NCBI GenBank assembly: GCA_950295325.1
Contig: OX485805.1
Location: forward strand, 54,708,758 to 54,772,757
Direction: 5' to 3'
DNA from: Polytrichum commune
Taxonomy: Eukaryota; Streptophyta; Polytrichopsida; Polytrichales; Polytrichaceae
Length of the DNA stretch: 64,000 nucleotides
Shown here: positions 1-64,000 of the stretch, in pieces
Layout: every line of letters begins with the position of its first letter
Numbering within the stretch: the stretch's first letter is position 1
Made by a program: the position numbers and the translations under genes
Notes under the pieces: generated by a model
Databases searched by the model: none
The model's input: the letters and a program-made list of their open reading frames with translations, nothing else
What the model was told of the DNA's origin: nothing

Positions 1-710
1 CCATTAATTTCAAAGTGATCGCTGCCGTCGTAAGAATTTGGAGAGACCGGGAAGGCTGTGTCGCGGAGTGTGAAAGGTGAGACGCAGAGAAGACAGGAGT
101 CAAGAGGAAGAGAAGTTGTGTGTGGGAGTTGAACGCGCTTTTATCCCATATTGGTTGTGGTTCACTCCAAGGGCAGGTATAAAACCTATCTCATCACAGT
201 GGCTAATGTGTCCAGACGCTTCTCATGACACAAGACTGTCTACTGGTTACTGGTTATTGGTTACTAGACTCGTTACTTGTCTACTCAAACTGTCTACTTG
301 GCACTGGTGACTAGGTTGTCTACTTGAGACTCTGGTTCTGGACTCTAGACTCTTGGCACTTGACTCGATACTAGACTCGTGATACTGACTTAGGCCGATT
401 AAGACGCTTAAGACTCGTTCGCTTAGACTCGGTCCCCGTTACTCGTTACTAGACTTTTGGTAAATAAAACAAGATGATAATTTATTTTATGAACATTTAG
501 ACTCTTTATAAATTAAGTAACCCTCACAAGTGGTCACTAAGTATAGATGAGAAAGTGAATCCTAAGTTAATTGACTGTCAAAAGCATTTCGTAACCATTT
601 CAACCTATCAATTAATCTTATTATGACACACTAAAGTTACACCTAACACTTATTTGGTCTTCCCTGGGGTTTTTTGAGAGTATGAACCCAATCCTAAAAA
701 CCTAACTACA
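1..710 (+). repeat. 3' part of an LTR (retrotransposon), cut by the window edge
   Basis: This is the terminal portion of a long terminal repeat. It ends in CTAACTACA at 710 (the usual CA end) and is followed after three bases by a tRNA-type primer-binding site. The left end lies outside the window. The first 480 bases are rich in short GACTC/TACT-type direct repeats. Assignment as an LTR rests on the adjacent PBS and the gag-like ORFs downstream. Confidence 0.65.
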
Positions 711-713
711 TTT

Positions 714-731
714 TGGCGCCGCTGCCAGGGA
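714..731 (+). promoter_or_regulatory. Primer-binding site (tRNA-Asp type)
   Basis: TGGCGCCGCTGCCAGGGA closely matches the complement of the 3' end of plant tRNA-Asp, the primer used by many plant Ty3/gypsy elements. It sits three bases after the presumed LTR end at 710. Two positions differ from the usual plant form. Confidence 0.7.
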
Positions 732-942
732 AGGCTACGGTCGTCAGAATTTAGTGATGAGATATTGATAGAGGTCACTAAATTAAAAACCTACAAAACA
801 AGCCAGATCATATTATGCACATATAGTGGTAATCACAATAAATTGAGAGCAAGTCTTAAGATTGTTCTTACAGTTTATTGACTTTTACCATGATAAAAGA
901 AAGCATAATAGACATGCGCTGAAAATTTGAAGGACAAATTTA

Positions 943-2613
943 ATGTGGCCCTGGGACCCTGAAGTAGAGGGTTCTTGGATGTGTATAGTTGGCCTTTTCA
1001 CCTTAATCGTGGAATTGAGTGATAAGGCCCAACCTGTTAAGAAAGCAGTCATAGAGACGCTAAATGCACGTTTTACTCATTCAATTTGGAGACCTAAGGA
1101 AACTAATCTACACAAATGGAGTAGATTTCCTAGAGAGAAGTTTCTAACACAAACGGTGTTTGCCCGATCCCCATTAGAAACTAGAATCAAAACCCTTCCA
1201 TTAGAAATACAACAAATTATTGTGACGAAAGTTTGGCAGAACCGAACCATCATTGAGGGTACTGAAAAGATAAAAGACTTTAGTAACTTTGTAGAACGAG
1301 ACTACCTTTTAAGTCAGTATCTTGAACACACGTTGTTAGCCTCTGGTGGAGAACAATTAGTGAAAGACACTCAGGATGCGGTAAAAAGAATAGAGAATGT
1401 GGCCTTGGGAAACTATCCCGCCAAAGTCAGAAAGTTCTGACGATTGGCTTTACCAAGGCTCACATTTATTTACCGCACTCTATCGTTTTTACAAAGCTTC
1501 TTTTTGGGGTGTAGGAATTCATATAGGACCAAATCACCCTATCTATCCTAAAGGGTTTAGAGATAATTTTCTTAAATTACCCAACCACCTCCAGTCAAAG
1601 ATCTTTGAAATAGTCTGGAATCATGGTGAAGGGTTTAACGAAATTATCATAAACAATGGGTACCCAAGGTTGAGGGTGGATCCTTGATTTATGTTTTTGG
1701 TTTACAGCCAACATAAAGACGAAAATTTTCCTGCCAACAAGTTTGGGTACGGTTGTTGGAACGGTGGAGCCTTCACTAAGAAAGAGGCACGTTTTTATTA
1801 TGGTCCTTTTGACCCTTATACAAGTGTGAATATCCCAGATTTCTCCGATTCGTCCTTCAAAGGCAAAGATTACATCAATTTTGAGAAATTATGCCTACAT
1901 GGAAGAAAACGGTATGTAAAATCATATAGATAAGTATAAAGGATCAAGTGAAACCATATGCATCTTCCATATTGGAACCTGCACATGCAAAGTCTCATGC
2001 ACAAACAGCTAGAGAGGATCGTGCTATAGCGAGAGACTATTGGAGGAAGAAAGCGGAGAGAAATAGGGGTTGGTTAAGATCCGTCATAAAATTACACCAA
2101 GAACAGACCGATAGTGAACCAAAGGAGGGAGATCACATTCCGGTTGAGGACGACACCTCAACAGGCATATTATCGCCTCTTAAACCCCAACAATTAAATT
2201 TTGGTTCAACTTCGGGAGAATCACAAAATCAATCAATACAACCCTCTCAAGTTTTATTAACTCCGCCACCACCACCACCATCTCCACCACCTCCGGTACC
2301 ACCGCCACTACTAATGGCGCAGCCAATACCACCTAATCCAAATCCTCGTATTACTAATGTAGTACACATTCCTTATTTTTTAGGACGCCCAGGTGCTGAT
2401 CCTGATACACATATTGCTAAATTTGAAGTAACATGTGCCGCGAATAGCATCCCTCCTGCTAAATTTCAAGAGGTCTTTGCCGCCTCTTTGCAGGAGGATG
2501 CCTTCGCATGGTATTTAAGGCAACCCACATTTGCGGATTGGAATGCATTGAAAAATGCCTTCCTAGATCATTTCCGACCCTTAGGTTTTGCTAGTAAACA
2601 CTATATTCGTTAA
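943..2613 (+). pseudogene. Decayed Ty3/gypsy gag polyprotein
   Basis: Open blocks at 943-1440, 1397-1687, 1691-1933 and 1948-2613 lie in two alternating frames, so at least two frameshifts and some stops have broken one long gag reading frame. The last block holds a proline-rich linker (around residues 108-122) followed by a retrotransposon gag-like region with the motif FAWYLRQPTFADWNALKNAF, typical of plant gypsy capsid proteins. No zinc knuckle follows; coding similarity fades after 2613. The long N-terminal extension (943-1933) has no family I recognise. The motif encoding MWPW occurs at the start of both the 943 and 1397 blocks, which may be an internal duplication. Non-functional as it stands. 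Confidence 0.7.
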
Positions 2614-2744
2614 ATTGAGACTTTTTGGGCATTTTGAGACATTCACATAAATAAGAACAAGGATAAATGGAACACATATTGGAGAAAGTTGTAAGATGCG
2701 AACACTTTGAAGCAGGTGTTTAGACCTAGAACCCCATAAATAAC

Positions 2745-3060
2745 TCATATTTGTGATGGTTTAGGGTGGGCAATCCAAATCTTAGACCACATTGAAGGGG
2801 AAACCTTAAAACATTCATATTATTGCACACAAAGTATTAGAGCTTGTATGAATATGGTTTAGGTAGGGCAATCCAAACCATAGATCATATTGAAGGGTAA
2901 ATATGTTAACCAATATAATATTGCATACAAAATATTCCAAACTCATATTTGTGATGGTTTAGGTAGGGCAATCCAAACCTTAGACCATATGGAAGGGGAA
3001 ATCATGTCTAACTTATATTATTGCAAAAAAAAAACATACAAAGTGTGGCATGTAAAATGC
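2745..3060 (+). repeat. Tandem repeat, about 99 bp x 3
   Basis: Three diverged copies of a unit containing ATGGTTTAGGTAGGGCAATC, with this motif starting near 2756, 2854 and 2954. Each unit ends in a TATTATTGCA-type stretch. It lies between the decayed gag and the 3' end of element A. I see no gene in it. Confidence 0.75.
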
Positions 3061-3149
3061 ATAGCATGCTAACACCACACATCCATTGGATAGTGCGACC
3101 CAAAATGTTCTTGACTATGGCCCAAAACCCTACGCCTACTATGGCCTAT

Positions 3150-4000
3150 CTAGCCTCGGAGACTACCTCTTTTTCTTTTGCTTCATTTTCTTTTGCTTTT
3201 TTTTTCTTTTGCCTCTTTTTCTTTTGCCTCTTTTTCTTTTGCTGCAGCTTCTTTTGCTCGCATTGCTTCAACATTCCTGAAAATCTCCGCCCCGCGACTA
3301 TAGCCATTCTTGGGGTGAACGCCATCAATAACACATTTTGGATTCCGTCGGCCGCCCGAATTATACGACGAAGAATTCGAATACGATGAAGTGGACTGTC
3401 TTGCATTTCTGGTCATGGAGTAGAAACGCTCCAACTCGATGGACACACTAGCCCGCATAGGTTTACGGGTGGGAGCAACCTGCAACGCGTCAATGCAAGG
3501 ACACATGTGTTAGTTTAGGGAGGAAAACCCAAACGTGTCACACATTCATTTTTTAAGTGCAAAATGATTGTAATGCGCGGATAACCATGTTTTTTTTTTG
3601 GGGGGGGGGGTTCACCTTGTCACCGGGGGCGTTCCCATCGGAGTTGGCGAGGAGGGGCAAGGCATCCCGCAAAGGAATAGGAAGGGTGCCACTCTTCGTA
3701 GGCCGAGCGTCCATCCGCAACCGTCGTTGAGGTGTAATATGGCCATCGGGTCGAGAGGGGACGTCCGGACGCATTTGCGATCTATGCCCTTCAGCGGCGA
3801 CGGGGACGCAGATCGCCGGAAGATTTGCTTGGGTGGGGGGCTATCAACGACGCCGGTGTCAAGAGGCTCCTTGGAGTAGTCCATGGTTGACGCGGCGTCG
3901 TAAACGGTCTCGTAGAAGAAGCTCCCCAAGTCTGACTCGCTGACGATGTCAATCGAGGGCTCCAAACGCTGGAGCCAAAATTGGAACAAAACAAAACCCA
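3150..4000 (-). pseudogene. Homologue of the basic-tailed protein of element B
   Basis: Two exon-like pieces. About 4000-3616 encodes AASTMDYSKEPLDTGVVDSP, matching AASAVDYSRDDGVVNSP of element B, preceded by an acceptor-like CTCCAG. Near 3487 an acceptor (TTGCAG) leads into a piece with SYNSG and SRGAEIFRNVEAMRAKEAAA, ending in a Lys/Glu tandem (KEKEA repeats) at about 3150. The intron contains a T10 tract followed by a G-run. The C-terminal KEKEA expansion is absent from B, which has a shorter Lys-rich tail. Function unknown. Confidence 0.5.
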
Positions 4001-4076
4001 AGGAAAAGGGGGGAGATAGAACGCGTGAAAATCAAGATACATATGAAGCGTAAATTACACAAAATGGGCGGGCGCA

Positions 4077-4103
4077 TACACACACACACACACACACACA
4101 CAT
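4077..4103. repeat. (CA)n microsatellite
   Basis: An uninterrupted ACACAC run just downstream of the conserved stop of the FCP1-like exon of element A. Confidence 0.9.
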
Positions 4104-4111
4104 GTACTGTC

Positions 4112-4960
4112 TCAAATGAGCTTGTTAAATTTCGCGTGAGATAACAACTCTCTGTACAAATGGTCTCGTGGATCCAAGTATCTCTCGCCTATCGGATTAT
4201 TCCTAACAAAATTGTTTACGGGTAGTCCGCTTCCCCAGAGCGCCTGGAGGTATTTACTAAGGTCTAACAAAAATCGGTCCCGGACCTTCTCGACCGTCCA
4301 CGTAGGGCACACTATGAAGTTGGCCGTCGGGTTCAACATGTTCTTTTGCGGCGCTGTCGTCCACCATGAGCGTGTTCTCACGGGTGGGGCGGACGTCGTA
4401 GGGGACGCCTATCAAGGACGGTCGCTGGTCCCAAAAAATGGGCTTCAAGACCTTGAGGTATTGGGGGGAAGCGGGGTTGTTTGGTTTTTTGACGACTTTG
4501 CCGTCCTGTGTGTACAATATTCTACAGGCTTCCTGTGCTAGGACCATGCAGGGGGGCTCGATGCCCTTGAAGATGAACTCCACGACGGCATCGGTGTTCT
4601 CGGCCTTCATGGAGCTCCACACAACCACCCACCATCGTTGTTGGGCGATCTGGAGGAAGGTCCGAAGCCACGGGCGGAGGTGAACTAGCTTGCTCTTTAT
4701 GAACGTGGGCGGCCCGTCGTAATTAGCGTCCTCGGGCTTGCAAAAGGGCACTGTGGGGGCCCTAGGGCAATGAACGCACTGCACGAGGACACCGTTCATG
4801 TCTAACACCAGGAATCGTTTCTTCGGCAGCGGGGGCGGGGCGGGTAAAACCGGGGGGGCCGCCGTGCTGCCCTCTGCGCTCCTTGGAGAAGAGCGTCGGG
4901 AAGCCGCTACGCTATGCTCCGAGCCTTGCGGATACGAGCGAGAGAAAACGGGGGCGACTT
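4112..4960 (-). pseudogene. Broken FCP1/NIF-like (HAD) phosphatase exon of element A
   Basis: The reading frame contains the HAD motif I equivalent VLDMNGVL, then VVVWSSMKAENTDAVVEFIF (motif II region) and LMVDDSAAK (motif IV region), matching the element B exon at 43214-43982. A frameshift just after the motif IV region, near 4350, moves the C-terminal part into another frame. That part continues to a conserved end, KFNKLI-stop, at 4112. The upstream limit is uncertain: an in-frame stop lies about 25 codons before the Pro-rich lead-in. As in B, the second acidic residue of motif I is Asn. Confidence 0.6.
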
Positions 4961-5393
4961 ATGTCATGCTATGTCCAAACGAAGCATTAAGGAAACGAGT
5001 GTTCTTGGTGCAAACACAAAACCAATTGATTCATTTTGGAGGGGGGTGCAACAAGGGATACAAGAGAGACAAGAGCATACAAAATACATTCAAACACAAT
5101 ATACAAGTATATAGGAGTAAAAAATGGTGATTGTATTATATACAATGCTCTATGTACATTTTGATTGGGGGGAGCCGCGTTGAACAATGCGTTCAAACTA
5201 GCCTACTTCTACATCTAGAAAAATTTGAAGAGACGGGCTGCCGTGATGAAGACTTGGTCGCAAGCCGGGGTAGGTGGACGAACGAATGGTCGGGGGGATG
5301 TGGCGAAGGGCGCGAGTGCCGGGGGGGCGACGTGTGTGTGAATTTAGGGTAGCTAGGGGACACGACCAAGGCAAGAAGACAAAGACCCATGGA

Positions 5394-5788
5394 GTTTGGG
5401 TCGACCGACCCAAACTGAGTGGGGTCAGTGCATTACCTCGCCTTGGTCGTGCCTCGACGATGTTGAGGCCGGCATCGCGTGCGCTGCCCCACCTCTGTCA
5501 CCGCCGCCTCCGACGACGACGTCAGCCGCAACTTGCTCCTGCAAAGGCTGACTGTCAGGCCTTTGTCCCAACCCAACCTCCGCATGCGCATCATGCATTG
5601 GTTCATCGACTGGGTTAGGAGTAGAGGTATCACCAGGCCTTTGCGGGCCTTCAACATCTAACATGGGCTCGTCCACCGGGGTCTGGTCGGGGACGGGGTT
5701 TGGGTCGGCCGACCCAAACCCTGCTGCTTGGCGAGCGTCGCTCTGGGACGCTACAACGTCGGCACTGTTTGGGTCGGACGACCCAAAC
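5394..5788. repeat. A-type palindromes (3 copies)
   Basis: Copies at 5394-5415 (spacer AC), 5698-5719 (GC) and 5767-5788 (GA). Each has the 10-base arm GTTTGGGTCG, two free bases and the inverse arm CGACCCAAAC; the third has one arm mismatch. The first is just past the exon 3 donor. The other two lie inside the exon 3 reading frame and are read as FGSADPN and FGSSDPN. Confidence 0.9.
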
Positions 5789-6979
5789 ATGTGGGGGTCG
5801 TCCCGCTGGTGGTGTGGGGGCGAGAGGATGGGAGGCCGGAGCGGCGGGGGCGCCAACAAGCTGGACGCTCCGGGGACGCGCCAAAGGTTGGGGTCGTCCA
5901 CCTACTGGACGGGCGCGTAAGGACGGGCGTGCGGCTGCAGCAACTGTGCGAAGCTGAAAGAATGCTGCAGCGTGGGCCGCGGGGCGATATCCTGTGGCGG
6001 GAAGCCTGCGGGAATGAACTCGGGGGAGCCATCACCAATCCCTACGCCAGCATGCCCTGGATCACTTGCGTGATGAGCTCTGCTTGGGACGGAGTTTGGG
6101 CCATCGCCCTTTGCCGCTCCTGCTCCAACAGGAGAGCCCTCAACTCCGCGACTTCGTTGCGGACCGAGGGTTCCTCGGCAGCAGCCCTCTGCAGTCGCAC
6201 ACGCTGCTCCTCGTCTCGGAGCATTTTTGCGTTCGCCTCCTCCACGGTGAGGACCTCCGGTTTCACCCTCACATTCCCGGCGAACGCTCTGGGGGAGGCA
6301 GGATCAGACCTCAGCCTCTTGGCGAGTTCCATGTCATCCTCATCCTCGGAGCTTATTGCGATCGTCTCCTCCACCGCATAGTCGCCGTACAGTTTCTTCC
6401 CCTTCATCCTTCTCCGCTCCCTGAAGGTGGCCGTCGCGTCCCTCAAGTACATGTCCTTCGCGTCGTCCACCGTCAACGCGGGCACCAGCCTGCTCTGCGG
6501 CGTGGCAGCCCGCATGGCCTTCTTCCGCTGAGGGGCCTCGGATTCTTGAGTGAATCCTGTTGCCCCTTCCTCCACCTCCCCCTCCACTTTCTCTGCTTCC
6601 TCCTCCTCCTCCTCCTCCCCCTCCTCCTCAACCTCGCCACCTGCTTCCATCGACGGATTGCCCGGATGCAACCCGATGAGCGGCTCTGGCAATTGAACGG
6701 GGGCACGCATGGCGAATTCACCCGGGTTGATTCGCCTCGCCATATCCAAAGGATTCTCGCCCCCCTCGACTATCTCTTCAACGTAGGATCCGGGTATCCA
6801 GTCGAGGATGTCCATTTTCTTGGCCAGTGCCTTCTGGGTCCTGTAAAATTGAACATCGGCATCCTCCACATAGGAGTAGATGTTCAACCCAGACATCTGC
6901 ACAATCCAAATCAATATTATTAGTATCAACTAATGAAGAGTAAGGAAAAATGACATCCAAAACAAAATAAGAATAGTTA

Positions 6980-7036
6980 GTTTGGGTCGAGCGATCCAAA
7001 CTAGGGCAAACATAGTTTGGGTCGCTCGACCCAAAC
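6980..7036. repeat. A-type palindromes in an intron (2 copies)
   Basis: Copies at 6980-7001 (spacer AG, one arm mismatch) and 7015-7036 (spacer CT), both within the intron between exons 2 and 3 of the element A main gene. Confidence 0.9.
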
Positions 7037-8464
7037 CGTCCGTATAGGGCCTTCAGGGTTCTTTGCTTACCATGGCTGCAAAAATCGGTTTGGATCCCCC
7101 GAAAACGTTGAAGATGCAGTCCCCTCTCTTCGTGAGGGTCCTCATCATCCGCAGGTAGAACTCCATGCGCAGCTCATCCGCGGGATAGTTGGCGTACTTC
7201 GCCTCGTCATACAAGCTCCTGCTGGTACCCAACCCTTCTTGGACTTGGAAGAGTTTTTCCATCCTGGCTATAGGATGGTTGGGCACCTTAAGTAGATCAG
7301 CTTTGTACACGAAGTACAAGCACAACACGTTGACGATCTTCGTCTTCTTGTCTTTCAACGTGTTGTACGCCCCCTCCGCCGGTGCAGCAACGTAGTGAGA
7401 TTTCGAGACGGCATACTCCGGCTGTAATTTGCGCACGATCTCGTAAACCTACTCTGCCATCCTGTCCTCAACAATCCAAAACCAGACGTCGACCTCCCTG
7501 AATTTGGGGTTGGCGTAGTCCACGAACTTCGACAAGAAATGATCGTAAAAAGGGGTGCTCATAGTCCCCTCGAATGAGGCTCCAGGGATATTCCTGAAGT
7601 CTATCATTCCGAAGGGGAAGCGGTCCCCGGCTTTAGTCCTGATCGCCTTCCTGGACTCAGAGCCCGGCCAACCTTGGATCATGAGAGGCTCGACGGTGAC
7701 CATGTTGAATTGTGCATCGCCTTCGAAACTGACGATTTTCTTCTCCTTTATGAAGTTGGAGAAGGCCCGCGCTGAGTGTTCGGGAAGCACCCGGTTCCTC
7801 CCCCCCTTCACGAGCTTGGATCTGAGGAAGTCGTCTCCCGCCTCCCTCATGAGTGCCGCCATGGACGCACTGGTGAACTTATATTCGGCTTTGAAGGCCC
7901 TCCAGTGCGCCTCTTCGACCTCCCCGTCCACGATGAGCTTCTTCTCAGGCACCAGCTTGTGCAGCTCTTGGACGATGGTTGTCTTCTTCTTCCTGTTCTC
8001 CGTCCATTCCTTCATGGTGTAGCATGAAAGGACAAAGATCTTGGGTTTGGTGAAGACGATCTTAGGGTGGACCCAGCATCTCTTCGCCGTCGTCTCCACG
8101 TGTAGGATGTGGGACGCCGTTTTTCCCATCTCTGTCTCGGAAAGACCTTGAAGCGCTCTGAAGAACTCCCTCACCAGAGGCTTCATTTGCTTGAAGCGCG
8201 TAGTCTGGTTGAAGAGCATGCCGGTGTCGGGGTCCATAAGGTCCCCCGTCTCGTGTTTTTCAAAAACACTCCTCCATTTTCCCCACACGGAGTTGGACGC
8301 GGTGATCAAATATATTTCTCCTCTCAACTCGTTGTATTTTTTTTGCTTGTGGCTAGCATTGTCTATCGAGGAGAATTTATTGATCATCTGATATTTGAAG
8401 TCCTGCACACGTAGCCAACAATTCATGTTAGACAACACATAATGGAATAACAAATGTAACAGCA

Positions 8465-8600
8465 GTTTGGGTCGATCGACCCAAACTATAAACTTGGTAA
8501 AGATAACAAAGCCATGCAAGAGTTTGGGTCGACCGACCCAAACTATGAAATTGTTGAAGACAATAAAATAATGAAAGAGTTTGGGTCGGTCGACCCAAAC
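8465..8600. repeat. A-type palindromes in an intron (3 copies)
   Basis: Perfect copies at 8465-8486 (spacer AT), 8522-8543 (AC) and 8579-8600 (GT), all in the 206-bp intron 8403-8608. The last begins six bases after the GTGAGT donor in minus-strand orientation. Spacing is 57 bp start to start for both intervals. Confidence 0.92.
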
Positions 8601-9771
8601 ATACTCACCTCCCATTTGGGGTTCTTATCTTTAGCATTCTTCCTTTTTCTGGGAGGCCTGCCATAAAACTCCCACACCTCCCTCGAGGCCATGATGTTTC
8701 TGATCCACGATGTCTGATAGGCCCTCTTTTTGTTCCCCATGTTGAAGAACCTGGAGATGTCGCTGAGGACCGTCTCGTTGTCCGACCAAACCACCAAAGC
8801 CTCCAAACTTTTAGTTTCTCCTTCTGGTTGTTCGGGTCGTTCCACTCGGTCATCAGCTGGATTTTTTTTTATGCCTCCACACTGTGCTGCCCGTCAATCA
8901 ACCAGAAGTCTCATTTGGAAATTGCCGGCCACATATCAGGCGTCGGCATTTTCTTCATCCCTTGTGGCATGACAACAATCGTCTGCCTGTCGTCCTTAAA
9001 CTGCCCGCCCAAGATTTGAGCGACCATCTAGTCGACGTAGGCGTCCTCCTTGGCTCGGACACATTTCTCGGGTGGCGCAAGGTGGCACTGATGATGAAGA
9101 TGAAACGAGCAATGGCAACTTCGAGGAGAAGGAAGACCACAAAAAGGAAAATGCAGCGGAAAATTTCTATGATGAAAAATTAATGTATTTAAACAACATG
9201 AACACAATGATGAAGATAAAGAGATTGAGGAATAGCCAACAATAATGAATAGAAAGAAGAAAGGAAAGTTCACTAGGAGGTGAGTAAAACAATCAAGCAA
9301 ATACATGAGGAAGAAGGTGGAGTTCTACCCACGCCAAAAGAAATTGCACCTTGGTACCTAGAAGAAGAAAAGAATGAGGCAGAGAAACCCAAGATTCAGA
9401 GCCCTGAGAAAGGGAGTGTCCCAACCAAGATCCAAGCAAGGGTAAACAAAATCCTAGAGAATGTAATGAACCACACAAGAGCAAACATTTTGATAGGGCA
9501 ACTGCTAGAGATAGCCCCTTATTGAAAAAAACAAATAATGGATGCACTTACCAGCCAAGAAGAAGAGTTGGATAAACCAACTCAAACATATCAAGTAACG
9601 ACAAAAAGATTTGACGAAGAAATGCTCATGATTTTGGTAGTTGTGAAAAATAGGCGTGTACCATACACATTAATTGATGGTAAATCAAGAGTAAACATCA
9701 TCACATAAAATAGTAAAGAGAAAGTCGGGACTCAAGAAGATAGATCCCACACCTTTCACGATAAAGATGGC

Positions 9772-11758
9772 TGTGAGCCCAAATTGATACCTACATTGGT
9801 TTTTAACACTTGTAAAACATTACAAGTGGTGTTTTGGTGATTTATGATTATTTACAAAAATATAAAAAGAGTGAAGCTTGAAGAAAACTTAGTTTGAAGC
9901 ATTAGGCTTTTGTGGAGTGGATTTAAGTAGGAGAAGGACAAACATTGGTAAAGTGTGGTAGGTAGAAAGCCAAGGTTAGTTAAATGTTTGAATTAGGATC
10001 CTTGTTGATCATTTGAGGGAGGAAGGCTTAGGAGATAGGATTAGAGCTTACAAAGTAGGAGGAGATCTCGAGGGCTTATCGTGAGCCTTGAGGGTGCTCA
10101 CCCCCTCAAATTCACTATATAATCCCTCATTCTTCCCTCACTCATCATTTCTTCCCTTCGTGCTCCAAGGCACCCCACGTGTTATAAGTGTGGGTGTGTT
10201 GGAAGCAAGATTGGAGCACATGTGTGTGCTTAGTTTTTAGTTGGAGAGCCAATGGTAGTTGGCCTTGAAGAGGGCTTGATCTCTTGTTAGAATTAGTTTT
10301 GATGTGAATAATTTTAAGATATTTTATGGCTTCAAGTTGTAGTACTTGAGTTCATATTTCTTGGGTATTTCTTGAGTAGTCTAGGTTGTAAGGGGCATAA
10401 CTTCCGAGCAGAAAAAGACACTTCGTTGAAATTTAGAGGGTTAGTAAACAACTTGTTTATATGAACATGGTCAAAATCTGAGGATGTTTGGAGTACTGGA
10501 GCAGCAGTTATGACATTCTGAACTTTGCCTACATTTTTTAGCTGAAATGGGCATAACTCCTACACAAAGGCTTGGAAATGCATGAAATTTTGAGGGATGT
10601 TTTTTTCTTAGGTTTCCTAGTTGTGGTACAAATTTCAAGTCATTCCAAGTAGATGAGAAGGAGATATATCATTCTGAAGTGTTTTCAAGAGTTGCAGACT
10701 AAAAAGGCCATAACGTTTTGGCAGAAAATGAAAATAGTTTGAAATTTCAGGGGGTCATAAACAATTAGTTTTTGTGATTGCTTCCAAAATTTGAAGCCCT
10801 TTAGAGCCTGTGAGAGGAAGTTATGACATTCTAAACTTTGCCTACATTTTTGAGCTGAAATGGGCATAACTCCTGAACAAAGGCTTGGAAACGCATGAAA
10901 TTTTGAGGGATGTTTTTTTCTTAGGTTTCCTAGTTGTGGTACAAATTTCAAGTCATTCCGAGTAGATGAGAAGGAGATATATCATTCTGAAGTGTTTTCA
11001 AGAGTTGCAGACTAAAAAGGCCATAACGTTTTGGCAGAAAATGAAAATAGTTTGAAATTTCAGGGAATCATAAACAATTAGTTTTTGTGATTGCTCCCAA
11101 AATTTGAAGTTCTTTGGAGCCTGTGAGAGGAAGTTATGACATTCTGAAATCCGGGTAGACTGACACACTAAAATGGTCATAACTGTCGGACAGAAAATGG
11201 GATAAGCTCACAAATTGGTGAGATGTTTTTTTCTTTGTCTCCCTAGTTACAGATAAAATTTCAGGACATTCCGAGAAGTAATGGGAAAGTTACACTATTA
11301 GCTAGTAAAGTCTAGGGGAACAAAGGAAGTTTGCTTGGTTCCATTAGGGATAACCATTAGTTCATTAAACCAATATAGTGGTTGAAGCGTGAGGAGAAAA
11401 CTACAATAAGTGGCAAGTATTTATCAATACTTAAACTTGTGTAATTCATGTAATCAATAAGCAAGAACTCATGTAGTAGTGTGGAGTCGACGGCAAGGAC
11501 TCGCTTCACAAGAGGGATATCTTTGAAGGCATGCGTGGCCAAAGCGGCCGGGTGGACTTTAGAGAAGTACAATGATGTGACATTACCCGAGATTAAGGAG
11601 TGTAAGAAGACATAGTATAGACTTGGCTAAGTTGTGTATATTCCAACGATAGATTGGAATCATACATTGTATTACAAAGAGATGAATCTCTACATGTCAT
11701 TATAAACTTCTCCATTCGGGCTAGGACGAAATTGAAGGGTGGAGGCTTTTTGGTGACA
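9772..11758 (+). mobile_element. Solo LTR (1987 bp) with 5-bp target duplication
   Basis: It begins TGTGAGCCC and ends TTGGTGACA (TG...CA), and is flanked by ATGGC at 9767-9771 and 11759-11763. The target is the protease codons FTIKMA/MANQ of the older gypsy fragment, which continue cleanly across the insertion. The start matches the LTR at 61414 (TGTGAGCCCAAA, then a shared TAAAAAGAGTGAAG-type core), so the two are related families. A TATATAA box is at 10116-10122. No internal retrotransposon sequence remains, as expected from LTR-LTR recombination. Confidence 0.85.
10511..11136 (+). repeat. 313-bp tandem duplication inside the solo LTR
   Basis: Units 10511-10823 and 10824-11136 are nearly identical, both starting TATGACATTCT and containing GAGATATATCATTCTGAAGT. 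A third, partial start follows at 11137. It accounts for the great length of this LTR. Confidence 0.85.
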
Positions 11759-12720
11759 ATGGCTAACCAATGGAAAGTCATGACCAGAGGAATCGTTTAG
11801 GACGTATGACTTGATGTCGGCGCAATTGTGATCCAGACAACATTTACAATTATAGACATGGTAAGCAGTGAGGATAGTTATTCCTTACTTCTAGGAAGGC
11901 CATGTTTAAAAGAACCATTAGCCCAACATGATTGGCCTCTTAATAAATTAACACTAAGTCAAGAGGAACATAAGGTGAAAATAGACCCCTGGAGAACCTT
12001 GGCACTACCAGTTGCAAAGAGACCTCAAATTAGGAATCCAATGAAGAGGATGCAGTAGTCTATGAAACATGTCCAAAATTATTACCCATGGGAGATTTTG
12101 ATTAGAATAGCTTAAAGAAACTACAAGTACTGAGCTGCAACATGGTAAGGGTTGACACCCCTAAGAAACTGGGAAGACCTAAAGCAATGACATGCAAGCA
12201 AGAGAAACCACAACCTAGAAAAAAAACCAAGAACGAGTAGGAAGCCATGGAGAAGAAACCCGTATACCCCAATCGATTTTACAAAGTAAAAAAAAAAGAT
12301 AACGGTGAATAAGACTCCTACCTCAAAGTAGTTAAGGGGAAGAAAATAGCAAGCTGGACCATTGAAAACGATGACCTAGTCAAAAGCTTGAACGTAGGGA
12401 CCCTGGAAGATCCTAAGTTGATAAATATAGCTAGGGACTTAGCGAATATGAAACAAAAGTTAAAGATCTTTTACTACAATTCAAAGATGTGTTCATATTT
12501 ACGTACAATAATATGAAAGGGATACCTTTGTATGTGTGCAAGCACATAATTGAACTACAACATGAAACAAAGCATGTGAGACAAATGCATTACAAAATGA
12601 ACCTCAATTATGCCGCCAAAGTAAAGGAGGAAATTGACAAACACCTTGAAGTGGGATTTATATACCCCATTGACAAGACATAATGGTTGTCACCAACCTC
12701 ATTATCATGCAACCTCATTA

Positions 12721-13776
12721 TAGATACCCAAATGGTTGCTACTCAGAGTTTGTTGGCCTCAATCCCCTCCAACAATGGTTGGATATCGGGATGTCTGTGT
12801 GGTTATTCAATGCATGTTACTCCCATAAGGTACACGTGTATTATGTTGATAATTATTCTCTTCACCCACCTCACATAGGATGTGAGTTGTGAGCAAGGAA
12901 CCTCCCCACCTTTTGAATGCGTCCTAGTCCAAGTGGGGATTCCTCTTTTCACACATGCCAATCAACTACTTACACATGTGCTTCTCTTCCATTTAATTAA
13001 GAGTAGAGTGGTGTTCATGACACCCTTATATTAAATCATGCAAGCATTTACAAATGCTTGGTCACGTTACAATGTCAATGAATTGCCCCTCCTAACTCCC
13101 TTTGTTCATAGTTCAACAACCTAATTCTACCCATGTAAAAGCGTCCAAGAGCCTACACTGCAATGAACGTAGCCATTGACTCCTTGCTTTGCAAAGGCTT
13201 CTGCCCTACATTGTTGTGGTGCAGACTGCTCTTCCAACTGTTTTGCAATTAGTTGAGTTAGTGATGTGCAGGATCGCAGCTTGGTTGGTCATTGTAGACC
13301 CTTCCCCACTACCAATGCGGTGCCGCCCTTAGCCAAAAGCCCGCAGAATGCTCCCTCACTGAAGTAGTGGCATGATATCCTTCTCCTCAGTCATGTGCCC
13401 GCTTGTACATTCCCTTGCCCAACTTGTTTATTTGGGGTTTGGAGTCCCCGGTCAACCCCAACACTTGGCAATTAATGCCTAATCATTAAATACAGGCAGA
13501 TCCTTGAACTCAAGGTTGGAGTCAACCCTAAACCTAGGTTTAGTTAGAGGATAACTTTAATTGGTAAGTAACCTTAAAACGTCATGAATTAGATACCGAA
13601 GAAATTGAATGGTCCATTTAATTAATATCGTCCATCAAAATATACCCTACAATAATACCATTTGGTCGCATGTGATATTACAAATCCTTCCCCAAGGAGC
13701 CCTCCCCCTTTTGCCGCCCCCATGAGAAGCATTCAACAAGCCATAGAAGGGGGTTCCTTGTACTTTTGAAGGTTAA
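12721..13776. other. No gene recognised
   Basis: AT-rich to mixed sequence with frequent stops in all frames. I see no repeats, RNA genes or transposon ends here; it is probably older LTR-element debris. Confidence 0.5.
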
Positions 13777-15214
13777 GGGCCGGTTTACACTATGGATCAC
13801 GAAGTCGGACTAGGGCGCTGATTGGCTGCTGAACTTGTCTCGGGACCGCCTCAGTTTACACTAAAAAAAAAATGGCAGAGGGACCATGATGGTCGAGGTC
13901 CCCAAAATACAATTTTCAAGGCTTAATAAATGCATTGACATGGTCCAATGGGTTTTGCGGCGAGAGAGGCAAGAGTGGTGGTGTGGTAGGAAAAAACAAG
14001 GGCCCATGGTAGAGAAATGCTATTTTAATACTTTTTTTTAATGAAACTTAAATACATTATATACAACTCTTCCCTCTAGGCAAGGGCTCACAAGGCCCAC
14101 AAGGCCCACAAGGCCCACAATTCAACATTTATGTGATGTAATGAGTCTTGAGAAGCATATTATAGCCTATGAAGCATACCATTTATTTCATGTCCTACCC
14201 CTTAAACTTGCTCCCACATGTTTCATCAAACAATGTGGGACATCTAGAACTCTAGAATTTGAGTGCAGATTTGTTTTTTTGGTCTACCAACAGAAATGTT
14301 TAGAATTTGGGGGCTTATAATACACCGTTGGAAGGTCTTGAAATTACCTTTCCAACGGTATATTACACACCCCTAAACTCTTAAAACTTAAAGGTTTAAA
14401 ATGAAGATCTAGAGTCGTCTAGTGACTGTAGATCAGGGTGGTCAAGAGAACCACAATGAGAAAACAATTGTAGTTCTTTTTTGCATAGTTCTCTACTACA
14501 CTAAATAGGATAAATAGTGTTTGATACAATAAATATGAACACATGCACTAAATATCAATAACCCTATGAAAGTAAGTAACATTAAATGTAACTCAACTAT
14601 GGTAATATGTGGAAGTTACATGTTTTAATTTAGTGTTAGTAAGGATATGAAAAAAAAAATGACAAAAGGAGAATTCCAACATATCTTCTAGCAAATCTTC
14701 TAACACTAATTATCAAAGAATTAAAAATTAGTGTTGAGCAAGGTATGGTGGTAATACCATTAAATTTAAACAAACGCTAAATATCCTATCTAGTGTAGTG
14801 ACAACACAAGACACAAGACACATGTCACATGTACATTACATTGAACATGTAAAAATTAAATCGCTCATTTTTTTGTAAAAATTGTTGTGAGAAGATTTGC
14901 AAGCCACATCTTCGACACATTCAACAAGAAGTGAAGACAAGTGAAGCCCAAGAGAAGACAAGAGAATGGTCAAACTTGAATTTTTTTCAAAACTACCCTT
15001 TTTGGGCATGTATTAAAAAAAATCAGCACGTTCATTTTTCGGTGTATGGTCATTCTTCTTTGTCCACATTTGGTTTACACCTAGTGAGGGGCCCAAGGCT
15101 TTCAAAATTATTTTTTAAAGAAGTCGGACCATGAAAGTTGGACGATGAACTCAAACCATTGAGAAAGGCCCTCTTCCATGGTCCAACTTCATGGTCCACA
15201 TTGTAAACCGGCCC
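13777..15214 (+). mobile_element. Harbinger/Tourist-like non-autonomous transposon, copy 1
   Basis: Inverted ends GGGCCGGTTTACACTATGG (left) and the complement ending GTAAACCGGCCC (right) are flanked by TAA at 13774-13776 and 15215-15217. A 3-bp TAA target duplication with GGG/CCC ends is typical of PIF/Harbinger elements. No transposase ORF is present in the 1438 bp. Copy 2 lies in opposite orientation at 21006-22122. A smaller MITE-like module sits inside at 14496-14798. Confidence 0.8.
14496..14798. mobile_element. Nested MITE-like module with CACTAAATA ends
   Basis: The left end CTACACTAAATAGGATA and right end TATCCTATCTAGTGTAG form an inverted pair 303 bp apart. Related modules occur at 51204-51556 and, as a fragment, near 21390-21500 within Harbinger-like copy 2. 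The presence of the module in both Harbinger-like copies suggests it was captured before they separated. Confidence 0.65.
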
Positions 15215-15625
15215 TAAGTTGCCTAAGGTTGAAATAATGCTCAAATGGCTGACCTTCCTAGCAATCGACGATTTTGGGTGCACCCAATTATAGTGAAGGT
15301 ATTTACATGAACTAGATATTTCAACCGACCATGTGGAAACACAAGAATTTCATTATACATACATACATACATACATATTCAACACATGAAAATCATGTAT
15401 AAATCCATAGGCTAATATACAACACTACAAATCTTGAGAATACAAATTTTCAATGATAGTTTTGCAAAAAAACAATTTCTAGTCATCTAGAAAAAAAAAT
15501 TCAAAATTTCAAAAACAATAGAGTCATTTATATTGATGTAAACCACAATGAATAAGGGCATACAATATAATCGATGTTTTGGTGTAAAGTCTCAAATGAG
15601 TAGGACAAATCTTACAAATATATCT
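15215..15625. other. 3' flank of TPR-kinase gene 1
   Basis: AT-rich sequence with an (ACAT)n microsatellite around 15357-15376. It probably contains the 3' untranslated region of the minus-strand kinase gene. I could not place a polyadenylation site. Confidence 0.4.
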
Positions 15626-18055
15626 TTAGTATATCTGCAGCTTATAATCGGTTGTAACTTTGATTACATCTCCCGGTCTTACTCCACCAATTGAAGCATG
15701 ATCATGTAGTATAAGGCTTTGATACAATTTCATTATCTTACATATACTAGAAAACGTTGGTCGATCTTGTGGGTTGAAGGACCAACATGCTTTGAGCAAT
15801 GAAGATAGAACTCCAGGGCAAATGGTTGGATCCAATTTAGGCCGCACACCACGGTTTATCTCCCTTTGAATGTGTGTGTATGGAATCCCCTCGAAAGGCA
15901 AATTCCCACTTAAGATCTCATAGCAAGTCATAGAGAAACTCCAAACATCAACGGGCGAAGAATACCCACTTGAAGCATCGCTTAAGATTTCTGGTGCTCT
16001 CCATGGAGTGGATCCAACACAAGGAGTGTTAAATTGAGATGCAAGTTGTTTACATTTTGAGATGCCAAAGTCTGCAACCTTCACATCAAATAAACCACTA
16101 CTCAAAAAGTTTACAAGGATGTTGTTGGATTTCAAATCCCTGTGTAAAATTTCTTTACTATGGAGGTATTCCATAGCTTCAGCAATTTTGGTGATGATAT
16201 CAACTGCGACATGAAGATCAAAAAGACATCCTTCTCTGGATTTATGACAATCAATGACATAACGAAGATTGTTGTTCATGAGCTCCATAACCAACACTCC
16301 TTGGTTTTGCTCCTTGTCAAATGCACAACCAATCAATCTTACAATCCGCGGATGGTGGAGTGTAGCTAGTATTGCTACCTCACGTTCAAATGAATTTTCC
16401 ATGTTGGGACTTTGGTGTAGGTATTTCACAGCCACCATTTTGTTTCGCCATTTACATTGATCTACATGTCCACAACTACCATTGCCCAAGTGTTTTATGT
16501 GCATCAACTTTCGATGATCAATCCATAGTATGTGACTGGACACATGAGATGTCATCATGCTTCTTTTTTGTTCCTTCAAATCTGACAATGCTTGTCGTGC
16601 ATCAATTGATGATCGTGTAGGGAATCTATGTAATCCACCTTTGAAAGCCAATCTATGGTAACCTCCCAATTGAAAAGCTTTATTTGAATCTTCAATAGCT
16701 CCACGTATGTCTTTTAATGCTCGTTTCACATGGCTTCTTTCTTTTAACGTCTGAGCATTATTGGGTTGGACCTCATCAGCTGCATTTAAATCTTCAAGAG
16801 CCCCATGATAATCTTCCAAGGTTCTCTTCACAGATCCTCTTTGACAAAGTATGAATGGGTCCATAGGGTCAACATCCTTGGCCATATTATAGTCATCCAA
16901 GGCACCTTTGAGGTCCTTCAATTCCCTTCTTGTCATTCCCCGCTCTATCAAAGTAAAAGGATCATTAGGTTCAATTTTGTTGGCCATATTCAAGTCTTGC
17001 ACAGCTCCTTCAAAATTCTTTAGTTCTCTTTGCACTGCACCTCGTTGTTTTAGGATGAAAGGATGGTTAGGGTTGATGTAATTGGCCAACTCAAGATCTT
17101 CAAGAGCTCCCTCAAAGTCTTCCAACCCTTTCTTGGTCACTCCTCTTTCACTCAAAATCACATCGTTGTTGGGATCCAATTCATTGGCTTTGTTGAGGTC
17201 TTCAAGAGCACCTTCAAAATCTTGCAATTGCCTTTTGGTTATACCTCGGTGTCTCAGAGTGTAAGCATTGTTAGATTTGATCTCATCTGCCTTATTGAAG
17301 TCAATGAGGGCTTCCTCAAATTTCATCAATGCTTTCTTCACACATCCTCGTTGTGCAAGAACAAAAGCACTCATAGGACGAAGTTCATTGGCATCATCCA
17401 AATCTCGGAGGGCTCCATCCAAATCTTCCAGTTCTTTTTTGACCATGCCTCGTTGTGTAAGACAAAAAGCATTATTGGGCTTCAACTCATTGGCTTTATC
17501 AAGGTCACCCAAAGCATCTTCGAAGCTCTTCAACAATCTTTTGACCATCCCTCGTTGTCTACAAGCGGAGGCATTTTGAGGGTCGAGTTCAAAAGCCTTG
17601 TTGAGGTCTTCTAATGCCCCTGAAAAATTGAGCATTTCCCGTTTCACTACACCTCGAAGAGAAAGAATGGAAGGATCATCACCTTTGAGGCGGTCAGCAC
17701 AATCTAAATCCTCCAAAGCTCCACAGAAATCCTTCAAATTTCTTTTTGCCACTCCACGATCCTTCAACGTTGTAGCACACATAGGCTCAAGAGTATTTGC
17801 TTTGTCAAGGTCAATCAAGGCTCCTTTGTAATCTTGCAAACCAATCTTCACTGCTCCTCTTTCCTTTAATACGAAAGCATTGTTTGGTTCAAATATGTTA
17901 GCATTGTTCAAAACATGCAAGGCTCCTTTGAAATCCTTTGCTTTTCTTTTGGTAGCTCCTTCGTACTTGAGTTTATAACCATTTGAGGTTTCGCTTTTAA
18001 TCTCTCCAACATCAAAATTTGTTGATCCTTCAACAACTGCATTCTTGTGTGCCAT
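15626..18055 (-). CDS. TPR-repeat protein kinase 1 (TKL-like), intact, 809 aa
   Basis: Single uninterrupted reading frame. Residues 27-468 form thirteen consecutive 34-residue TPR units with pattern RGxVKxxLxDFxGALxDLxKA, an extended superhelix usually used for protein binding. A linker leads to a C-terminal kinase domain from about residue 515. It has the glycine loop GNGSCGHV, ATP lysine in VAVKYL, helix-C Glu in EREVAIL, catalytic loop HRDLKSNN, DFG and WRAPEI. HRDLKSNN is typical of plant TKL/RAF-like kinases. All catalytic residues are present, so it should be active. No signal peptide or membrane segment is seen, so it is probably cytosolic. The start MAHKNAVVEG is the first Met and lies 26 residues before the first repeat. 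A paralogue is at 34903. Substrate and pathway are unknown. Confidence 0.88.
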   Translation of the reverse strand: MAHKNAVVEGSTNFDVGEIKSETSNGYKLKYEGATKRKAKDFKGALHVLNNANIFEPNNAFVLKERGAVKIGLQDYKGALIDLDKANTLEPMCATTLKDRGVAKRNLKDFCGALEDLDCADRLKGDDPSILSLRGVVKREMLNFSGALEDLNKAFELDPQNASACRQRGMVKRLLKSFEDALGDLDKANELKPNNAFCLTQRGMVKKELEDLDGALRDLDDANELRPMSAFVLAQRGCVKKALMKFEEALIDFNKADEIKSNNAYTLRHRGITKRQLQDFEGALEDLNKANELDPNNDVILSERGVTKKGLEDFEGALEDLELANYINPNHPFILKQRGAVQRELKNFEGAVQDLNMANKIEPNDPFTLIERGMTRRELKDLKGALDDYNMAKDVDPMDPFILCQRGSVKRTLEDYHGALEDLNAADEVQPNNAQTLKERSHVKRALKDIRGAIEDSNKAFQLGGYHRLAFKGGLHRFPTRSSIDARQALSDLKEQKRSMMTSHVSSHILWIDHRKLMHIKHLGNGSCGHVDQCKWRNKMVAVKYLHQSPNMENSFEREVAILATLHHPRIVRLIGCAFDKEQNQGVLVMELMNNNLRYVIDCHKSREGCLFDLHVAVDIITKIAEAMEYLHSKEILHRDLKSNNILVNFLSSGLFDVKVADFGISKCKQLASQFNTPCVGSTPWRAPEILSDASSGYSSPVDVWSFSMTCYEILSGNLPFEGIPYTHIQREINRGVRPKLDPTICPGVLSSLLKACWSFNPQDRPTFSSICKIMKLYQSLILHDHASIGGVRPGDVIKVTTDYKLQIY

Positions 18056-21005
18056 TGTGTCTGCTATGTTGATACAAATAAAACTTGTTTACATCCTCAA
18101 TGTTGAAGATCAATATGAATAAAATGTGTCATGGATTTCCTGACACAAGTTCAAATTGTGATTTAGTGCATTTGCAAAGAATCCTTAACTTTGAAAATAA
18201 ATTGTGTGTACTAACAACCTCCAGACTCCAAGGCACACAATTGGCACAAATTAAAGAGGTAGCTATCATTTATCTTGCACCAAACCATCTTCAGAGAGAT
18301 TCTAGACTTTGGAAAGGCATTTCACTTCATATTGTATAAATAAATAAAAAATTGAGATAATATGGCACTTCAATTGATAAACATATGAAAATAAACCACC
18401 CTCCCTCCCCGGGCAATTGATGCCTTATTGTGGTTCATATCAAGGAGTGTACTTTCTACATGTTGTATTTCTTGATTTTACTATTGTAGCCAAAGTGACA
18501 TAGGCATAGGGATGAACCTATTGGGTGCAAGCATAGTATAGTGGACACCTGCAAGAATTTAAGTGAAAGTGACTCAAACTATATACTAATTTTCACTTTA
18601 ATTTTTTTTAATATATTGATTTACATAGCCAAGAGATTAATGTTGACAAAAGACATTAACAAAAAAGTATACAGATTTTTAAAGATGGTGCAAGTGGTGT
18701 GCAAGTAGGTAATATTAAACAAATAATTGACTAAAAATTGTTAGAAATATGATAAAATTACATTGAATTGATGATATTCTAATTTTTTTAAACGATGTCC
18801 TCAAGTTTATATGAAATTTAAGGAATATGAAAAAACTTCCAAGTTCAAAATATTTAAGATCATGAATTCACATTCAAAACCAAATTAGCCATTTGCTTTT
18901 GAGCATTACTTTTTATGATAAGTTTCGAAGATCTCATCTTGATACTCAATATTTGAGTACCTTACACAACAAAGAAGAAGAACAATTTCTTTTTGCAATT
19001 TAAACATTGTCTACTCTTTTTAGACGTTTGACAAAAATACTCTATGGTTTTAATATACTGAAGCATCTTTTTGGTTCCACTTTACCATGCTTGCACCTAA
19101 TTCCACAAAATTGCTTGCATAGATTGTGACATTCATTTTTAATTATACCTAAAAGAATAAATTTGGAAAAAAAATCATCCATTAAATCTTTTGGGAAAAT
19201 TTGGAAATTTTCATATCCCATATTTTGACAAAAGAATTCCGTTTTTGGGATTCGAGGTTGATATTTTGCAAACAAATATTGATACGGAATTGTGTAGGAA
19301 TTTCATAAAACCATCATCGATAAGAATCAATCATCCATTGAATCTGAATTTTTCACAACAAAGCCCAAATTTTAAGTTCATCAACCTTTTAACATAAGCT
19401 GTGAATTTTGAAACTATCCAAAAGTCCCACTTGTTTGGTTGTTCATCTGTTGCATAAAATGAGCACTTATGTATTTGGAATTCACAGAAAACAAAGCCCA
19501 CTCACTCAAATTATGAAACAGAATCAATAACTCAGTATATCATCATCCCTACTTGCTCAGTACATGAATCGGTGTCTAGATATTCAAGTATATTCTGTAG
19601 AAATTTCATACTACCCCCATGTCTTACTGACCAATGCGTACCTTGATTCTTGAAGAGCCACTGCCTAGTCCAACAAGCTCAATATTTTGTCCATAGCCTT
19701 GCCCACTTGGTCTCAGACGCTAAAAGTGTTCTTGACATGCGTACATACCGTACAAATTCCAATTTTGAGGAAGAATCTTGGCATACTTCATGAGCATACT
19801 CTTCACTGCATGAGGCAATCACAGTTGTTAAGCGCACTGTGGCAAGTGTTGAGAAGCATCATGAGAGATGTTAAAATAACGATCAGAACATATACTAGAT
19901 AATATCAAGTTGCTGCTATTTCTGAGTGTGCAAATGAAATTCAACCAACAAGCATGCTGCCTTGAGGATTAGCTTAAAGCTCGAGGTAAGCTTAGTGTCA
20001 TGACTTTGGCAACTTCCTCTGACATCTAGAGTAAAGAATAAAGTACCACAAGCATGGTGAGTTATCAAGCAACTTGCTGAGACAACAAACCACAAGCAAG
20101 TTAGTGCAGCAGGCTGTAACTGGTGTATTTAAGAGGAGAGTGCAAGTAAGTGACCTCAGGGCAGGCAAACTGCGAGCTGCCTCGACATAAGATTTTATAG
20201 TTCAGTCACGACAGGGTATATGTAAAGAGAAGCACACAAGCATACTAACAGCAAATCATTGATGTATGTCTAGTACTAGTGTAACCTACTGGGTATATAT
20301 ATTCGAGGAGAAAGAAGTCAAAGCGTGGTAGACTCACTAGGTACTACTCTATTGGCCTTCGTCACCTTCCACAGATGAAGATGGAAGCTCCAACTCTAAA
20401 CAGGAGCTTTGTTACAGACAACCAGATAACTTAACTTACAGGAAACCTCTATGAATTGGCGGGAGGTCCCACTGATGTCCCCAAAATTGATGGCTGTTAT
20501 GAATTTATGCCATAATGCGGGAACTCCAATATGTGCTGGTTTTGCTTTACACTGTTATCAGAATTTTTAATACTGTTATCAAACTATTTATCATACTGTA
20601 CCGGATGTGCTGGTTTAGGTTTATATGAACCCCTCATTTGTTATAAAATTGAATATTCTGTGATTCCTTATTATAGGGGGTTAGAGTATCAAGTTCCAAT
20701 ATTAGGTAGTTTGATAAGTCCGGGGGAGTGAGGAGCCTGGTTGGCTTTCTGTTCCTGATGCAGAGAATCCTCAAGCGGTGAATAGAATCCTCGAGTTGTT
20801 GGGGTCTGCCAATGGAATCTAACTGTAAGGATTTTATGGTAGAGATTATCTGGGTCCAGACTCCAAAGCTCCAACTTACCTTCCGTATAGAGAACGGAAT
20901 TTATTGTTTGAGGCAACAGAAACAGTACAAAAACTAAACCAGACGTTTTGAAACTTGGGGCCACACTACATGTGCAAATCAAGGTTCGGGAGATTTTTGA
21001 GCTGA
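18056..21005. other. Gene-poor intergenic DNA
   Basis: 5' flank of TPR-kinase gene 1 and AT-rich spacer. No credible coding region: open stretches are short with no recognisable motif. It contains a dispersed repeat (18540-19040) also found at 39290-39800. Confidence 0.5.
18540..19040 (+). repeat. Dispersed repeat, copy 1 (pair with 39290-39800)
   Basis: About 500 bp align in direct orientation with 39290-39800. Shared islands include AAGATGGTGCAAGTGGTGTG, AAGGAATATGAAAAA and TTTTTAATGATAAG-like text. No ends or target duplication were found, so the class is unknown. Its position relative to the two kinase genes differs (upstream of gene 1, downstream of gene 2), so it is not simply part of a duplicated kinase locus. 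Confidence 0.7.
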
Positions 21006-22122
21006 GGGCCGGTTTACACTATGGACCATGAAGTCGGACCATGGAAGATGGCCTTTGTCAATGGTCCGAGTTCATGGTTTGACTTTCATGGTCCGACTTC
21101 ATAAAAAATTAGTTTTAAGAGACTTGGGCCCCTCACTAGGTGTAAACCGAATGTAGACCAAGAAGAATGACCATACACCAAAATGTAAAGGTGCTGATTT
21201 TTCTAATACATGCCCAAAAAGGGCAATTTTGAAAAAAAATCAGTTTGACCATTCTCTTGTCTTTTCTTGGGCTTCACTTGTCTTCACTTCTTGTTAAATG
21301 TGTCAAAGATGTGGCTTGCAAATCTTCTCACAACAATTTTTACCAAAAAATGAGCGATTTAATTTGTTCATGTTCATTGTACCTTGTGTTGCCACTACAC
21401 TAAATAAGATATTTAGTGTTTGATTATATTTAATGTTTTTACCACCATAGCTTGCTCAACACTAAATTTCAATTCTTTGATGATTAGTGTTAGAAGATTT
21501 CCCATTGCAGTTCTTTTGACCACCTTGATCTACAATCACTAAATGACTACAGATGTTTCTTTTTCTTTTTCTTTTTCTTTCCAACTATAATTTTACATTT
21601 TCTTGGGGCGTGTAATATACCGTTGGAAAGGTATTTTCAAGACCTTTCCAACACTATATTACAAGCCCACAAATTCCAAACATTTCTGTAGGTAGAGCCA
21701 AAAAACAAATCTGCACTCAAATTCTTGAGTTTTAGATGTCCCACATTGTTTGGTGAAACACGTGGGGGCCAGTTTAAGGGATAGGGCAAGGTAGTAATGG
21801 CATGTCTCATGGGCTATGATATGACTAAGGCACATAGAGGGTAGATTCATTAAAATTTACTAAAATGGCATTTCTTTGCCATGGGCCCTTGCCTTTTCAA
21901 ACCGGACCACCTCTCTTGCCTCTGTCACCGCAAAACCCATTGGACCATGTCAGTGCATTTATTAGGCCTTAAAATTTATATTTTGGGGACCTCGACCTTT
22001 AAGGTCCCTCTGACATTTTTTTCTTAGTGTAAACCGAAGCTGTCCCGGGACAACTGCAGCAGCCAATCAGCTGCCTCGCAGAGCCATGGTCCAACTTCAT
22101 GGTCCATAGTATAAACCGGCCC
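21006..22122 (-). mobile_element. Harbinger/Tourist-like non-autonomous transposon, copy 2 (inverted)
   Basis: Same ends as copy 1 (GGGCCGGTTTACACTATGG ... TATAAACCGGCCC). The internal sequence matches copy 1 in reverse orientation; for example, the CCAATGGGTTTTGCGG region of copy 1 appears as its complement here near 21930-21950. The flanks are TGA and TCA, an imperfect 3-bp duplication. 1117 bp, no ORF. It contains a fragment of the CACTAAATA module near 21390-21500. Confidence 0.78.
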
Positions 22123-23559
22123 TCAACCAACTAAAATCCACCCCTTCACAACCTCTACCGGTGTTTTTAGGATTTGACCAGTTGCAAACTTGTTGCCATT
22201 AATTTGGACCGGCCAATATCATATATTTTTTTCCAAGTGCTGGCTAATTTCCTCATCATTGTAATGACAACCGCCCAAAAACTTGGGCATTGATAAGTAA
22301 GCTGATTTCCAATGTAGCAAAATTATATCTACAAACAACATACACCATTCAACAACAACGTTCAAAGAACATATCAACATACAACAACAATGATCAACAA
22401 TTTATCCATGGCAAGAGTTGAACTTGAAATAATCCATCAACCGGTTGATGGCCATGGTTTTACTCTTTTATAACACCTAGGTCTTAAAACCTCATATTAG
22501 ATTTGAGGCCACATCATGACAAAAGAGTAAACTAACATACCATACTATATACAAAAATGAAATTCATCAACTGTTAGAGTCAAAATCAGTAGTATCATCT
22601 TCACCTTCAAGAGGAAAACGCCCTAAAAGGTATCTTTGTGGATGTGAAAACAACCATCTAAACTTTGCAGAGTTCCTCCATAAAGCTATGGCTTCCATTA
22701 GTACGTTAATGTCAAGATCACCACGAAGGTCTTTCATAGACACACGCATAATACATTCTAAACGCTAGCCGTCAACAATGAAATGCAACAATGAAGTAAA
22801 AGCTTTGCCTATTCGTCATTCACCAAATCGCTACAAGCCTACAACGAACACATAACCTAAACCCTAGAAATAAATGATATATGGCTCTAGATGAATCAAA
22901 CCGGATGAAATCCGCCTATTTCACAATTCATCTGGGTAAAAATCCTCCTCCTCAAAATGGTGGCCGGTTGAAATCCGTTTTTTTTTAAAGCACGGGTTTC
23001 ACATCCTCCACTTTCCCAATTCAACCGGACTTTTCACAAAACCAACCGGCCGCCATTACACTAAATACCGGTTCTCCTCAGACATTGGTGCAAATGAGCC
23101 GTTGTTTTCATTAGTTTATTGACACCCCACTTCAAAGATGACTACTTTACAAAAAGATCAAAATATTAATCTAAAACATCCAAGCCCCGATGTTGCACAC
23201 TTATTGGCTCCCAAAATGATGGGCAATGTTTTCCCCCCATCATTTTTCAAAAGTTGGGAATATGGTGGGGAGACAAACCCCCATTCCCTAGTGTCAGTTC
23301 AATGATGAATCAACTTTTTGGTGGCGTTAGTGGGAGAAACTGATAGTTTCACAACCTATGTCCCCCCCCCCTTCCCCTCTTTTAGACTGAATATGAATCC
23401 CCTACCATCTAAGAGTGTGGGGAAGTTGACACATGTCTGCGGCTCTGCCTATGCGACATTTGGATGACAACTTGTTGGTGCCGAGCAAACACCTATTCAA
23501 CACATTGCAATGCCAACTCAATTGTGCAAGGGGCTATGGGCTTGGTTGGGCTTAAGCTA
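22123..23559. other. Intergenic DNA, no gene recognised
   Basis: AT-rich with short open stretches only. Around 23060-23085 it contains text (ACCGGTTCTCCTCAGA) resembling the right end of the Mutator-like MITE at 27263-27487, so a diverged relative may be present. Confidence 0.45.
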
Positions 23560-23862
23560 GAGGGGCCCTTTCCTGCTCGGGTCCTTAAACCGCTCACTAG
23601 ACCTATCCAAACAAGAGGTACATTATAGCTTCCAACCTCAAATTTCTATGTAATCATGGTGTACATTTTTGGGGTGAGTGGTTTTGGGTACCCCTATGAG
23701 TTCTCCTTCCAAAATTTATAACTAATTCAATATTAATCCAAAATTAATTATTCCAATTGGTCCAATTTCCAATGTACTTTGCACATCTTCCAAGATTGAT
23801 TCCCCCTTAATAACTCCCCAATGAACATGCCAATCTGAAATTCGAGCGGGAAAGGGCCCCTC
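23560..23862. mobile_element. Short MITE with TA target duplication
   Basis: Inverted ends GAGGGGCCCTTTCCTGCTCG (left) and the matching complement ending GGAAAGGGCCCCTC (right) are flanked by TA at 23558-23559 and 23863-23864. 303 bp, no coding capacity. TA duplication indicates mobilisation by a Tc1/mariner-type transposase. It lies 96 bp from the autonomous Tc1 element, but its ends differ from that element's. Confidence 0.8.
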
Positions 23863-23958
23863 TACCTTAGTAGAGCCTGTCAAAGGGGGAGATGCCCGTG
23901 GCGGGGGAGCCGGCTCCTCATTATGCCGCCCACCTGGCACGGGTTTCAGATTGAAGTA

Positions 23959-24537
23959 CAGTGGGGTGACACCGAAATTGGCACCTTGTGCAATTCCAAG
24001 GATAGTGCCCACACTCCTGCCAACTTTGACACCCTTCCGAGCGCTCAAAAATTGTTATTTGTACATGAAATTTTAGACACAAAATCATTGTTATGTTGAC
24101 AACATGTGTACCAAATTTCAAAGCTAGAAGATTGATTAAAAAAAAGATATTCAAGATTTACTAACAAGGGGTAGCTGTAAGAAATGTTTCACAACTACCA
24201 ACTTTGACACCCTCCCAAGGATTGAAGAATTTTTTTTTCACATGGAATTTTTGGGGTAGGAACATCTTTATGTCGTTTACACATGTGAAAAAATTCAAGT
24301 CCAAAAGACCCACAAAAAAATGATATTCCAAATCTACCAACATGTGTAGTTGTGAGAAACAAAGGGGAGAATCATTTCACAACTTCCAACTTTGACAGCC
24401 TCCCTAGAGCTAAGAATCTGTTATTTCAATATGAAATTTTTGTCACATGATCTTTATGATGTTGATCACATGTATGAAAATTTTCAAGGCCAAAAGATAC
24501 ACACATAAATAGTTATTCTATATCTACCAACGTGTGT
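23959..24537 (+). repeat. Left inverted terminal repeat of the Tc1-type element
   Basis: Three direct sub-repeats, with CCAACTTTGACA near 24010, 24198 and 24385, each ending in a CTACCAACATGTG-like or CTAACAAGGGGTAG stretch. The inner edge is near ACCAACGTGTGTA at 24527-24539. Confidence 0.85.
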
Positions 24538-25148
24538 AATTACAATAACCAATTCAAGGACATGGTGAAAATATGGAAATATCCTTGACACCTCATGCTT
24601 CCTCATTGAACTTATCCTTTTGACACAATGCCTAATCATAAATGCATCTAAGAAAAATCAGTGACATCCAAATGTAGAAGTATGGAGTTGTCACATCAAG
24701 AAGAAACCACTTGTATCATACACGCATAACGAAGTTTCCCCCTCTAAATATCAATTGAGCACTATTGTGTATACTTAAGGGAATGTTGCATGTGATTTGT
24801 GATCATTGGATGTTGGAGTAATGGTGAGAGCAGAGAGAAAAAATGTGTTATGTGTGAGACATGGAGTGATGTGATGCATGAGTACTGGATCATCTGGAGA
24901 GCATTGATTTCTCAAATGCATGGTTCCATGTTTTGATGGCAGGATGAAGATGGGCTTTCAATTGTCTGTGAGCTTCATTCTTGGCAAATCTAGCTGCTTA
25001 ATATTCATCTGAATGATCAATTATGTGAGTTGCTACAAATTCCATCACTCTAGATACGACCTAGCTCGAACAGGAGAACTCGTATCAGCGTCAAAGTGAA
25101 AGTTTAAGGTTCTGTTAGGCTAGTAAAAGAAAGTTCAACATATTTCAG

Positions 25149-26156
25149 ATGGCAATTTCCGATAAAATTCGTGGACGTATTATAGGTATGAGTGAGGGAG
25201 GCAGTATTCAAGTTCAAATTGCAGCCACTATCAAAGTTTCCGTTAGAACAGTTAAGATGTTGGTGAAAAAATTTAGAGAAAATGGAACTTACAAGCACGA
25301 ACCTTGTGGTCAAAGTCACACTCCAAAACTTAGTGATAGAGATGTGCGTAGTATTTTGCGTTTCTCGAAAAATAACCGTCGCGTGTCAATATCAGAGATT
25401 GCTAGTGTATGCCCTACTCCAGTGTGTGAACGTACCATTCAAAGGCTCTTACATAGAAGTGGCATTTTTAGTCAAATTGCAGTCAAAAAACCTTTTTTGA
25501 CACCTCGTCACATATATCAAAGGCTGGTTTTTGCTCAGAAGTACCACGAATGGAGCGCAGAAGATTGGGAGCGTATTATTTGGACGGATGAATCTACCTT
25601 TGAAATTGGGAAGAATTCGAGACAAGTTCGTGTTTGGAGAATTGCAAATGAGCGGTATTCATCAAATTGTATAGTTCCTACTTTTAAAAGTGGACGGACT
25701 TCCTTGATGATTTGGGGCGCATTTGCTAGAGGCCAAAAGTCAAAACTTGTTTTTATGCTTAAAGATAGACGCTCTGCAAAGGATTTTGTGGAAGTGGTTT
25801 ACGAAGGGGAATTATTTCATTTCATGGTTAAAGTTCCAAATGTAGTGCTCATGGAAGACGGCGCACCTGTCCATCGTAGCAAAATATGTGAAGAATGGAG
25901 ACAACAACGCCTTCTTGAAAAGCTCAATTGGCTTGCAAACTCTCCCGATCTCAATCCAATTGAGAACTTGTGGATGATTCTAAAAGATGCAGTACAACGT
26001 AACAAGGCATGTCCTAGAAACATAGATGGGTTGAAGGTAGTTCTTGAAAGAGAGTGGAAGTCAATTAGTGAAACAAAGCTCCTTCAATTATGTCATTCTA
26101 TGCCCTCTAGGTTACAAGCAGTGATTGATGCTAATGGAGGACATACACGTTGGTAG
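25149..26156 (+). CDS. Tc1-family transposase, DD34E, 335 aa, intact
   Basis: Catalyses cut-and-paste transposition into TA. Residues 1-115 contain paired helix-turn-helix segments (AATIKVSVRTVKMLVKKF; ISEIASVCPTPVCERTIQRL), which bind the inverted ends. The catalytic domain has Asp147 in IIWTDES, Asp237 in VLMEDGAPVH and Glu272 in SPDLNPIENLW, with exactly 34 residues between the last two: the DD34E signature of Tc1 rather than the DD39D form usual for plant mariner-like elements. VRVWR and SLMIWGAF match the family core, and the length is normal. There are no stops or frameshifts. The start MAISDKIRGRI fits the family N-terminus. By memory of the family the core motifs look closer to fungal or animal Tc1 elements than to plant ones. 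Confidence 0.93.
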   Translation: MAISDKIRGRIIGMSEGGSIQVQIAATIKVSVRTVKMLVKKFRENGTYKHEPCGQSHTPKLSDRDVRSILRFSKNNRRVSISEIASVCPTPVCERTIQRLLHRSGIFSQIAVKKPFLTPRHIYQRLVFAQKYHEWSAEDWERIIWTDESTFEIGKNSRQVRVWRIANERYSSNCIVPTFKSGRTSLMIWGAFARGQKSKLVFMLKDRRSAKDFVEVVYEGELFHFMVKVPNVVLMEDGAPVHRSKICEEWRQQRLLEKLNWLANSPDLNPIENLWMILKDAVQRNKACPRNIDGLKVVLEREWKSISETKLLQLCHSMPSRLQAVIDANGGHTRW

Positions 26157-26722
26157 ATATAGAATAACTATTTATTTGTATATCTTTTGGCCTTGAAAAT
26201 TTTCATACATGTGATCAACATCATAAGGATCATGTGACAAAAATTTCATATTGAAATAACAGATTCTCAGCCCTAGGGAGGCTGTCAAAGTTGGAAGTTG
26301 TGAAACAATTCTCCCCTTTGTTTCTCACAACTACACATGTTGGTAGATTTGGAATATCATTTTTTTGTGGGTCTTTTGGACTTGAATTTTTTCACATGTG
26401 TAAAAATCATAAAGATGTTCCTACTCCAAAAATTCCATGTGAAAAAATAAATTCCTCAATCCTTGGGAGGGTGTCAAAGTTGGCAGTTGTGAAACATTTC
26501 TTACAGCTACCCCTTGTTAGTAAATCTTGAATATCTTTTTTTTAATCAATCTTCTAGCTTTGAAACTTGGTACCCATGTTGATAACATAACAATGATTTT
26601 GTGTCTAAAATTTCATGTTTAAATAATAATTTTCCAGCGCTCGGGAGGGTGTCAAAGTTGGCAGGAGTGTGGGCACTATCCCTGGAATTGCGCAAGGTGC
26701 CAATTTCGGTGTCACCCCACTG
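26144..26722 (-). repeat. Right inverted terminal repeat of the Tc1-type element
   Basis: Inverted copy of 23959-24537. Its inner edge overlaps the last codons and stop of the transposase gene (ACACGTTGGTAG at 26145-26156). The 3' end of the gene and the inner third of the repeat are therefore the same DNA. Confidence 0.85.
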
Positions 26723-27262
26723 TACATACTTAAGTTATGCCCCATTCCCACTTGACTTTACCAAATAACCAAAGCATTTCCTAAAAACCAGGTAAAGCTC
26801 TCTCGGTTGTAGCAGAGGCATCTGGCTATCCCAATGCACCTACAAGAACTTGCTTCAAAGATTTTCGAGTAGGTTTTAGTTAAGTAGTTTTCACACATGT
26901 TCATTGTTTTATCTACCAAGCAATGACATGTTGGATAGTTTTTGTCCCATTCCCAAATGCCTTACTACTCATCTATCTTATCATTGGGTTTTGTTAACAA
27001 AACTCCTTGTGCCCTCATAGCTAAGACTAAAAGCAACCAACCACAAGGGCGGGAGGCAACACTTTTGAAGGTCCTACATTCTTGCCTCATGTTTGGGTGC
27101 TGATGGGAGGGTCGATGCTTAAGGCTTAAAACCTTCACTTTTAAACCATGCCACATCATTTGCCAACTAAGCTCGGGACTAGATAGTGTCGATGGTGTGA
27201 AGGCCGTGGTTTTAGAACCAACTTTTAGGCTTAGCTAAAATCAAGTGGGAAAGGGGCATTAG

Positions 27263-27487
27263 TAGTGATCGGGGAGATTTTTGGGCATAATCAATTGAGA
27301 TCCCAGTGTTTGCAAGTCCAACTGGTTACATTTTGACATCCTTCGGTTTTTTTATATTCATTTAAGGTATATTCCATAAATTCCTCTAAAGTGATCGATA
27401 ATTCTCTTGAAGTCTTGGACTTCAACCGGTTATTTTTCAAACTCAACTGGTTCACCTGTAACTAACTGCCGGTTCTCCCCGATCATT
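27263..27487. mobile_element. Mutator-like MITE with 9-bp target duplication
   Basis: Inverted ends TGATCGGGGAGA (27266-27277) and TCTCCCCGATCA (27474-27485) lie within a 225-bp unit flanked by GGGCATTAG at 27254-27262 and 27488-27496. A 9-bp duplication points to the Mutator superfamily. The left part (GGGGAGATTTTTGGGCATAA) recurs near 27540 and 63019-63320. Confidence 0.7.
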
Positions 27488-30139
27488 GGGCATTAGCTCC
27501 ATGTAGTAAGTAAGTTTGGCCCAAGTAAGGTACAGTGTCCGGGGAGGATTTTGGGCATAATCAATCAAGATCCTTATGTTTCCAATACAAGCAGTATAAT
27601 GTTGACATCATTCGGTTTGTCTTTAATATTGAATGGTGGAATATTTTGCAAATTCCTCTAAATGGGTCAGTAAGTCCACATGAATACACAGACCATGAGC
27701 TTCTCAATATTATGCTTCAGGTTACAACACACACCCACGACCAGGATCTACCTTACGAGGATACATTCAATTAAGAAAGTTCCCAATTTTTCCGATTCGG
27801 TAAAGTATGAAGGACTTGTTTGTTTAGTGAAGTTGGTGCAGATCTTTCACATTGCACTTGCGGTTTGTGAAGTCAAGAATTCCAGTAGAACCAATTCCTT
27901 ATTACCCTTCACAAGTAATCATCCATGACAGTCAAGGAGCTTTGCAGGATTGTAATCGTTTAAAGAGAGTGGAAAAATGTAGATTGAGGAATGCCACATG
28001 TGCGCAATCTTATGCCCTCAATTCTTGCAATAAGTTCAATGTTGGTACAAAATCAAGGTTCAAGCTGAAGCAAAACCAATTTTAGCAGAAAACATAGGAA
28101 CATGTAGCATAGACGAAATATTGACATTGGCCATAGTTGAATTGGAGAAAAAACCTGACCGACGCATGTCCGTCATGGGCATCAAATTATGATATAATCA
28201 TCACTTAAAGATGACCATTTTAGCATCTTCTGCCTTAGCAAAAAAAAAGGAAAATTTCCTAGCATTCATTGATTAGAAGCAACGAAGCAACGAAGCAGAA
28301 GACGGGTGAGCTCACTGGTGTAGCACAAGTGTTCTATCTCAATTGTATTACTACATTGAAGGATCCTCATATTCTCTTGTGTTTTAAATTTTGACCCACT
28401 TTTAGAAGACCCCAAAGTGTGTGTGTGTGTGTGTGTGAGAAAGAGAGAGAGACACATCAGCATGACTGGATCCAACTAAGAAAGAAATGCCAACCTTGAA
28501 AGAAAACACTTGCCAAGCTACTTCTGCATTATTAGACTTGGCGGGGTCACAAAATCTTTTGCTCCTACCTACCTACCAAAAGAAACCGGGTAGGTGGGAG
28601 ACTATGCAACACACTAGGTGACATGTTGGGAAACCCACCATAGACACCGGGATAGGTGGCAGGCCTCACCCAAGCCCATTACTCTCAATTGAATACACCT
28701 CATCAACTAAATAACGTTATGTTCAAATCCTCAATAATAAGTTAGAGGAAGTGGTTGCAAAGCTAGATATAGTTATTTTACATCAACTTTGACAAAAGTT
28801 TGTCAACCCAGTTGCCTCTTAAATTGCTATAAATATGATGCCTTTCATACCTTTAAGGATTATATTAGTGCCAAATGTAGTCTCTATGTATGACCACTAG
28901 AGACTTGGTCATAGCGTAAACCTCGTATTATAAAGGATGCGTTGGTCTATGTCAATATAGTTGTTTGTAAAATGGCAAAAGAGAGGGTCAAAGTCTTGAG
29001 TTTTAGGGGTTCATTCTCTTCAAATCTCATTTACAATATCCTTTGTTAGGCTCTTAATAACACTCAACACTCACGCAAAGAAATTCAGTCATGGGTCAAG
29101 ATGAGAGCGCCCATGAGTTTGGAGCCAATCTTAAGTTTGAGCCAATGAACAACCCACTCAATATAAATGATTACCTTCCTCCATGAGGCCGAGCTGATAT
29201 ACCCTCTTGTTATTCAAATACTATCACATAAGCTACAAAAATTACATATGGAATTCCAAAATGTGTTGTTTGAGTTATGAATAAATTCATTCTGACCCCA
29301 AAACCCACTTAGAGGGTATGGATTCCCTCAAAATACATGGAGATTTAAAAGACAATTTTATATGTATAAGTGTGTCAAGTTTTTACTGAAAATGAAATCT
29401 AAACCATCATATTTTTTAATAAATTGGAGCTAATAATTTACTTATTTTAAGAAGGACACTACGGATTTCCAAGTTTGCAACCATTTTCCTATATCATATG
29501 CACTTAATCAAGTGATTGAGTATTACATCATCTCAAAATTCCAAAATTTCCAAGTACCTCTCAAAGCTTCACAAAGTTGTGTATAGAAGGATCATGCTTT
29601 GTGGTATTAAGTTGAAGGGTTATACCTAGAAACACAAGCCATATAACTTATAGTTGCTTGTCAATAAATTTTATTCTAATATCTAGTACGATATCATTAC
29701 ATGCTTCAATTTATATGAAAATAGAACACATGCAATTTTTCAGGCTTAAATTTATTTTTAAATGTTAATTCGATTGAGATTGCAATTACAATTTCTTGTC
29801 TATAATTTTATTGTAAGTACTTTTGTAACATCTTAGTATCTTTATCCATTGTTGTTAGTAATAATATGTCGTCACTTCATTTTTGTGGTCAAAATTACAT
29901 TCAATGCATTATAATATTTTATTGAATAGATAATTATTACATTTAAATTATCCCATTCAAAGTTTCTACTACTTAAGATCTTCATCATTGTTCTCAACCC
30001 CTTGCCATGTTGCCCATCTCCCCAAGCCCGCTACACTTTCCTAATGGATACCACCCGCCACCATGATGGCTTCCCTAGCCCACCACATGGCCATTTCAGG
30101 AGGAGTGTCATTTGTTTTTGGAATGGTGGGAACGCCACT

Positions 30140-30575
30140 ACCACCACCATCACATCGTTCAGTGTATATAAGGTTGAGGCATCATATAGTAATAGAGTTT
30201 TCATCTATTTAGGAGGAGTAATAGCATATAATTATTTCTCTTGTGAAGAAACCATATTCTAAGGAGAATGCAATCATTTAAAAAAAAAATCATGAATATG
30301 AGAATTGCTCCAAATTTTGAAGCGTAAATATTAGGTTACACTAGTCTAGGTTAACCCATAATTGCTCATCTCAATGCTACTCCTTGGCTACGACAATTGT
30401 CAAAACTCTTATGAGGTTAATTAATCAGAAGCTGCTACCACACTAAATTTGACTTTGTTTGCCTAAAGAATATAGACCTTATCTATGTTGACATCACATG
30501 ACCCTAGTGAGTGGTTAAATGAACATGGTTGACAATGGATGCCTCGACCTTAGACTAGTTGGACCCATAACAATC
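30140..30575 (+). repeat. Dispersed repeat, left arm of an inverted pair
   Basis: About 435 bp match the complement of 33340-33790. Shared islands include CATAAGAGTTTTGACAATT and TTTAGGAGGAGT. Divergence is moderate, with several indels. There is no ORF and no clear terminal structure. Confidence 0.7.
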
Positions 30576-33339
30576 ACGCACGGTTACAAAACAGTGAGGA
30601 AAAAAACAAGGATGTTTGTTAGTGTGTCCTTCCCAATTGTTTTATTTAGCTTGGACTTGTGTCGTCCCAACTCATGGCACACCTACGTATGAATTGTGAC
30701 TTACAATTAAAGATGATGTAGTTGAGGATGTTTTAGTATTTTCCCTCTTATTTCAAACTATACCTCTCGAGCCCCTACCCCGTAAACCATGACTTTTAGC
30801 ACTCATACCCCCTTTACCTCTTCAATCCCTAACCCTACTCTATGTCTACCTAGTACCTTGATTGTGTGCCATCCAACCAAACAACATACTTGGGTAAAGG
30901 ATTCATGCCAATCATGTAGGTTGAAGTTTGAAGATGAAAAAGTTGAATTTAACAATTTGGAAATGTCTATAAGTAGTGTAACCAATCACGAAATTATTGT
31001 CAAAGACCCCATAACAGTATAGTGATAAGTTCTTACAAATAAGAGCAAGCGTAAAAGGAACTTGATATTTGTGAAAACGTCACATGACACCCAAAAATGT
31101 CACAAATGTCATTTTTTGAATACAAAAAGGTCAACTTAAATTGGTCTAAGAGGCAACTTTTGCCAACTACTACATCTAGATTACATTATTTACAAAATGC
31201 TAGTAGCATGTGCAAGTGAAAATATAAAAAGAGTTACTCTTTTTATATTATGAATATTATATTATGTAGTTTTACTTCAACACTCTTGAGAGCAATCAAA
31301 ACATAACATTGATGATATAAAATGAATTTATCCATACTCATGAACTTGTACAATAGATGCCCATACATAATCAGTTTTTCCAAAGTTGCAATGCATGTCA
31401 TCCCTCAGAGTATTAAGTGTCGTGAAACTTAATTGTCGAGAACACCGGACATTAACCACGGTAAGTTCTATGAAACTTAACCCTCAAGACCATCGGGCCC
31501 TAGAATCGGGCCTCACCACTTTACATGTGACAAGGTTGGGCCCCCAAAAAATTCATAAAGTGGGGCCGGATTGAGGGCTTAATTGGGCCGGTGCTCCAGC
31601 CGGCCCCATGCCATGTATAAAGCCGCCCTTACTTCACTACTTTTGCTTTGTTGTGCTTCTTTCATGTATGTTGCCCTTGATATACTTCACATAAAAAGGT
31701 CGAAGAGAGTTTCATTTTTTTTAAACTCGTGTGTTGTTTTTGGGTATGCCAAAAACCTTGAAGTCACAGCACCTGCTTGCAGAGTGTACACACCAATAGC
31801 AACCAGTCTCGGAATCTTCATCTACGGTATATATTGGAAGACCACTGGATTTCTCTTATTTGAGCAGCCATAAGGGTTCCTTCGAAAAGTTTCCACAGAG
31901 CATGGAGCGAGATGGCAGTTTGAAGTCACAGACTGCAACCTCCACGCATCTCAACCCCACTCAAACAAAAAGGTACTCACTGAATCTTCAACCACACACC
32001 TTGTTCTCGTTTTTTCACTTCAAGTTATGAGTAAGGTAGAATGCAATGATTATGCAAGGGGAAGTTCAGAGAGTCCAAGCTCATGTGTTCTAACGATCGT
32101 ATCATCATAAAACAAAATGAAGAAAGCATGAGCTTTGAATGCCGAGCTCTACTTTTAAAAGTCTGAGGGTCACAGACAATATCTGCATCCATAGATACGT
32201 TTTGAGAAGCGTGAGGTTTGAGCAAGATTCAGAGGACCAGAGATTGTCATGTGAAAATTTCAGAAGTGTTTGCTGATCAACAAATTCTGACATTTGGTGG
32301 TGAATGTTCCAATTTGCTTCTGACTTGGACTATTTAGACATGGGCAATTCACCTTGACCTCAACTCCTCAAGTCAATGGTATTCGAAGTACCCTGGAGGT
32401 GGGTGACCCTTCTGACATTTATGTCTAAGCCTGTTCTACCTCCTGAACAACTACCAAGTAAATTTTTTGCCTAATTCTTGGTTCTGTGTCATTAGATATA
32501 ATTAGGCCTATTTACGGTGAACTTACATTTCGGTCTGCGTCCAACAAACTTGGGTCCAAACACCCCTTCATGGACCTTGGTTTTGGACTCAAGATTGGAC
32601 CCAAGTTCAAAGTTTGGTTTCTCAAATTCCGTGAAGTATTTTTTTTGAGTCAAGATCAACAAGAATTGGTGGGAAAATGTTACTAAATTAGTGTCATGAT
32701 TTCTTTTCTTCATACTTTGGACTTGGACCCCTGTGTAAACTCCTTGGCTCAAATTATTTTGCCCTTGACCAATAAAGCTTGCTCGATCTCACCATTTCCA
32801 CAGTCTTAGACCTTAAAGTAAACTGCCCTTAGTGTCAAGTAGCCAACTATGCCCATTTACAAAGTTTCAAGGTTATCATATATGTAGAGGGGTTGTTCCA
32901 TATATATGAATGGCTGAGATTCTTTTTGTCCACTGAGTTGTGGATATTAGATAGATGATCAAAATCTGGAACAAAGCATATTGTTACTTTTTTCTGACCC
33001 TTCAATTGTACTCGACATTGATGACACTAAGAGCGCACAGGTTCAAATTCTTCATACTTGATTCCTTAGAAATAAAATGAAATAATTGCTGCTCAAGAGG
33101 AATCGAAGTTGCTGGCAACATTTTTAATAACGCACAGATGGTAATAAAATTTTAGGTTGGGCTCATGCTATTCAAAGATTCATCTACAAAATATTTAATC
33201 AACGTATCTTACTCAAAATTCACATGGCACATGACTGTAACTGCTAAAAATTCTATGAGCATGTTGATCAAGATTGTTTATAATAACAGTCCGGGTCATG
33301 AAAAACTTCCACTCACAAATTTTCATGTACAACCAAAAG

Positions 33340-33790
33340 CCCCATCAACAAGTAAGGTTGAGGTGTCCATAGTCGACTAGGTCCATTTAACCACTCACTT
33401 GGGTCATGTAATGTCGACATGGATGAGATCTATATTTTTTAGGCGAACATAGTTAAAGTTTATGTGGTGGTGGATTATGATTGATTACCCTCATAAGAGT
33501 TTTGACAATTATTGTAGCCAAGAATTAGTATTTTAGATGAGCGGTTATGGGTTAACCCATAGATCGACTATGTGTTATTCTAAACTTTCAAAAGTTATGG
33601 CAATTTTTATATTCATGAAAGAAAAAATTACATTTTCCTTAGAATATGTTTCTCTTTGCAAAACAAAAAAAAATCCCGTGTTATCACTCCTCCTAAACAG
33701 ATGCAAACTCTCTTATTTTATCTGTTATAGATGCCTCAACCTTAAACATATAATAAGTAGGTCATATATAGTTTGCCATGAATATGTTTA
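33340..33790 (-). repeat. Dispersed repeat, right arm of an inverted pair
   Basis: Inverse partner of 30140-30575, separated by about 2.8 kb. Matching islands are CTCATAAGAGTTTTGACAAT and ACTCCTCCTAAACAG. The element class was not determined. Confidence 0.7.
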
Positions 33791-34902
33791 TGTGGATTCT
33801 GAGAGGTTTACAAAATCTTAAATATTTCTAGTTTTTGCAAGTCTATAAATTGCTTTTGTAGAGCTCACAAAGTCCCATGATGGAAACAGGGACCATTGTG
33901 ATGTGACTTATACCCTGATGCCAACATCAAGTTTGCTTTACAGGTAGACGAACTTTTGATTTTGGACCCTACAACCTTTACCGTGCATCACTCTTGAACA
34001 GGATTCACTGGTCAACAAGAGGTTTATTAACATTTGGGTGTGATTGCAGTGATCTTGTCTCAGGATGCCATCCAGAGTCCACACATCTTCTCCTAACCAT
34101 CCTGAGTAACTGAGCCATGTACCTTTTGGACTTGGCTTTGAACAATTTGCAAGAATTTGGCAAGGACCAGCATAAACAACCTACAACTTGATCCAACTCT
34201 GGCCAAAGAGTGATCAAGCCTCTTCGCACAAGTTTAATTGGAACTGCACTTCCAGGTACGTATTCCAATTACTCAACCCAATCCTTAAAAGCAGATTGCA
34301 AACATACTGGGTAATTTAGTTCAAGGATGATTCTCAAGATTTGGACTCCTTCATATCTACCATGCCTCTGTATATGCCCATACGGAGGGTACATGTGATT
34401 ATGATGATCTAGGGCAATCTTCAGTTTTTTAGTTCTGCTTGTTCCAGCATGGAGCTGCAAACAGGCATTTACTATTAGCAACCACACCGTTTATGGTATT
34501 TGGTGTCATGTACACTATTTGTGAAGGGCCTAAACTAGATGCCTAGAATCATATTGGCAATCAATTGCTAATACAAACTAGTTTTGGTATAATACGCTTG
34601 TAGTGGATGACCGTATGATGGTATTCATAGAATTTTCATATCAAGTGCAACTTGCATTTGAAGCTTCAAGCTTGTAGTGTCCAATAATCATATTTGTTAT
34701 CCAGCCATCTAGATGTGCACCCATCTTTCAACTTTGTGCCCCTAAACTTATATGATGCATGCTCTTTCTTGAACCAACATAGATTTCTTCCAAAACCATT
34801 AACAATCTCGGTGATATTCAGGAAATTTGTGGGAGGTCTTTATTCTTCTACAACTTCAACGACTAGTGTGCAAACTTCCTTTTCAACTCACTGGCAAATA
34901 CA

Positions 34903-37263
34903 ATGGAAGACATTCATAAGGACCTCCTCCAGGGTCCAATCATTGATGGTTCCAATCTTGAGATTGAAGAATCCGCCAAAACCAAATATTTCAATAGTTG
35001 TTTGGTTTTAGGTCCTGACAACTCTCAGAATCTTCTTGAATCAAGTTGCAATACTTCCACATTGATAGAGTATGCAAGGAGAAGGATTGATTTGCAAGAT
35101 TACAAAGGAGCATTGGTGTACCTTGAGAGAGCCAATGATCTTGACCCTAAATGTGCAGTGACCTTGGAATATCTTGGAGAGGTGAAGAGAAATTTGGAAG
35201 ATTTCTCTGGGGCCTTGGAGAAATTTAACTGTGCTAACCTATTGAAAGGTGACCAGTCTTCCATTCTCTCCCTTCGAGGCGTGGTGCAACGAGAGCTACA
35301 CAATTATCGTGCAGCACTCGAAGATCTTGATAAGGCTAACGATCTCGACCCCGACAATGCATTCATTCACCAACAAAGAGGAGTTGTCAAGAGATTGATG
35401 AACGACTTCAAAGGAGCTTTAGAGGATCTTGATAAGGCCAATAATTTGATGCCCAAGAATGCTTTCACTCTTACACAACGAGGTGTAGTGAAAAAAGAAG
35501 TAAGAGATTTCGAAGGAGCACTCCAAGATTTGAATGATGCCAACACTCTTAATCCCACAGATGCCTTCAATCTTAGGCAACGGGGATCCGTAAACAAATC
35601 ATTGATGAAATACGAAGAAGCCCTTGTTGATTTGAATAAGGCAAATGAGATCCACCCTAATCATGGTTACACATTGGGGGTTCGAGGGATAACCAAGAAA
35701 GAGCTACACGATTTTGAAGGTGCTCTAGAAGACTTCAATAAGGCTAATGAATTGGATGCCAATGATGTCTTTGTGTGTGAAAGGGGTGTGACCAAGAAAG
35801 CATTGGAAGATTTTGGAGGAGCGCTTGAAGATTTTGACTTGGCCAATTCCATCAATCCAAAAAACGCGTTCATCTTGAAGCAACGTGGGGCAGTAAGAAG
35901 AGAAATGAAGGATTTTGAAGGAGCTTTGAAAGACTTAGATATGGCCAACAATTTGGAACCATCTGATGCATATTGTTTGGTAGAACGAGGCATGACAAAG
36001 AAAGAATTGGAGGATTTCACAGGTGCCTTGGATGACTACAACATGGCCAATGACCTTGACCCCACAAATTCATTTATACTTCGTCAAAGAGGATCCTTGA
36101 GAAGACTGTTGAAGGATTATAATGGGGCACTCAAAGACTTGAATGCAGCAGATGAGAATCAACCAAACAACGCTCATATTCTAAAGGAAAGAAGTCGTGT
36201 TAAACTAGAATTGAGAGATTATTTTGGAGCCAGGGAAGATTCAAGCAAATCTTTTAGATTGGGAAGCAATCACGAGTTTTCTTTCAAACATGGACCCCAA
36301 AGGTTACCTATACAATCATCCATTCATGTAAACCCAAGGACACCAGACAAAAAAAAAGTGAAAACATGTGTGCCAAGCGCATTGTGGATTGATCATAAAG
36401 AATTAATATCCCAAAAGATTTTGGGCCGTGGGAGTTATGGGCATGTACATCAATGTAAATGGAAAAACCAAATAGTCGCTGTAAAATACTTGGAAACAAG
36501 TCCCAATTCGCAAGAGTTGTTTGAACATGAGGCAACAATGTTGGCTACACTTCATCATCCCCGGGTTGTAAGGTTGCTTGGTTGTGGATTTGATAAAGAA
36601 AACAATGGAGGCATTTTGGTTATGGAGCTCATGACTAACAACCTTCGCAACACTTTAAACCATCATAAACTGAAAGAAGGTTGTTCTTTTAGTCTTGATG
36701 TGGCAGTTGACATCATGACCAAAATTGCTGAAGGTATGGAATTCCTACATGGTGAAATGGTTTTACACAGAGATTTGAAATCCAACAACATCCTTGTAAG
36801 TCCTTCGGACAATGGGTTCTATGATGTGAAGATTGCAGACTTCGGCGTCTCAAAATGCAACCCTTTTGCATCTAAATTTTACTCAATGCAAGTTGGAACC
36901 ACGCTATGGAAAGCACCAGAGACATTCAAAGTTGTTTCATGTGGACAATATTCATGGGCTGCTGATGTTTGGAGTTTTTCCATCACTTGCTACGAGATTT
37001 TAAGTGGAGAACTCCCATATCATAATGAGGAAATTTCCTTTGAAGATTTTGGAAAGAAATTACAACTCGGTTTGCGCCCTAAATTAGATCCAAGTTTTTG
37101 CCCCCCAGTTTTATCATCATTGCTCAAAAAATGTTGGTCCCTCAACCCACAAACTCGACCAAAATTCTCAAAGATATGTAAAGTACTTAGACTATATCGA
37201 AATTTAATACTGGAGGACCTTAGTTGTGACTTTAGAACAGGAGATGTATTCTATATGAAGTAA
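34903..37263 (+). CDS. TPR-repeat protein kinase 2 (TKL-like), intact, 786 aa
   Basis: Paralogue of the gene at 15626-18055, on the other strand and also intronless. A weakly conserved N-terminus of about 50 residues precedes twelve 34-residue TPR units (one is a residue short, at DVFVCERGVTKKALEDF). A linker of about 45 residues leads to the kinase domain, with glycine loop GRGSYGHV, ATP lysine in VAVKYL, catalytic loop HRDLKSNN, DFG in IADFGVS and WKAPET in the activation segment. All catalytic residues are present. No signal or membrane segment is seen. The start MEDIHKDLL fits the length of the paralogue better than upstream Met codons in other frames. It has one TPR unit fewer than gene 1. 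Function is unknown; a scaffold-kinase role in signalling is inferred from the domain order only. Confidence 0.88.
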   Translation: MEDIHKDLLQGPIIDGSNLEIEESAKTKYFNSCLVLGPDNSQNLLESSCNTSTLIEYARRRIDLQDYKGALVYLERANDLDPKCAVTLEYLGEVKRNLEDFSGALEKFNCANLLKGDQSSILSLRGVVQRELHNYRAALEDLDKANDLDPDNAFIHQQRGVVKRLMNDFKGALEDLDKANNLMPKNAFTLTQRGVVKKEVRDFEGALQDLNDANTLNPTDAFNLRQRGSVNKSLMKYEEALVDLNKANEIHPNHGYTLGVRGITKKELHDFEGALEDFNKANELDANDVFVCERGVTKKALEDFGGALEDFDLANSINPKNAFILKQRGAVRREMKDFEGALKDLDMANNLEPSDAYCLVERGMTKKELEDFTGALDDYNMANDLDPTNSFILRQRGSLRRLLKDYNGALKDLNAADENQPNNAHILKERSRVKLELRDYFGAREDSSKSFRLGSNHEFSFKHGPQRLPIQSSIHVNPRTPDKKKVKTCVPSALWIDHKELISQKILGRGSYGHVHQCKWKNQIVAVKYLETSPNSQELFEHEATMLATLHHPRVVRLLGCGFDKENNGGILVMELMTNNLRNTLNHHKLKEGCSFSLDVAVDIMTKIAEGMEFLHGEMVLHRDLKSNNILVSPSDNGFYDVKIADFGVSKCNPFASKFYSMQVGTTLWKAPETFKVVSCGQYSWAADVWSFSITCYEILSGELPYHNEEISFEDFGKKLQLGLRPKLDPSFCPPVLSSLLKKCWSLNPQTRPKFSKICKVLRLYRNLILEDLSCDFRTGDVFYMK

Positions 37264-37283
37264 ACAATTGACCAATATTGATA

Positions 37284-37490
37284 CTCCCTCCTCCCAAAAT
37301 GATTGCCCTATCCCCTAGAGTAATTTGTCCCAAAATGATTGTCTGAGATCAAATATTTATAGATTTTTTTGATGTCGAAATTGTTTGGCACACCAAATTG
37401 TTTGGCAAAATTTTCTACATCAACAAATTCAAGAAACAGTTGAACTCGGACATTCATTTTGGAACATAAAACTCTCTCGGGGGGGGGCAC
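37284..37490. mobile_element. Possible Stowaway-like MITE in the 3' flank of kinase gene 2
   Basis: It starts TACTCCCTCCTCCCAAAATG about 20 bp after the stop codon, the familiar Stowaway-type beginning. About 150 bp on, CATTCATTTTGGAACATAAA is an approximate inverse, followed by a G9 run instead of the expected GGGAGGGAGTA. The right end is therefore degenerate. It may lie in the 3' untranslated region. Confidence 0.4.
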
Positions 37491-37707
37491 TGGCGAAAAA
37501 CGTAGGAACTACGTGCGATAAAATATAGGGTCTTGTATAAAAATTTGGCGTAAAATTTGTAAAATTATTAGATGTAGTATAGGGTGCTCTGGGATTGTGA
37601 AACATGATTATATGTAATATAGCATTTGACAAAACATGATTAAATTACCTAAGTGGTACATATAAATTAGCATGGAGAAAAAGCGATAGTTTCAAAAATT
37701 AAATACT

Positions 37708-37971
37708 TTGCCACCAAAATATGGCATGTTCTATATAGGAAGGGTTCAAAAGATAAGGGTGAAGGTTGGTACCAAGTGGGGCAATTGTTGGCAACCCATT
37801 GACTTGATGAAACGTGCAGTCCAGAACGGAAATAAAGAAACGCTCTTCCCAACTGCTATGGCTTACCTCCATTGGTTCAAAAAACAGCCGGGTCTCAACA
37901 AATATAAGTATGTTGAGAGTGATTGTGTGTGTGGGTTGATGTGGATGCTATTATCTCAACTGTGTCTCTAG
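37708..37971 (+). pseudogene. Small open frame, probable gene fragment of unknown family
   Basis: 87 codons with a composition that looks coding (RKVxTKWGNCWQPIDLMKR-like basic/aromatic segment and AYLHWFKKQPGLNKYKY). It has no recognisable catalytic motif, its upstream context is non-coding, and it ends in a hydrophobic tail that looks like read-out sequence. It could be an exon remnant of a transposon-borne or host gene. I do not recognise the family. Confidence 0.3.
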
Positions 37972-38122
37972 TGTATGAATCAACTAGCAAAATCTACACC
38001 TTAGATGAGGTAGATGCAAACTCATTGAGTGAGTTCATTTCATATAAAAAATAAAACCTGCTAAATTTGTACTATCTCACACATGTGGAGATATAATTTG
38101 GAAAAGGGCTGAATGATCATTA

Positions 38123-38506
38123 AGGTAGGGGTGGCAATTTCCGTGCGGGTCCTAAAGTCGACCACTATGTCGGAAGCACCTTTCTAGGTGCTTTTACCTG
38201 GGTTTACAAAAACACTTATCAAGGTGCTTTTACCGTTCACAGCGCTGCCAACATTTCATTGGCTGCCAGCGGTCGGTTTTAGAAATCCACCCGGTGGATA
38301 TACCACGTACCCTATGTGCGAGTGTTGGTCACTCTACAAGGTTTCCTTTAAAAATTTGTAGGAAATCATAAACATGCCGGAAAATTTTGTTTTTTTCATA
38401 GTTGCTCTTGCACCAGCTTTGCGGAGCGCTCAAAATTTATAAAAAAAAAATTGAGCATCCCAACTAGGCACATCTGAAATTTGGACGGAAATAGCCACCC
38501 CTACCT
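38123..38506. mobile_element. Short MITE with TA target duplication
   Basis: Inverted ends AGGTAGGGGTGGCAATTTCC and, on the right, GGAAATAGCCACCCCTACCT are flanked by TA at 38121-38122 and 38507-38508. 384 bp, no ORF. The ends differ from those of the autonomous Tc1 element and of the 23560 MITE. Confidence 0.82.
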
Positions 38507-38508
38507 TA

Positions 38509-41500
38509 GTATACCTTGAAATCTGTAGTAGTCATTTTAGTTCGAGTACCCTCATATCTCCCACATGTGTAAATGGTAGCCTAGCTATTTTAGGTGGATT
38601 TTGCTTGCATGGCGTGGGATTTTCCTCCAATGTGTAGGATTGGAAGATCAAGGCATCAATTGTAGGGCTTCTGCAAACCTTGTAAATGTGACTTTGAGAC
38701 ACATGTGGCTGGCCTGTTCCCTAAGACCTCAAGGTTCCTAACTGTGTTATCCAACACAATTTTTATTCGTTGGCTCGTGTTGCTTAATGACATGTAATTG
38801 CAATCTTTTGTTGTTATTGTTTAGTGTTTTGCTTTGCCCGGACTTCAGTGTGACCCTGAACCCTAAACCCTAGTAAATGTTTGTTTCTCTTACTCTGTAC
38901 ACGTGTTTCTAACGAGAATTCTACTGTATCATACACTTTAAGGAATGGGGGCAATCAGGGGAAAAAAAATTACATATAAGTAATATAGGGTACCATAAAA
39001 TCAACCATCCAAGAATTTATAATTACCAATAGGGTGCAAATAATCACAACAATTTACCATTATTTCAAAAATTAGCATCCCTTATAATCCTTTCTCATAG
39101 GTAAATAGCCCCCATTTTAATAGGTCATTATCGCAGGTGTATGCAAAACATACAAGGGAGTGCCCCCCCCGAGGCTCACAATGGTATTTGCTTACAATTT
39201 TTTCCTAAAAAGTATCATCTACAAGAGCCTATATCACTCTAATCTTCAAACACTGTACATATGGGTGTAACCACAATAAAGTAGACAACTCTTGATCCCT
39301 CAAAAATTAAGCGAAAGTGATTCAAACTATAAATAGTAACTTTGAATTTTGTGAAAACAAACATCATGAATTATTAAGAACAACATATCGATTTACAAAG
39401 CCAAAACATTTTATGTTGGAAAAACCAAATAAAAAAAAAACATATTATGGAAGATGGTGCAAGTGGTGTGCAAGTGGTGTGCAAGTAGGAATTATTGAAT
39501 GTCAAGTAATTGTTCAAACCTTTTTAAAAATATGATAGTATGATATTAAATTGATGAATTTCCAGTTTCTTTATGATGATGCCCCCAAGTTAATAATGAA
39601 TTAAAGGAATATGAAAAATCCAAGTGCAAAATATTTAAGGTTATGAAATTTACATCTATTTAACAAGATCTAATCATGTTTTTTAGCATTGCTTTTAATG
39701 ATAAGCTTTGAAGATGTCATTTTGATATTCTATAATTGAGCACTAAACACAACATTAAAAGGGCACTTAAAAAAAAACCCAATTTAAGCAACATTCTACT
39801 ACTACTTTTAGGTGTTTGACCTTATAAAACGGGGTTCTCGTAAATGGGAGCAATGTTTTTAGACCATTTTACCATGCTTGCACATATTTGTTGTGGAAGC
39901 CAAGAACCAAACACAACCCAAACAACTCATGTTGTTGGGTTTAATCATTATAGCCCACCAAACAATTATGCACTTTGTTGTTGCAATATCACCAAGGATT
40001 CATTACAACACTTGACAGTTTCATGGCGGCACCCTCCCATTGGCAATAAACCTGAGTTGGCCTTTGCCGCCGGTCCACACTCCTTACCGCCCATCCTGCA
40101 CCCTATCAAATTCAAGACTTCACATTCTCCCCAAAGGTTACTTTCTTACTTGGGATCCAAGTTAGCAAGGTGTTTGCCATAGTATACTTTATCGTGTTTG
40201 CTCTTTTGAGCCTATCTTGTCAAGTGGGAGGCTTGCATGATGATGTGAGGAGGTGTTAGTCTCTTGCCAAGTCAACGTTTAGAGCAATAAAGTGTAAATA
40301 ATCATTGTCCAAGAAAGAAAAATAAAATAAATTGTTAGTTTTCGTGATGAAGCAAGCATGAACAAAGAGTATATTTGCTCGCAAGCTAGTACCTCTTTCA
40401 ATGGGGGACCTGTATTGAGTGTCCATAATAGGTCACCAACTAAACTAGGAGCAAATACCTTAACCCTTTGTTGCCACTCAAAAAGGAGTGGTGTGACAAT
40501 AAAGCCAAATTATGTCTAAACATCTAGGCCCCCAAGCGGCATAAAGATTCTTTCATATTTTAAAATTAATTAGGTGCAATTTTTTTAATTTTTTTAATTT
40601 TTAAAGGAGATTGATATCATATTGATGCTCCAAAGTGATTTCGAAACTTATAGAAGTTCACCAAAACTTGAATGAGAAAATAATTTTCTTACCATTGTTG
40701 CCTGTTGTAAGGATTAGCTAACTTTAGTAGTATTAGACAACACCCCCGAACCAATTATGCTTTAAAATTTGGCATTCAAGCTCATTGTGTGAGACACTCA
40801 TCATCCAATCAACAAACTTTGACCATCTCCAGAATAGGCACATATACTCCAAAGTTTAAATTCCAATGTATATCTATTCTAAACATGTAGTATTAACTCT
40901 AATTATTTGAGGAGCGTTGATCCATTCCATCATCCAAAATTTAAAAATAGATTGTCACCAGTGCCTTAACATGAGAAAGTCTCTTGAAACTTTATGACTA
41001 TCGAATCTTCTCAAATTTTGTTAACATGTAGAGTTCTTCCCCCAGGTACGCAACTCCCATATTATATGCGTGGGGCATCTGCTTTAAAACAACTTAGAGG
41101 ATGGCTTTTGTAAAAATGATATCAAATTATATAAAAAGAAAAGGACCAAAAAGTTGGATGAGGGCCAAATTAAATAAAATGAGATGTAGAAAAAATTGGG
41201 TTGAATACTTAATAATAAAAACAAACTCCACAATGTATATAAAGAATTGAAACACCTACTTTTTAATCTTTGTATAGTGTCTAATTTTAGAAGAACTACA
41301 TGAGTAGTTGCCTCCCATTAAATTTAAAAGTCATTAGAATTTTTAATTTATATTTAAAAATATTAAAATTTCATTAAAAACTCAAAAAATTGGGTAGTTT
41401 GGCCTATGGTGTCTATATTTTAAGAATCATATAATTATATTTTTAATGTAATTATATGTTTCAAGGAATATTCATTTACTATATATAATTACATTTTTGG

Positions 41501-42117
41501 ATTTCTTGTTAGAAGGGCTATAAGAGCTTCCTACATTAAAATTTTTTTGATCACTTGTGATTGGACTAAAATGCATTATAAGTGATTATAATCAGGGCCA
41601 TATAATATGGGAGCTGTGTACCCAGGGTTTTTCCTTCCCAAATCTTCATAATGGAGTTTGGTTTCCGTAGACAAGTGGCCAATCATAAAATATGTTGGTA
41701 AGTGTGGACTAAGTTAACACTATATTCGGTATTTGGAGACTTTTTGTTGATTATGAGACTATATAAGGATGCACATTTCAAAAATGGACCAGTAATGACG
41801 ACTAAAAATCCCATATGTATAATGGTATGCTACTATTATTATACATAAAGGCATGGAAGTGAACAAAAATGTGAGGCATACATGAAAATAGTTGCGTATG
41901 AAATGACAAATCGTTATGAATGGAAGGGAAGATGCGAAGAATGAATGGAAGTTGAATGAATTAATTGGGATAGAAATACAATTATAATGGAAATACCATC
42001 AATGTCTTGAGTAACTTGGAATAGCATAGAAAGTAAGCACTTAAATATGTTCTACACCTAAGCCCATTTAGGGAGTCCGTCCCACTAGTACGCTTCTAGT
42101 CACACTAGTCCGACCCA
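38509..42117. other. Gene-poor AT-rich spacer
   Basis: No convincing coding region. It contains the direct partner (39290-39800) of the repeat at 18540-19040. The last 100 bp flank the 3' end of element B; no terminal inverted repeat of B could be recognised here. Confidence 0.5.
39290..39800 (+). repeat. Dispersed repeat, copy 2 (pair with 18540-19040)
   Basis: Direct-orientation partner of 18540-19040. A local triplication-like run GTGCAAGTGGTGTGCAAGTG at 39455-39485 is longer here than in copy 1. Confidence 0.7.
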
Positions 42118-43105
42118 CTATTTTTTTTTGGCGGCTAAGTCTTTTTTTTTGGCGGCCTCCATGGCTCTAAAAATCTCAGGCCCACGACTGAATCCTTGTG
42201 TGTTGCCTGGATAGGAATATGTGTCGTTCTTGCATGTTTCAGGACGCGCTCCCGAATTGTACGAGGTGGTATTATAAGTAGAATACGAGGGCGTTTGCGA
42301 AAGGGAACGTCTTGCGCTTCTCCGGAGGGCCAAACAACGATCGGACTCGGAAGATGCGGCCTTGAGGGCGTGCCTATCCAAGGAGGACGTGGAGGAGGGC
42401 CGGGCACCAAGCGAGCGGGTAGCCACCTGCGAAACAGCGTCATAGGAAGATAAGAATAGGAATGGAGTGGGGAAAATAATGAGGGCGGTTTGGGATGGGC
42501 GCTCGTAAAGAGAACGGCACGCAAACGGAAGACAAGGAAAGCAAAAGCGGGAAAGGGGTTTAGGGTTGAGGAGGGCACCTTGGCTTTGGGGACGTCCATG
42601 CGGGGAACGGTGGGAACGAGGGGGGCGTCGACGGGAGCATCCGGAGCCGATGGAACTATTGCAATGTTGGATGGCGGGGGGGGGGGGGGGGGGAGTCGAG
42701 GCGTGGAGGGCCCACGATCGCGGAGGACGTTGTGGGGGGAGGAACGGAGTCGGCGGGGGAGGTGTGGCAACGGGGGCCTTCCATGCGGAGACGGTGGCTC
42801 GGCCCGCGACGAGCGACGGCGTCGTCCCTCGAGGGCGAGAGGTGTCCCAAACGAACGAGCGTCCGTTTCTCCTTGGAGAGGGGGGAGGGCGACGGGGCGT
42901 ACGCGCGGGGGACAAGTGTTGGGGGCGGGCTGTTGACGACGCCGTCGTCGCGGGAGTAATCCACGGCCGAGGCCGCGTCGACCGCCGAGAAGTGGTAGAG
43001 GGATGGCATTTGGAAGTCCGTGACATCGCGGGAAGGGGATGCGGGGGGCGAGAGGCGACGGGAAGAGCCGTCGACCACAGGGGCGTCGCATATGGGGGCA
43101 GACTA
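42118..43105 (-). CDS. Pro/Ser-rich protein with basic tail, two exons, unknown function
   Basis: Upstream exon about 43103 to 42573, preceded by a pyrimidine tract and CCCATAG acceptor. It is recognised by homology with element A: AASAVDYSRDDGVVNSPPPT. A G18 run (42676-42693, read as Pro codons) is followed by loss of the frame; the plausible continuation (NIAIVPSAPDAPVDAPLVPT) is in another frame, so a tract-length change or sequencing error is likely. The last exon starts at 42426 after TTTCGCAG and encodes VATRSLGARPSS, SYNSGARPE, FSRGPEIFRAMEAAKKK and a Lys-rich end, stop at 42118. The basic tail suggests nucleic-acid binding or nuclear import. The family is not recognised, and the frame of the first exon is uncertain. 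Confidence 0.45.
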
Positions 43106-43213
43106 TGGGCAAGAACAAGAACAACAACAATCACAACAACAAAAGACATCCAAAAACGGGGCAAGCATTAGATATGTGAACCACATGATAACAAGCAAAG
43201 ACATGGAGGCATT

Positions 43214-43982
43214 TCAAATCAATTTATTGAGTTTGGCGAGCCTCATGATGCTCTTATATACATTATCGCGGGGGCTTAGCGCCGCATTGCCGAAGGGGTT
43301 GGACCTAACAAAAAATGGGATGCTACCGGCGTGGAGCACGAGCCTTCTAAGGTAGGGGGCTAGCCTATCGACCAAAAAGGTGTCTTGCCTATCGCCGGTC
43401 CAAGTGTCCGGGAAGATGACGTTGCCCGGGGGGTTCAACACGCTCTTGGTGGGACTGTCGTCGATCAAGACGGTGTTCTCAGGAGTCGGCCACCACCCGT
43501 GGGGCGTCCCCTGCAGACGGGGGACGCCTTGCCAGAGTCTTGAGCGGAGGACCTTGAGGAACTGTTGTCCTCCGCCTCGACCGCCAAACTTGGGCACCGG
43601 TTGGCCCTTCTCGTCGAGCAGCTCGTCGCATTCCTCTTGGCCGAGGACGAGGCAAGGGCGCGGGAGATCACGGAACAAGAAGTCGACGATGGGCTCCGTG
43701 TTCTCCATGACCATGGAGCTCCACACAACGACGTGGGCGAACTCGACCACCTCGCGAAGGAAGTCGCGCAGGCCGGGACGGGCGCGGACAGCCTTGCGGT
43801 TTATGAGGGTGTCGAGCTCGCCGTCATAGTCCCTTTCGTCGGGGTGACGGAAGGGACGTGTGGGAACCCTGGGGATGTGTTGGGTGTGACACAAGACCCC
43901 GTTGAGGTCAAAAACTATAAAAGGCTTGTTCCTGGTTCGAGGTCCACTGGTCGAGGGGTTGCGACCTATCTCCGGGGGGTCC
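43214..43982 (-). CDS. FCP1/NIF-type HAD phosphatase-like exon of element B
   Basis: It begins after the acceptor CATCACAG and carries the HAD fold motifs: FIVFDLNGVLCHT (motif I), HVVVWSSMVMENTEPIVDFL (motif II) and NTVLIDDSPTK (motif IV), ending KLNKLI-stop. FCP1/SCP family enzymes dephosphorylate phosphoproteins such as the RNA polymerase II tail. Here the second Asp of motif I is Asn, a variant also present in element A and, as I recall, in some plant NIF-like proteins, so activity may be altered. It is either the last exon of the main gene or a separate gene: joining it to the obvious donor at 44605 leaves one surplus base. The 622-bp interval before it holds five palindromes. The A copy ends at the same conserved stop. 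Confidence 0.65.
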
Positions 43983-44113
43983 TGTGATGAACAACGCGAC
44001 TAGTTTAATTCTATGATCCAATAATGAAATTTTTGCGTTCAAAATAAAGACGATGCATTATGGGAAAAGAGGAGGAAGTAAGGAGGGTTCAAGGAAATAT
44101 GCACAAGGGCACA

Positions 44114-44267
44114 ATTACGAACGACCGTTCGTGAATGAAGGTTGCGGGGGCGGTGCGCATCATTTACGAACGCTCGTTCGTGAGCGCGGATGCATACATA
44201 TACGAACGCTCGTTCGCGAAGGAAGTCGAGAGGGGGTCGCACAGTTTTACGAACGAGCGTTCGTGAG
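44114..44267. repeat. B-type palindromes (4 copies) in an intron
   Basis: 44114-44135 (spacer AC), 44163-44184 (CT), 44199-44220 (CT, one arm decayed) and 44246-44267 (AG). All lie between exon 3 of the main gene and the HAD exon. The right arms here end CGTTCGTGA rather than CGTTCGTAA, a local sub-variant. Confidence 0.9.
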
Positions 44268-44554
44268 TGAGGTGTGTATGCAAAGAATGCAAAGACGCGC
44301 AAGAGCACAGACAACACAAGACGCGAGAATATGCAATAAGTTGTGGTCATGCGAGCAGAGATCGTCTGCTCATATATTAATTCGGTGAATATGTACAATT
44401 GTCTCGCGTGATAATCTATCAAAATTTCCTAAGGAAAAAATCCAGTGTCCTACAAAATTGATCGGCCCAAGGGATCACGTAGAAAAAGGCTCGCGCGGGC
44501 AACGTGATGTCGATGGAGTTGAAGCGCCAAGAACACAACGCGGGGGTTAGTGAT

Positions 44555-45022
44555 GTTACGAACGCGCGTTCGTAAAACATTTGGCATTCTCAGAGATCAG
44601 TTACCTCTTTGGTTAACGAACGCGCGTTCGTAATATCCATTGGGGTAGCAGCCTCTGGATCCATGACCTCCGCCGGACGCTCCGCCTGAGACGACTGGGT
44701 CTGTTGGATGAGCTCCACGTCGTCGTCCCCGCCCAGGTCGAGTCTCTCCATGCGGACATCCTCCATGTGCGCGGATGGATGTCGTTCCTGTTCAGGGCTC
44801 TCCACGACCATCCCACGCGGACCTGCCGAGTCATTGGGGCTCCCCTGCGTTTCCTCCACAATGACCATGTCAGTGTGTTGCGCAGTGTCATCGCCCCTCC
44901 TATCTACAACCCTTGGGACGACGGTGAAAGAGGCCGTGTCCGTGTCTGTGGGCAGTCCTACCCTTGAAGGGGGAGGGGTGAGGACTGCCGGACCTGAAGA
45001 TTCACGAACGCGCGTTCGTAAA
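44555..45022. repeat. B-type palindromes (3 copies), two inside coding sequence
   Basis: 44555-44576, 44613-44634 and 45001-45022, all with spacer CG. The second ends eight bases before the exon 3 donor and is read as TNARSL; the third is read as LRTRVRE. These three are the only clear copies with a CG spacer. Confidence 0.9.
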
Positions 45023-48000
45023 TCTTCATCCTCCCTTAGCGCCGCCGTGATTGCATCGTGGGAGGTTGAGGCGGTCGCCGTCACCTCCGGGGGCAATGGA
45101 CTTCCCGCCGGCGTTGGGTGTGGCGCTGTTTGGTGGGAAGGCCCTCCTTGGTACATGACTGGAGGTGGGGGCTGTGAGGGGTATCCTCCAGGGGGGAAGG
45201 GGTAAGGTTGCTGGACCGGCGCAAAGAAGCTCTGCATGTTTCTGAGCATCTCGAAGATGGCGTCAGTTTTGACCGCTGATTCCCTCAGCTGCTCTTGCAG
45301 CCTGGCCAGATGCTTGGCGCTTTCCTCCTGGGCTGCAGCCATTTCCTCCTTCATCTTCGCCTCCAGCTTGGCGTTGAGCTCAGAGACGGTAAGCGCCTCC
45401 TCCTTCACCCGCTTGTTCTTGTCGTAGTCCACCCCAAGCTCGGCCATGATGTCCATGTCCCCCTCGTCCTCGTCGGAGACCTCGATGATTGCTCCCGGCG
45501 GCAACTCCACGTAGGGAGTCTTCTTCATCCTCCTCCTCGTGTTGCGGAAGAGGTCCAAAGATGGACGCGAGCGTTGGTCGAGGATGTCCAGGGTTTCCAT
45601 CTTCGGAACCACGGCGGGCCTTGGAGACTGTGACGTCGAGCATCCGCCTGGCGTTCCGAAAGGCTCCGCAAGAGACGTTCGCGCGGGGAGGAGGTCCAGG
45701 GTTGTCCCCGCGGACGACCTTGTATAACCACCCGGAGTCCCTTGAGGGTCGGGAAGATCTGTCGTTGGCGGCAAGATCCGAAGCGGGGGTACGTCGAAGG
45801 ACTGCAGAATGGCGTCCACGTTGGCGGAGGGGGCGGGCTCGTCGTCCTCTGAATCGTGGAGTGGTATGCCCTCGTCGGCGGGCATACTGAAGTCCATCCT
45901 TGGGACAGAGATGTCCTTGAGGTCCATCGTCGACGCCTTCGCACGGTGGATCTTGAAGTCTTCTTCGTCGATAGCGTCAACGAAGGTGTTGACTACGAGA
46001 CCCATCATCTGTGAGAAGAGAGCAATAAGGTCAGAAAATACGAACGCACGTTCGTAAACATCAAAGCGTGGCGTGCAACGAGTTTCAAGCATTACATTAC
46101 GAAGGGGGTTATGTTTACGAACGAGCGTTCGTAAACATCAATGCGTCACGTGCAGCGACTTTGAAACAATGCGTTGAGAAGTTGGTTAACTTTACGAACG
46201 AGCGTTCGTAAATGGAGTCTGGACAACTTACCATGGCCGCATACATGAATTTGGAGCCTCCACATACGTTGTATACCGTCTCTCCACTTATAACCAGACT
46301 CTGCAATATAGAGACGTAGAACTCCATCCTGAGTTCCATGGCGGGGAAGATGGTGTAGAGGGTCTCTTGCAGCAGATCCTTGGGAGGGGGATGCGGGATG
46401 CTGTAGATTTTCTTGAACGTGTTGTTCGCCTTGATAGGCGGTCGCCCATCCCTAAGCTCATTGTACGTCAAGAAAATCAGGCTGACCGCTCCCACCTGCT
46501 TGTTGCCCCTGGCCTCGTTGATGGCCACGATCCCCTCCGTCTTCGCTGGCACGTACGTGCTGTGGAAGATGCTGTACTCGAATTTGATCTTCTGCTCGTA
46601 CAGCTCTGTGACGACCGACAGCTTCTCCTGTTCGACTATCCACAGCCAAACGTGTGGCTCCCTCATGGCCGGCGATTTGAACTCCATGAACTTGGCCATG
46701 AAGGGGTTGTAGAAGGGAATGTCCTTCCCCCCTGCCTTGACGCACCCGGGATCCCCCTGAAATCGATCAGGGCAAAAGAGCAACCCCGTTGATCCTCCCT
46801 CACCTCGGCCCTGCTTATGGTGCCGTCCCACTTGGAAAATGTGACCCTCTCCACGCCGGAGGTCATCACGCAAAACCTTGCCACCCCTTCGAATGTGGCG
46901 TTCCTCTTCCTCTCCAAAAATTGTATGTACAACATTACCTCGTGGGGATCCGTGTCGGTTTTCTTAGTCCTTTTGTTCCCCTTCAACTTCAAAACCGAGG
47001 CGTGCTCCTTGACCAGACTGCGCATGGAGGCTCCGTTGATGTTGTAGTCGACCTTTAACAATTGCCATTGCGGCCAGTTGATGTCGCCGTCGACTTCAAA
47101 GATTTTGTACTCTGGTGCGAGTACGCTCAATTTTCTCATGGCAGCAGTCTTCAGCTTCCGGTGGTCACACCACTCCTTGATAGAGTACGTGCCGGGCTTG
47201 TGCTTTGGCCTCTTCAAAAAGATCTTGGGATAGGGAAGGTTTCTTCCCACGGTGTTCCCAAGAACATGAATCGCACACCTCTTCAGCTCTGACTCCGTTA
47301 ATCCCTGGAGGTGTCTAAAGAACTCCCTCAGTAGTGGGGGCGCCTCACCGGTTTTTTCCGTGCTGTACTTCTCCTCGGTGTCGGGATTGACCAAATCGCC
47401 CGAGCTGTGTGCATCAAAAAACTGTGTCCACAAGTCCCAGGTGTCCCTGTTGCAGCAGATCAGTCTGAGCTCACCCTTCAGCTCAAGCACTGACTTGGTG
47501 GTGGTGGACTTCATATCGATGGAAGAGAACTTGTCTACCATCGCATCGCAAAATGCCTGCACAAAACAAGATGTCAGTGTTGCACATAATACGAACGCAC
47601 GTTCGTAAATTGAGTATGTAATTGAAGTTTTCATGAATCTAACACTTTACGAACGTTCGTTCGTAAACTCACCTTCCATTGGGGAGACTGGTTCTTGGCG
47701 TTCTCCCTTTCCTTTGGTGGGCATCCGTGTGCCACCCAGACGTCTCTGGCAGCCACTATGTTAGCCGCCCACGAAGCCTCGAACGCCTTGATTTTGTTCC
47801 CCGAGTTCAGGAAGGTTGAAATCTTGCGCAACTTGTCCCAATCGTCCGACCAGACCAAGAACGCCTTCCAGTACCGCAGGTCAGCCTTCAGCTCGTGCTG
47901 GAAGTTGTCGTCCTTGAGGATCTGTTGCGATGCCTCCAAGCTGTGCTGACCATCTATAATCCAGAATTCTCCATTCTGGATTCGCGGCCAATCCACCTCT

Positions 48001-48965
48001 GTCGGTCGGGATGTCAGCCCCTTGGGCATGACGCAGACTGTCTGTCTATCCCACTTGACGTTATTCATGAGGTTGTTTATCTGCCACTTCACCCCACCGC
48101 TCTCGCGAGACCTTACCACCCACTTGTTGGGTGACTTTTCGCACTTGAAGCAGTCCACGTTGAACGTGAAGTGGCGCCCCATGGGCCAGCAATCCTTCGA
48201 GTAATTATTGAAATCTCGTAGGATCTTCGTTGCCTTCACCGCATCTGGATTCTCACCCTTCTTTAAAGGGGTTGGCATCACGGGAGGAGAGCTCACCTCA
48301 GCGCCCTCTGTTACCCCAGACCTCTCCATTTCGTCCCGGGACCTCTTCGATGGCGTGGAATGACGGCTGGGACCCTCCGTCACCCTGCTCGCGGAAGGCA
48401 CCGGCTTGGGTGCACTTCTCGATCCTCCTGCCCCGGATGCGGATGGTTTCCGTGGGCTCTTCTTCTTCTTGTTGGCTTCCGCGACCGCGCTATTGTACTT
48501 GGAGATATTCAAGGAGAGCGCGGCCAACTTCCTTGCTGTCCAGTACGAGCTCAGGGCGTACTTCGTGAAGAGGTCCTTGAGGAAGTGTTTGGCATCAGCC
48601 ACTACGTTATTTTCCGCGTATGTGTAGGAGAAACTATGTCTCCTGTACTCCAACAATAGGTTAATGTGATCCTTCTTGTTTTTCATGTCTAGAATCACAT
48701 AATCTCCTTGTGCCTCAATTGATTCTACTTCCCAAGTCTTCATCTGCACCCATTGCTCTGGCTGGTCCGGCGTCGTTTCCAGCTCGTATGTGAAGCGAAG
48801 ACAGAAAAAACCGTCTGATGTCTTCTCTGGCAGTGCCGTCCATTCCCCTATGAAGTCCTCCTTGGGGACATAATTATCGTTTCCGTTGGGGTCGGACACT
48901 GACTCTGGTAGTTGATCTATCTGCACTGCGAACATCTCAATGGCGCTTCTGCTCGGTCTGGCCAT
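44605..48965 (-). CDS. Element B main gene: ParB/DGQHR-like exon, conserved unknown exon, acidic coiled-coil exon
   Basis: Three exons with clean GT/AG junctions, all phase 0. Exon 1 (48965-47673, 431 codons) starts MARPSRSAIEMF and has a Lys/Ser-rich linker, a possible Cys pair (NVDCFKCEKS) and FWIIDGQHSLEASQQIL, resembling the DGQH motif of ParB/DndB-like proteins. Exon 2 (47556-46232) is conserved in element A but of unknown fold (KFSSID, FFRHLQGLTE, IDFRGIPGAS, VWLWIVEQ). A 1-nt loss in a C-run near 46733-46739 breaks its frame, and this could be a sequencing error. Exon 3 (46008-44605) is acidic, with a SEDDEP patch, a Glu/Ala-rich coiled coil and a Pro-rich tail. Introns 47557-47672 and 46009-46231 carry palindromes. 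It probably continues or pairs with the HAD exon at 43982. Confidence 0.65.
46037..46212. repeat. B-type palindromes (3 copies) in the exon 2/exon 3 intron
   Basis: 46037-46058 (spacer CA), 46114-46135 (AG) and 46191-46212 (AG), filling about 30 percent of the 223-bp intron. Spacing is 77 bp start to start for both intervals. Confidence 0.92.
47588..47667. repeat. B-type palindromes (2 copies) in the exon 1/exon 2 intron
   Basis: 47588-47609 (spacer CA) and 47646-47667 (TT). The second overlaps the end of the GTGAGT splice donor of exon 1 by one base. The corresponding intron of element A carries three A-type palindromes, one just after the donor. Confidence 0.92.
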
Positions 48966-48995
48966 CTGCAGAGCACATAAACATTTAGTATTGTG

Positions 48996-49563
48996 TTTAC
49001 GAACGAGCGTTCGTAATTGACAAAGCAAATCATATACACTAATCATTGAACTCTGGCTATGGATACCCGTGAGAAGTTGTAATGATGTCTTCGCTGATTT
49101 CATTTACGAACGATCGTTCGTAAAGAATGTGGTTGCTAAGGTGTATTTGACACAAGTTTACGAACGTGCGTTCGTATTGTTTCTAAACAAGTCCACGAGT
49201 CGTCCAGGGTTATCTAATTTCCATGAGGGTTGTTCGAATTTCCATGAGCATCTTCTAAATAGGTGAATTAATACTTTAGTTCTTATTTACGAACGTGCGT
49301 TCGTAAATAATGCTACTTGGGAATGCAGACAATTACCATGAAGGGTTTGGTATATTGTTATAGTTTGTGATTACGAACGTTCGTTCGTATTTTTGTATGT
49401 GTAATTGGATTTGAGGATTTTCTGATGTACAGGGTATAGACGAATATACGAACGTGCGTTCGTAAAAATGGAGGGTGAGGTGCGTATTTATGAACGCACG
49501 TTCGTATATGTTTGTGGGGTAAGGCATGTATTCACGCCACATTTACGAACGAACGTTCGTAAA
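48996..49563. repeat. B-type palindromes (8 copies) upstream of the main gene
   Basis: 48996-49017 (AG), 49103-49124 (AT), 49157-49178 (TG), 49286-49307 (TG), 49370-49391 (TT), 49445-49466 (TG), 49487-49508 (CA) and 49542-49563 (AA). The last is perfect over all 22 bases. They occupy the 600 bp immediately 5' of the minus-strand gene. The sequence TCTGCAG directly before its ATG also fits a splice acceptor, so part of this block may be a 5' intron. Confidence 0.93.
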
Positions 49564-49616
49564 TGTGGTCATCTGGGATTAGGAAATGGTATATTTATTT
49601 ATGTACATATATATCC

Positions 49617-49642
49617 GTACATATACGTATACGTATATGTAC
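49617..49642. repeat. Perfect 26-bp AT-rich palindrome
   Basis: Half-site GTACATATACGTA followed directly by its complement with no spacer, 54 bp after the last B-type palindrome of this block. It lacks the ACGAACG core and so is a separate structure. Confidence 0.85.
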
Positions 49643-50009
49643 ATATGCGTATAAATGTTGGTATGAATGTTGCAATCTGGCATTGTTCATGATCCTGCAA
49701 CTCGTGATCAGATTGATGAAACACAAGTGAAAAATGGAATCAGAACAAAATTGCGAGTCAGTGATTGATAGTTCAGAATGAAGAGGAAAGTGTTATTTCA
49801 TACAAAACATGACATACCTCATAATGCAGAAAACAAATCACAAGGAATTCATCAAACAACAATTTCAGATTGTGAAGGAGTGATTTGTAAAGGAAACCTG
49901 TACTCACATTGAATTGTTGCACACAAATCCTCCTGCCTTCACTTTGTCACACTCTCAAGCCTTCACAACTTATATGCAAATCCTACACAAACCCTGATGT
50001 ACACAACTC

Positions 50010-50345
50010 ACAAGCTTCACAAAACTCAAGCTTTCTGAAGCTCTCAAGCTCTCAAGCTCTCAAGCTTTCCAAATCTCTGAAGCTCTCAACCTTTCTGAAA
50101 CTCTCAACCTCTCAACCTCAAACTCAAGCTCTCAAGCTTTCTAAAACTCAAGCTCTCAAGCTTTCTAAAACTCTAAACCTCTCAAGCTTTCTAAAACTCT
50201 CTACCTCTCAAGCTTTCTATAACTCTCAAGCTCTCAAGCTTTCTAAAACTCTAAACCTCTCAAGCTTTCTATAACTCTCAACCTCTCAAGCTTTCTATAA
50301 CTCTCAACCTCTCAACCTTTCCTACTCTCAAGCTTTCCTATTCTC
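50010..50345 (+). repeat. CTCAAGCT/CTCAAGCTTTCTAAAA repeat array
   Basis: More than twenty degenerate units built from CTCAAGCT, CTCAACCT and TTTCTAAAAC. Open frames here are translation artefacts of the repeat (LKLSxxLKLS). Confidence 0.85.
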
Positions 50346-50539
50346 AAGGTTCTGACAACACAACAAAACAACATTCACAATGAGGCTCTAAAATTGGCAA
50401 GGGCTTCGCCGCACCTAAGAGCTCCTCTCCTCCTCTGCTCCAAATGACAAATGAGGAGGAGAGAGAGGGGCGCGGGGAGGTAGCCGGCGCCGCTAGGGTT
50501 TCCAAGCGGTGGCCACGTGGCTAGTGGCCACTGGCGAGG

Positions 50540-50800
50540 GCTGGGATGGGGGAGGGGGAGGGGGATGTGGGATGGGGAGGGGGAGGGGGAGGGGGAGGGG
50601 GATGGGGATGGGGATGGGGATGGGAATGGGGAGGGGGAGGGGGATGGGGAGGGGGAGGGGGATGGGGATGTGGATGGGGAGGGGGATGGGAGGGGATGGG
50701 GATGGGAATGGGGATGGGAGGGGAGGGGATGGGGAGGGGATGGGATGAGGATGGGATGAGGATGGGATGGGAGAAGGGGAGGGGGAGGGGATGGGGATGA
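50540..50800 (+). repeat. GGGGAT/GGGGAG minisatellite, strand-asymmetric G-rich
   Basis: About forty hexamer units of GGGGAT or GGGGAG, so the plus strand has runs of four or more Gs throughout and the minus strand is pyrimidine-rich. Such sequence can form G-quadruplex or triplex DNA. Open frames in it are artefacts. Confidence 0.9.
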
Positions 50801-51203
50801 GGGGATACCATGGGGACATGGAGGGATGAGGGTTCAGGAAAAATGAAATAGGAGATGGGAGGAGCTTAGTTTAGGGACATAAATTTGACTTTCCGTATCC
50901 CCTTAGTACCTCGACATATGGATTCCTTGTAAACATATTTTAGAAAAGTATGTTCAGATAATTTGTATTTAACAATTCATGTCATTTAGTAGGTTTTCGA
51001 TGAAGAATCCACCCCCAAGATGCAAATGTCGTTTTCATGAACGAGACATCTTTAAAGTTCTTCAATGGTTCCTCAAATAAATATTACATATATAAATGAC
51101 TCAATTTAAATTGTGGAGAGGGGCTATCTGATTCTCCACAAGAGGTGGATGAAAATTCAATTTTCAATACGATGTCATTAATTTCATGAGGTGTTAGCTT
51201 GAA

Positions 51204-51556
51204 CCACCCTTAATATGATATTTAGTGTTAGATACTCTAAATACAAACGCATAGTACACTAAATATCACTAACCCTATGAAGGTAACTACTATTCATTGC
51301 GAACTCAAACACTTAATTTCAACTATAATGGTAATATGTGGATGTCGCATGCACAAATTTTGTGTAAGGAAATTAATATGAAAAAAACAATTAACAATGA
51401 TAAAAGCATAAAGGACATGGTAGTAGGAAATGTGGTGGCCCATTTAATATGTCCAACACTAATTATCAAATAATTGAAATTTAGTGTTGACCATGATAGC
51501 GTAACAACACTATATTATACAATCAAACACTAAATATCATATTTAGTGTAGTGTAT
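51204..51556. mobile_element. MITE with palindromic CACTAAATAT ends
   Basis: The right end reads CACTAAATATCATATTTAGTG, itself a near-palindrome, followed by TAGTG. The left end TTAATATGATATTTAGTGTT is its inverse. About 350 bp. Relatives are at 14496-14798 and near 21390-21500. No target duplication could be fixed. Confidence 0.65.
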
Positions 51557-51739
51557 TTTAGCCATGTGGTCACATGTTTTGCTAGTAGTATCAATTGATA
51601 GTATGAGCTTCCCATAAATTAAGTTAGTGCGATATGGATTATTTAGGAGTCGATATTGTTTGTGTATATAATGCATTGAAGTAACGATCTAAACCCTAAG
51701 CCCGCAAACCACATAGACAACTATTTCACAAACTCTATA

Positions 51740-51771
51740 CCCTAACCCCAAACCCTAAACCCTAAACCCTA
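51740..51771 (+). repeat. Short interstitial telomere-type tract
   Basis: Three to four CCCTAAA-type units (CCCTAACCCCAAACCCTAAA and two more). CCCTAAA is the plant telomere repeat. The tract is short enough to be incidental or an end-repair trace. Confidence 0.7.
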
Positions 51772-53083
51772 CATCTTTTTATCTTACCAACCTTTCTTAT
51801 ATATGGCCATGTTGTGGTCTATGCGCATCATGTCAAAATGGTCTACCAATGTTGGTTCGATTGGAAATTGCTTTATTTGGGTCATAGCAACTATAATAAT
51901 CTAGACTCATGCCAATAATTGTCATTTTGATATAAAACATTGGTTTAGGGGGTGAAGAGTGAATTTTGAAATGCTAGCCCTTTCACCTTAATAGTTTTGA
52001 GTGCAATTTGATCACACAATACACACTTAGTCTTATTATAACATGAATGGTTTAAGACTTCAACTTAAATCAACAGTTAAGCTATGGTCATGCACATACT
52101 TCTTGTTGCAAATAATACAAATATATAATTGTAAGTGCATACTATTGTATGCACCATTCCAAATTAGTTATCCATTTCCACACCATGGTGGACCTAAAGT
52201 GAATTTCCAATAGGACGTCAAGTCATTTAATTAGGTGTCAACTTGAACTAACGATCGAATACTAGTGCATTAAACTTTAATTTTCACCAATGATGAATTG
52301 CAACAATGATTCATATTAATATGGGCCGATGTTTGGTGAGCCTCCAGTTCCAAATGTCCTCAATCTACCTAGCACAAGCCATTATGGATTAAGCGACTTT
52401 TTATTGGTATTCATGCACTTGGTGACCATATTACAAGCATTTTTTTTATGTGAATCATATGATACCTACAATTTTAGGAGATTCCACAATATGTTCTTAG
52501 CCACTCTTACCTCATTGTGTGTGTGAATATATATATCACTTAGACCTTCATCAATTCACTTGGACTTCACACCTTAGTCGCAAATAATTTAATACTCAAT
52601 GTTAACCCATCAACCCATATATATATATAATATAATAACCCATATATAAAATAGTAAAATAGTAAAATATACATATATATACATATAAATATAGACATAT
52701 AGACATATTTTCGTGCGACCTTGGTAACAACTAAGGTGTGCGACGGATTTATAGATTTACAATATGTTGCGTGCACGCAAGACATGTTCCATACATAATG
52801 CTATTTATATATTGCGCATGGATGGAATGGCATATTGTTAGGTCAAAGTAGGCGGCGGGAATCCGCTTTTTAAATAGCATCCAAGGGATTTTGAACCATC
52901 GGGGGGAAGGTACTTAAAGCTCTTCCCCCCCACAGAAGAGCTCTTTTCTGCGGCACATCCAAGTGTGCGCTCCACAGACCTGACTGGAACGCGCTCAAAC
53001 CATTTTCTTGTGCGCCAACCCTACACCTCCCAGGTCCACTACAGACTGCACATACCCGTATATACCGCCGCAAATACCGGACG

Positions 53084-54187
53084 TTTACGAACGCACGTTC
53101 GTAAACGTGAGTTGGTAGCACATGTACATATAGGTACATGCACATACACAATAGGTACATCGATATGATGTGAGTTGTTTACGAACGTGCGTTCGTAAGT
53201 TGATCACAACCGTACTCGACATTGAGTTCCTTATAGACAGAACTAGGCACGAAAATTGTGTCGATGATATACGAACGTACGTTCATATATCTACCTTCAA
53301 GACCCAGACGCGCATGAGTTCCCGTGTAACCGTTTTCTCCAACGGAACATCTGGTGATGGGATATTTACGAACGTGCGTTCGTAAATATCACCTGGGATT
53401 ATTTTTCAAGAATCCAAAAAACATTCCTTAATTTATACACTTCAGTGCATTGGCCACGTTAACAATATGCAAGTTAAATACGAACGAGCGTTCGTATTTC
53501 TCACTACCGTTTGTGTCCGCGGAGAATTATGTTAGTTGAATTTTACGAACGCACGTTCGTAAATATCACCTGTCCACCGTCCACGCATCCACCAACAGGC
53601 CTGTTGACGCAAGCATGTGTAGAGGACTACACCGTGTTTATGATAGATACGAACGCTCGTTCGTATCTATGCAATCATGATTTAGTGATAGATGTCGACT
53701 GTCATTTTCCACTGGTTATTGGATTTCATGTTTCCCTGTAACGTGGCTATAGATATCTCTATTCGGACGTGTCCAATCATTTTTTCCAAACACTGTCGCG
53801 GCTGTGACATACAGATGATCGGTCGTTTGCATCCGCCCTTAAGTTTCGGCTGGAACTTACGAACGATCGTTCGTAAACACTCGCCCATCAAATATGATGC
53901 TTACTGCATGTGGATAAAGTGGCAAGTATATTTTAGGTGCTCTTATAATATGTCCCATTTAGATTTTATTGTATATTGGATTGATATTTTCGTCCGCGCG
54001 TTCGTGAATATATGTGCTTGTGTTGTCCCTTGGTGGTGGACAACCCTTCCAATGTTTTATTGGCGACTCGACCCAAAGCCCTTCACGGGTAATATATATC
54101 GGAATGGGGTTCCGTTGTGCAGGGACGTTTGAGTCCCGTGTAGGATTTGCATGTCATCGGGCTGTTGTCGAACGCACGTTCGTCTTC
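53084..54187. repeat. B-type palindromes (10 copies) upstream of the transposase-like gene
   Basis: 53084-53105 (CA), 53178-53199 (TG), 53268-53289 (TA), 53365-53386 (TG), 53477-53498 (AG), 53542-53563 (CA), 53646-53667 (CT) and 53856-53877 (AT), plus two decayed copies near 53989-54010 and 54166-54187. Spacing ranges from 65 to 210 bp. The last ends about 95 bp before the first Met of the transposase-like gene. Confidence 0.92.
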
Positions 54188-54282
54188 ATATGTGAGGTCC
54201 CGCAACGGTGTGGCGAGAGTTGTTTGTGATTTTTGAGCCATATATGTAGGCATATCTCGTATCCGCTTTTGTATGCATTGCG

Positions 54283-57200
54283 GTGGTTGTTGTGTTGGTC
54301 ATTTTATTGGTGGTTTGTTTAGGTTGGATGGCGATGCACGTTGGATATAGTTCATTGGAGTTGTCCACAAAAGCTTCCTCTTCCGATGATGACTGTGAAC
54401 TATCTTCGCCATCGGCGGGTAGTCATGGCATGGCAAATGCCATGGGTGGGTTTGTGGATGCATCCTCCCACGAATCATTTGAAGCGCACGAACAATCTAT
54501 ACGTTCCGGGGATGACAATGATGACATTCCGTTATGTGCCGGTTTCGGTAGGGAGCAATGGGTGGGCCTTGATGTTGTTCTTTTCAACGATGTTGGTGTC
54601 CTCGTGGCAGATGGCATATGTAGAAACTCTGATCCCCGTGATTGTGTGGATGCCAACCCCCTTGGTCCCGATGATGTGGGTGTGTGCATCTTGAATTCTT
54701 TGCTTCCGCTTGACGTCCCGGTGACATGGAGATTTTCCTTGCGTCGATGGCCTCTTTGTCGGGTTCTCCATGACGGAGTAAGCTTGTTGGACCATGAGCG
54801 CCGCCATAATCAAACGCAATTAGCTTTGTTGGCCAAAATACGTCCTCGCAAAGGCCTACGCAGATATGATTCTAACCGTGTGCCTCGTGGAGATAAGGAA
54901 CGTCGACGGGATCGCATATTGGGAGACGAAACTATCCGTCTTGTGTCCGCCAAGGACTGTTGCGAGAGGAAATGTTGCCAATTTTTCCCGCGGGAGAAAA
55001 TTAAGTCCCTACGTCAAGAGATGTGGCTTGCAGATTTCCGTATGAGATCGGCAAAGAAACTCGAGGTCCACAAAAATGTCCACATTGACACCCATGGGCG
55101 TAAGGTGGTCACACTTGAGAATGTGGAAGTGTGTTGTACTGCGTGGTATACCATCCATGCCGTGTCAAAGTCTGACTTTTATAGGTTTCAAAAATATTCA
55201 TTGTTGGGTCGCCGCTCTCGATTTCATGGCAATTCGGGCACAAAGAAACCTAGGGAGGCTACACTCCAAGCCTCCGCGACACTCTCCACCATCATAGTCC
55301 CATTGGCCGATGCAATGCCCCACAAGACGAGGACATTGTCGTCAGGGGAGAAAGTTGTACAAATGGTATTGCCCACGGGTACAAAATGGAAGAACATATT
55401 AACGGACATCAATGAAGTGGGTCGCATAGCGGGATGTGGGCCCATTTCTTTGTCCAAGTTGAGTGTAATTAAAAACCAACAGTTTGCCGAATACATTTTG
55501 AAGAGACCTGGGGACAAATTCGCTAGGTGTACGACGTGTGAAAAATACAAAGGTCTTCGAGACGCCCACCCCATAGGCACCGAATCCCACACTAGACACC
55601 AAGCAAAATATATTGAACATGTCAACAACCAAGAGGCTCACCGTCAAGATTACTACAAGAACCGTGCTCTATCCATAATGAGGCCTACAGAGGTTCTAAC
55701 AATCATCCATGATAAAATGGACCACGCCAAGACCGCATGCCCTTGTTATGCACGCAAAATTAAGGCCACGGATGGTCTCTTCAAGTTGTCCGTATCTGCC
55801 ACAGGTTTGTATTGAATCACAAATATGTATTCAAATTCTCTCAAATTTTACTGGGTGTGTTTGCCAAATGTCCAATTTCATACCTCCGTTTGGAGTTGTC
55901 GTTGTTATTGTTGTTGTTCAAGCATCGTTTGTTTTTTTTCGCAGGGATGATTGCCCACGGCCATGGAGACGTAAAGTATGCCCATTATGGGTTGGATTTT
56001 TACCCTGGCGATGCTAACCACACAGTGGGTTCATTTGCAAAACTCTTGCGCGATCTGGAGAAGCCGCCGTTACATTCATCACGTGCACTTTTTGATGGTT
56101 GTGGAACGACACCCCTTTACGAAGCACTGCTTGCGGGGAAGGAGGTTTGTATGTCGTCATTGGCAGAACCACCGGGAGAACCTATTTGTGCAAAACCATT
56201 GCCTCCAACTCTTCACGTTCAACTTGATAATTGCGCGAAAGACAACAAATGTCGATACGTATTTTGTTTTTGGTCATTGCTCGTGGCGAAAGGAATCTTC
56301 AAGGAGGTGTTTGTGTCGTTTTTGATGGTGGGACATACACACGACGACATTGATGCATCATTCGGACGGTGGAGCATGAAGTTGCATGAAGAAGATTTTC
56401 CAACCATACCTCTTCTTATGAAATCGTATATGGATTTGGACCATATGCCAGCAATTCCGCACATGATTGAGGAAGTACCAGATTTCAAGGCCTTCATCAA
56501 GTCATACATGTTGAAGGGAGGGGACCGTTTGGTGGGGCATACCAAAGCACAACAATTCCGATTCTATATAAGGGATGATGGTCTCCCAGCCATGCAATTC
56601 AAGCTTTTGTGCACATCTCCTAATTGGGGACCGGATGATGGTATACTCGTATGGCGTCAAGACAATGATGGGAAATGTTTGCTCCCGGATGGGGATCCAA
56701 AGCCTTGCAAACCCGACCCCATGAGGAATGGGCCGGAAATCATCAAAGGCATATCCGGATTCATTGAATATTGGAAAGAGTTGTGTGAGGAGGACATCAC
56801 TAGACGTGTTAGAGATACTCATGAACCTTTGATTGCGTATTGGGATCGCATTCGCTCGGCCCTAATGACACTTGGTGGTGACACCCGTACAACTTTAACA
56901 CAAGGATTTTGGCCACAAAGTCGTTTGACGGTTGTCGAGTCCGACACCATGGTTTTTAGCAATGGAGACGTTCGTGAAGAGTTCGCAATGGACGAGCATT
57001 ACGTTGGCCCTGCCCGCAATCGACCGGCACCGTCGTTTCGTGTAGGTGTTGATTGCCATGAAGGTTATTTGGTCCTTGTACGAGCAGGGGATGAGGAACA
57101 TCCCAAGCCAATTTGGTTGGTGAAAGCATTGTCTTTACCCAATTTTGTTCGAACTAGCCCCAACTTTCGTCAAATTGAGGTGGAATATTGTCGTCCAAGT

Positions 57201-57464
57201 ACTAAAGACCAGAACGTGCTACGCATTTATTTAGGTTGGGACACCAAAAAGAATTTTAAGTGGACAGTGGACTCAGCGTACACACCGGTTTGGATAAACA
57301 CGGATACTATACTTTGTGCTTGGAAGCCGCGCAAAGGTTTCAAAACAGAAACAATGACCATCCCCCAAAAACATATAGATTTTGCCAAAGACAACTTGGC
57401 ACGTATTGCAGCTGCGGAAAATGACGTCGATAATGGATATGAAGCGGAAGACGGAGATGTGTAA
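54283..57464 (+). CDS. Two-exon transposase-like protein (DUF7869-like RNase H fold), about 1013 aa
   Basis: Exon 1 54283-55804, intron 55805-55944 (CCACAG/GTTTGT ... TTTTCGCAG, phase 1), exon 2 55945-57464. After an acidic N-terminus comes a Cys-containing basic region (CCERKCCQFFP), then the RNase H-like core: Asp near 480 in HDKMDHAKTACPC, Asp near 602 in HVQLDNCAKDNK, and GHTHDDIDASFGRWSMKL near 638-655. These motifs match the DUF7869-type proteins found in many eukaryotic mobile elements; Asp-Asp-acidic/His would be the metal-binding set. No stops in 1000 codons, so it may be functional. The true start may be Met16 or Met18. Ten palindromes lie upstream. If it mobilises element B it acts on the element ends in the nucleus; this is inference. 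Family assignment is from memory of motifs. Confidence 0.72.
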
Positions 57465-57829
57465 ACATAACATAGGTGGGAGTTCATGGCGAAAAACATG
57501 GACGCTTAGTAGACTTGGTTTTTAATAGACTTCATGGACTTGTCACACTCCATTGTGGTATACGTTTGGGATGTGCCATCCAAATTCATAAGAGCCTTAC
57601 TTATGGGATGCGCACCCCAAACTCTATAATGACATAAACCATTTGTTTTTTTAGATTCGATTGTTATTTTCTACATGGAGCTCACGTTTGCATTTTAATT
57701 GATATTCTCTATTTTTAGAAATGAGAATATTCTTTACGTGCAACTTTTTAAATCGTTATGTTCTTGATGTTCCCAATATTCCGTATGCCCACAATATTGG
57801 CATCCCAAACTATGGGCAGATTTTATTTT
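57465..57829. other. Junction between element B and truncated gypsy pol
   Basis: AT-rich, no gene. At 57566-57627 there are imperfect inverse motifs (TTTGGGATG ... CATCCAAA; GGGATGCGCACCCCAAA), and at 57830-57847 a perfect 18-bp palindrome (GAGACTTTC and its complement) at the point where gypsy coding similarity starts. The gypsy 5' part is missing. Confidence 0.4.
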
Positions 57830-57852
57830 GAGACTTTCGAAAGTCTCCGATT

Positions 57853-60174
57853 AACGAATATAGTGTTAAGGATACATTCCCCATATTGTTGGGTAGACCT
57901 TGGTTGAGGATGTCGGATGCCATAGTAAATTGGGGAGGGGCGAAGCCATCCATCACGTATGGTCCTAAGGACAATAGAGTCGTAGTGTCGATTGGGTCAC
58001 TAGGAAGTTGGATGAAGAAAGAATTGTATCTACCATCGGAAGAGGTAGTTGAGAATGAGGTGAAGGATAACCTTGATGAAACTTTAGTGGGAGTTGTTCA
58101 ACCCGAAGGTCAAAGAAAAATTGTAAGTTCAAGTTCAGGAAGCTTAGGTCCTAAGTTTTATCACCGTATAGATGATGGTGAGTACTTCGAATGGTTGAAA
58201 GAGTATCCCGAGTCGGAATACGATGTTTTAACCATGTCTCACCAACCATATTTAAGCGACAAAAGGCTTAGTTCTAGAGGTGAGGATTACTTGTCATTGG
58301 AACCGTGTGAGGTTCTTACCGAGGAAGAATGGATTTTAGGAGGGTTAACTCTTTGGTTAGATAGTGTAGACGAAAGAGAAATTAATGCGATACACGTGGA
58401 TGGTACGCAAGACGACGAAGCTATTTTGGAGGCCTCTAAGTTAGAAGAGCCATTACATTTTAAGACAACCTCTACGGGTATCATTGTGGGGCACGATATC
58501 AAGGACTACCCGAACGTGCCGGCGGATTGGTATAGAAACAAGGACGAACAAACTCACGTAGCGGAGGGCGATTGGCGGCGCGTGGACGTGAAAACGAAGC
58601 ATGGAAAAATCCGTCAAATAAAAATGGGGTCTAACTTAGGCGAGGAGGAGATTAAGGAATATAGCGATTTAGTCGAAGAATTTAGCGACACGTTCGCTTG
58701 GTCCTACGATGAGCTTAAGGGTATCCCACGAGAGATGGTGGAACACCGTATACCATTGATTCCGGGATCGAGGCCAATTAGGCAAAAGGAGAGAAGAATG
58801 AACCCGCAACTTCAATTGTTGGTTAAGGCGGAATTAGAACGATTGTTAAACGCCGGTTTTATTAAACCGGTCGAGATTACGGATTGGGTATCGCCGATGG
58901 TGTTGGTGAAGAAGAAGAACGGGAAGTTAAGAGTATGTGTGGACTACCGGAAGCTAAATGCTTGTACTCAAAAGGATCACTTCCCTCTACCGTTCATAAC
59001 AACATTATTAGAGGAAGTTGGAGGACACGCTAGGTATACTTTTATGGATGGGTATGCGGGGTATAACCAAATTTCAATAGCACTCCAAGACGTCCACAAA
59101 ACCGCATTCACAACACCTTGGGGGACGTTTGTGTGGGTCGTCATGCCTTTCGGATTGTGTAACGCCCCGGGAACTTTCCAACGATTGGTGATGTATATTT
59201 TTACCGATTTATTGTATAAATCCATGACCGTATTCATTGACGATTTTAGCACTCAAAGCGGTGTGGGTGAACACTTGCATTGCGTTAGGGAGACGTTAGT
59301 TAGGTGTAGGAGAATGAGGTTGGCCCTAAACCCGGATAAGACATTCTTGGGGGTCAATAAGGGAGTGTTACTAGGTTATGTCGTTAGTTCAAAAGGGCGA
59401 GAGCCGGATCCGGACAAGATTGTAGCTATAAGTGAATTAGCAACTCCAACTAACTCCAAGGGAATCTCAAAGTTACTAGGGCATGTGGGTTGGTATCGGG
59501 AGCTCATTCCAAACTTTTCGAAGATAGCGGTGCCTATCACACACTTACTCAAAAAGGATGTCAAGTTTGAGTGGACGGAAGAATGTCAAAGGGCCTTCGA
59601 AGAATTAAGGGATAAGTTGAGCACTTATCCCATTTTGAGGCCACCCGATTGGAACAAACCTTTTCATGTTTATTGTAACGCGAGCAATGTGGCCGTGGGG
59701 AGCGCACTTTGTCAACCAACGGGAGAAGTGGAGAAAGATCAACCGATCGCTTACGCTAGTAAGCAATTGACGCCGGCCGAGCGTAATTATTCAACCACGG
59801 AACGTGAATGCCTAGCGATGGTGTTCTCGGTCAAAAAGTTTAGACACTACTTATTGTGTAACCCGGTAGTCTTCTTCGTTGATCATATGGCCATTAAGTA
59901 TCTAGTTAACAAAGCGGAGCTAAGTGGTAGGTTAGCTAGATGGGTTTTGTTGCTAAGTGAATTTGATTATACGGTAGAATACAAGCCCGGTCGCATGCAT
60001 TTACAAGCGGACCACTTGTCTAGATTGATGGATAGCTTAGGAGAGAACCCGGTGGATGATAGGCTCGTGGATGACGGTCTTTTCTTAGTTACCTCAACAC
60101 CGGAGTGGTATGCGGGCATTGTGGAATTTCTAACGACCCACAAGTTGCCCGGCAATTGGACGAAAGAAAAGTGA
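57853..60174 (+). pseudogene. Ty3/gypsy pol, protease end to RNase H, 5'-truncated
   Basis: It opens in the protease C-terminus (FPILLGRPWLRMSDAIVNW); everything upstream (gag, protease active site, 5' LTR) is absent. Reverse transcriptase begins near codon 335 (WVSPMVLVKKKNGKLRVCVD), with KLNACTQKDHFPLPF and the catalytic FIDD near codon 450. RNase H follows near codon 596 (VYCNASNVAVGSAL), where the usual first Asp is Asn, then KQLTPAERNYSTTERECLAMV. The frame ends at a TGA at 60172-60174, and the same frame continues as integrase from 60181. One nonsense codon thus separates the two halves. No terminal sequences survive on the left. Confidence 0.88.
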
Positions 60175-60180
60175 AGGAAG

Positions 60181-61353
60181 GTGAGGGTTTATAGTAGACA
60201 ATTTGTCGTCGTAGGTCATAGATTGTTTAGAAGAGGCGCCGACGGGTTACTACGAAGATGCGTGTCCGAGACGGAGGTTGAGGACATTCTAATCACATGC
60301 CACGATAGCGCATGCGGCGGCCATTTCTCGGGTCAACTTACCGGACAAAAAATCCTTAGGGCGGGCTACTTTTGGCCCACCCTATTTAAGGATGCGCACG
60401 ACTATGTGAAAAAGTGTGACGCTTGCCAACGGTATGCCCGGAATGATCTCCGAATGGAAATGCCGATCCACATTTCGTTGCCGTTAGTTCCGTTCGAAAA
60501 ATGGGGCATCGACTACGTGGGCGAGATTCACCCCCACTCTTCGAAGGGCATGAGGTATATTGTGGTTGCGACCGAATATCTTACTAAGTGGGCGGAGGCT
60601 AAAGCGGTGAAGACCGATACGGCGGAACACGCGGCTACCTTTATGTACGAAAACATAATCTCGTGGTTCGGGGTGCCGAAGATACTTGTGAGCGATCGTG
60701 GTACGCATTTTCTAAACGATTTGATTTCGGCAATGACCGCAAGGTTTCGAATCGATCACCGGAAGACCACCCCCTATCATCCTCAAACCAACGGACAAAC
60801 GGAGCGGGTTAACGGCATTTTAGTAAGTATCCTACGGAAAACGGTCCTAGATTCTAAACGAGATTGGGATACTAAATTAACGGCGGCACTTTGGGCGTAT
60901 CGCACGACCTATAAAGTCACCACGCACGCGACCCCATTTTCATTGGTTTACGGCTTGGAAGCTACTCTCCCAATCGAGTACGAAGTCGAATCGCTTCGGG
61001 TGGCCGTGAACACTCGACTCACCTACGAAAAATCTCTAAGAAATCAGCTTACGGACTTGGAGGCGCTCGACGAACGAAGGCGAATGGCGGCCCAACATAT
61101 CGAAGCCATCCAACGCCGACGGAAGCACATCTTCGACAAACGACATAAGAAAAGGGCACTCCAACCCGGCATGATGGTCATGATCCAAGATGCAAGGAAG
61201 TTAGAATTTCCCGCAAAATTCGATGCGGTATGGCTCGGTCCGTACCTCGTTAACGAGGTATTTCCAAACAATTCACTTCAATTGGAAACACTAAACGGAG
61301 AGCTCTTTCCAACGCGGACCTCGGGGAGTCGTTGTAAGCAATACCGGGCGTGA
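60181..61353 (+). pseudogene. Ty3/gypsy integrase portion of pol
   Basis: Same frame as the upstream block after one TGA. Zinc-binding HHCC region (CHDSACGGHF ... KKCDACQ), catalytic core WGIDYVGEI, VSDRGTHFLND and PQTNGQTERVN with the D-D-E residues in place, then a basic C-terminus with a GPYLVNEVF motif. The frame ends at 61353, 60 bp before the 3' LTR. Integrase would insert the cDNA, but without gag, protease and the 5' LTR the copy cannot move by itself. Confidence 0.88.
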
Positions 61354-61413
61354 ATTCGGCATTTGCCTTCGAAGCAAACGATTTTGGATCCAACCCCCGA
61401 TGGTCGCCAATTA

Positions 61414-62640
61414 TGTGAGCCCAAAATGGTGCCCACATGTGGTGATTAACTCTTTGAAACCAATTTTAGTTTGACTTTGATGTGTTATGATTATTCACAA
61501 AACATAAAAAGAGTGAAGTGTGGTGTGGATTTAAGTTTAGGCATTAGAATGTGTTGTGTAGTTATCTCAAGGTTTGATTTCAATAAGAGGATGCCTTGAT
61601 TATGTGAGTGGGGGGTAAGGTGAAGCAAGGTGAGCTCCGCGGGTTAAATGCCCACTTTTGGATCCACCTTGGTAGTTTAGGAAGAAGGAAGCTTGGTGGA
61701 TGGGGATTAGTCCCTACTTTGGAAGAGAGGGTTAAAGGATTGTGATTGGAGGTGCTAATCCTCTCACCCTATCCTCACCTCTCTCTCCCTCTCTCCCTCT
61801 TTGCTACTTAAGGTGGTTTTTCTCTCATTTTGATCTCTCTCCATCAAGCGCTCTCAAGGGAGCAAGCTCTTAAGAGCTTGAGCCACGTGTGTGTGACATT
61901 AGTTTTAGTGAAGTTAATTAGTTAAGCTCTCTCTTTCAAGCCCTCCCAAGTGAGTGAGCTCTTAGGGCTTAAGATTGCATGTATTGATTAGGGGGTAGTT
62001 AGTGAAAGTAGTGTATTGGATTAGTTCATGAATTAGGAGCAAAGAAAAGAAAGGAAATAAACAAAAAAAAAAAAAAAAGTATTTGAAAAGAATCTTTGAT
62101 TACCGGACTAGAGGGGTTGTGTAAGGTGTCACGGTATGCGGCGTCGGCGGCCGCACCTTATCCGTTGGGCTTCATCCATTTAGAGTTGGATGGATGAACC
62201 TTAGTTTTGGAAAGTGAGGCTCCTAAATGAGGAGCCTCCTCCTTGGCTTGGCATTCTTGCCAAGTCAAGTCTTGTGAGTTAGTGTGTGGAGAGAACTTGT
62301 GTGAGGTGTTGATTGCATGATTTTGCAATAAATCTTGAGTTCTTCTTCCTCTACTTACACTCTTGGATTCTCCCTTGGTGGAGTGAGAGATAGCTTGACT
62401 AATTATGTGCATTTGAAGAGAGATTTAGAGCTCTTATGAGTGTTCTACTCTCTTCCTTCTCACTTGGCAAGAATGCTTCATCTTTGATGTTTTCTTCTTC
62501 ATTTTTGAGATGTAACGCGCAAGGGAGGGCGTGAAGACAAGGAGTGACAATGTTGTGAAGTTCCGGAGCGAGAACACCACGGATTTGTGAAGCAACATGA
62601 AGAATGCTTGCTTGTGAAGGTCACTTGAAGGTGAATTGTG
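61414..62640 (+). repeat. 3' LTR of the truncated gypsy element (right end not defined)
   Basis: It begins TGTGAGCCCAAAATGG shortly after the pol stop. The beginning and an early core (TAAAAAGAGTGAAG) are shared with the solo LTR at 9772. A CT-rich stretch and CTACTTAAGG near 61800 could be its promoter region. I could not find the CA end; a SINE and a hairpin array follow, and the LTR may continue beyond them. No clear polypurine tract precedes it. Confidence 0.6.
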
Positions 62641-62769
62641 ATGATAAGGTGTTGAATTCTCCACAGAATTTTATGTCAATTGATTGTCTGCAAGCTTGAA
62701 TTCACAGCATTGAGTTGTGAGGAACTATTCTTGTTTGTATTTGAAAACATTTCATTCATTCAAAAACAA

Positions 62770-63003
62770 AAATTAAAAAAAAAAAAAAAAAATTTAGAAG
62801 AAGAAGCCAAGAGCCGGCTCCGGGAGCTGGAGCTCCTGGCCGGCCCCTGGCCGCCTCTGCTCTGTGTTCGTCGGTCGCTGCCAAGCCTCGCTGCCCGCCT
62901 CGCTACCCGGCCGCCTGCCCCGTTACCCGTCCGAGACCGGGTTCGAACCGGGGACTTCGGCGATAACGGCTGAAGGTGCTAACCGCCTACGCCACCTCAC
63001 CTT
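62770..63003 (-). mobile_element. tRNA-derived SINE (minus strand)
   Basis: On the minus strand it begins GGTGAGGTGGCGTAGGCGG, containing a pol III A box (TGGCGTAGGCGG, 62983-62994). 35 bp on there is a B box (GGTTCGAACCC, 62938-62948). A GC-rich body follows, then a T18 run on that strand (A-run 62775-62792). A-box/B-box spacing is tRNA-like but the acceptor stem does not close, so it is not a tRNA gene. A 3' T-run resembles plant Au-type SINEs. Target duplications were not identified. Confidence 0.6.
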
Positions 63004-63012
63004 GGTGGTAGG

Positions 63013-63350
63013 CAAGGAGCAGGGAGACTTTTGGGCATAACCGTTTGAGGACCTGGCTGCCTCCCTGGCAGCCAGGTATCGGGGAGACTTTTGGGCATAA
63101 TCGTTGAGGACCTGGCAGCAGGTATCGAGGAGTTTTTTTGGGCACAAGGTTGAGGCCCTGGCTGCCTCCCTCGCAGCCAGGAGAGCAGGAAGATTTGTGA
63201 GCATTATCGGTTGAGGGGCTGCCTCCCTGGCAGCCAGGGGATCGGGTTGATTTTTGGGCATAAGGGGTCGAGGTTGCCTCCCCGATCGGGGAGCTTGTTG
63301 GGCATAATTGATTGGGACCCAGGTGCTTGCAAGTCCAACCGGTTACATTT
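63013..63350. repeat. Hairpin-rich tandem array
   Basis: Five to six degenerate units of 50-65 bp share GGGGAGACTTTTGGGCATAA and CCTGGCTGCCTCCCTGGCAG. The latter forms a 10-bp stem (CCTGGCTGCC with GGCAGCCAGG) around a 5-nt loop at 63053-63077, repeated imperfectly at 63157-63181. The last unit ends in GCAAGTCCAACCGGTTACAT, also found within the MITE at 27263-27487 (there with CTGGTTACAT). Confidence 0.75.
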
Positions 63351-64000
63351 TATTTTTGTTTTGTTTTTGTGTTTGTTTTAATTAATTAAGGCATTAATTA
63401 ATTAAAACCGGATTTTTTTATTTTAATTAATTAATTAATTACTTTAAATTTCCTTACAACTTCTAATCCTTTCTCTTCTCTCTAAGAGGTTAATTTCTTG
63501 GGCTCATTAATCAAGGATACAAGGAATAAACCTTAAGCTCTTATGAAGTATTAAACATACTTGGGATTTCTTTTAGGAGTTGTGTTGTACAAAATTTCCA
63601 AGAGGAGTGTCATTGGGAATTGGATGGCATGTGGAATTTTCGTTCGGCCTACAATAAATTGTTATTAGGGTCGAATTGTGTTTATCAACACATATTCCTG
63701 GCATTGTTGTGAGGAGAGATTCTTAGGTAGTGGTGGGAAAAATGAGAGATGTGCATTCTTTTTTCCTAAGCAACAAGGGCTCTTCGTTTTGACCACCAAC
63801 CGCAGGCGGGTGCCGGTTGGTCGCGGTCATTTTTATTTTTGTTTAAGTGTTGTTTTGGGGAAGAGGATCCAGTGTTGTTCTTGCATTGTTCCTTGTATTT
63901 TGTTGTGGTACCTTTCCCCTGTGGTGGGCTTGTTGTGTTGGAGTCTTCCAACATTGCCCCAATTTGTTTGTCCTAGATTGTGATAGGGTATTGTGGGGGT
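63351..64000. other. No gene recognised at the right edge
   Basis: AT-rich sequence with TTAATTAA runs near 63380-63440. It could be the distal part of the 3' LTR that starts at 61414, interrupted by the SINE and the array. I see no coding region or RNA gene. Confidence 0.35.

Follow-up and report, generated by a model that had tools for sequence, protein, structure and literature searches.

The question raised by this locus is what a single palindrome is doing in some thirty copies within 10 kb. In the window, by which we mean the whole 64-kb stretch of Polytrichum commune DNA that was analysed (42.5% GC), there are 29 palindromes between 44114 and 54187 with at most one mismatch to the 14 core bases of ACGAACG-NN-CGTTCGT. 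A thirtieth at 53987 is a degenerate copy in which 4 of the 20 arm bases do not match, which completes the thirty copies counted in the original prediction. Chance can be rejected as their source: the 18-mer TACGAACGNNCGTTCGTA, with up to two mismatches allowed, has 28 matches in the whole window, all within 44116-53875, compared to a mean of 0.01 in 100 shuffles of the window. The prediction had also described 10-bp arms that stay fixed around two widely varying spacer bases. The spacers do vary, with 10 different dinucleotides among the window palindromes. Of the arms, the inner 8 bp (TACGAACG) form a near-fixed half-site, whereas the outer bases drift, often on a single arm, among the 29 sites. 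We write the palindrome as TACGAACG-NN-CGTTCGTA and call it the clade A palindrome, after the protein clade described below.

These sites lie in an element of 16,152 bp (window positions 41716-57867) that is bounded by terminal inverted repeats. The left repeat (41716..41743, plus strand) matches the right one (57840..57867, minus strand) at 25 of 28 bases, and the repeats coincide with the ends of homology between copies, which were placed at 41715-41716 and at 57867-57868 in four stretches each. The candidate target-site duplications differ between the two copies for which both ends are available: CATA stands outside AACAC in the element at C1:639070-648560, and the window copy fits TTAA only, outside CAC with a different choice of end. 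The single candidate element of the original prediction thus exists, now with bounds at 41716 and 57867 that take in a second gene. The two genes are divergent: a main gene on the minus strand, whose splice sites and exon structure were read from the DNA sequence alone, and a DUF7869 gene on the plus strand. Exon 1 of the main gene (47673..48965) encodes a weak PH/PTB-like N-terminal fold and a ParB N-domain fold. Exons 2-3 (46232..47556), which form one coding block in relatives, encode a helical HTH-like part followed by an amino DNA-methyltransferase fold; an intron 2 at 46757-46803 was considered and rejected, since relatives code straight through it and the interruption is a frame break in the window copy. 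Exon 4 (44605..46008) encodes a low-complexity C-terminal part, and the last exon (43217..43980) encodes a HAD (NIF) domain (PF03031, E 5.1e-14), in frame over the GT-AG intron 43981-44604. ParB-like and HAD-linked proteins had been listed as separate candidates for binding the sites, but both turn out to be exons of one gene. The second gene consists of two overlapping ORFs (54250..57461, plus strand) that match DUF7869 proteins (PF25273, E 1.1e-39), and its product is probably the transposase; no paper on DUF7869 by name was found in the open-access literature searched.

Within this element the placement of the 29 sites is uneven. Ten are intronic in the main gene: five in intron 4 (43981..44604, minus strand; 44114, 44163, 44199, 44246 and 44555), three in intron 3 (46009..46231, minus strand; 46037, 46114 and 46191, in a 77-bp tandem duplication) and two in intron 1 (47557..47672, minus strand; 47588 and 47646). 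Two more lie in exon 4. Eight are found in the 615 bp that precede exon 1 on its 5' side (48966..49580), at 48996, 49103, 49157, 49286, 49370, 49445, 49487 and 49542, and nine upstream of the DUF7869 gene (53061..54190), at 53084, 53178, 53268, 53365, 53477, 53542, 53646, 53856 and 54165, where the degenerate copy at 53987 is also located. This agrees with the predicted distribution over introns, both upstream regions and two exonic places. None of the 29 sites falls in exon 1, exons 2-3, the HAD exon, the DUF7869 ORFs or the middle of the intergenic region (49581..53060). A recent nested insert as the origin of that site-free middle was rejected, because no TIR/TSD pair was found for it and four other copies share a gap of 3.2-3.3 kb between both clusters. 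Downstream of the HAD exon there is one further site, a hybrid palindrome ACGAACG..CGTCCGT with one mismatch at 42851 (42848..42869). This one, too, is not a chance match, given that four other copies (L098, L102, L104 and L105) carry at the corresponding place a site that differs by at most one mismatch from both the A and the C palindromes. Site-bearing units have been tandemly duplicated, with units of 77 bp and 57 bp. The flanks of the clade A sites are more self-complementary than chance would give, counted over positions 4-10 outward of the core (76 matches vs 55.1 +- 6.1, P 0.0003), which goes beyond what a plain dimer site requires; no such excess was found in the flanks of the clade B sites introduced below (P 0.24, n=8).

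Across the genome (407.8 Mb, 64 contigs) we found 4680 exact sites, compared to none for a reversed control. Hence the predicted confinement of the palindrome to one element holds within the window, the hybrid site at 42851 being one addition, but not in the genome as a whole. The sites are not evenly dense: the first 100 of the 4680 listed places, which reach to 2.54 Mb on C1, fall into seven clusters, each overlapping or adjoining element DNA, and all 13 stretches that hold these places contain sequence alignable to the window element. The stretches compared here come from these first 100 places and are not a random sample. When five further stretches are included, 40 of the 113 exact sites in the 18 stretches lie inside alignable element DNA and 96 lie inside it or at most 1.5 kb away; the other 17 are 1.6-2.6 kb off, 14 of these being located within the bounds of the element at C1:639070-648560 and three in stretch L103. 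Three of the clusters have the DUF7869 gene (84-95% identical to that of the window) next to the main gene, and all three follow a common plan: sites upstream of the DUF7869 gene, then a site-free gap of 3.2-3.3 kb, then sites ahead of exon 1 and in introns. Counting sites with at most one mismatch, the window element has 30 (42851 included) and the most complete other copy (~15.5 kb) has 27. A total of 40 sites occur in the 9.5-kb element at C1:639070-648560, many of them in tandem arrays (C1:640646-646097).

As predicted, the sites are kept at matching places in other copies, and it is their cores that are conserved. In the main-gene half, 237/257, 254/276 and 159/179 core bases are identical between the window copy and three others, the third of which covers part of this half only, compared to 22/36, 30/40 and 17/26 spacer bases in the same copies. 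Identity is 0.62-0.69 in the flanks within 15 bp, 0.51-0.71 in other non-coding DNA and 0.79-0.81 in exons. Upstream of the DUF7869 gene 109/112, 118/121 and 119/124 core bases are identical in three copies, and the spacers reach 0.50-0.62 and other bases 0.44-0.61. Overall, site cores are 89-98% identical between copies and spacers 50-75%; the MAFFT alignment may be drawn to the sites, and for this the spacers serve as an internal control. The palindrome cores are therefore more conserved between copies than coding sequence.

The window also holds a paralogous element with another palindrome (2597..9126, minus strand), which is broken and truncated on the 5' side. It comprises a terminal inverted repeat at 2597 of the same kind as those of the 41716-57867 element, a NIF ORF (4260-4958; NIF 40-43% identical to the window element) and main-gene pieces (6048-9126; 31-43% identical). 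Its palindrome is TTGGGTCG-NN-CGACCCAA, with eight copies of the form GTTTGGGTCG-NN-CGACCCAAAC at 5394, 5698, 5767, 6980, 7015, 8465, 8522 and 8579, which by their position relative to splice signals fall within introns 1, 3 and 4 or the part corresponding to exon 4. The clade A palindrome has no copy in 2597-9126, and a second clade B copy likewise carries 12 B sites and no A site.

Protein searches of public contigs returned 1, 132 (the best 120 of the 132 listed) and 42 relatives, which fall into clades A (with the window gene at 44-49 kb), B (with that at 4-9 kb) and C (with P0001). The frames of the relatives run into introns, so that palindromes could be read as peptides rather than as DNA; clade C is known from peptides alone. 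The decoder, which takes only arms of the form TT[AT]xxxxCG, a form chosen after the families had been seen, gave 83 matches in 3466 residues, whereas 50 shuffles gave 0.64 on average and never more than 2. The type of palindrome goes with the clade of the protein. The unambiguous arm ACGAA occurs 21 times, in clade A only, the unambiguous arms ACGGA or ACGGC 14 times, in clade C only, and TGGGT, TCGGT, TCGGG and TGGGC are found in clade B only. Odd arms were seen in clade A for P0152 and P0157, and one-step variants for P0009 and P0090. In a quickly built tree of 70 rows, of which 32 bear a label and 38 do not, the seven palindrome labels need 8 changes, compared to 17.8 in shuffles, none of 200 being as low, with near-copies among the rows favouring such clustering and with labels given also to P0022, P0045, P0058, P0011 and P0019, whose peptides fit more than one arm (the C at -3 of P0058 is certain). 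The ACGAA rows form one side of a tree branch; the ACGGA, ACGGC and TGGGC rows, each taken alone, cluster no more than in shuffles. Exon 1 relatives could be sorted into A or C only, there being no intact clade B exon 1 as a reference. One relative, P0051, has two TCGGT sites and one TGGGT site in a single tandem array, which looks like palindrome turnover in progress.

Which part of the main protein might read the sites? Apart from NIF in the HAD exon, Pfam gives no domain above cut-off, and no sequence relative of the protein was found in the PDB. Its folds come from predicted structures, with best Foldseek E-values of 1.1e-3 and 8.1e-3. The ParB N-domain fold of exon 1 covers residues 266-395, with the ParB-fold repressor KorB among the structural matches, and residues 223-447 are predicted to adopt a Rossmann-like amino DNA-methyltransferase fold. 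The CTP-binding motif of ParB proteins is GERRxRA; in the two exon 1 sequences read GERR is absent and GQHS stands in its likely place. The catalytic motif of amino DNA methyltransferases is (D/N/S)PP(Y/F/W), as in DPPY, and in the sequences read its place appears to be taken by DFRxxPG; the methyltransferase-fold part is probably inactive as an enzyme. Because GERR is absent and DPPY replaced, neither ParB nor methyltransferase activity can be assumed.

A candidate segment for site recognition emerges from the comparison of clades. The model, whose structural comparison covered 223-447, has helices at 163-173, 177-186 and 188-195. Between clades A and C (17 rows each) 13 columns are fixed differently at a conservation of 0.85, and five of them, residues 187, 192, 194, 196 and 198, lie in and around the third helix. 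The P values of this clustering are 0.023, 0.0026, 0.093 and 0.042 at conservation 0.80, 0.85, 0.90 and 0.95, and it depends on the threshold. Within clade B we compared 435 pairs of 30 rows, 16 of them with a readable palindrome, for residues in 188-200 (numbering of P0003) that are exclusive to a pair. Two pairs only have two such residues in common: P0051/P0056, the sole TCGGT rows, which share N198 and N199 and, being sisters, count as one event, and P0058/P0070, the sole rows with C at -3, which share G196 and V198 and are not sisters on the tree. Both pairs share 2-3 exclusive residues elsewhere as well. Changes at residues 196-199 go with two of the three motif changes within clade B; for the TCGGG pair P0055/P0063 no exclusive residue in common was found in 188-200. 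Likewise, ACGGA and ACGGC rows show no difference in 188-200. Judging from these alignments, the segment is probably part of the site reader, not all of it.

Taken together we consider it probable that the protein encoded by the element binds these palindromes, in a VANC/VANDAL-like anti-silencing system that works by a different protein and a palindromic site. That the sites belong to a dimeric element-encoded protein had been predicted, and the clustering at element DNA, the conserved sites in copies, the paralogue's own palindrome and the clade-following motif all argue for it. We infer binding, dimerisation, anti-silencing and the transposase role alike, and for the sites anti-silencing, by analogy to VANC, is the most likely function. 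The element is a TIR DNA transposon of ~16 kb with two divergent genes, one for the DUF7869 protein and one for a ParB-fold/HTH-like/methyltransferase-fold/HAD protein, whose HTH-like part has a variable basic stretch and whose methyltransferase catalytic motif is replaced. A dimer of this main protein would read two 8-bp half-sites. Since both upstream regions and the introns are full of sites, it could mark the non-coding DNA (promoters, introns) of every copy, and such marking would most likely keep both genes active against host silencing. Specificity probably resides, at least in part, in or close to residues 188-200, and a shift in specificity would be followed by element-wide replacement of the sites through mutation and tandem duplication, giving rise to families with different palindromes. 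The arms could be helped to change together by template switching: quasipalindrome correction is, according to the accessible part of the literature, a known mutation process, and we suggest that it could lengthen the arms and transfer a change in one arm to its partner. ParB-methyltransferase fusions occur in phages and bacteria, and the main protein may derive from one. It is possible, on balance doubtful, that the transposon took up a bacterial or phage ParB-methyltransferase and made the palindromes its own parS-like array; the protein would then load at sites across promoters and introns, coat the chromatin of the element as a clamp and keep it active, and families would remain separate through joint changes of half-site and reading residues.

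How does this compare to known systems? Bacterial parS is a palindrome with 8-bp half-sites, and ParB/parS systems (Noc, KorB) resemble the present element in the ParB N-domain fold and in clustered palindromic sites. However, the sites described here have a free 2-bp spacer, exon 1 has no GERR, the ParB fold shares its protein with methyltransferase-like and HAD domains and belongs to a eukaryotic transposon, and no ParA-like ORF was noticed. Beta-class N6-adenine DNA methyltransferases (M.BceJIV, RsrI, CcrM; eukaryotic MTA1) share the fold of residues 223-447 but have the catalytic DPPY where DFRxxPG is found here. The closest parallel remains the predicted one, VANDAL/VANC, with a dense element-specific motif in non-coding DNA and other motifs in related families. 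As described in the accessible part of PMC5735166, VANC21 of Arabidopsis VANDAL21 binds YAGTATTAY, a 9-bp motif in introns and upstream regions that was spread by tandem repeats, the targets of VANC6 carry other motifs, and demethylation was shown for VANC. The same part of that study describes a DNA transposon with a short motif that is dense in its introns and upstream regions and enriched in its family, families with different motifs, tandem-repeat turnover and a proposed coevolution with the element-encoded protein (PMC5735166). Here, too, the motif is short, element-specific (genome-wide, among the first 100 of the 4680 listed places), dense in non-coding DNA and absent from most coding regions, and it differs between related families along with the protein, with partial covariation at the level of residues. 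In contrast, the VANC21 motif has 9 bp and one orientation (PMC5735166, accessible part), whereas ours is an 18-bp palindrome with a 2-bp spacer. The proteins differ as well: a VANDAL system comprises VANC and a Mutator-type transposase (VANA), whereas the predicted folds here are ParB-like, methyltransferase-like and HAD and the second gene is DUF7869; the two systems are compared here in layout and motif. This would be a further case of a transposon marking its own non-coding DNA with dispersed sites, by a different protein and a palindrome; no paper on such an element was found among the matches listed in the open-access literature, subscription papers lying outside its coverage. With three clades, several palindromes and a short segment that changes along with some of them, it becomes testable how a protein and dozens of sites shift specificity together.

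Other explanations start from the same sites. The main protein might act on them as an autorepressor or copy-number regulator rather than as an anti-silencer, which would fit the clusters upstream of both genes and the presence of KorB among the structural matches. Repressors seldom need sites in introns or exons, however, whereas the sites here also occupy introns and exon 4. Their dispersal moreover resembles that of VANDAL21, as far as the accessible part of PMC5735166 describes it, and we regard a repressor as rather unlikely. The sites might instead serve transposition, bound by a transposase or an accessory protein that assembles the ends. They are indeed element-specific and lie within a TIR element that has a probable transposase gene. 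An end-binding transposase is nevertheless disfavoured because the sites of the window copy stay 1.1 kb (left) and 3.7 kb (right) from the ends, and in the element at C1:639070-648560 the nearest sites are ~0.9 and ~0.8 kb from the ends. The covariation, too, was seen in a comparison that covered the ParB/methyltransferase protein, and this role appears unlikely to us.

Could the palindromes act as hairpins in RNA or single-stranded DNA, for example in the splicing of the main gene? Some sites do lie just downstream of splice donors, by 5 bp (intron 1), 19 bp (intron 3) and 28 bp (intron 4), the arms can pair, and the clade A flanks extend the self-complementarity. On the other hand, the nine-site cluster upstream of the DUF7869 gene is outside the predicted exon-intron span of the main gene. 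Hairpins would also allow compensatory variants, whereas each clade has one fixed arm sequence tied to its protein, many of the outer arm bases have changed in just one of the two arms, and the clade B flanks are without excess; hairpins as the function are thus quite improbable. Finally, each palindrome might have arisen as a very small mobile insert, or mutation alone might have produced it, with no binding involved. Spread by tandem duplication is visible, in the units of 77 and 57 bp, the arrays at C1:640646-646097 and the mixed array of P0051, and quasipalindrome correction, as noted, is a known process. Yet a core constraint at homologous places far above that of spacers and flanks, together with the clade-specific sequence, makes an origin without binding highly improbable.

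An origin of the palindrome itself in prokaryotes or viruses was considered separately and rejected. Searching viral_contigs for protein relatives returned none for P0001 and none for the DUF7869 piece. The 18-mer is present in 57 stretches of genome_contigs and 7 of viral_contigs, mostly at one place each, and the copies in one Verrucomicrobiales MAG are part of longer hairpins that have different flanks.

In contig C1 of the window's own assembly we found clade A palindromes arranged in tandem arrays, with spacings of ∼34 and ∼93 bp (C1:640646-646097, stretches L095 and L096). The arrays are enclosed by a 9.5-kb element carrying both terminal repeats, in which an HAD fragment is the sole match among our query proteins. 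In the window itself, the flanks of the clade A palindromes (44114-54187) are self-complementary beyond chance over ∼10 bp, with a sequence that is specific to each copy; no such self-complementarity was found in the flanks of the clade B palindromes (n = 8). The 18-mer of the clade A palindrome also occurs in L001, L012, L016, L023 and L030, contigs of one Verrucomicrobiales MAG, where it sits inside longer hairpins. Flanks of these hairpins are common to the contigs and differ from those in the window element, and the bacterial hairpins are apparently unrelated to its palindromes.

Between the left end of the window element and the HAD exon lies a GC-rich stretch (41744-43216) that is 96% identical in L105, a stretch with another copy of the element, and contains a minus-strand open frame of 349 codons. 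At the right end starts a Ty3-type reverse transcriptase ORF (57886-61350; matches to PF00078, PF17917 and PF17919). Elsewhere in the window, the ORF at 25119-26153, from the look of its sequence presumably a mariner-type transposase, lies near 581-bp inverted repeats of 95.5% identity (23956-24535 and 26145-26725). Two long ORFs in opposite orientation (15629-18088 and 34867-37260), which we take by similar inspection to encode TPR repeats and a protein kinase, share 73% DNA identity.
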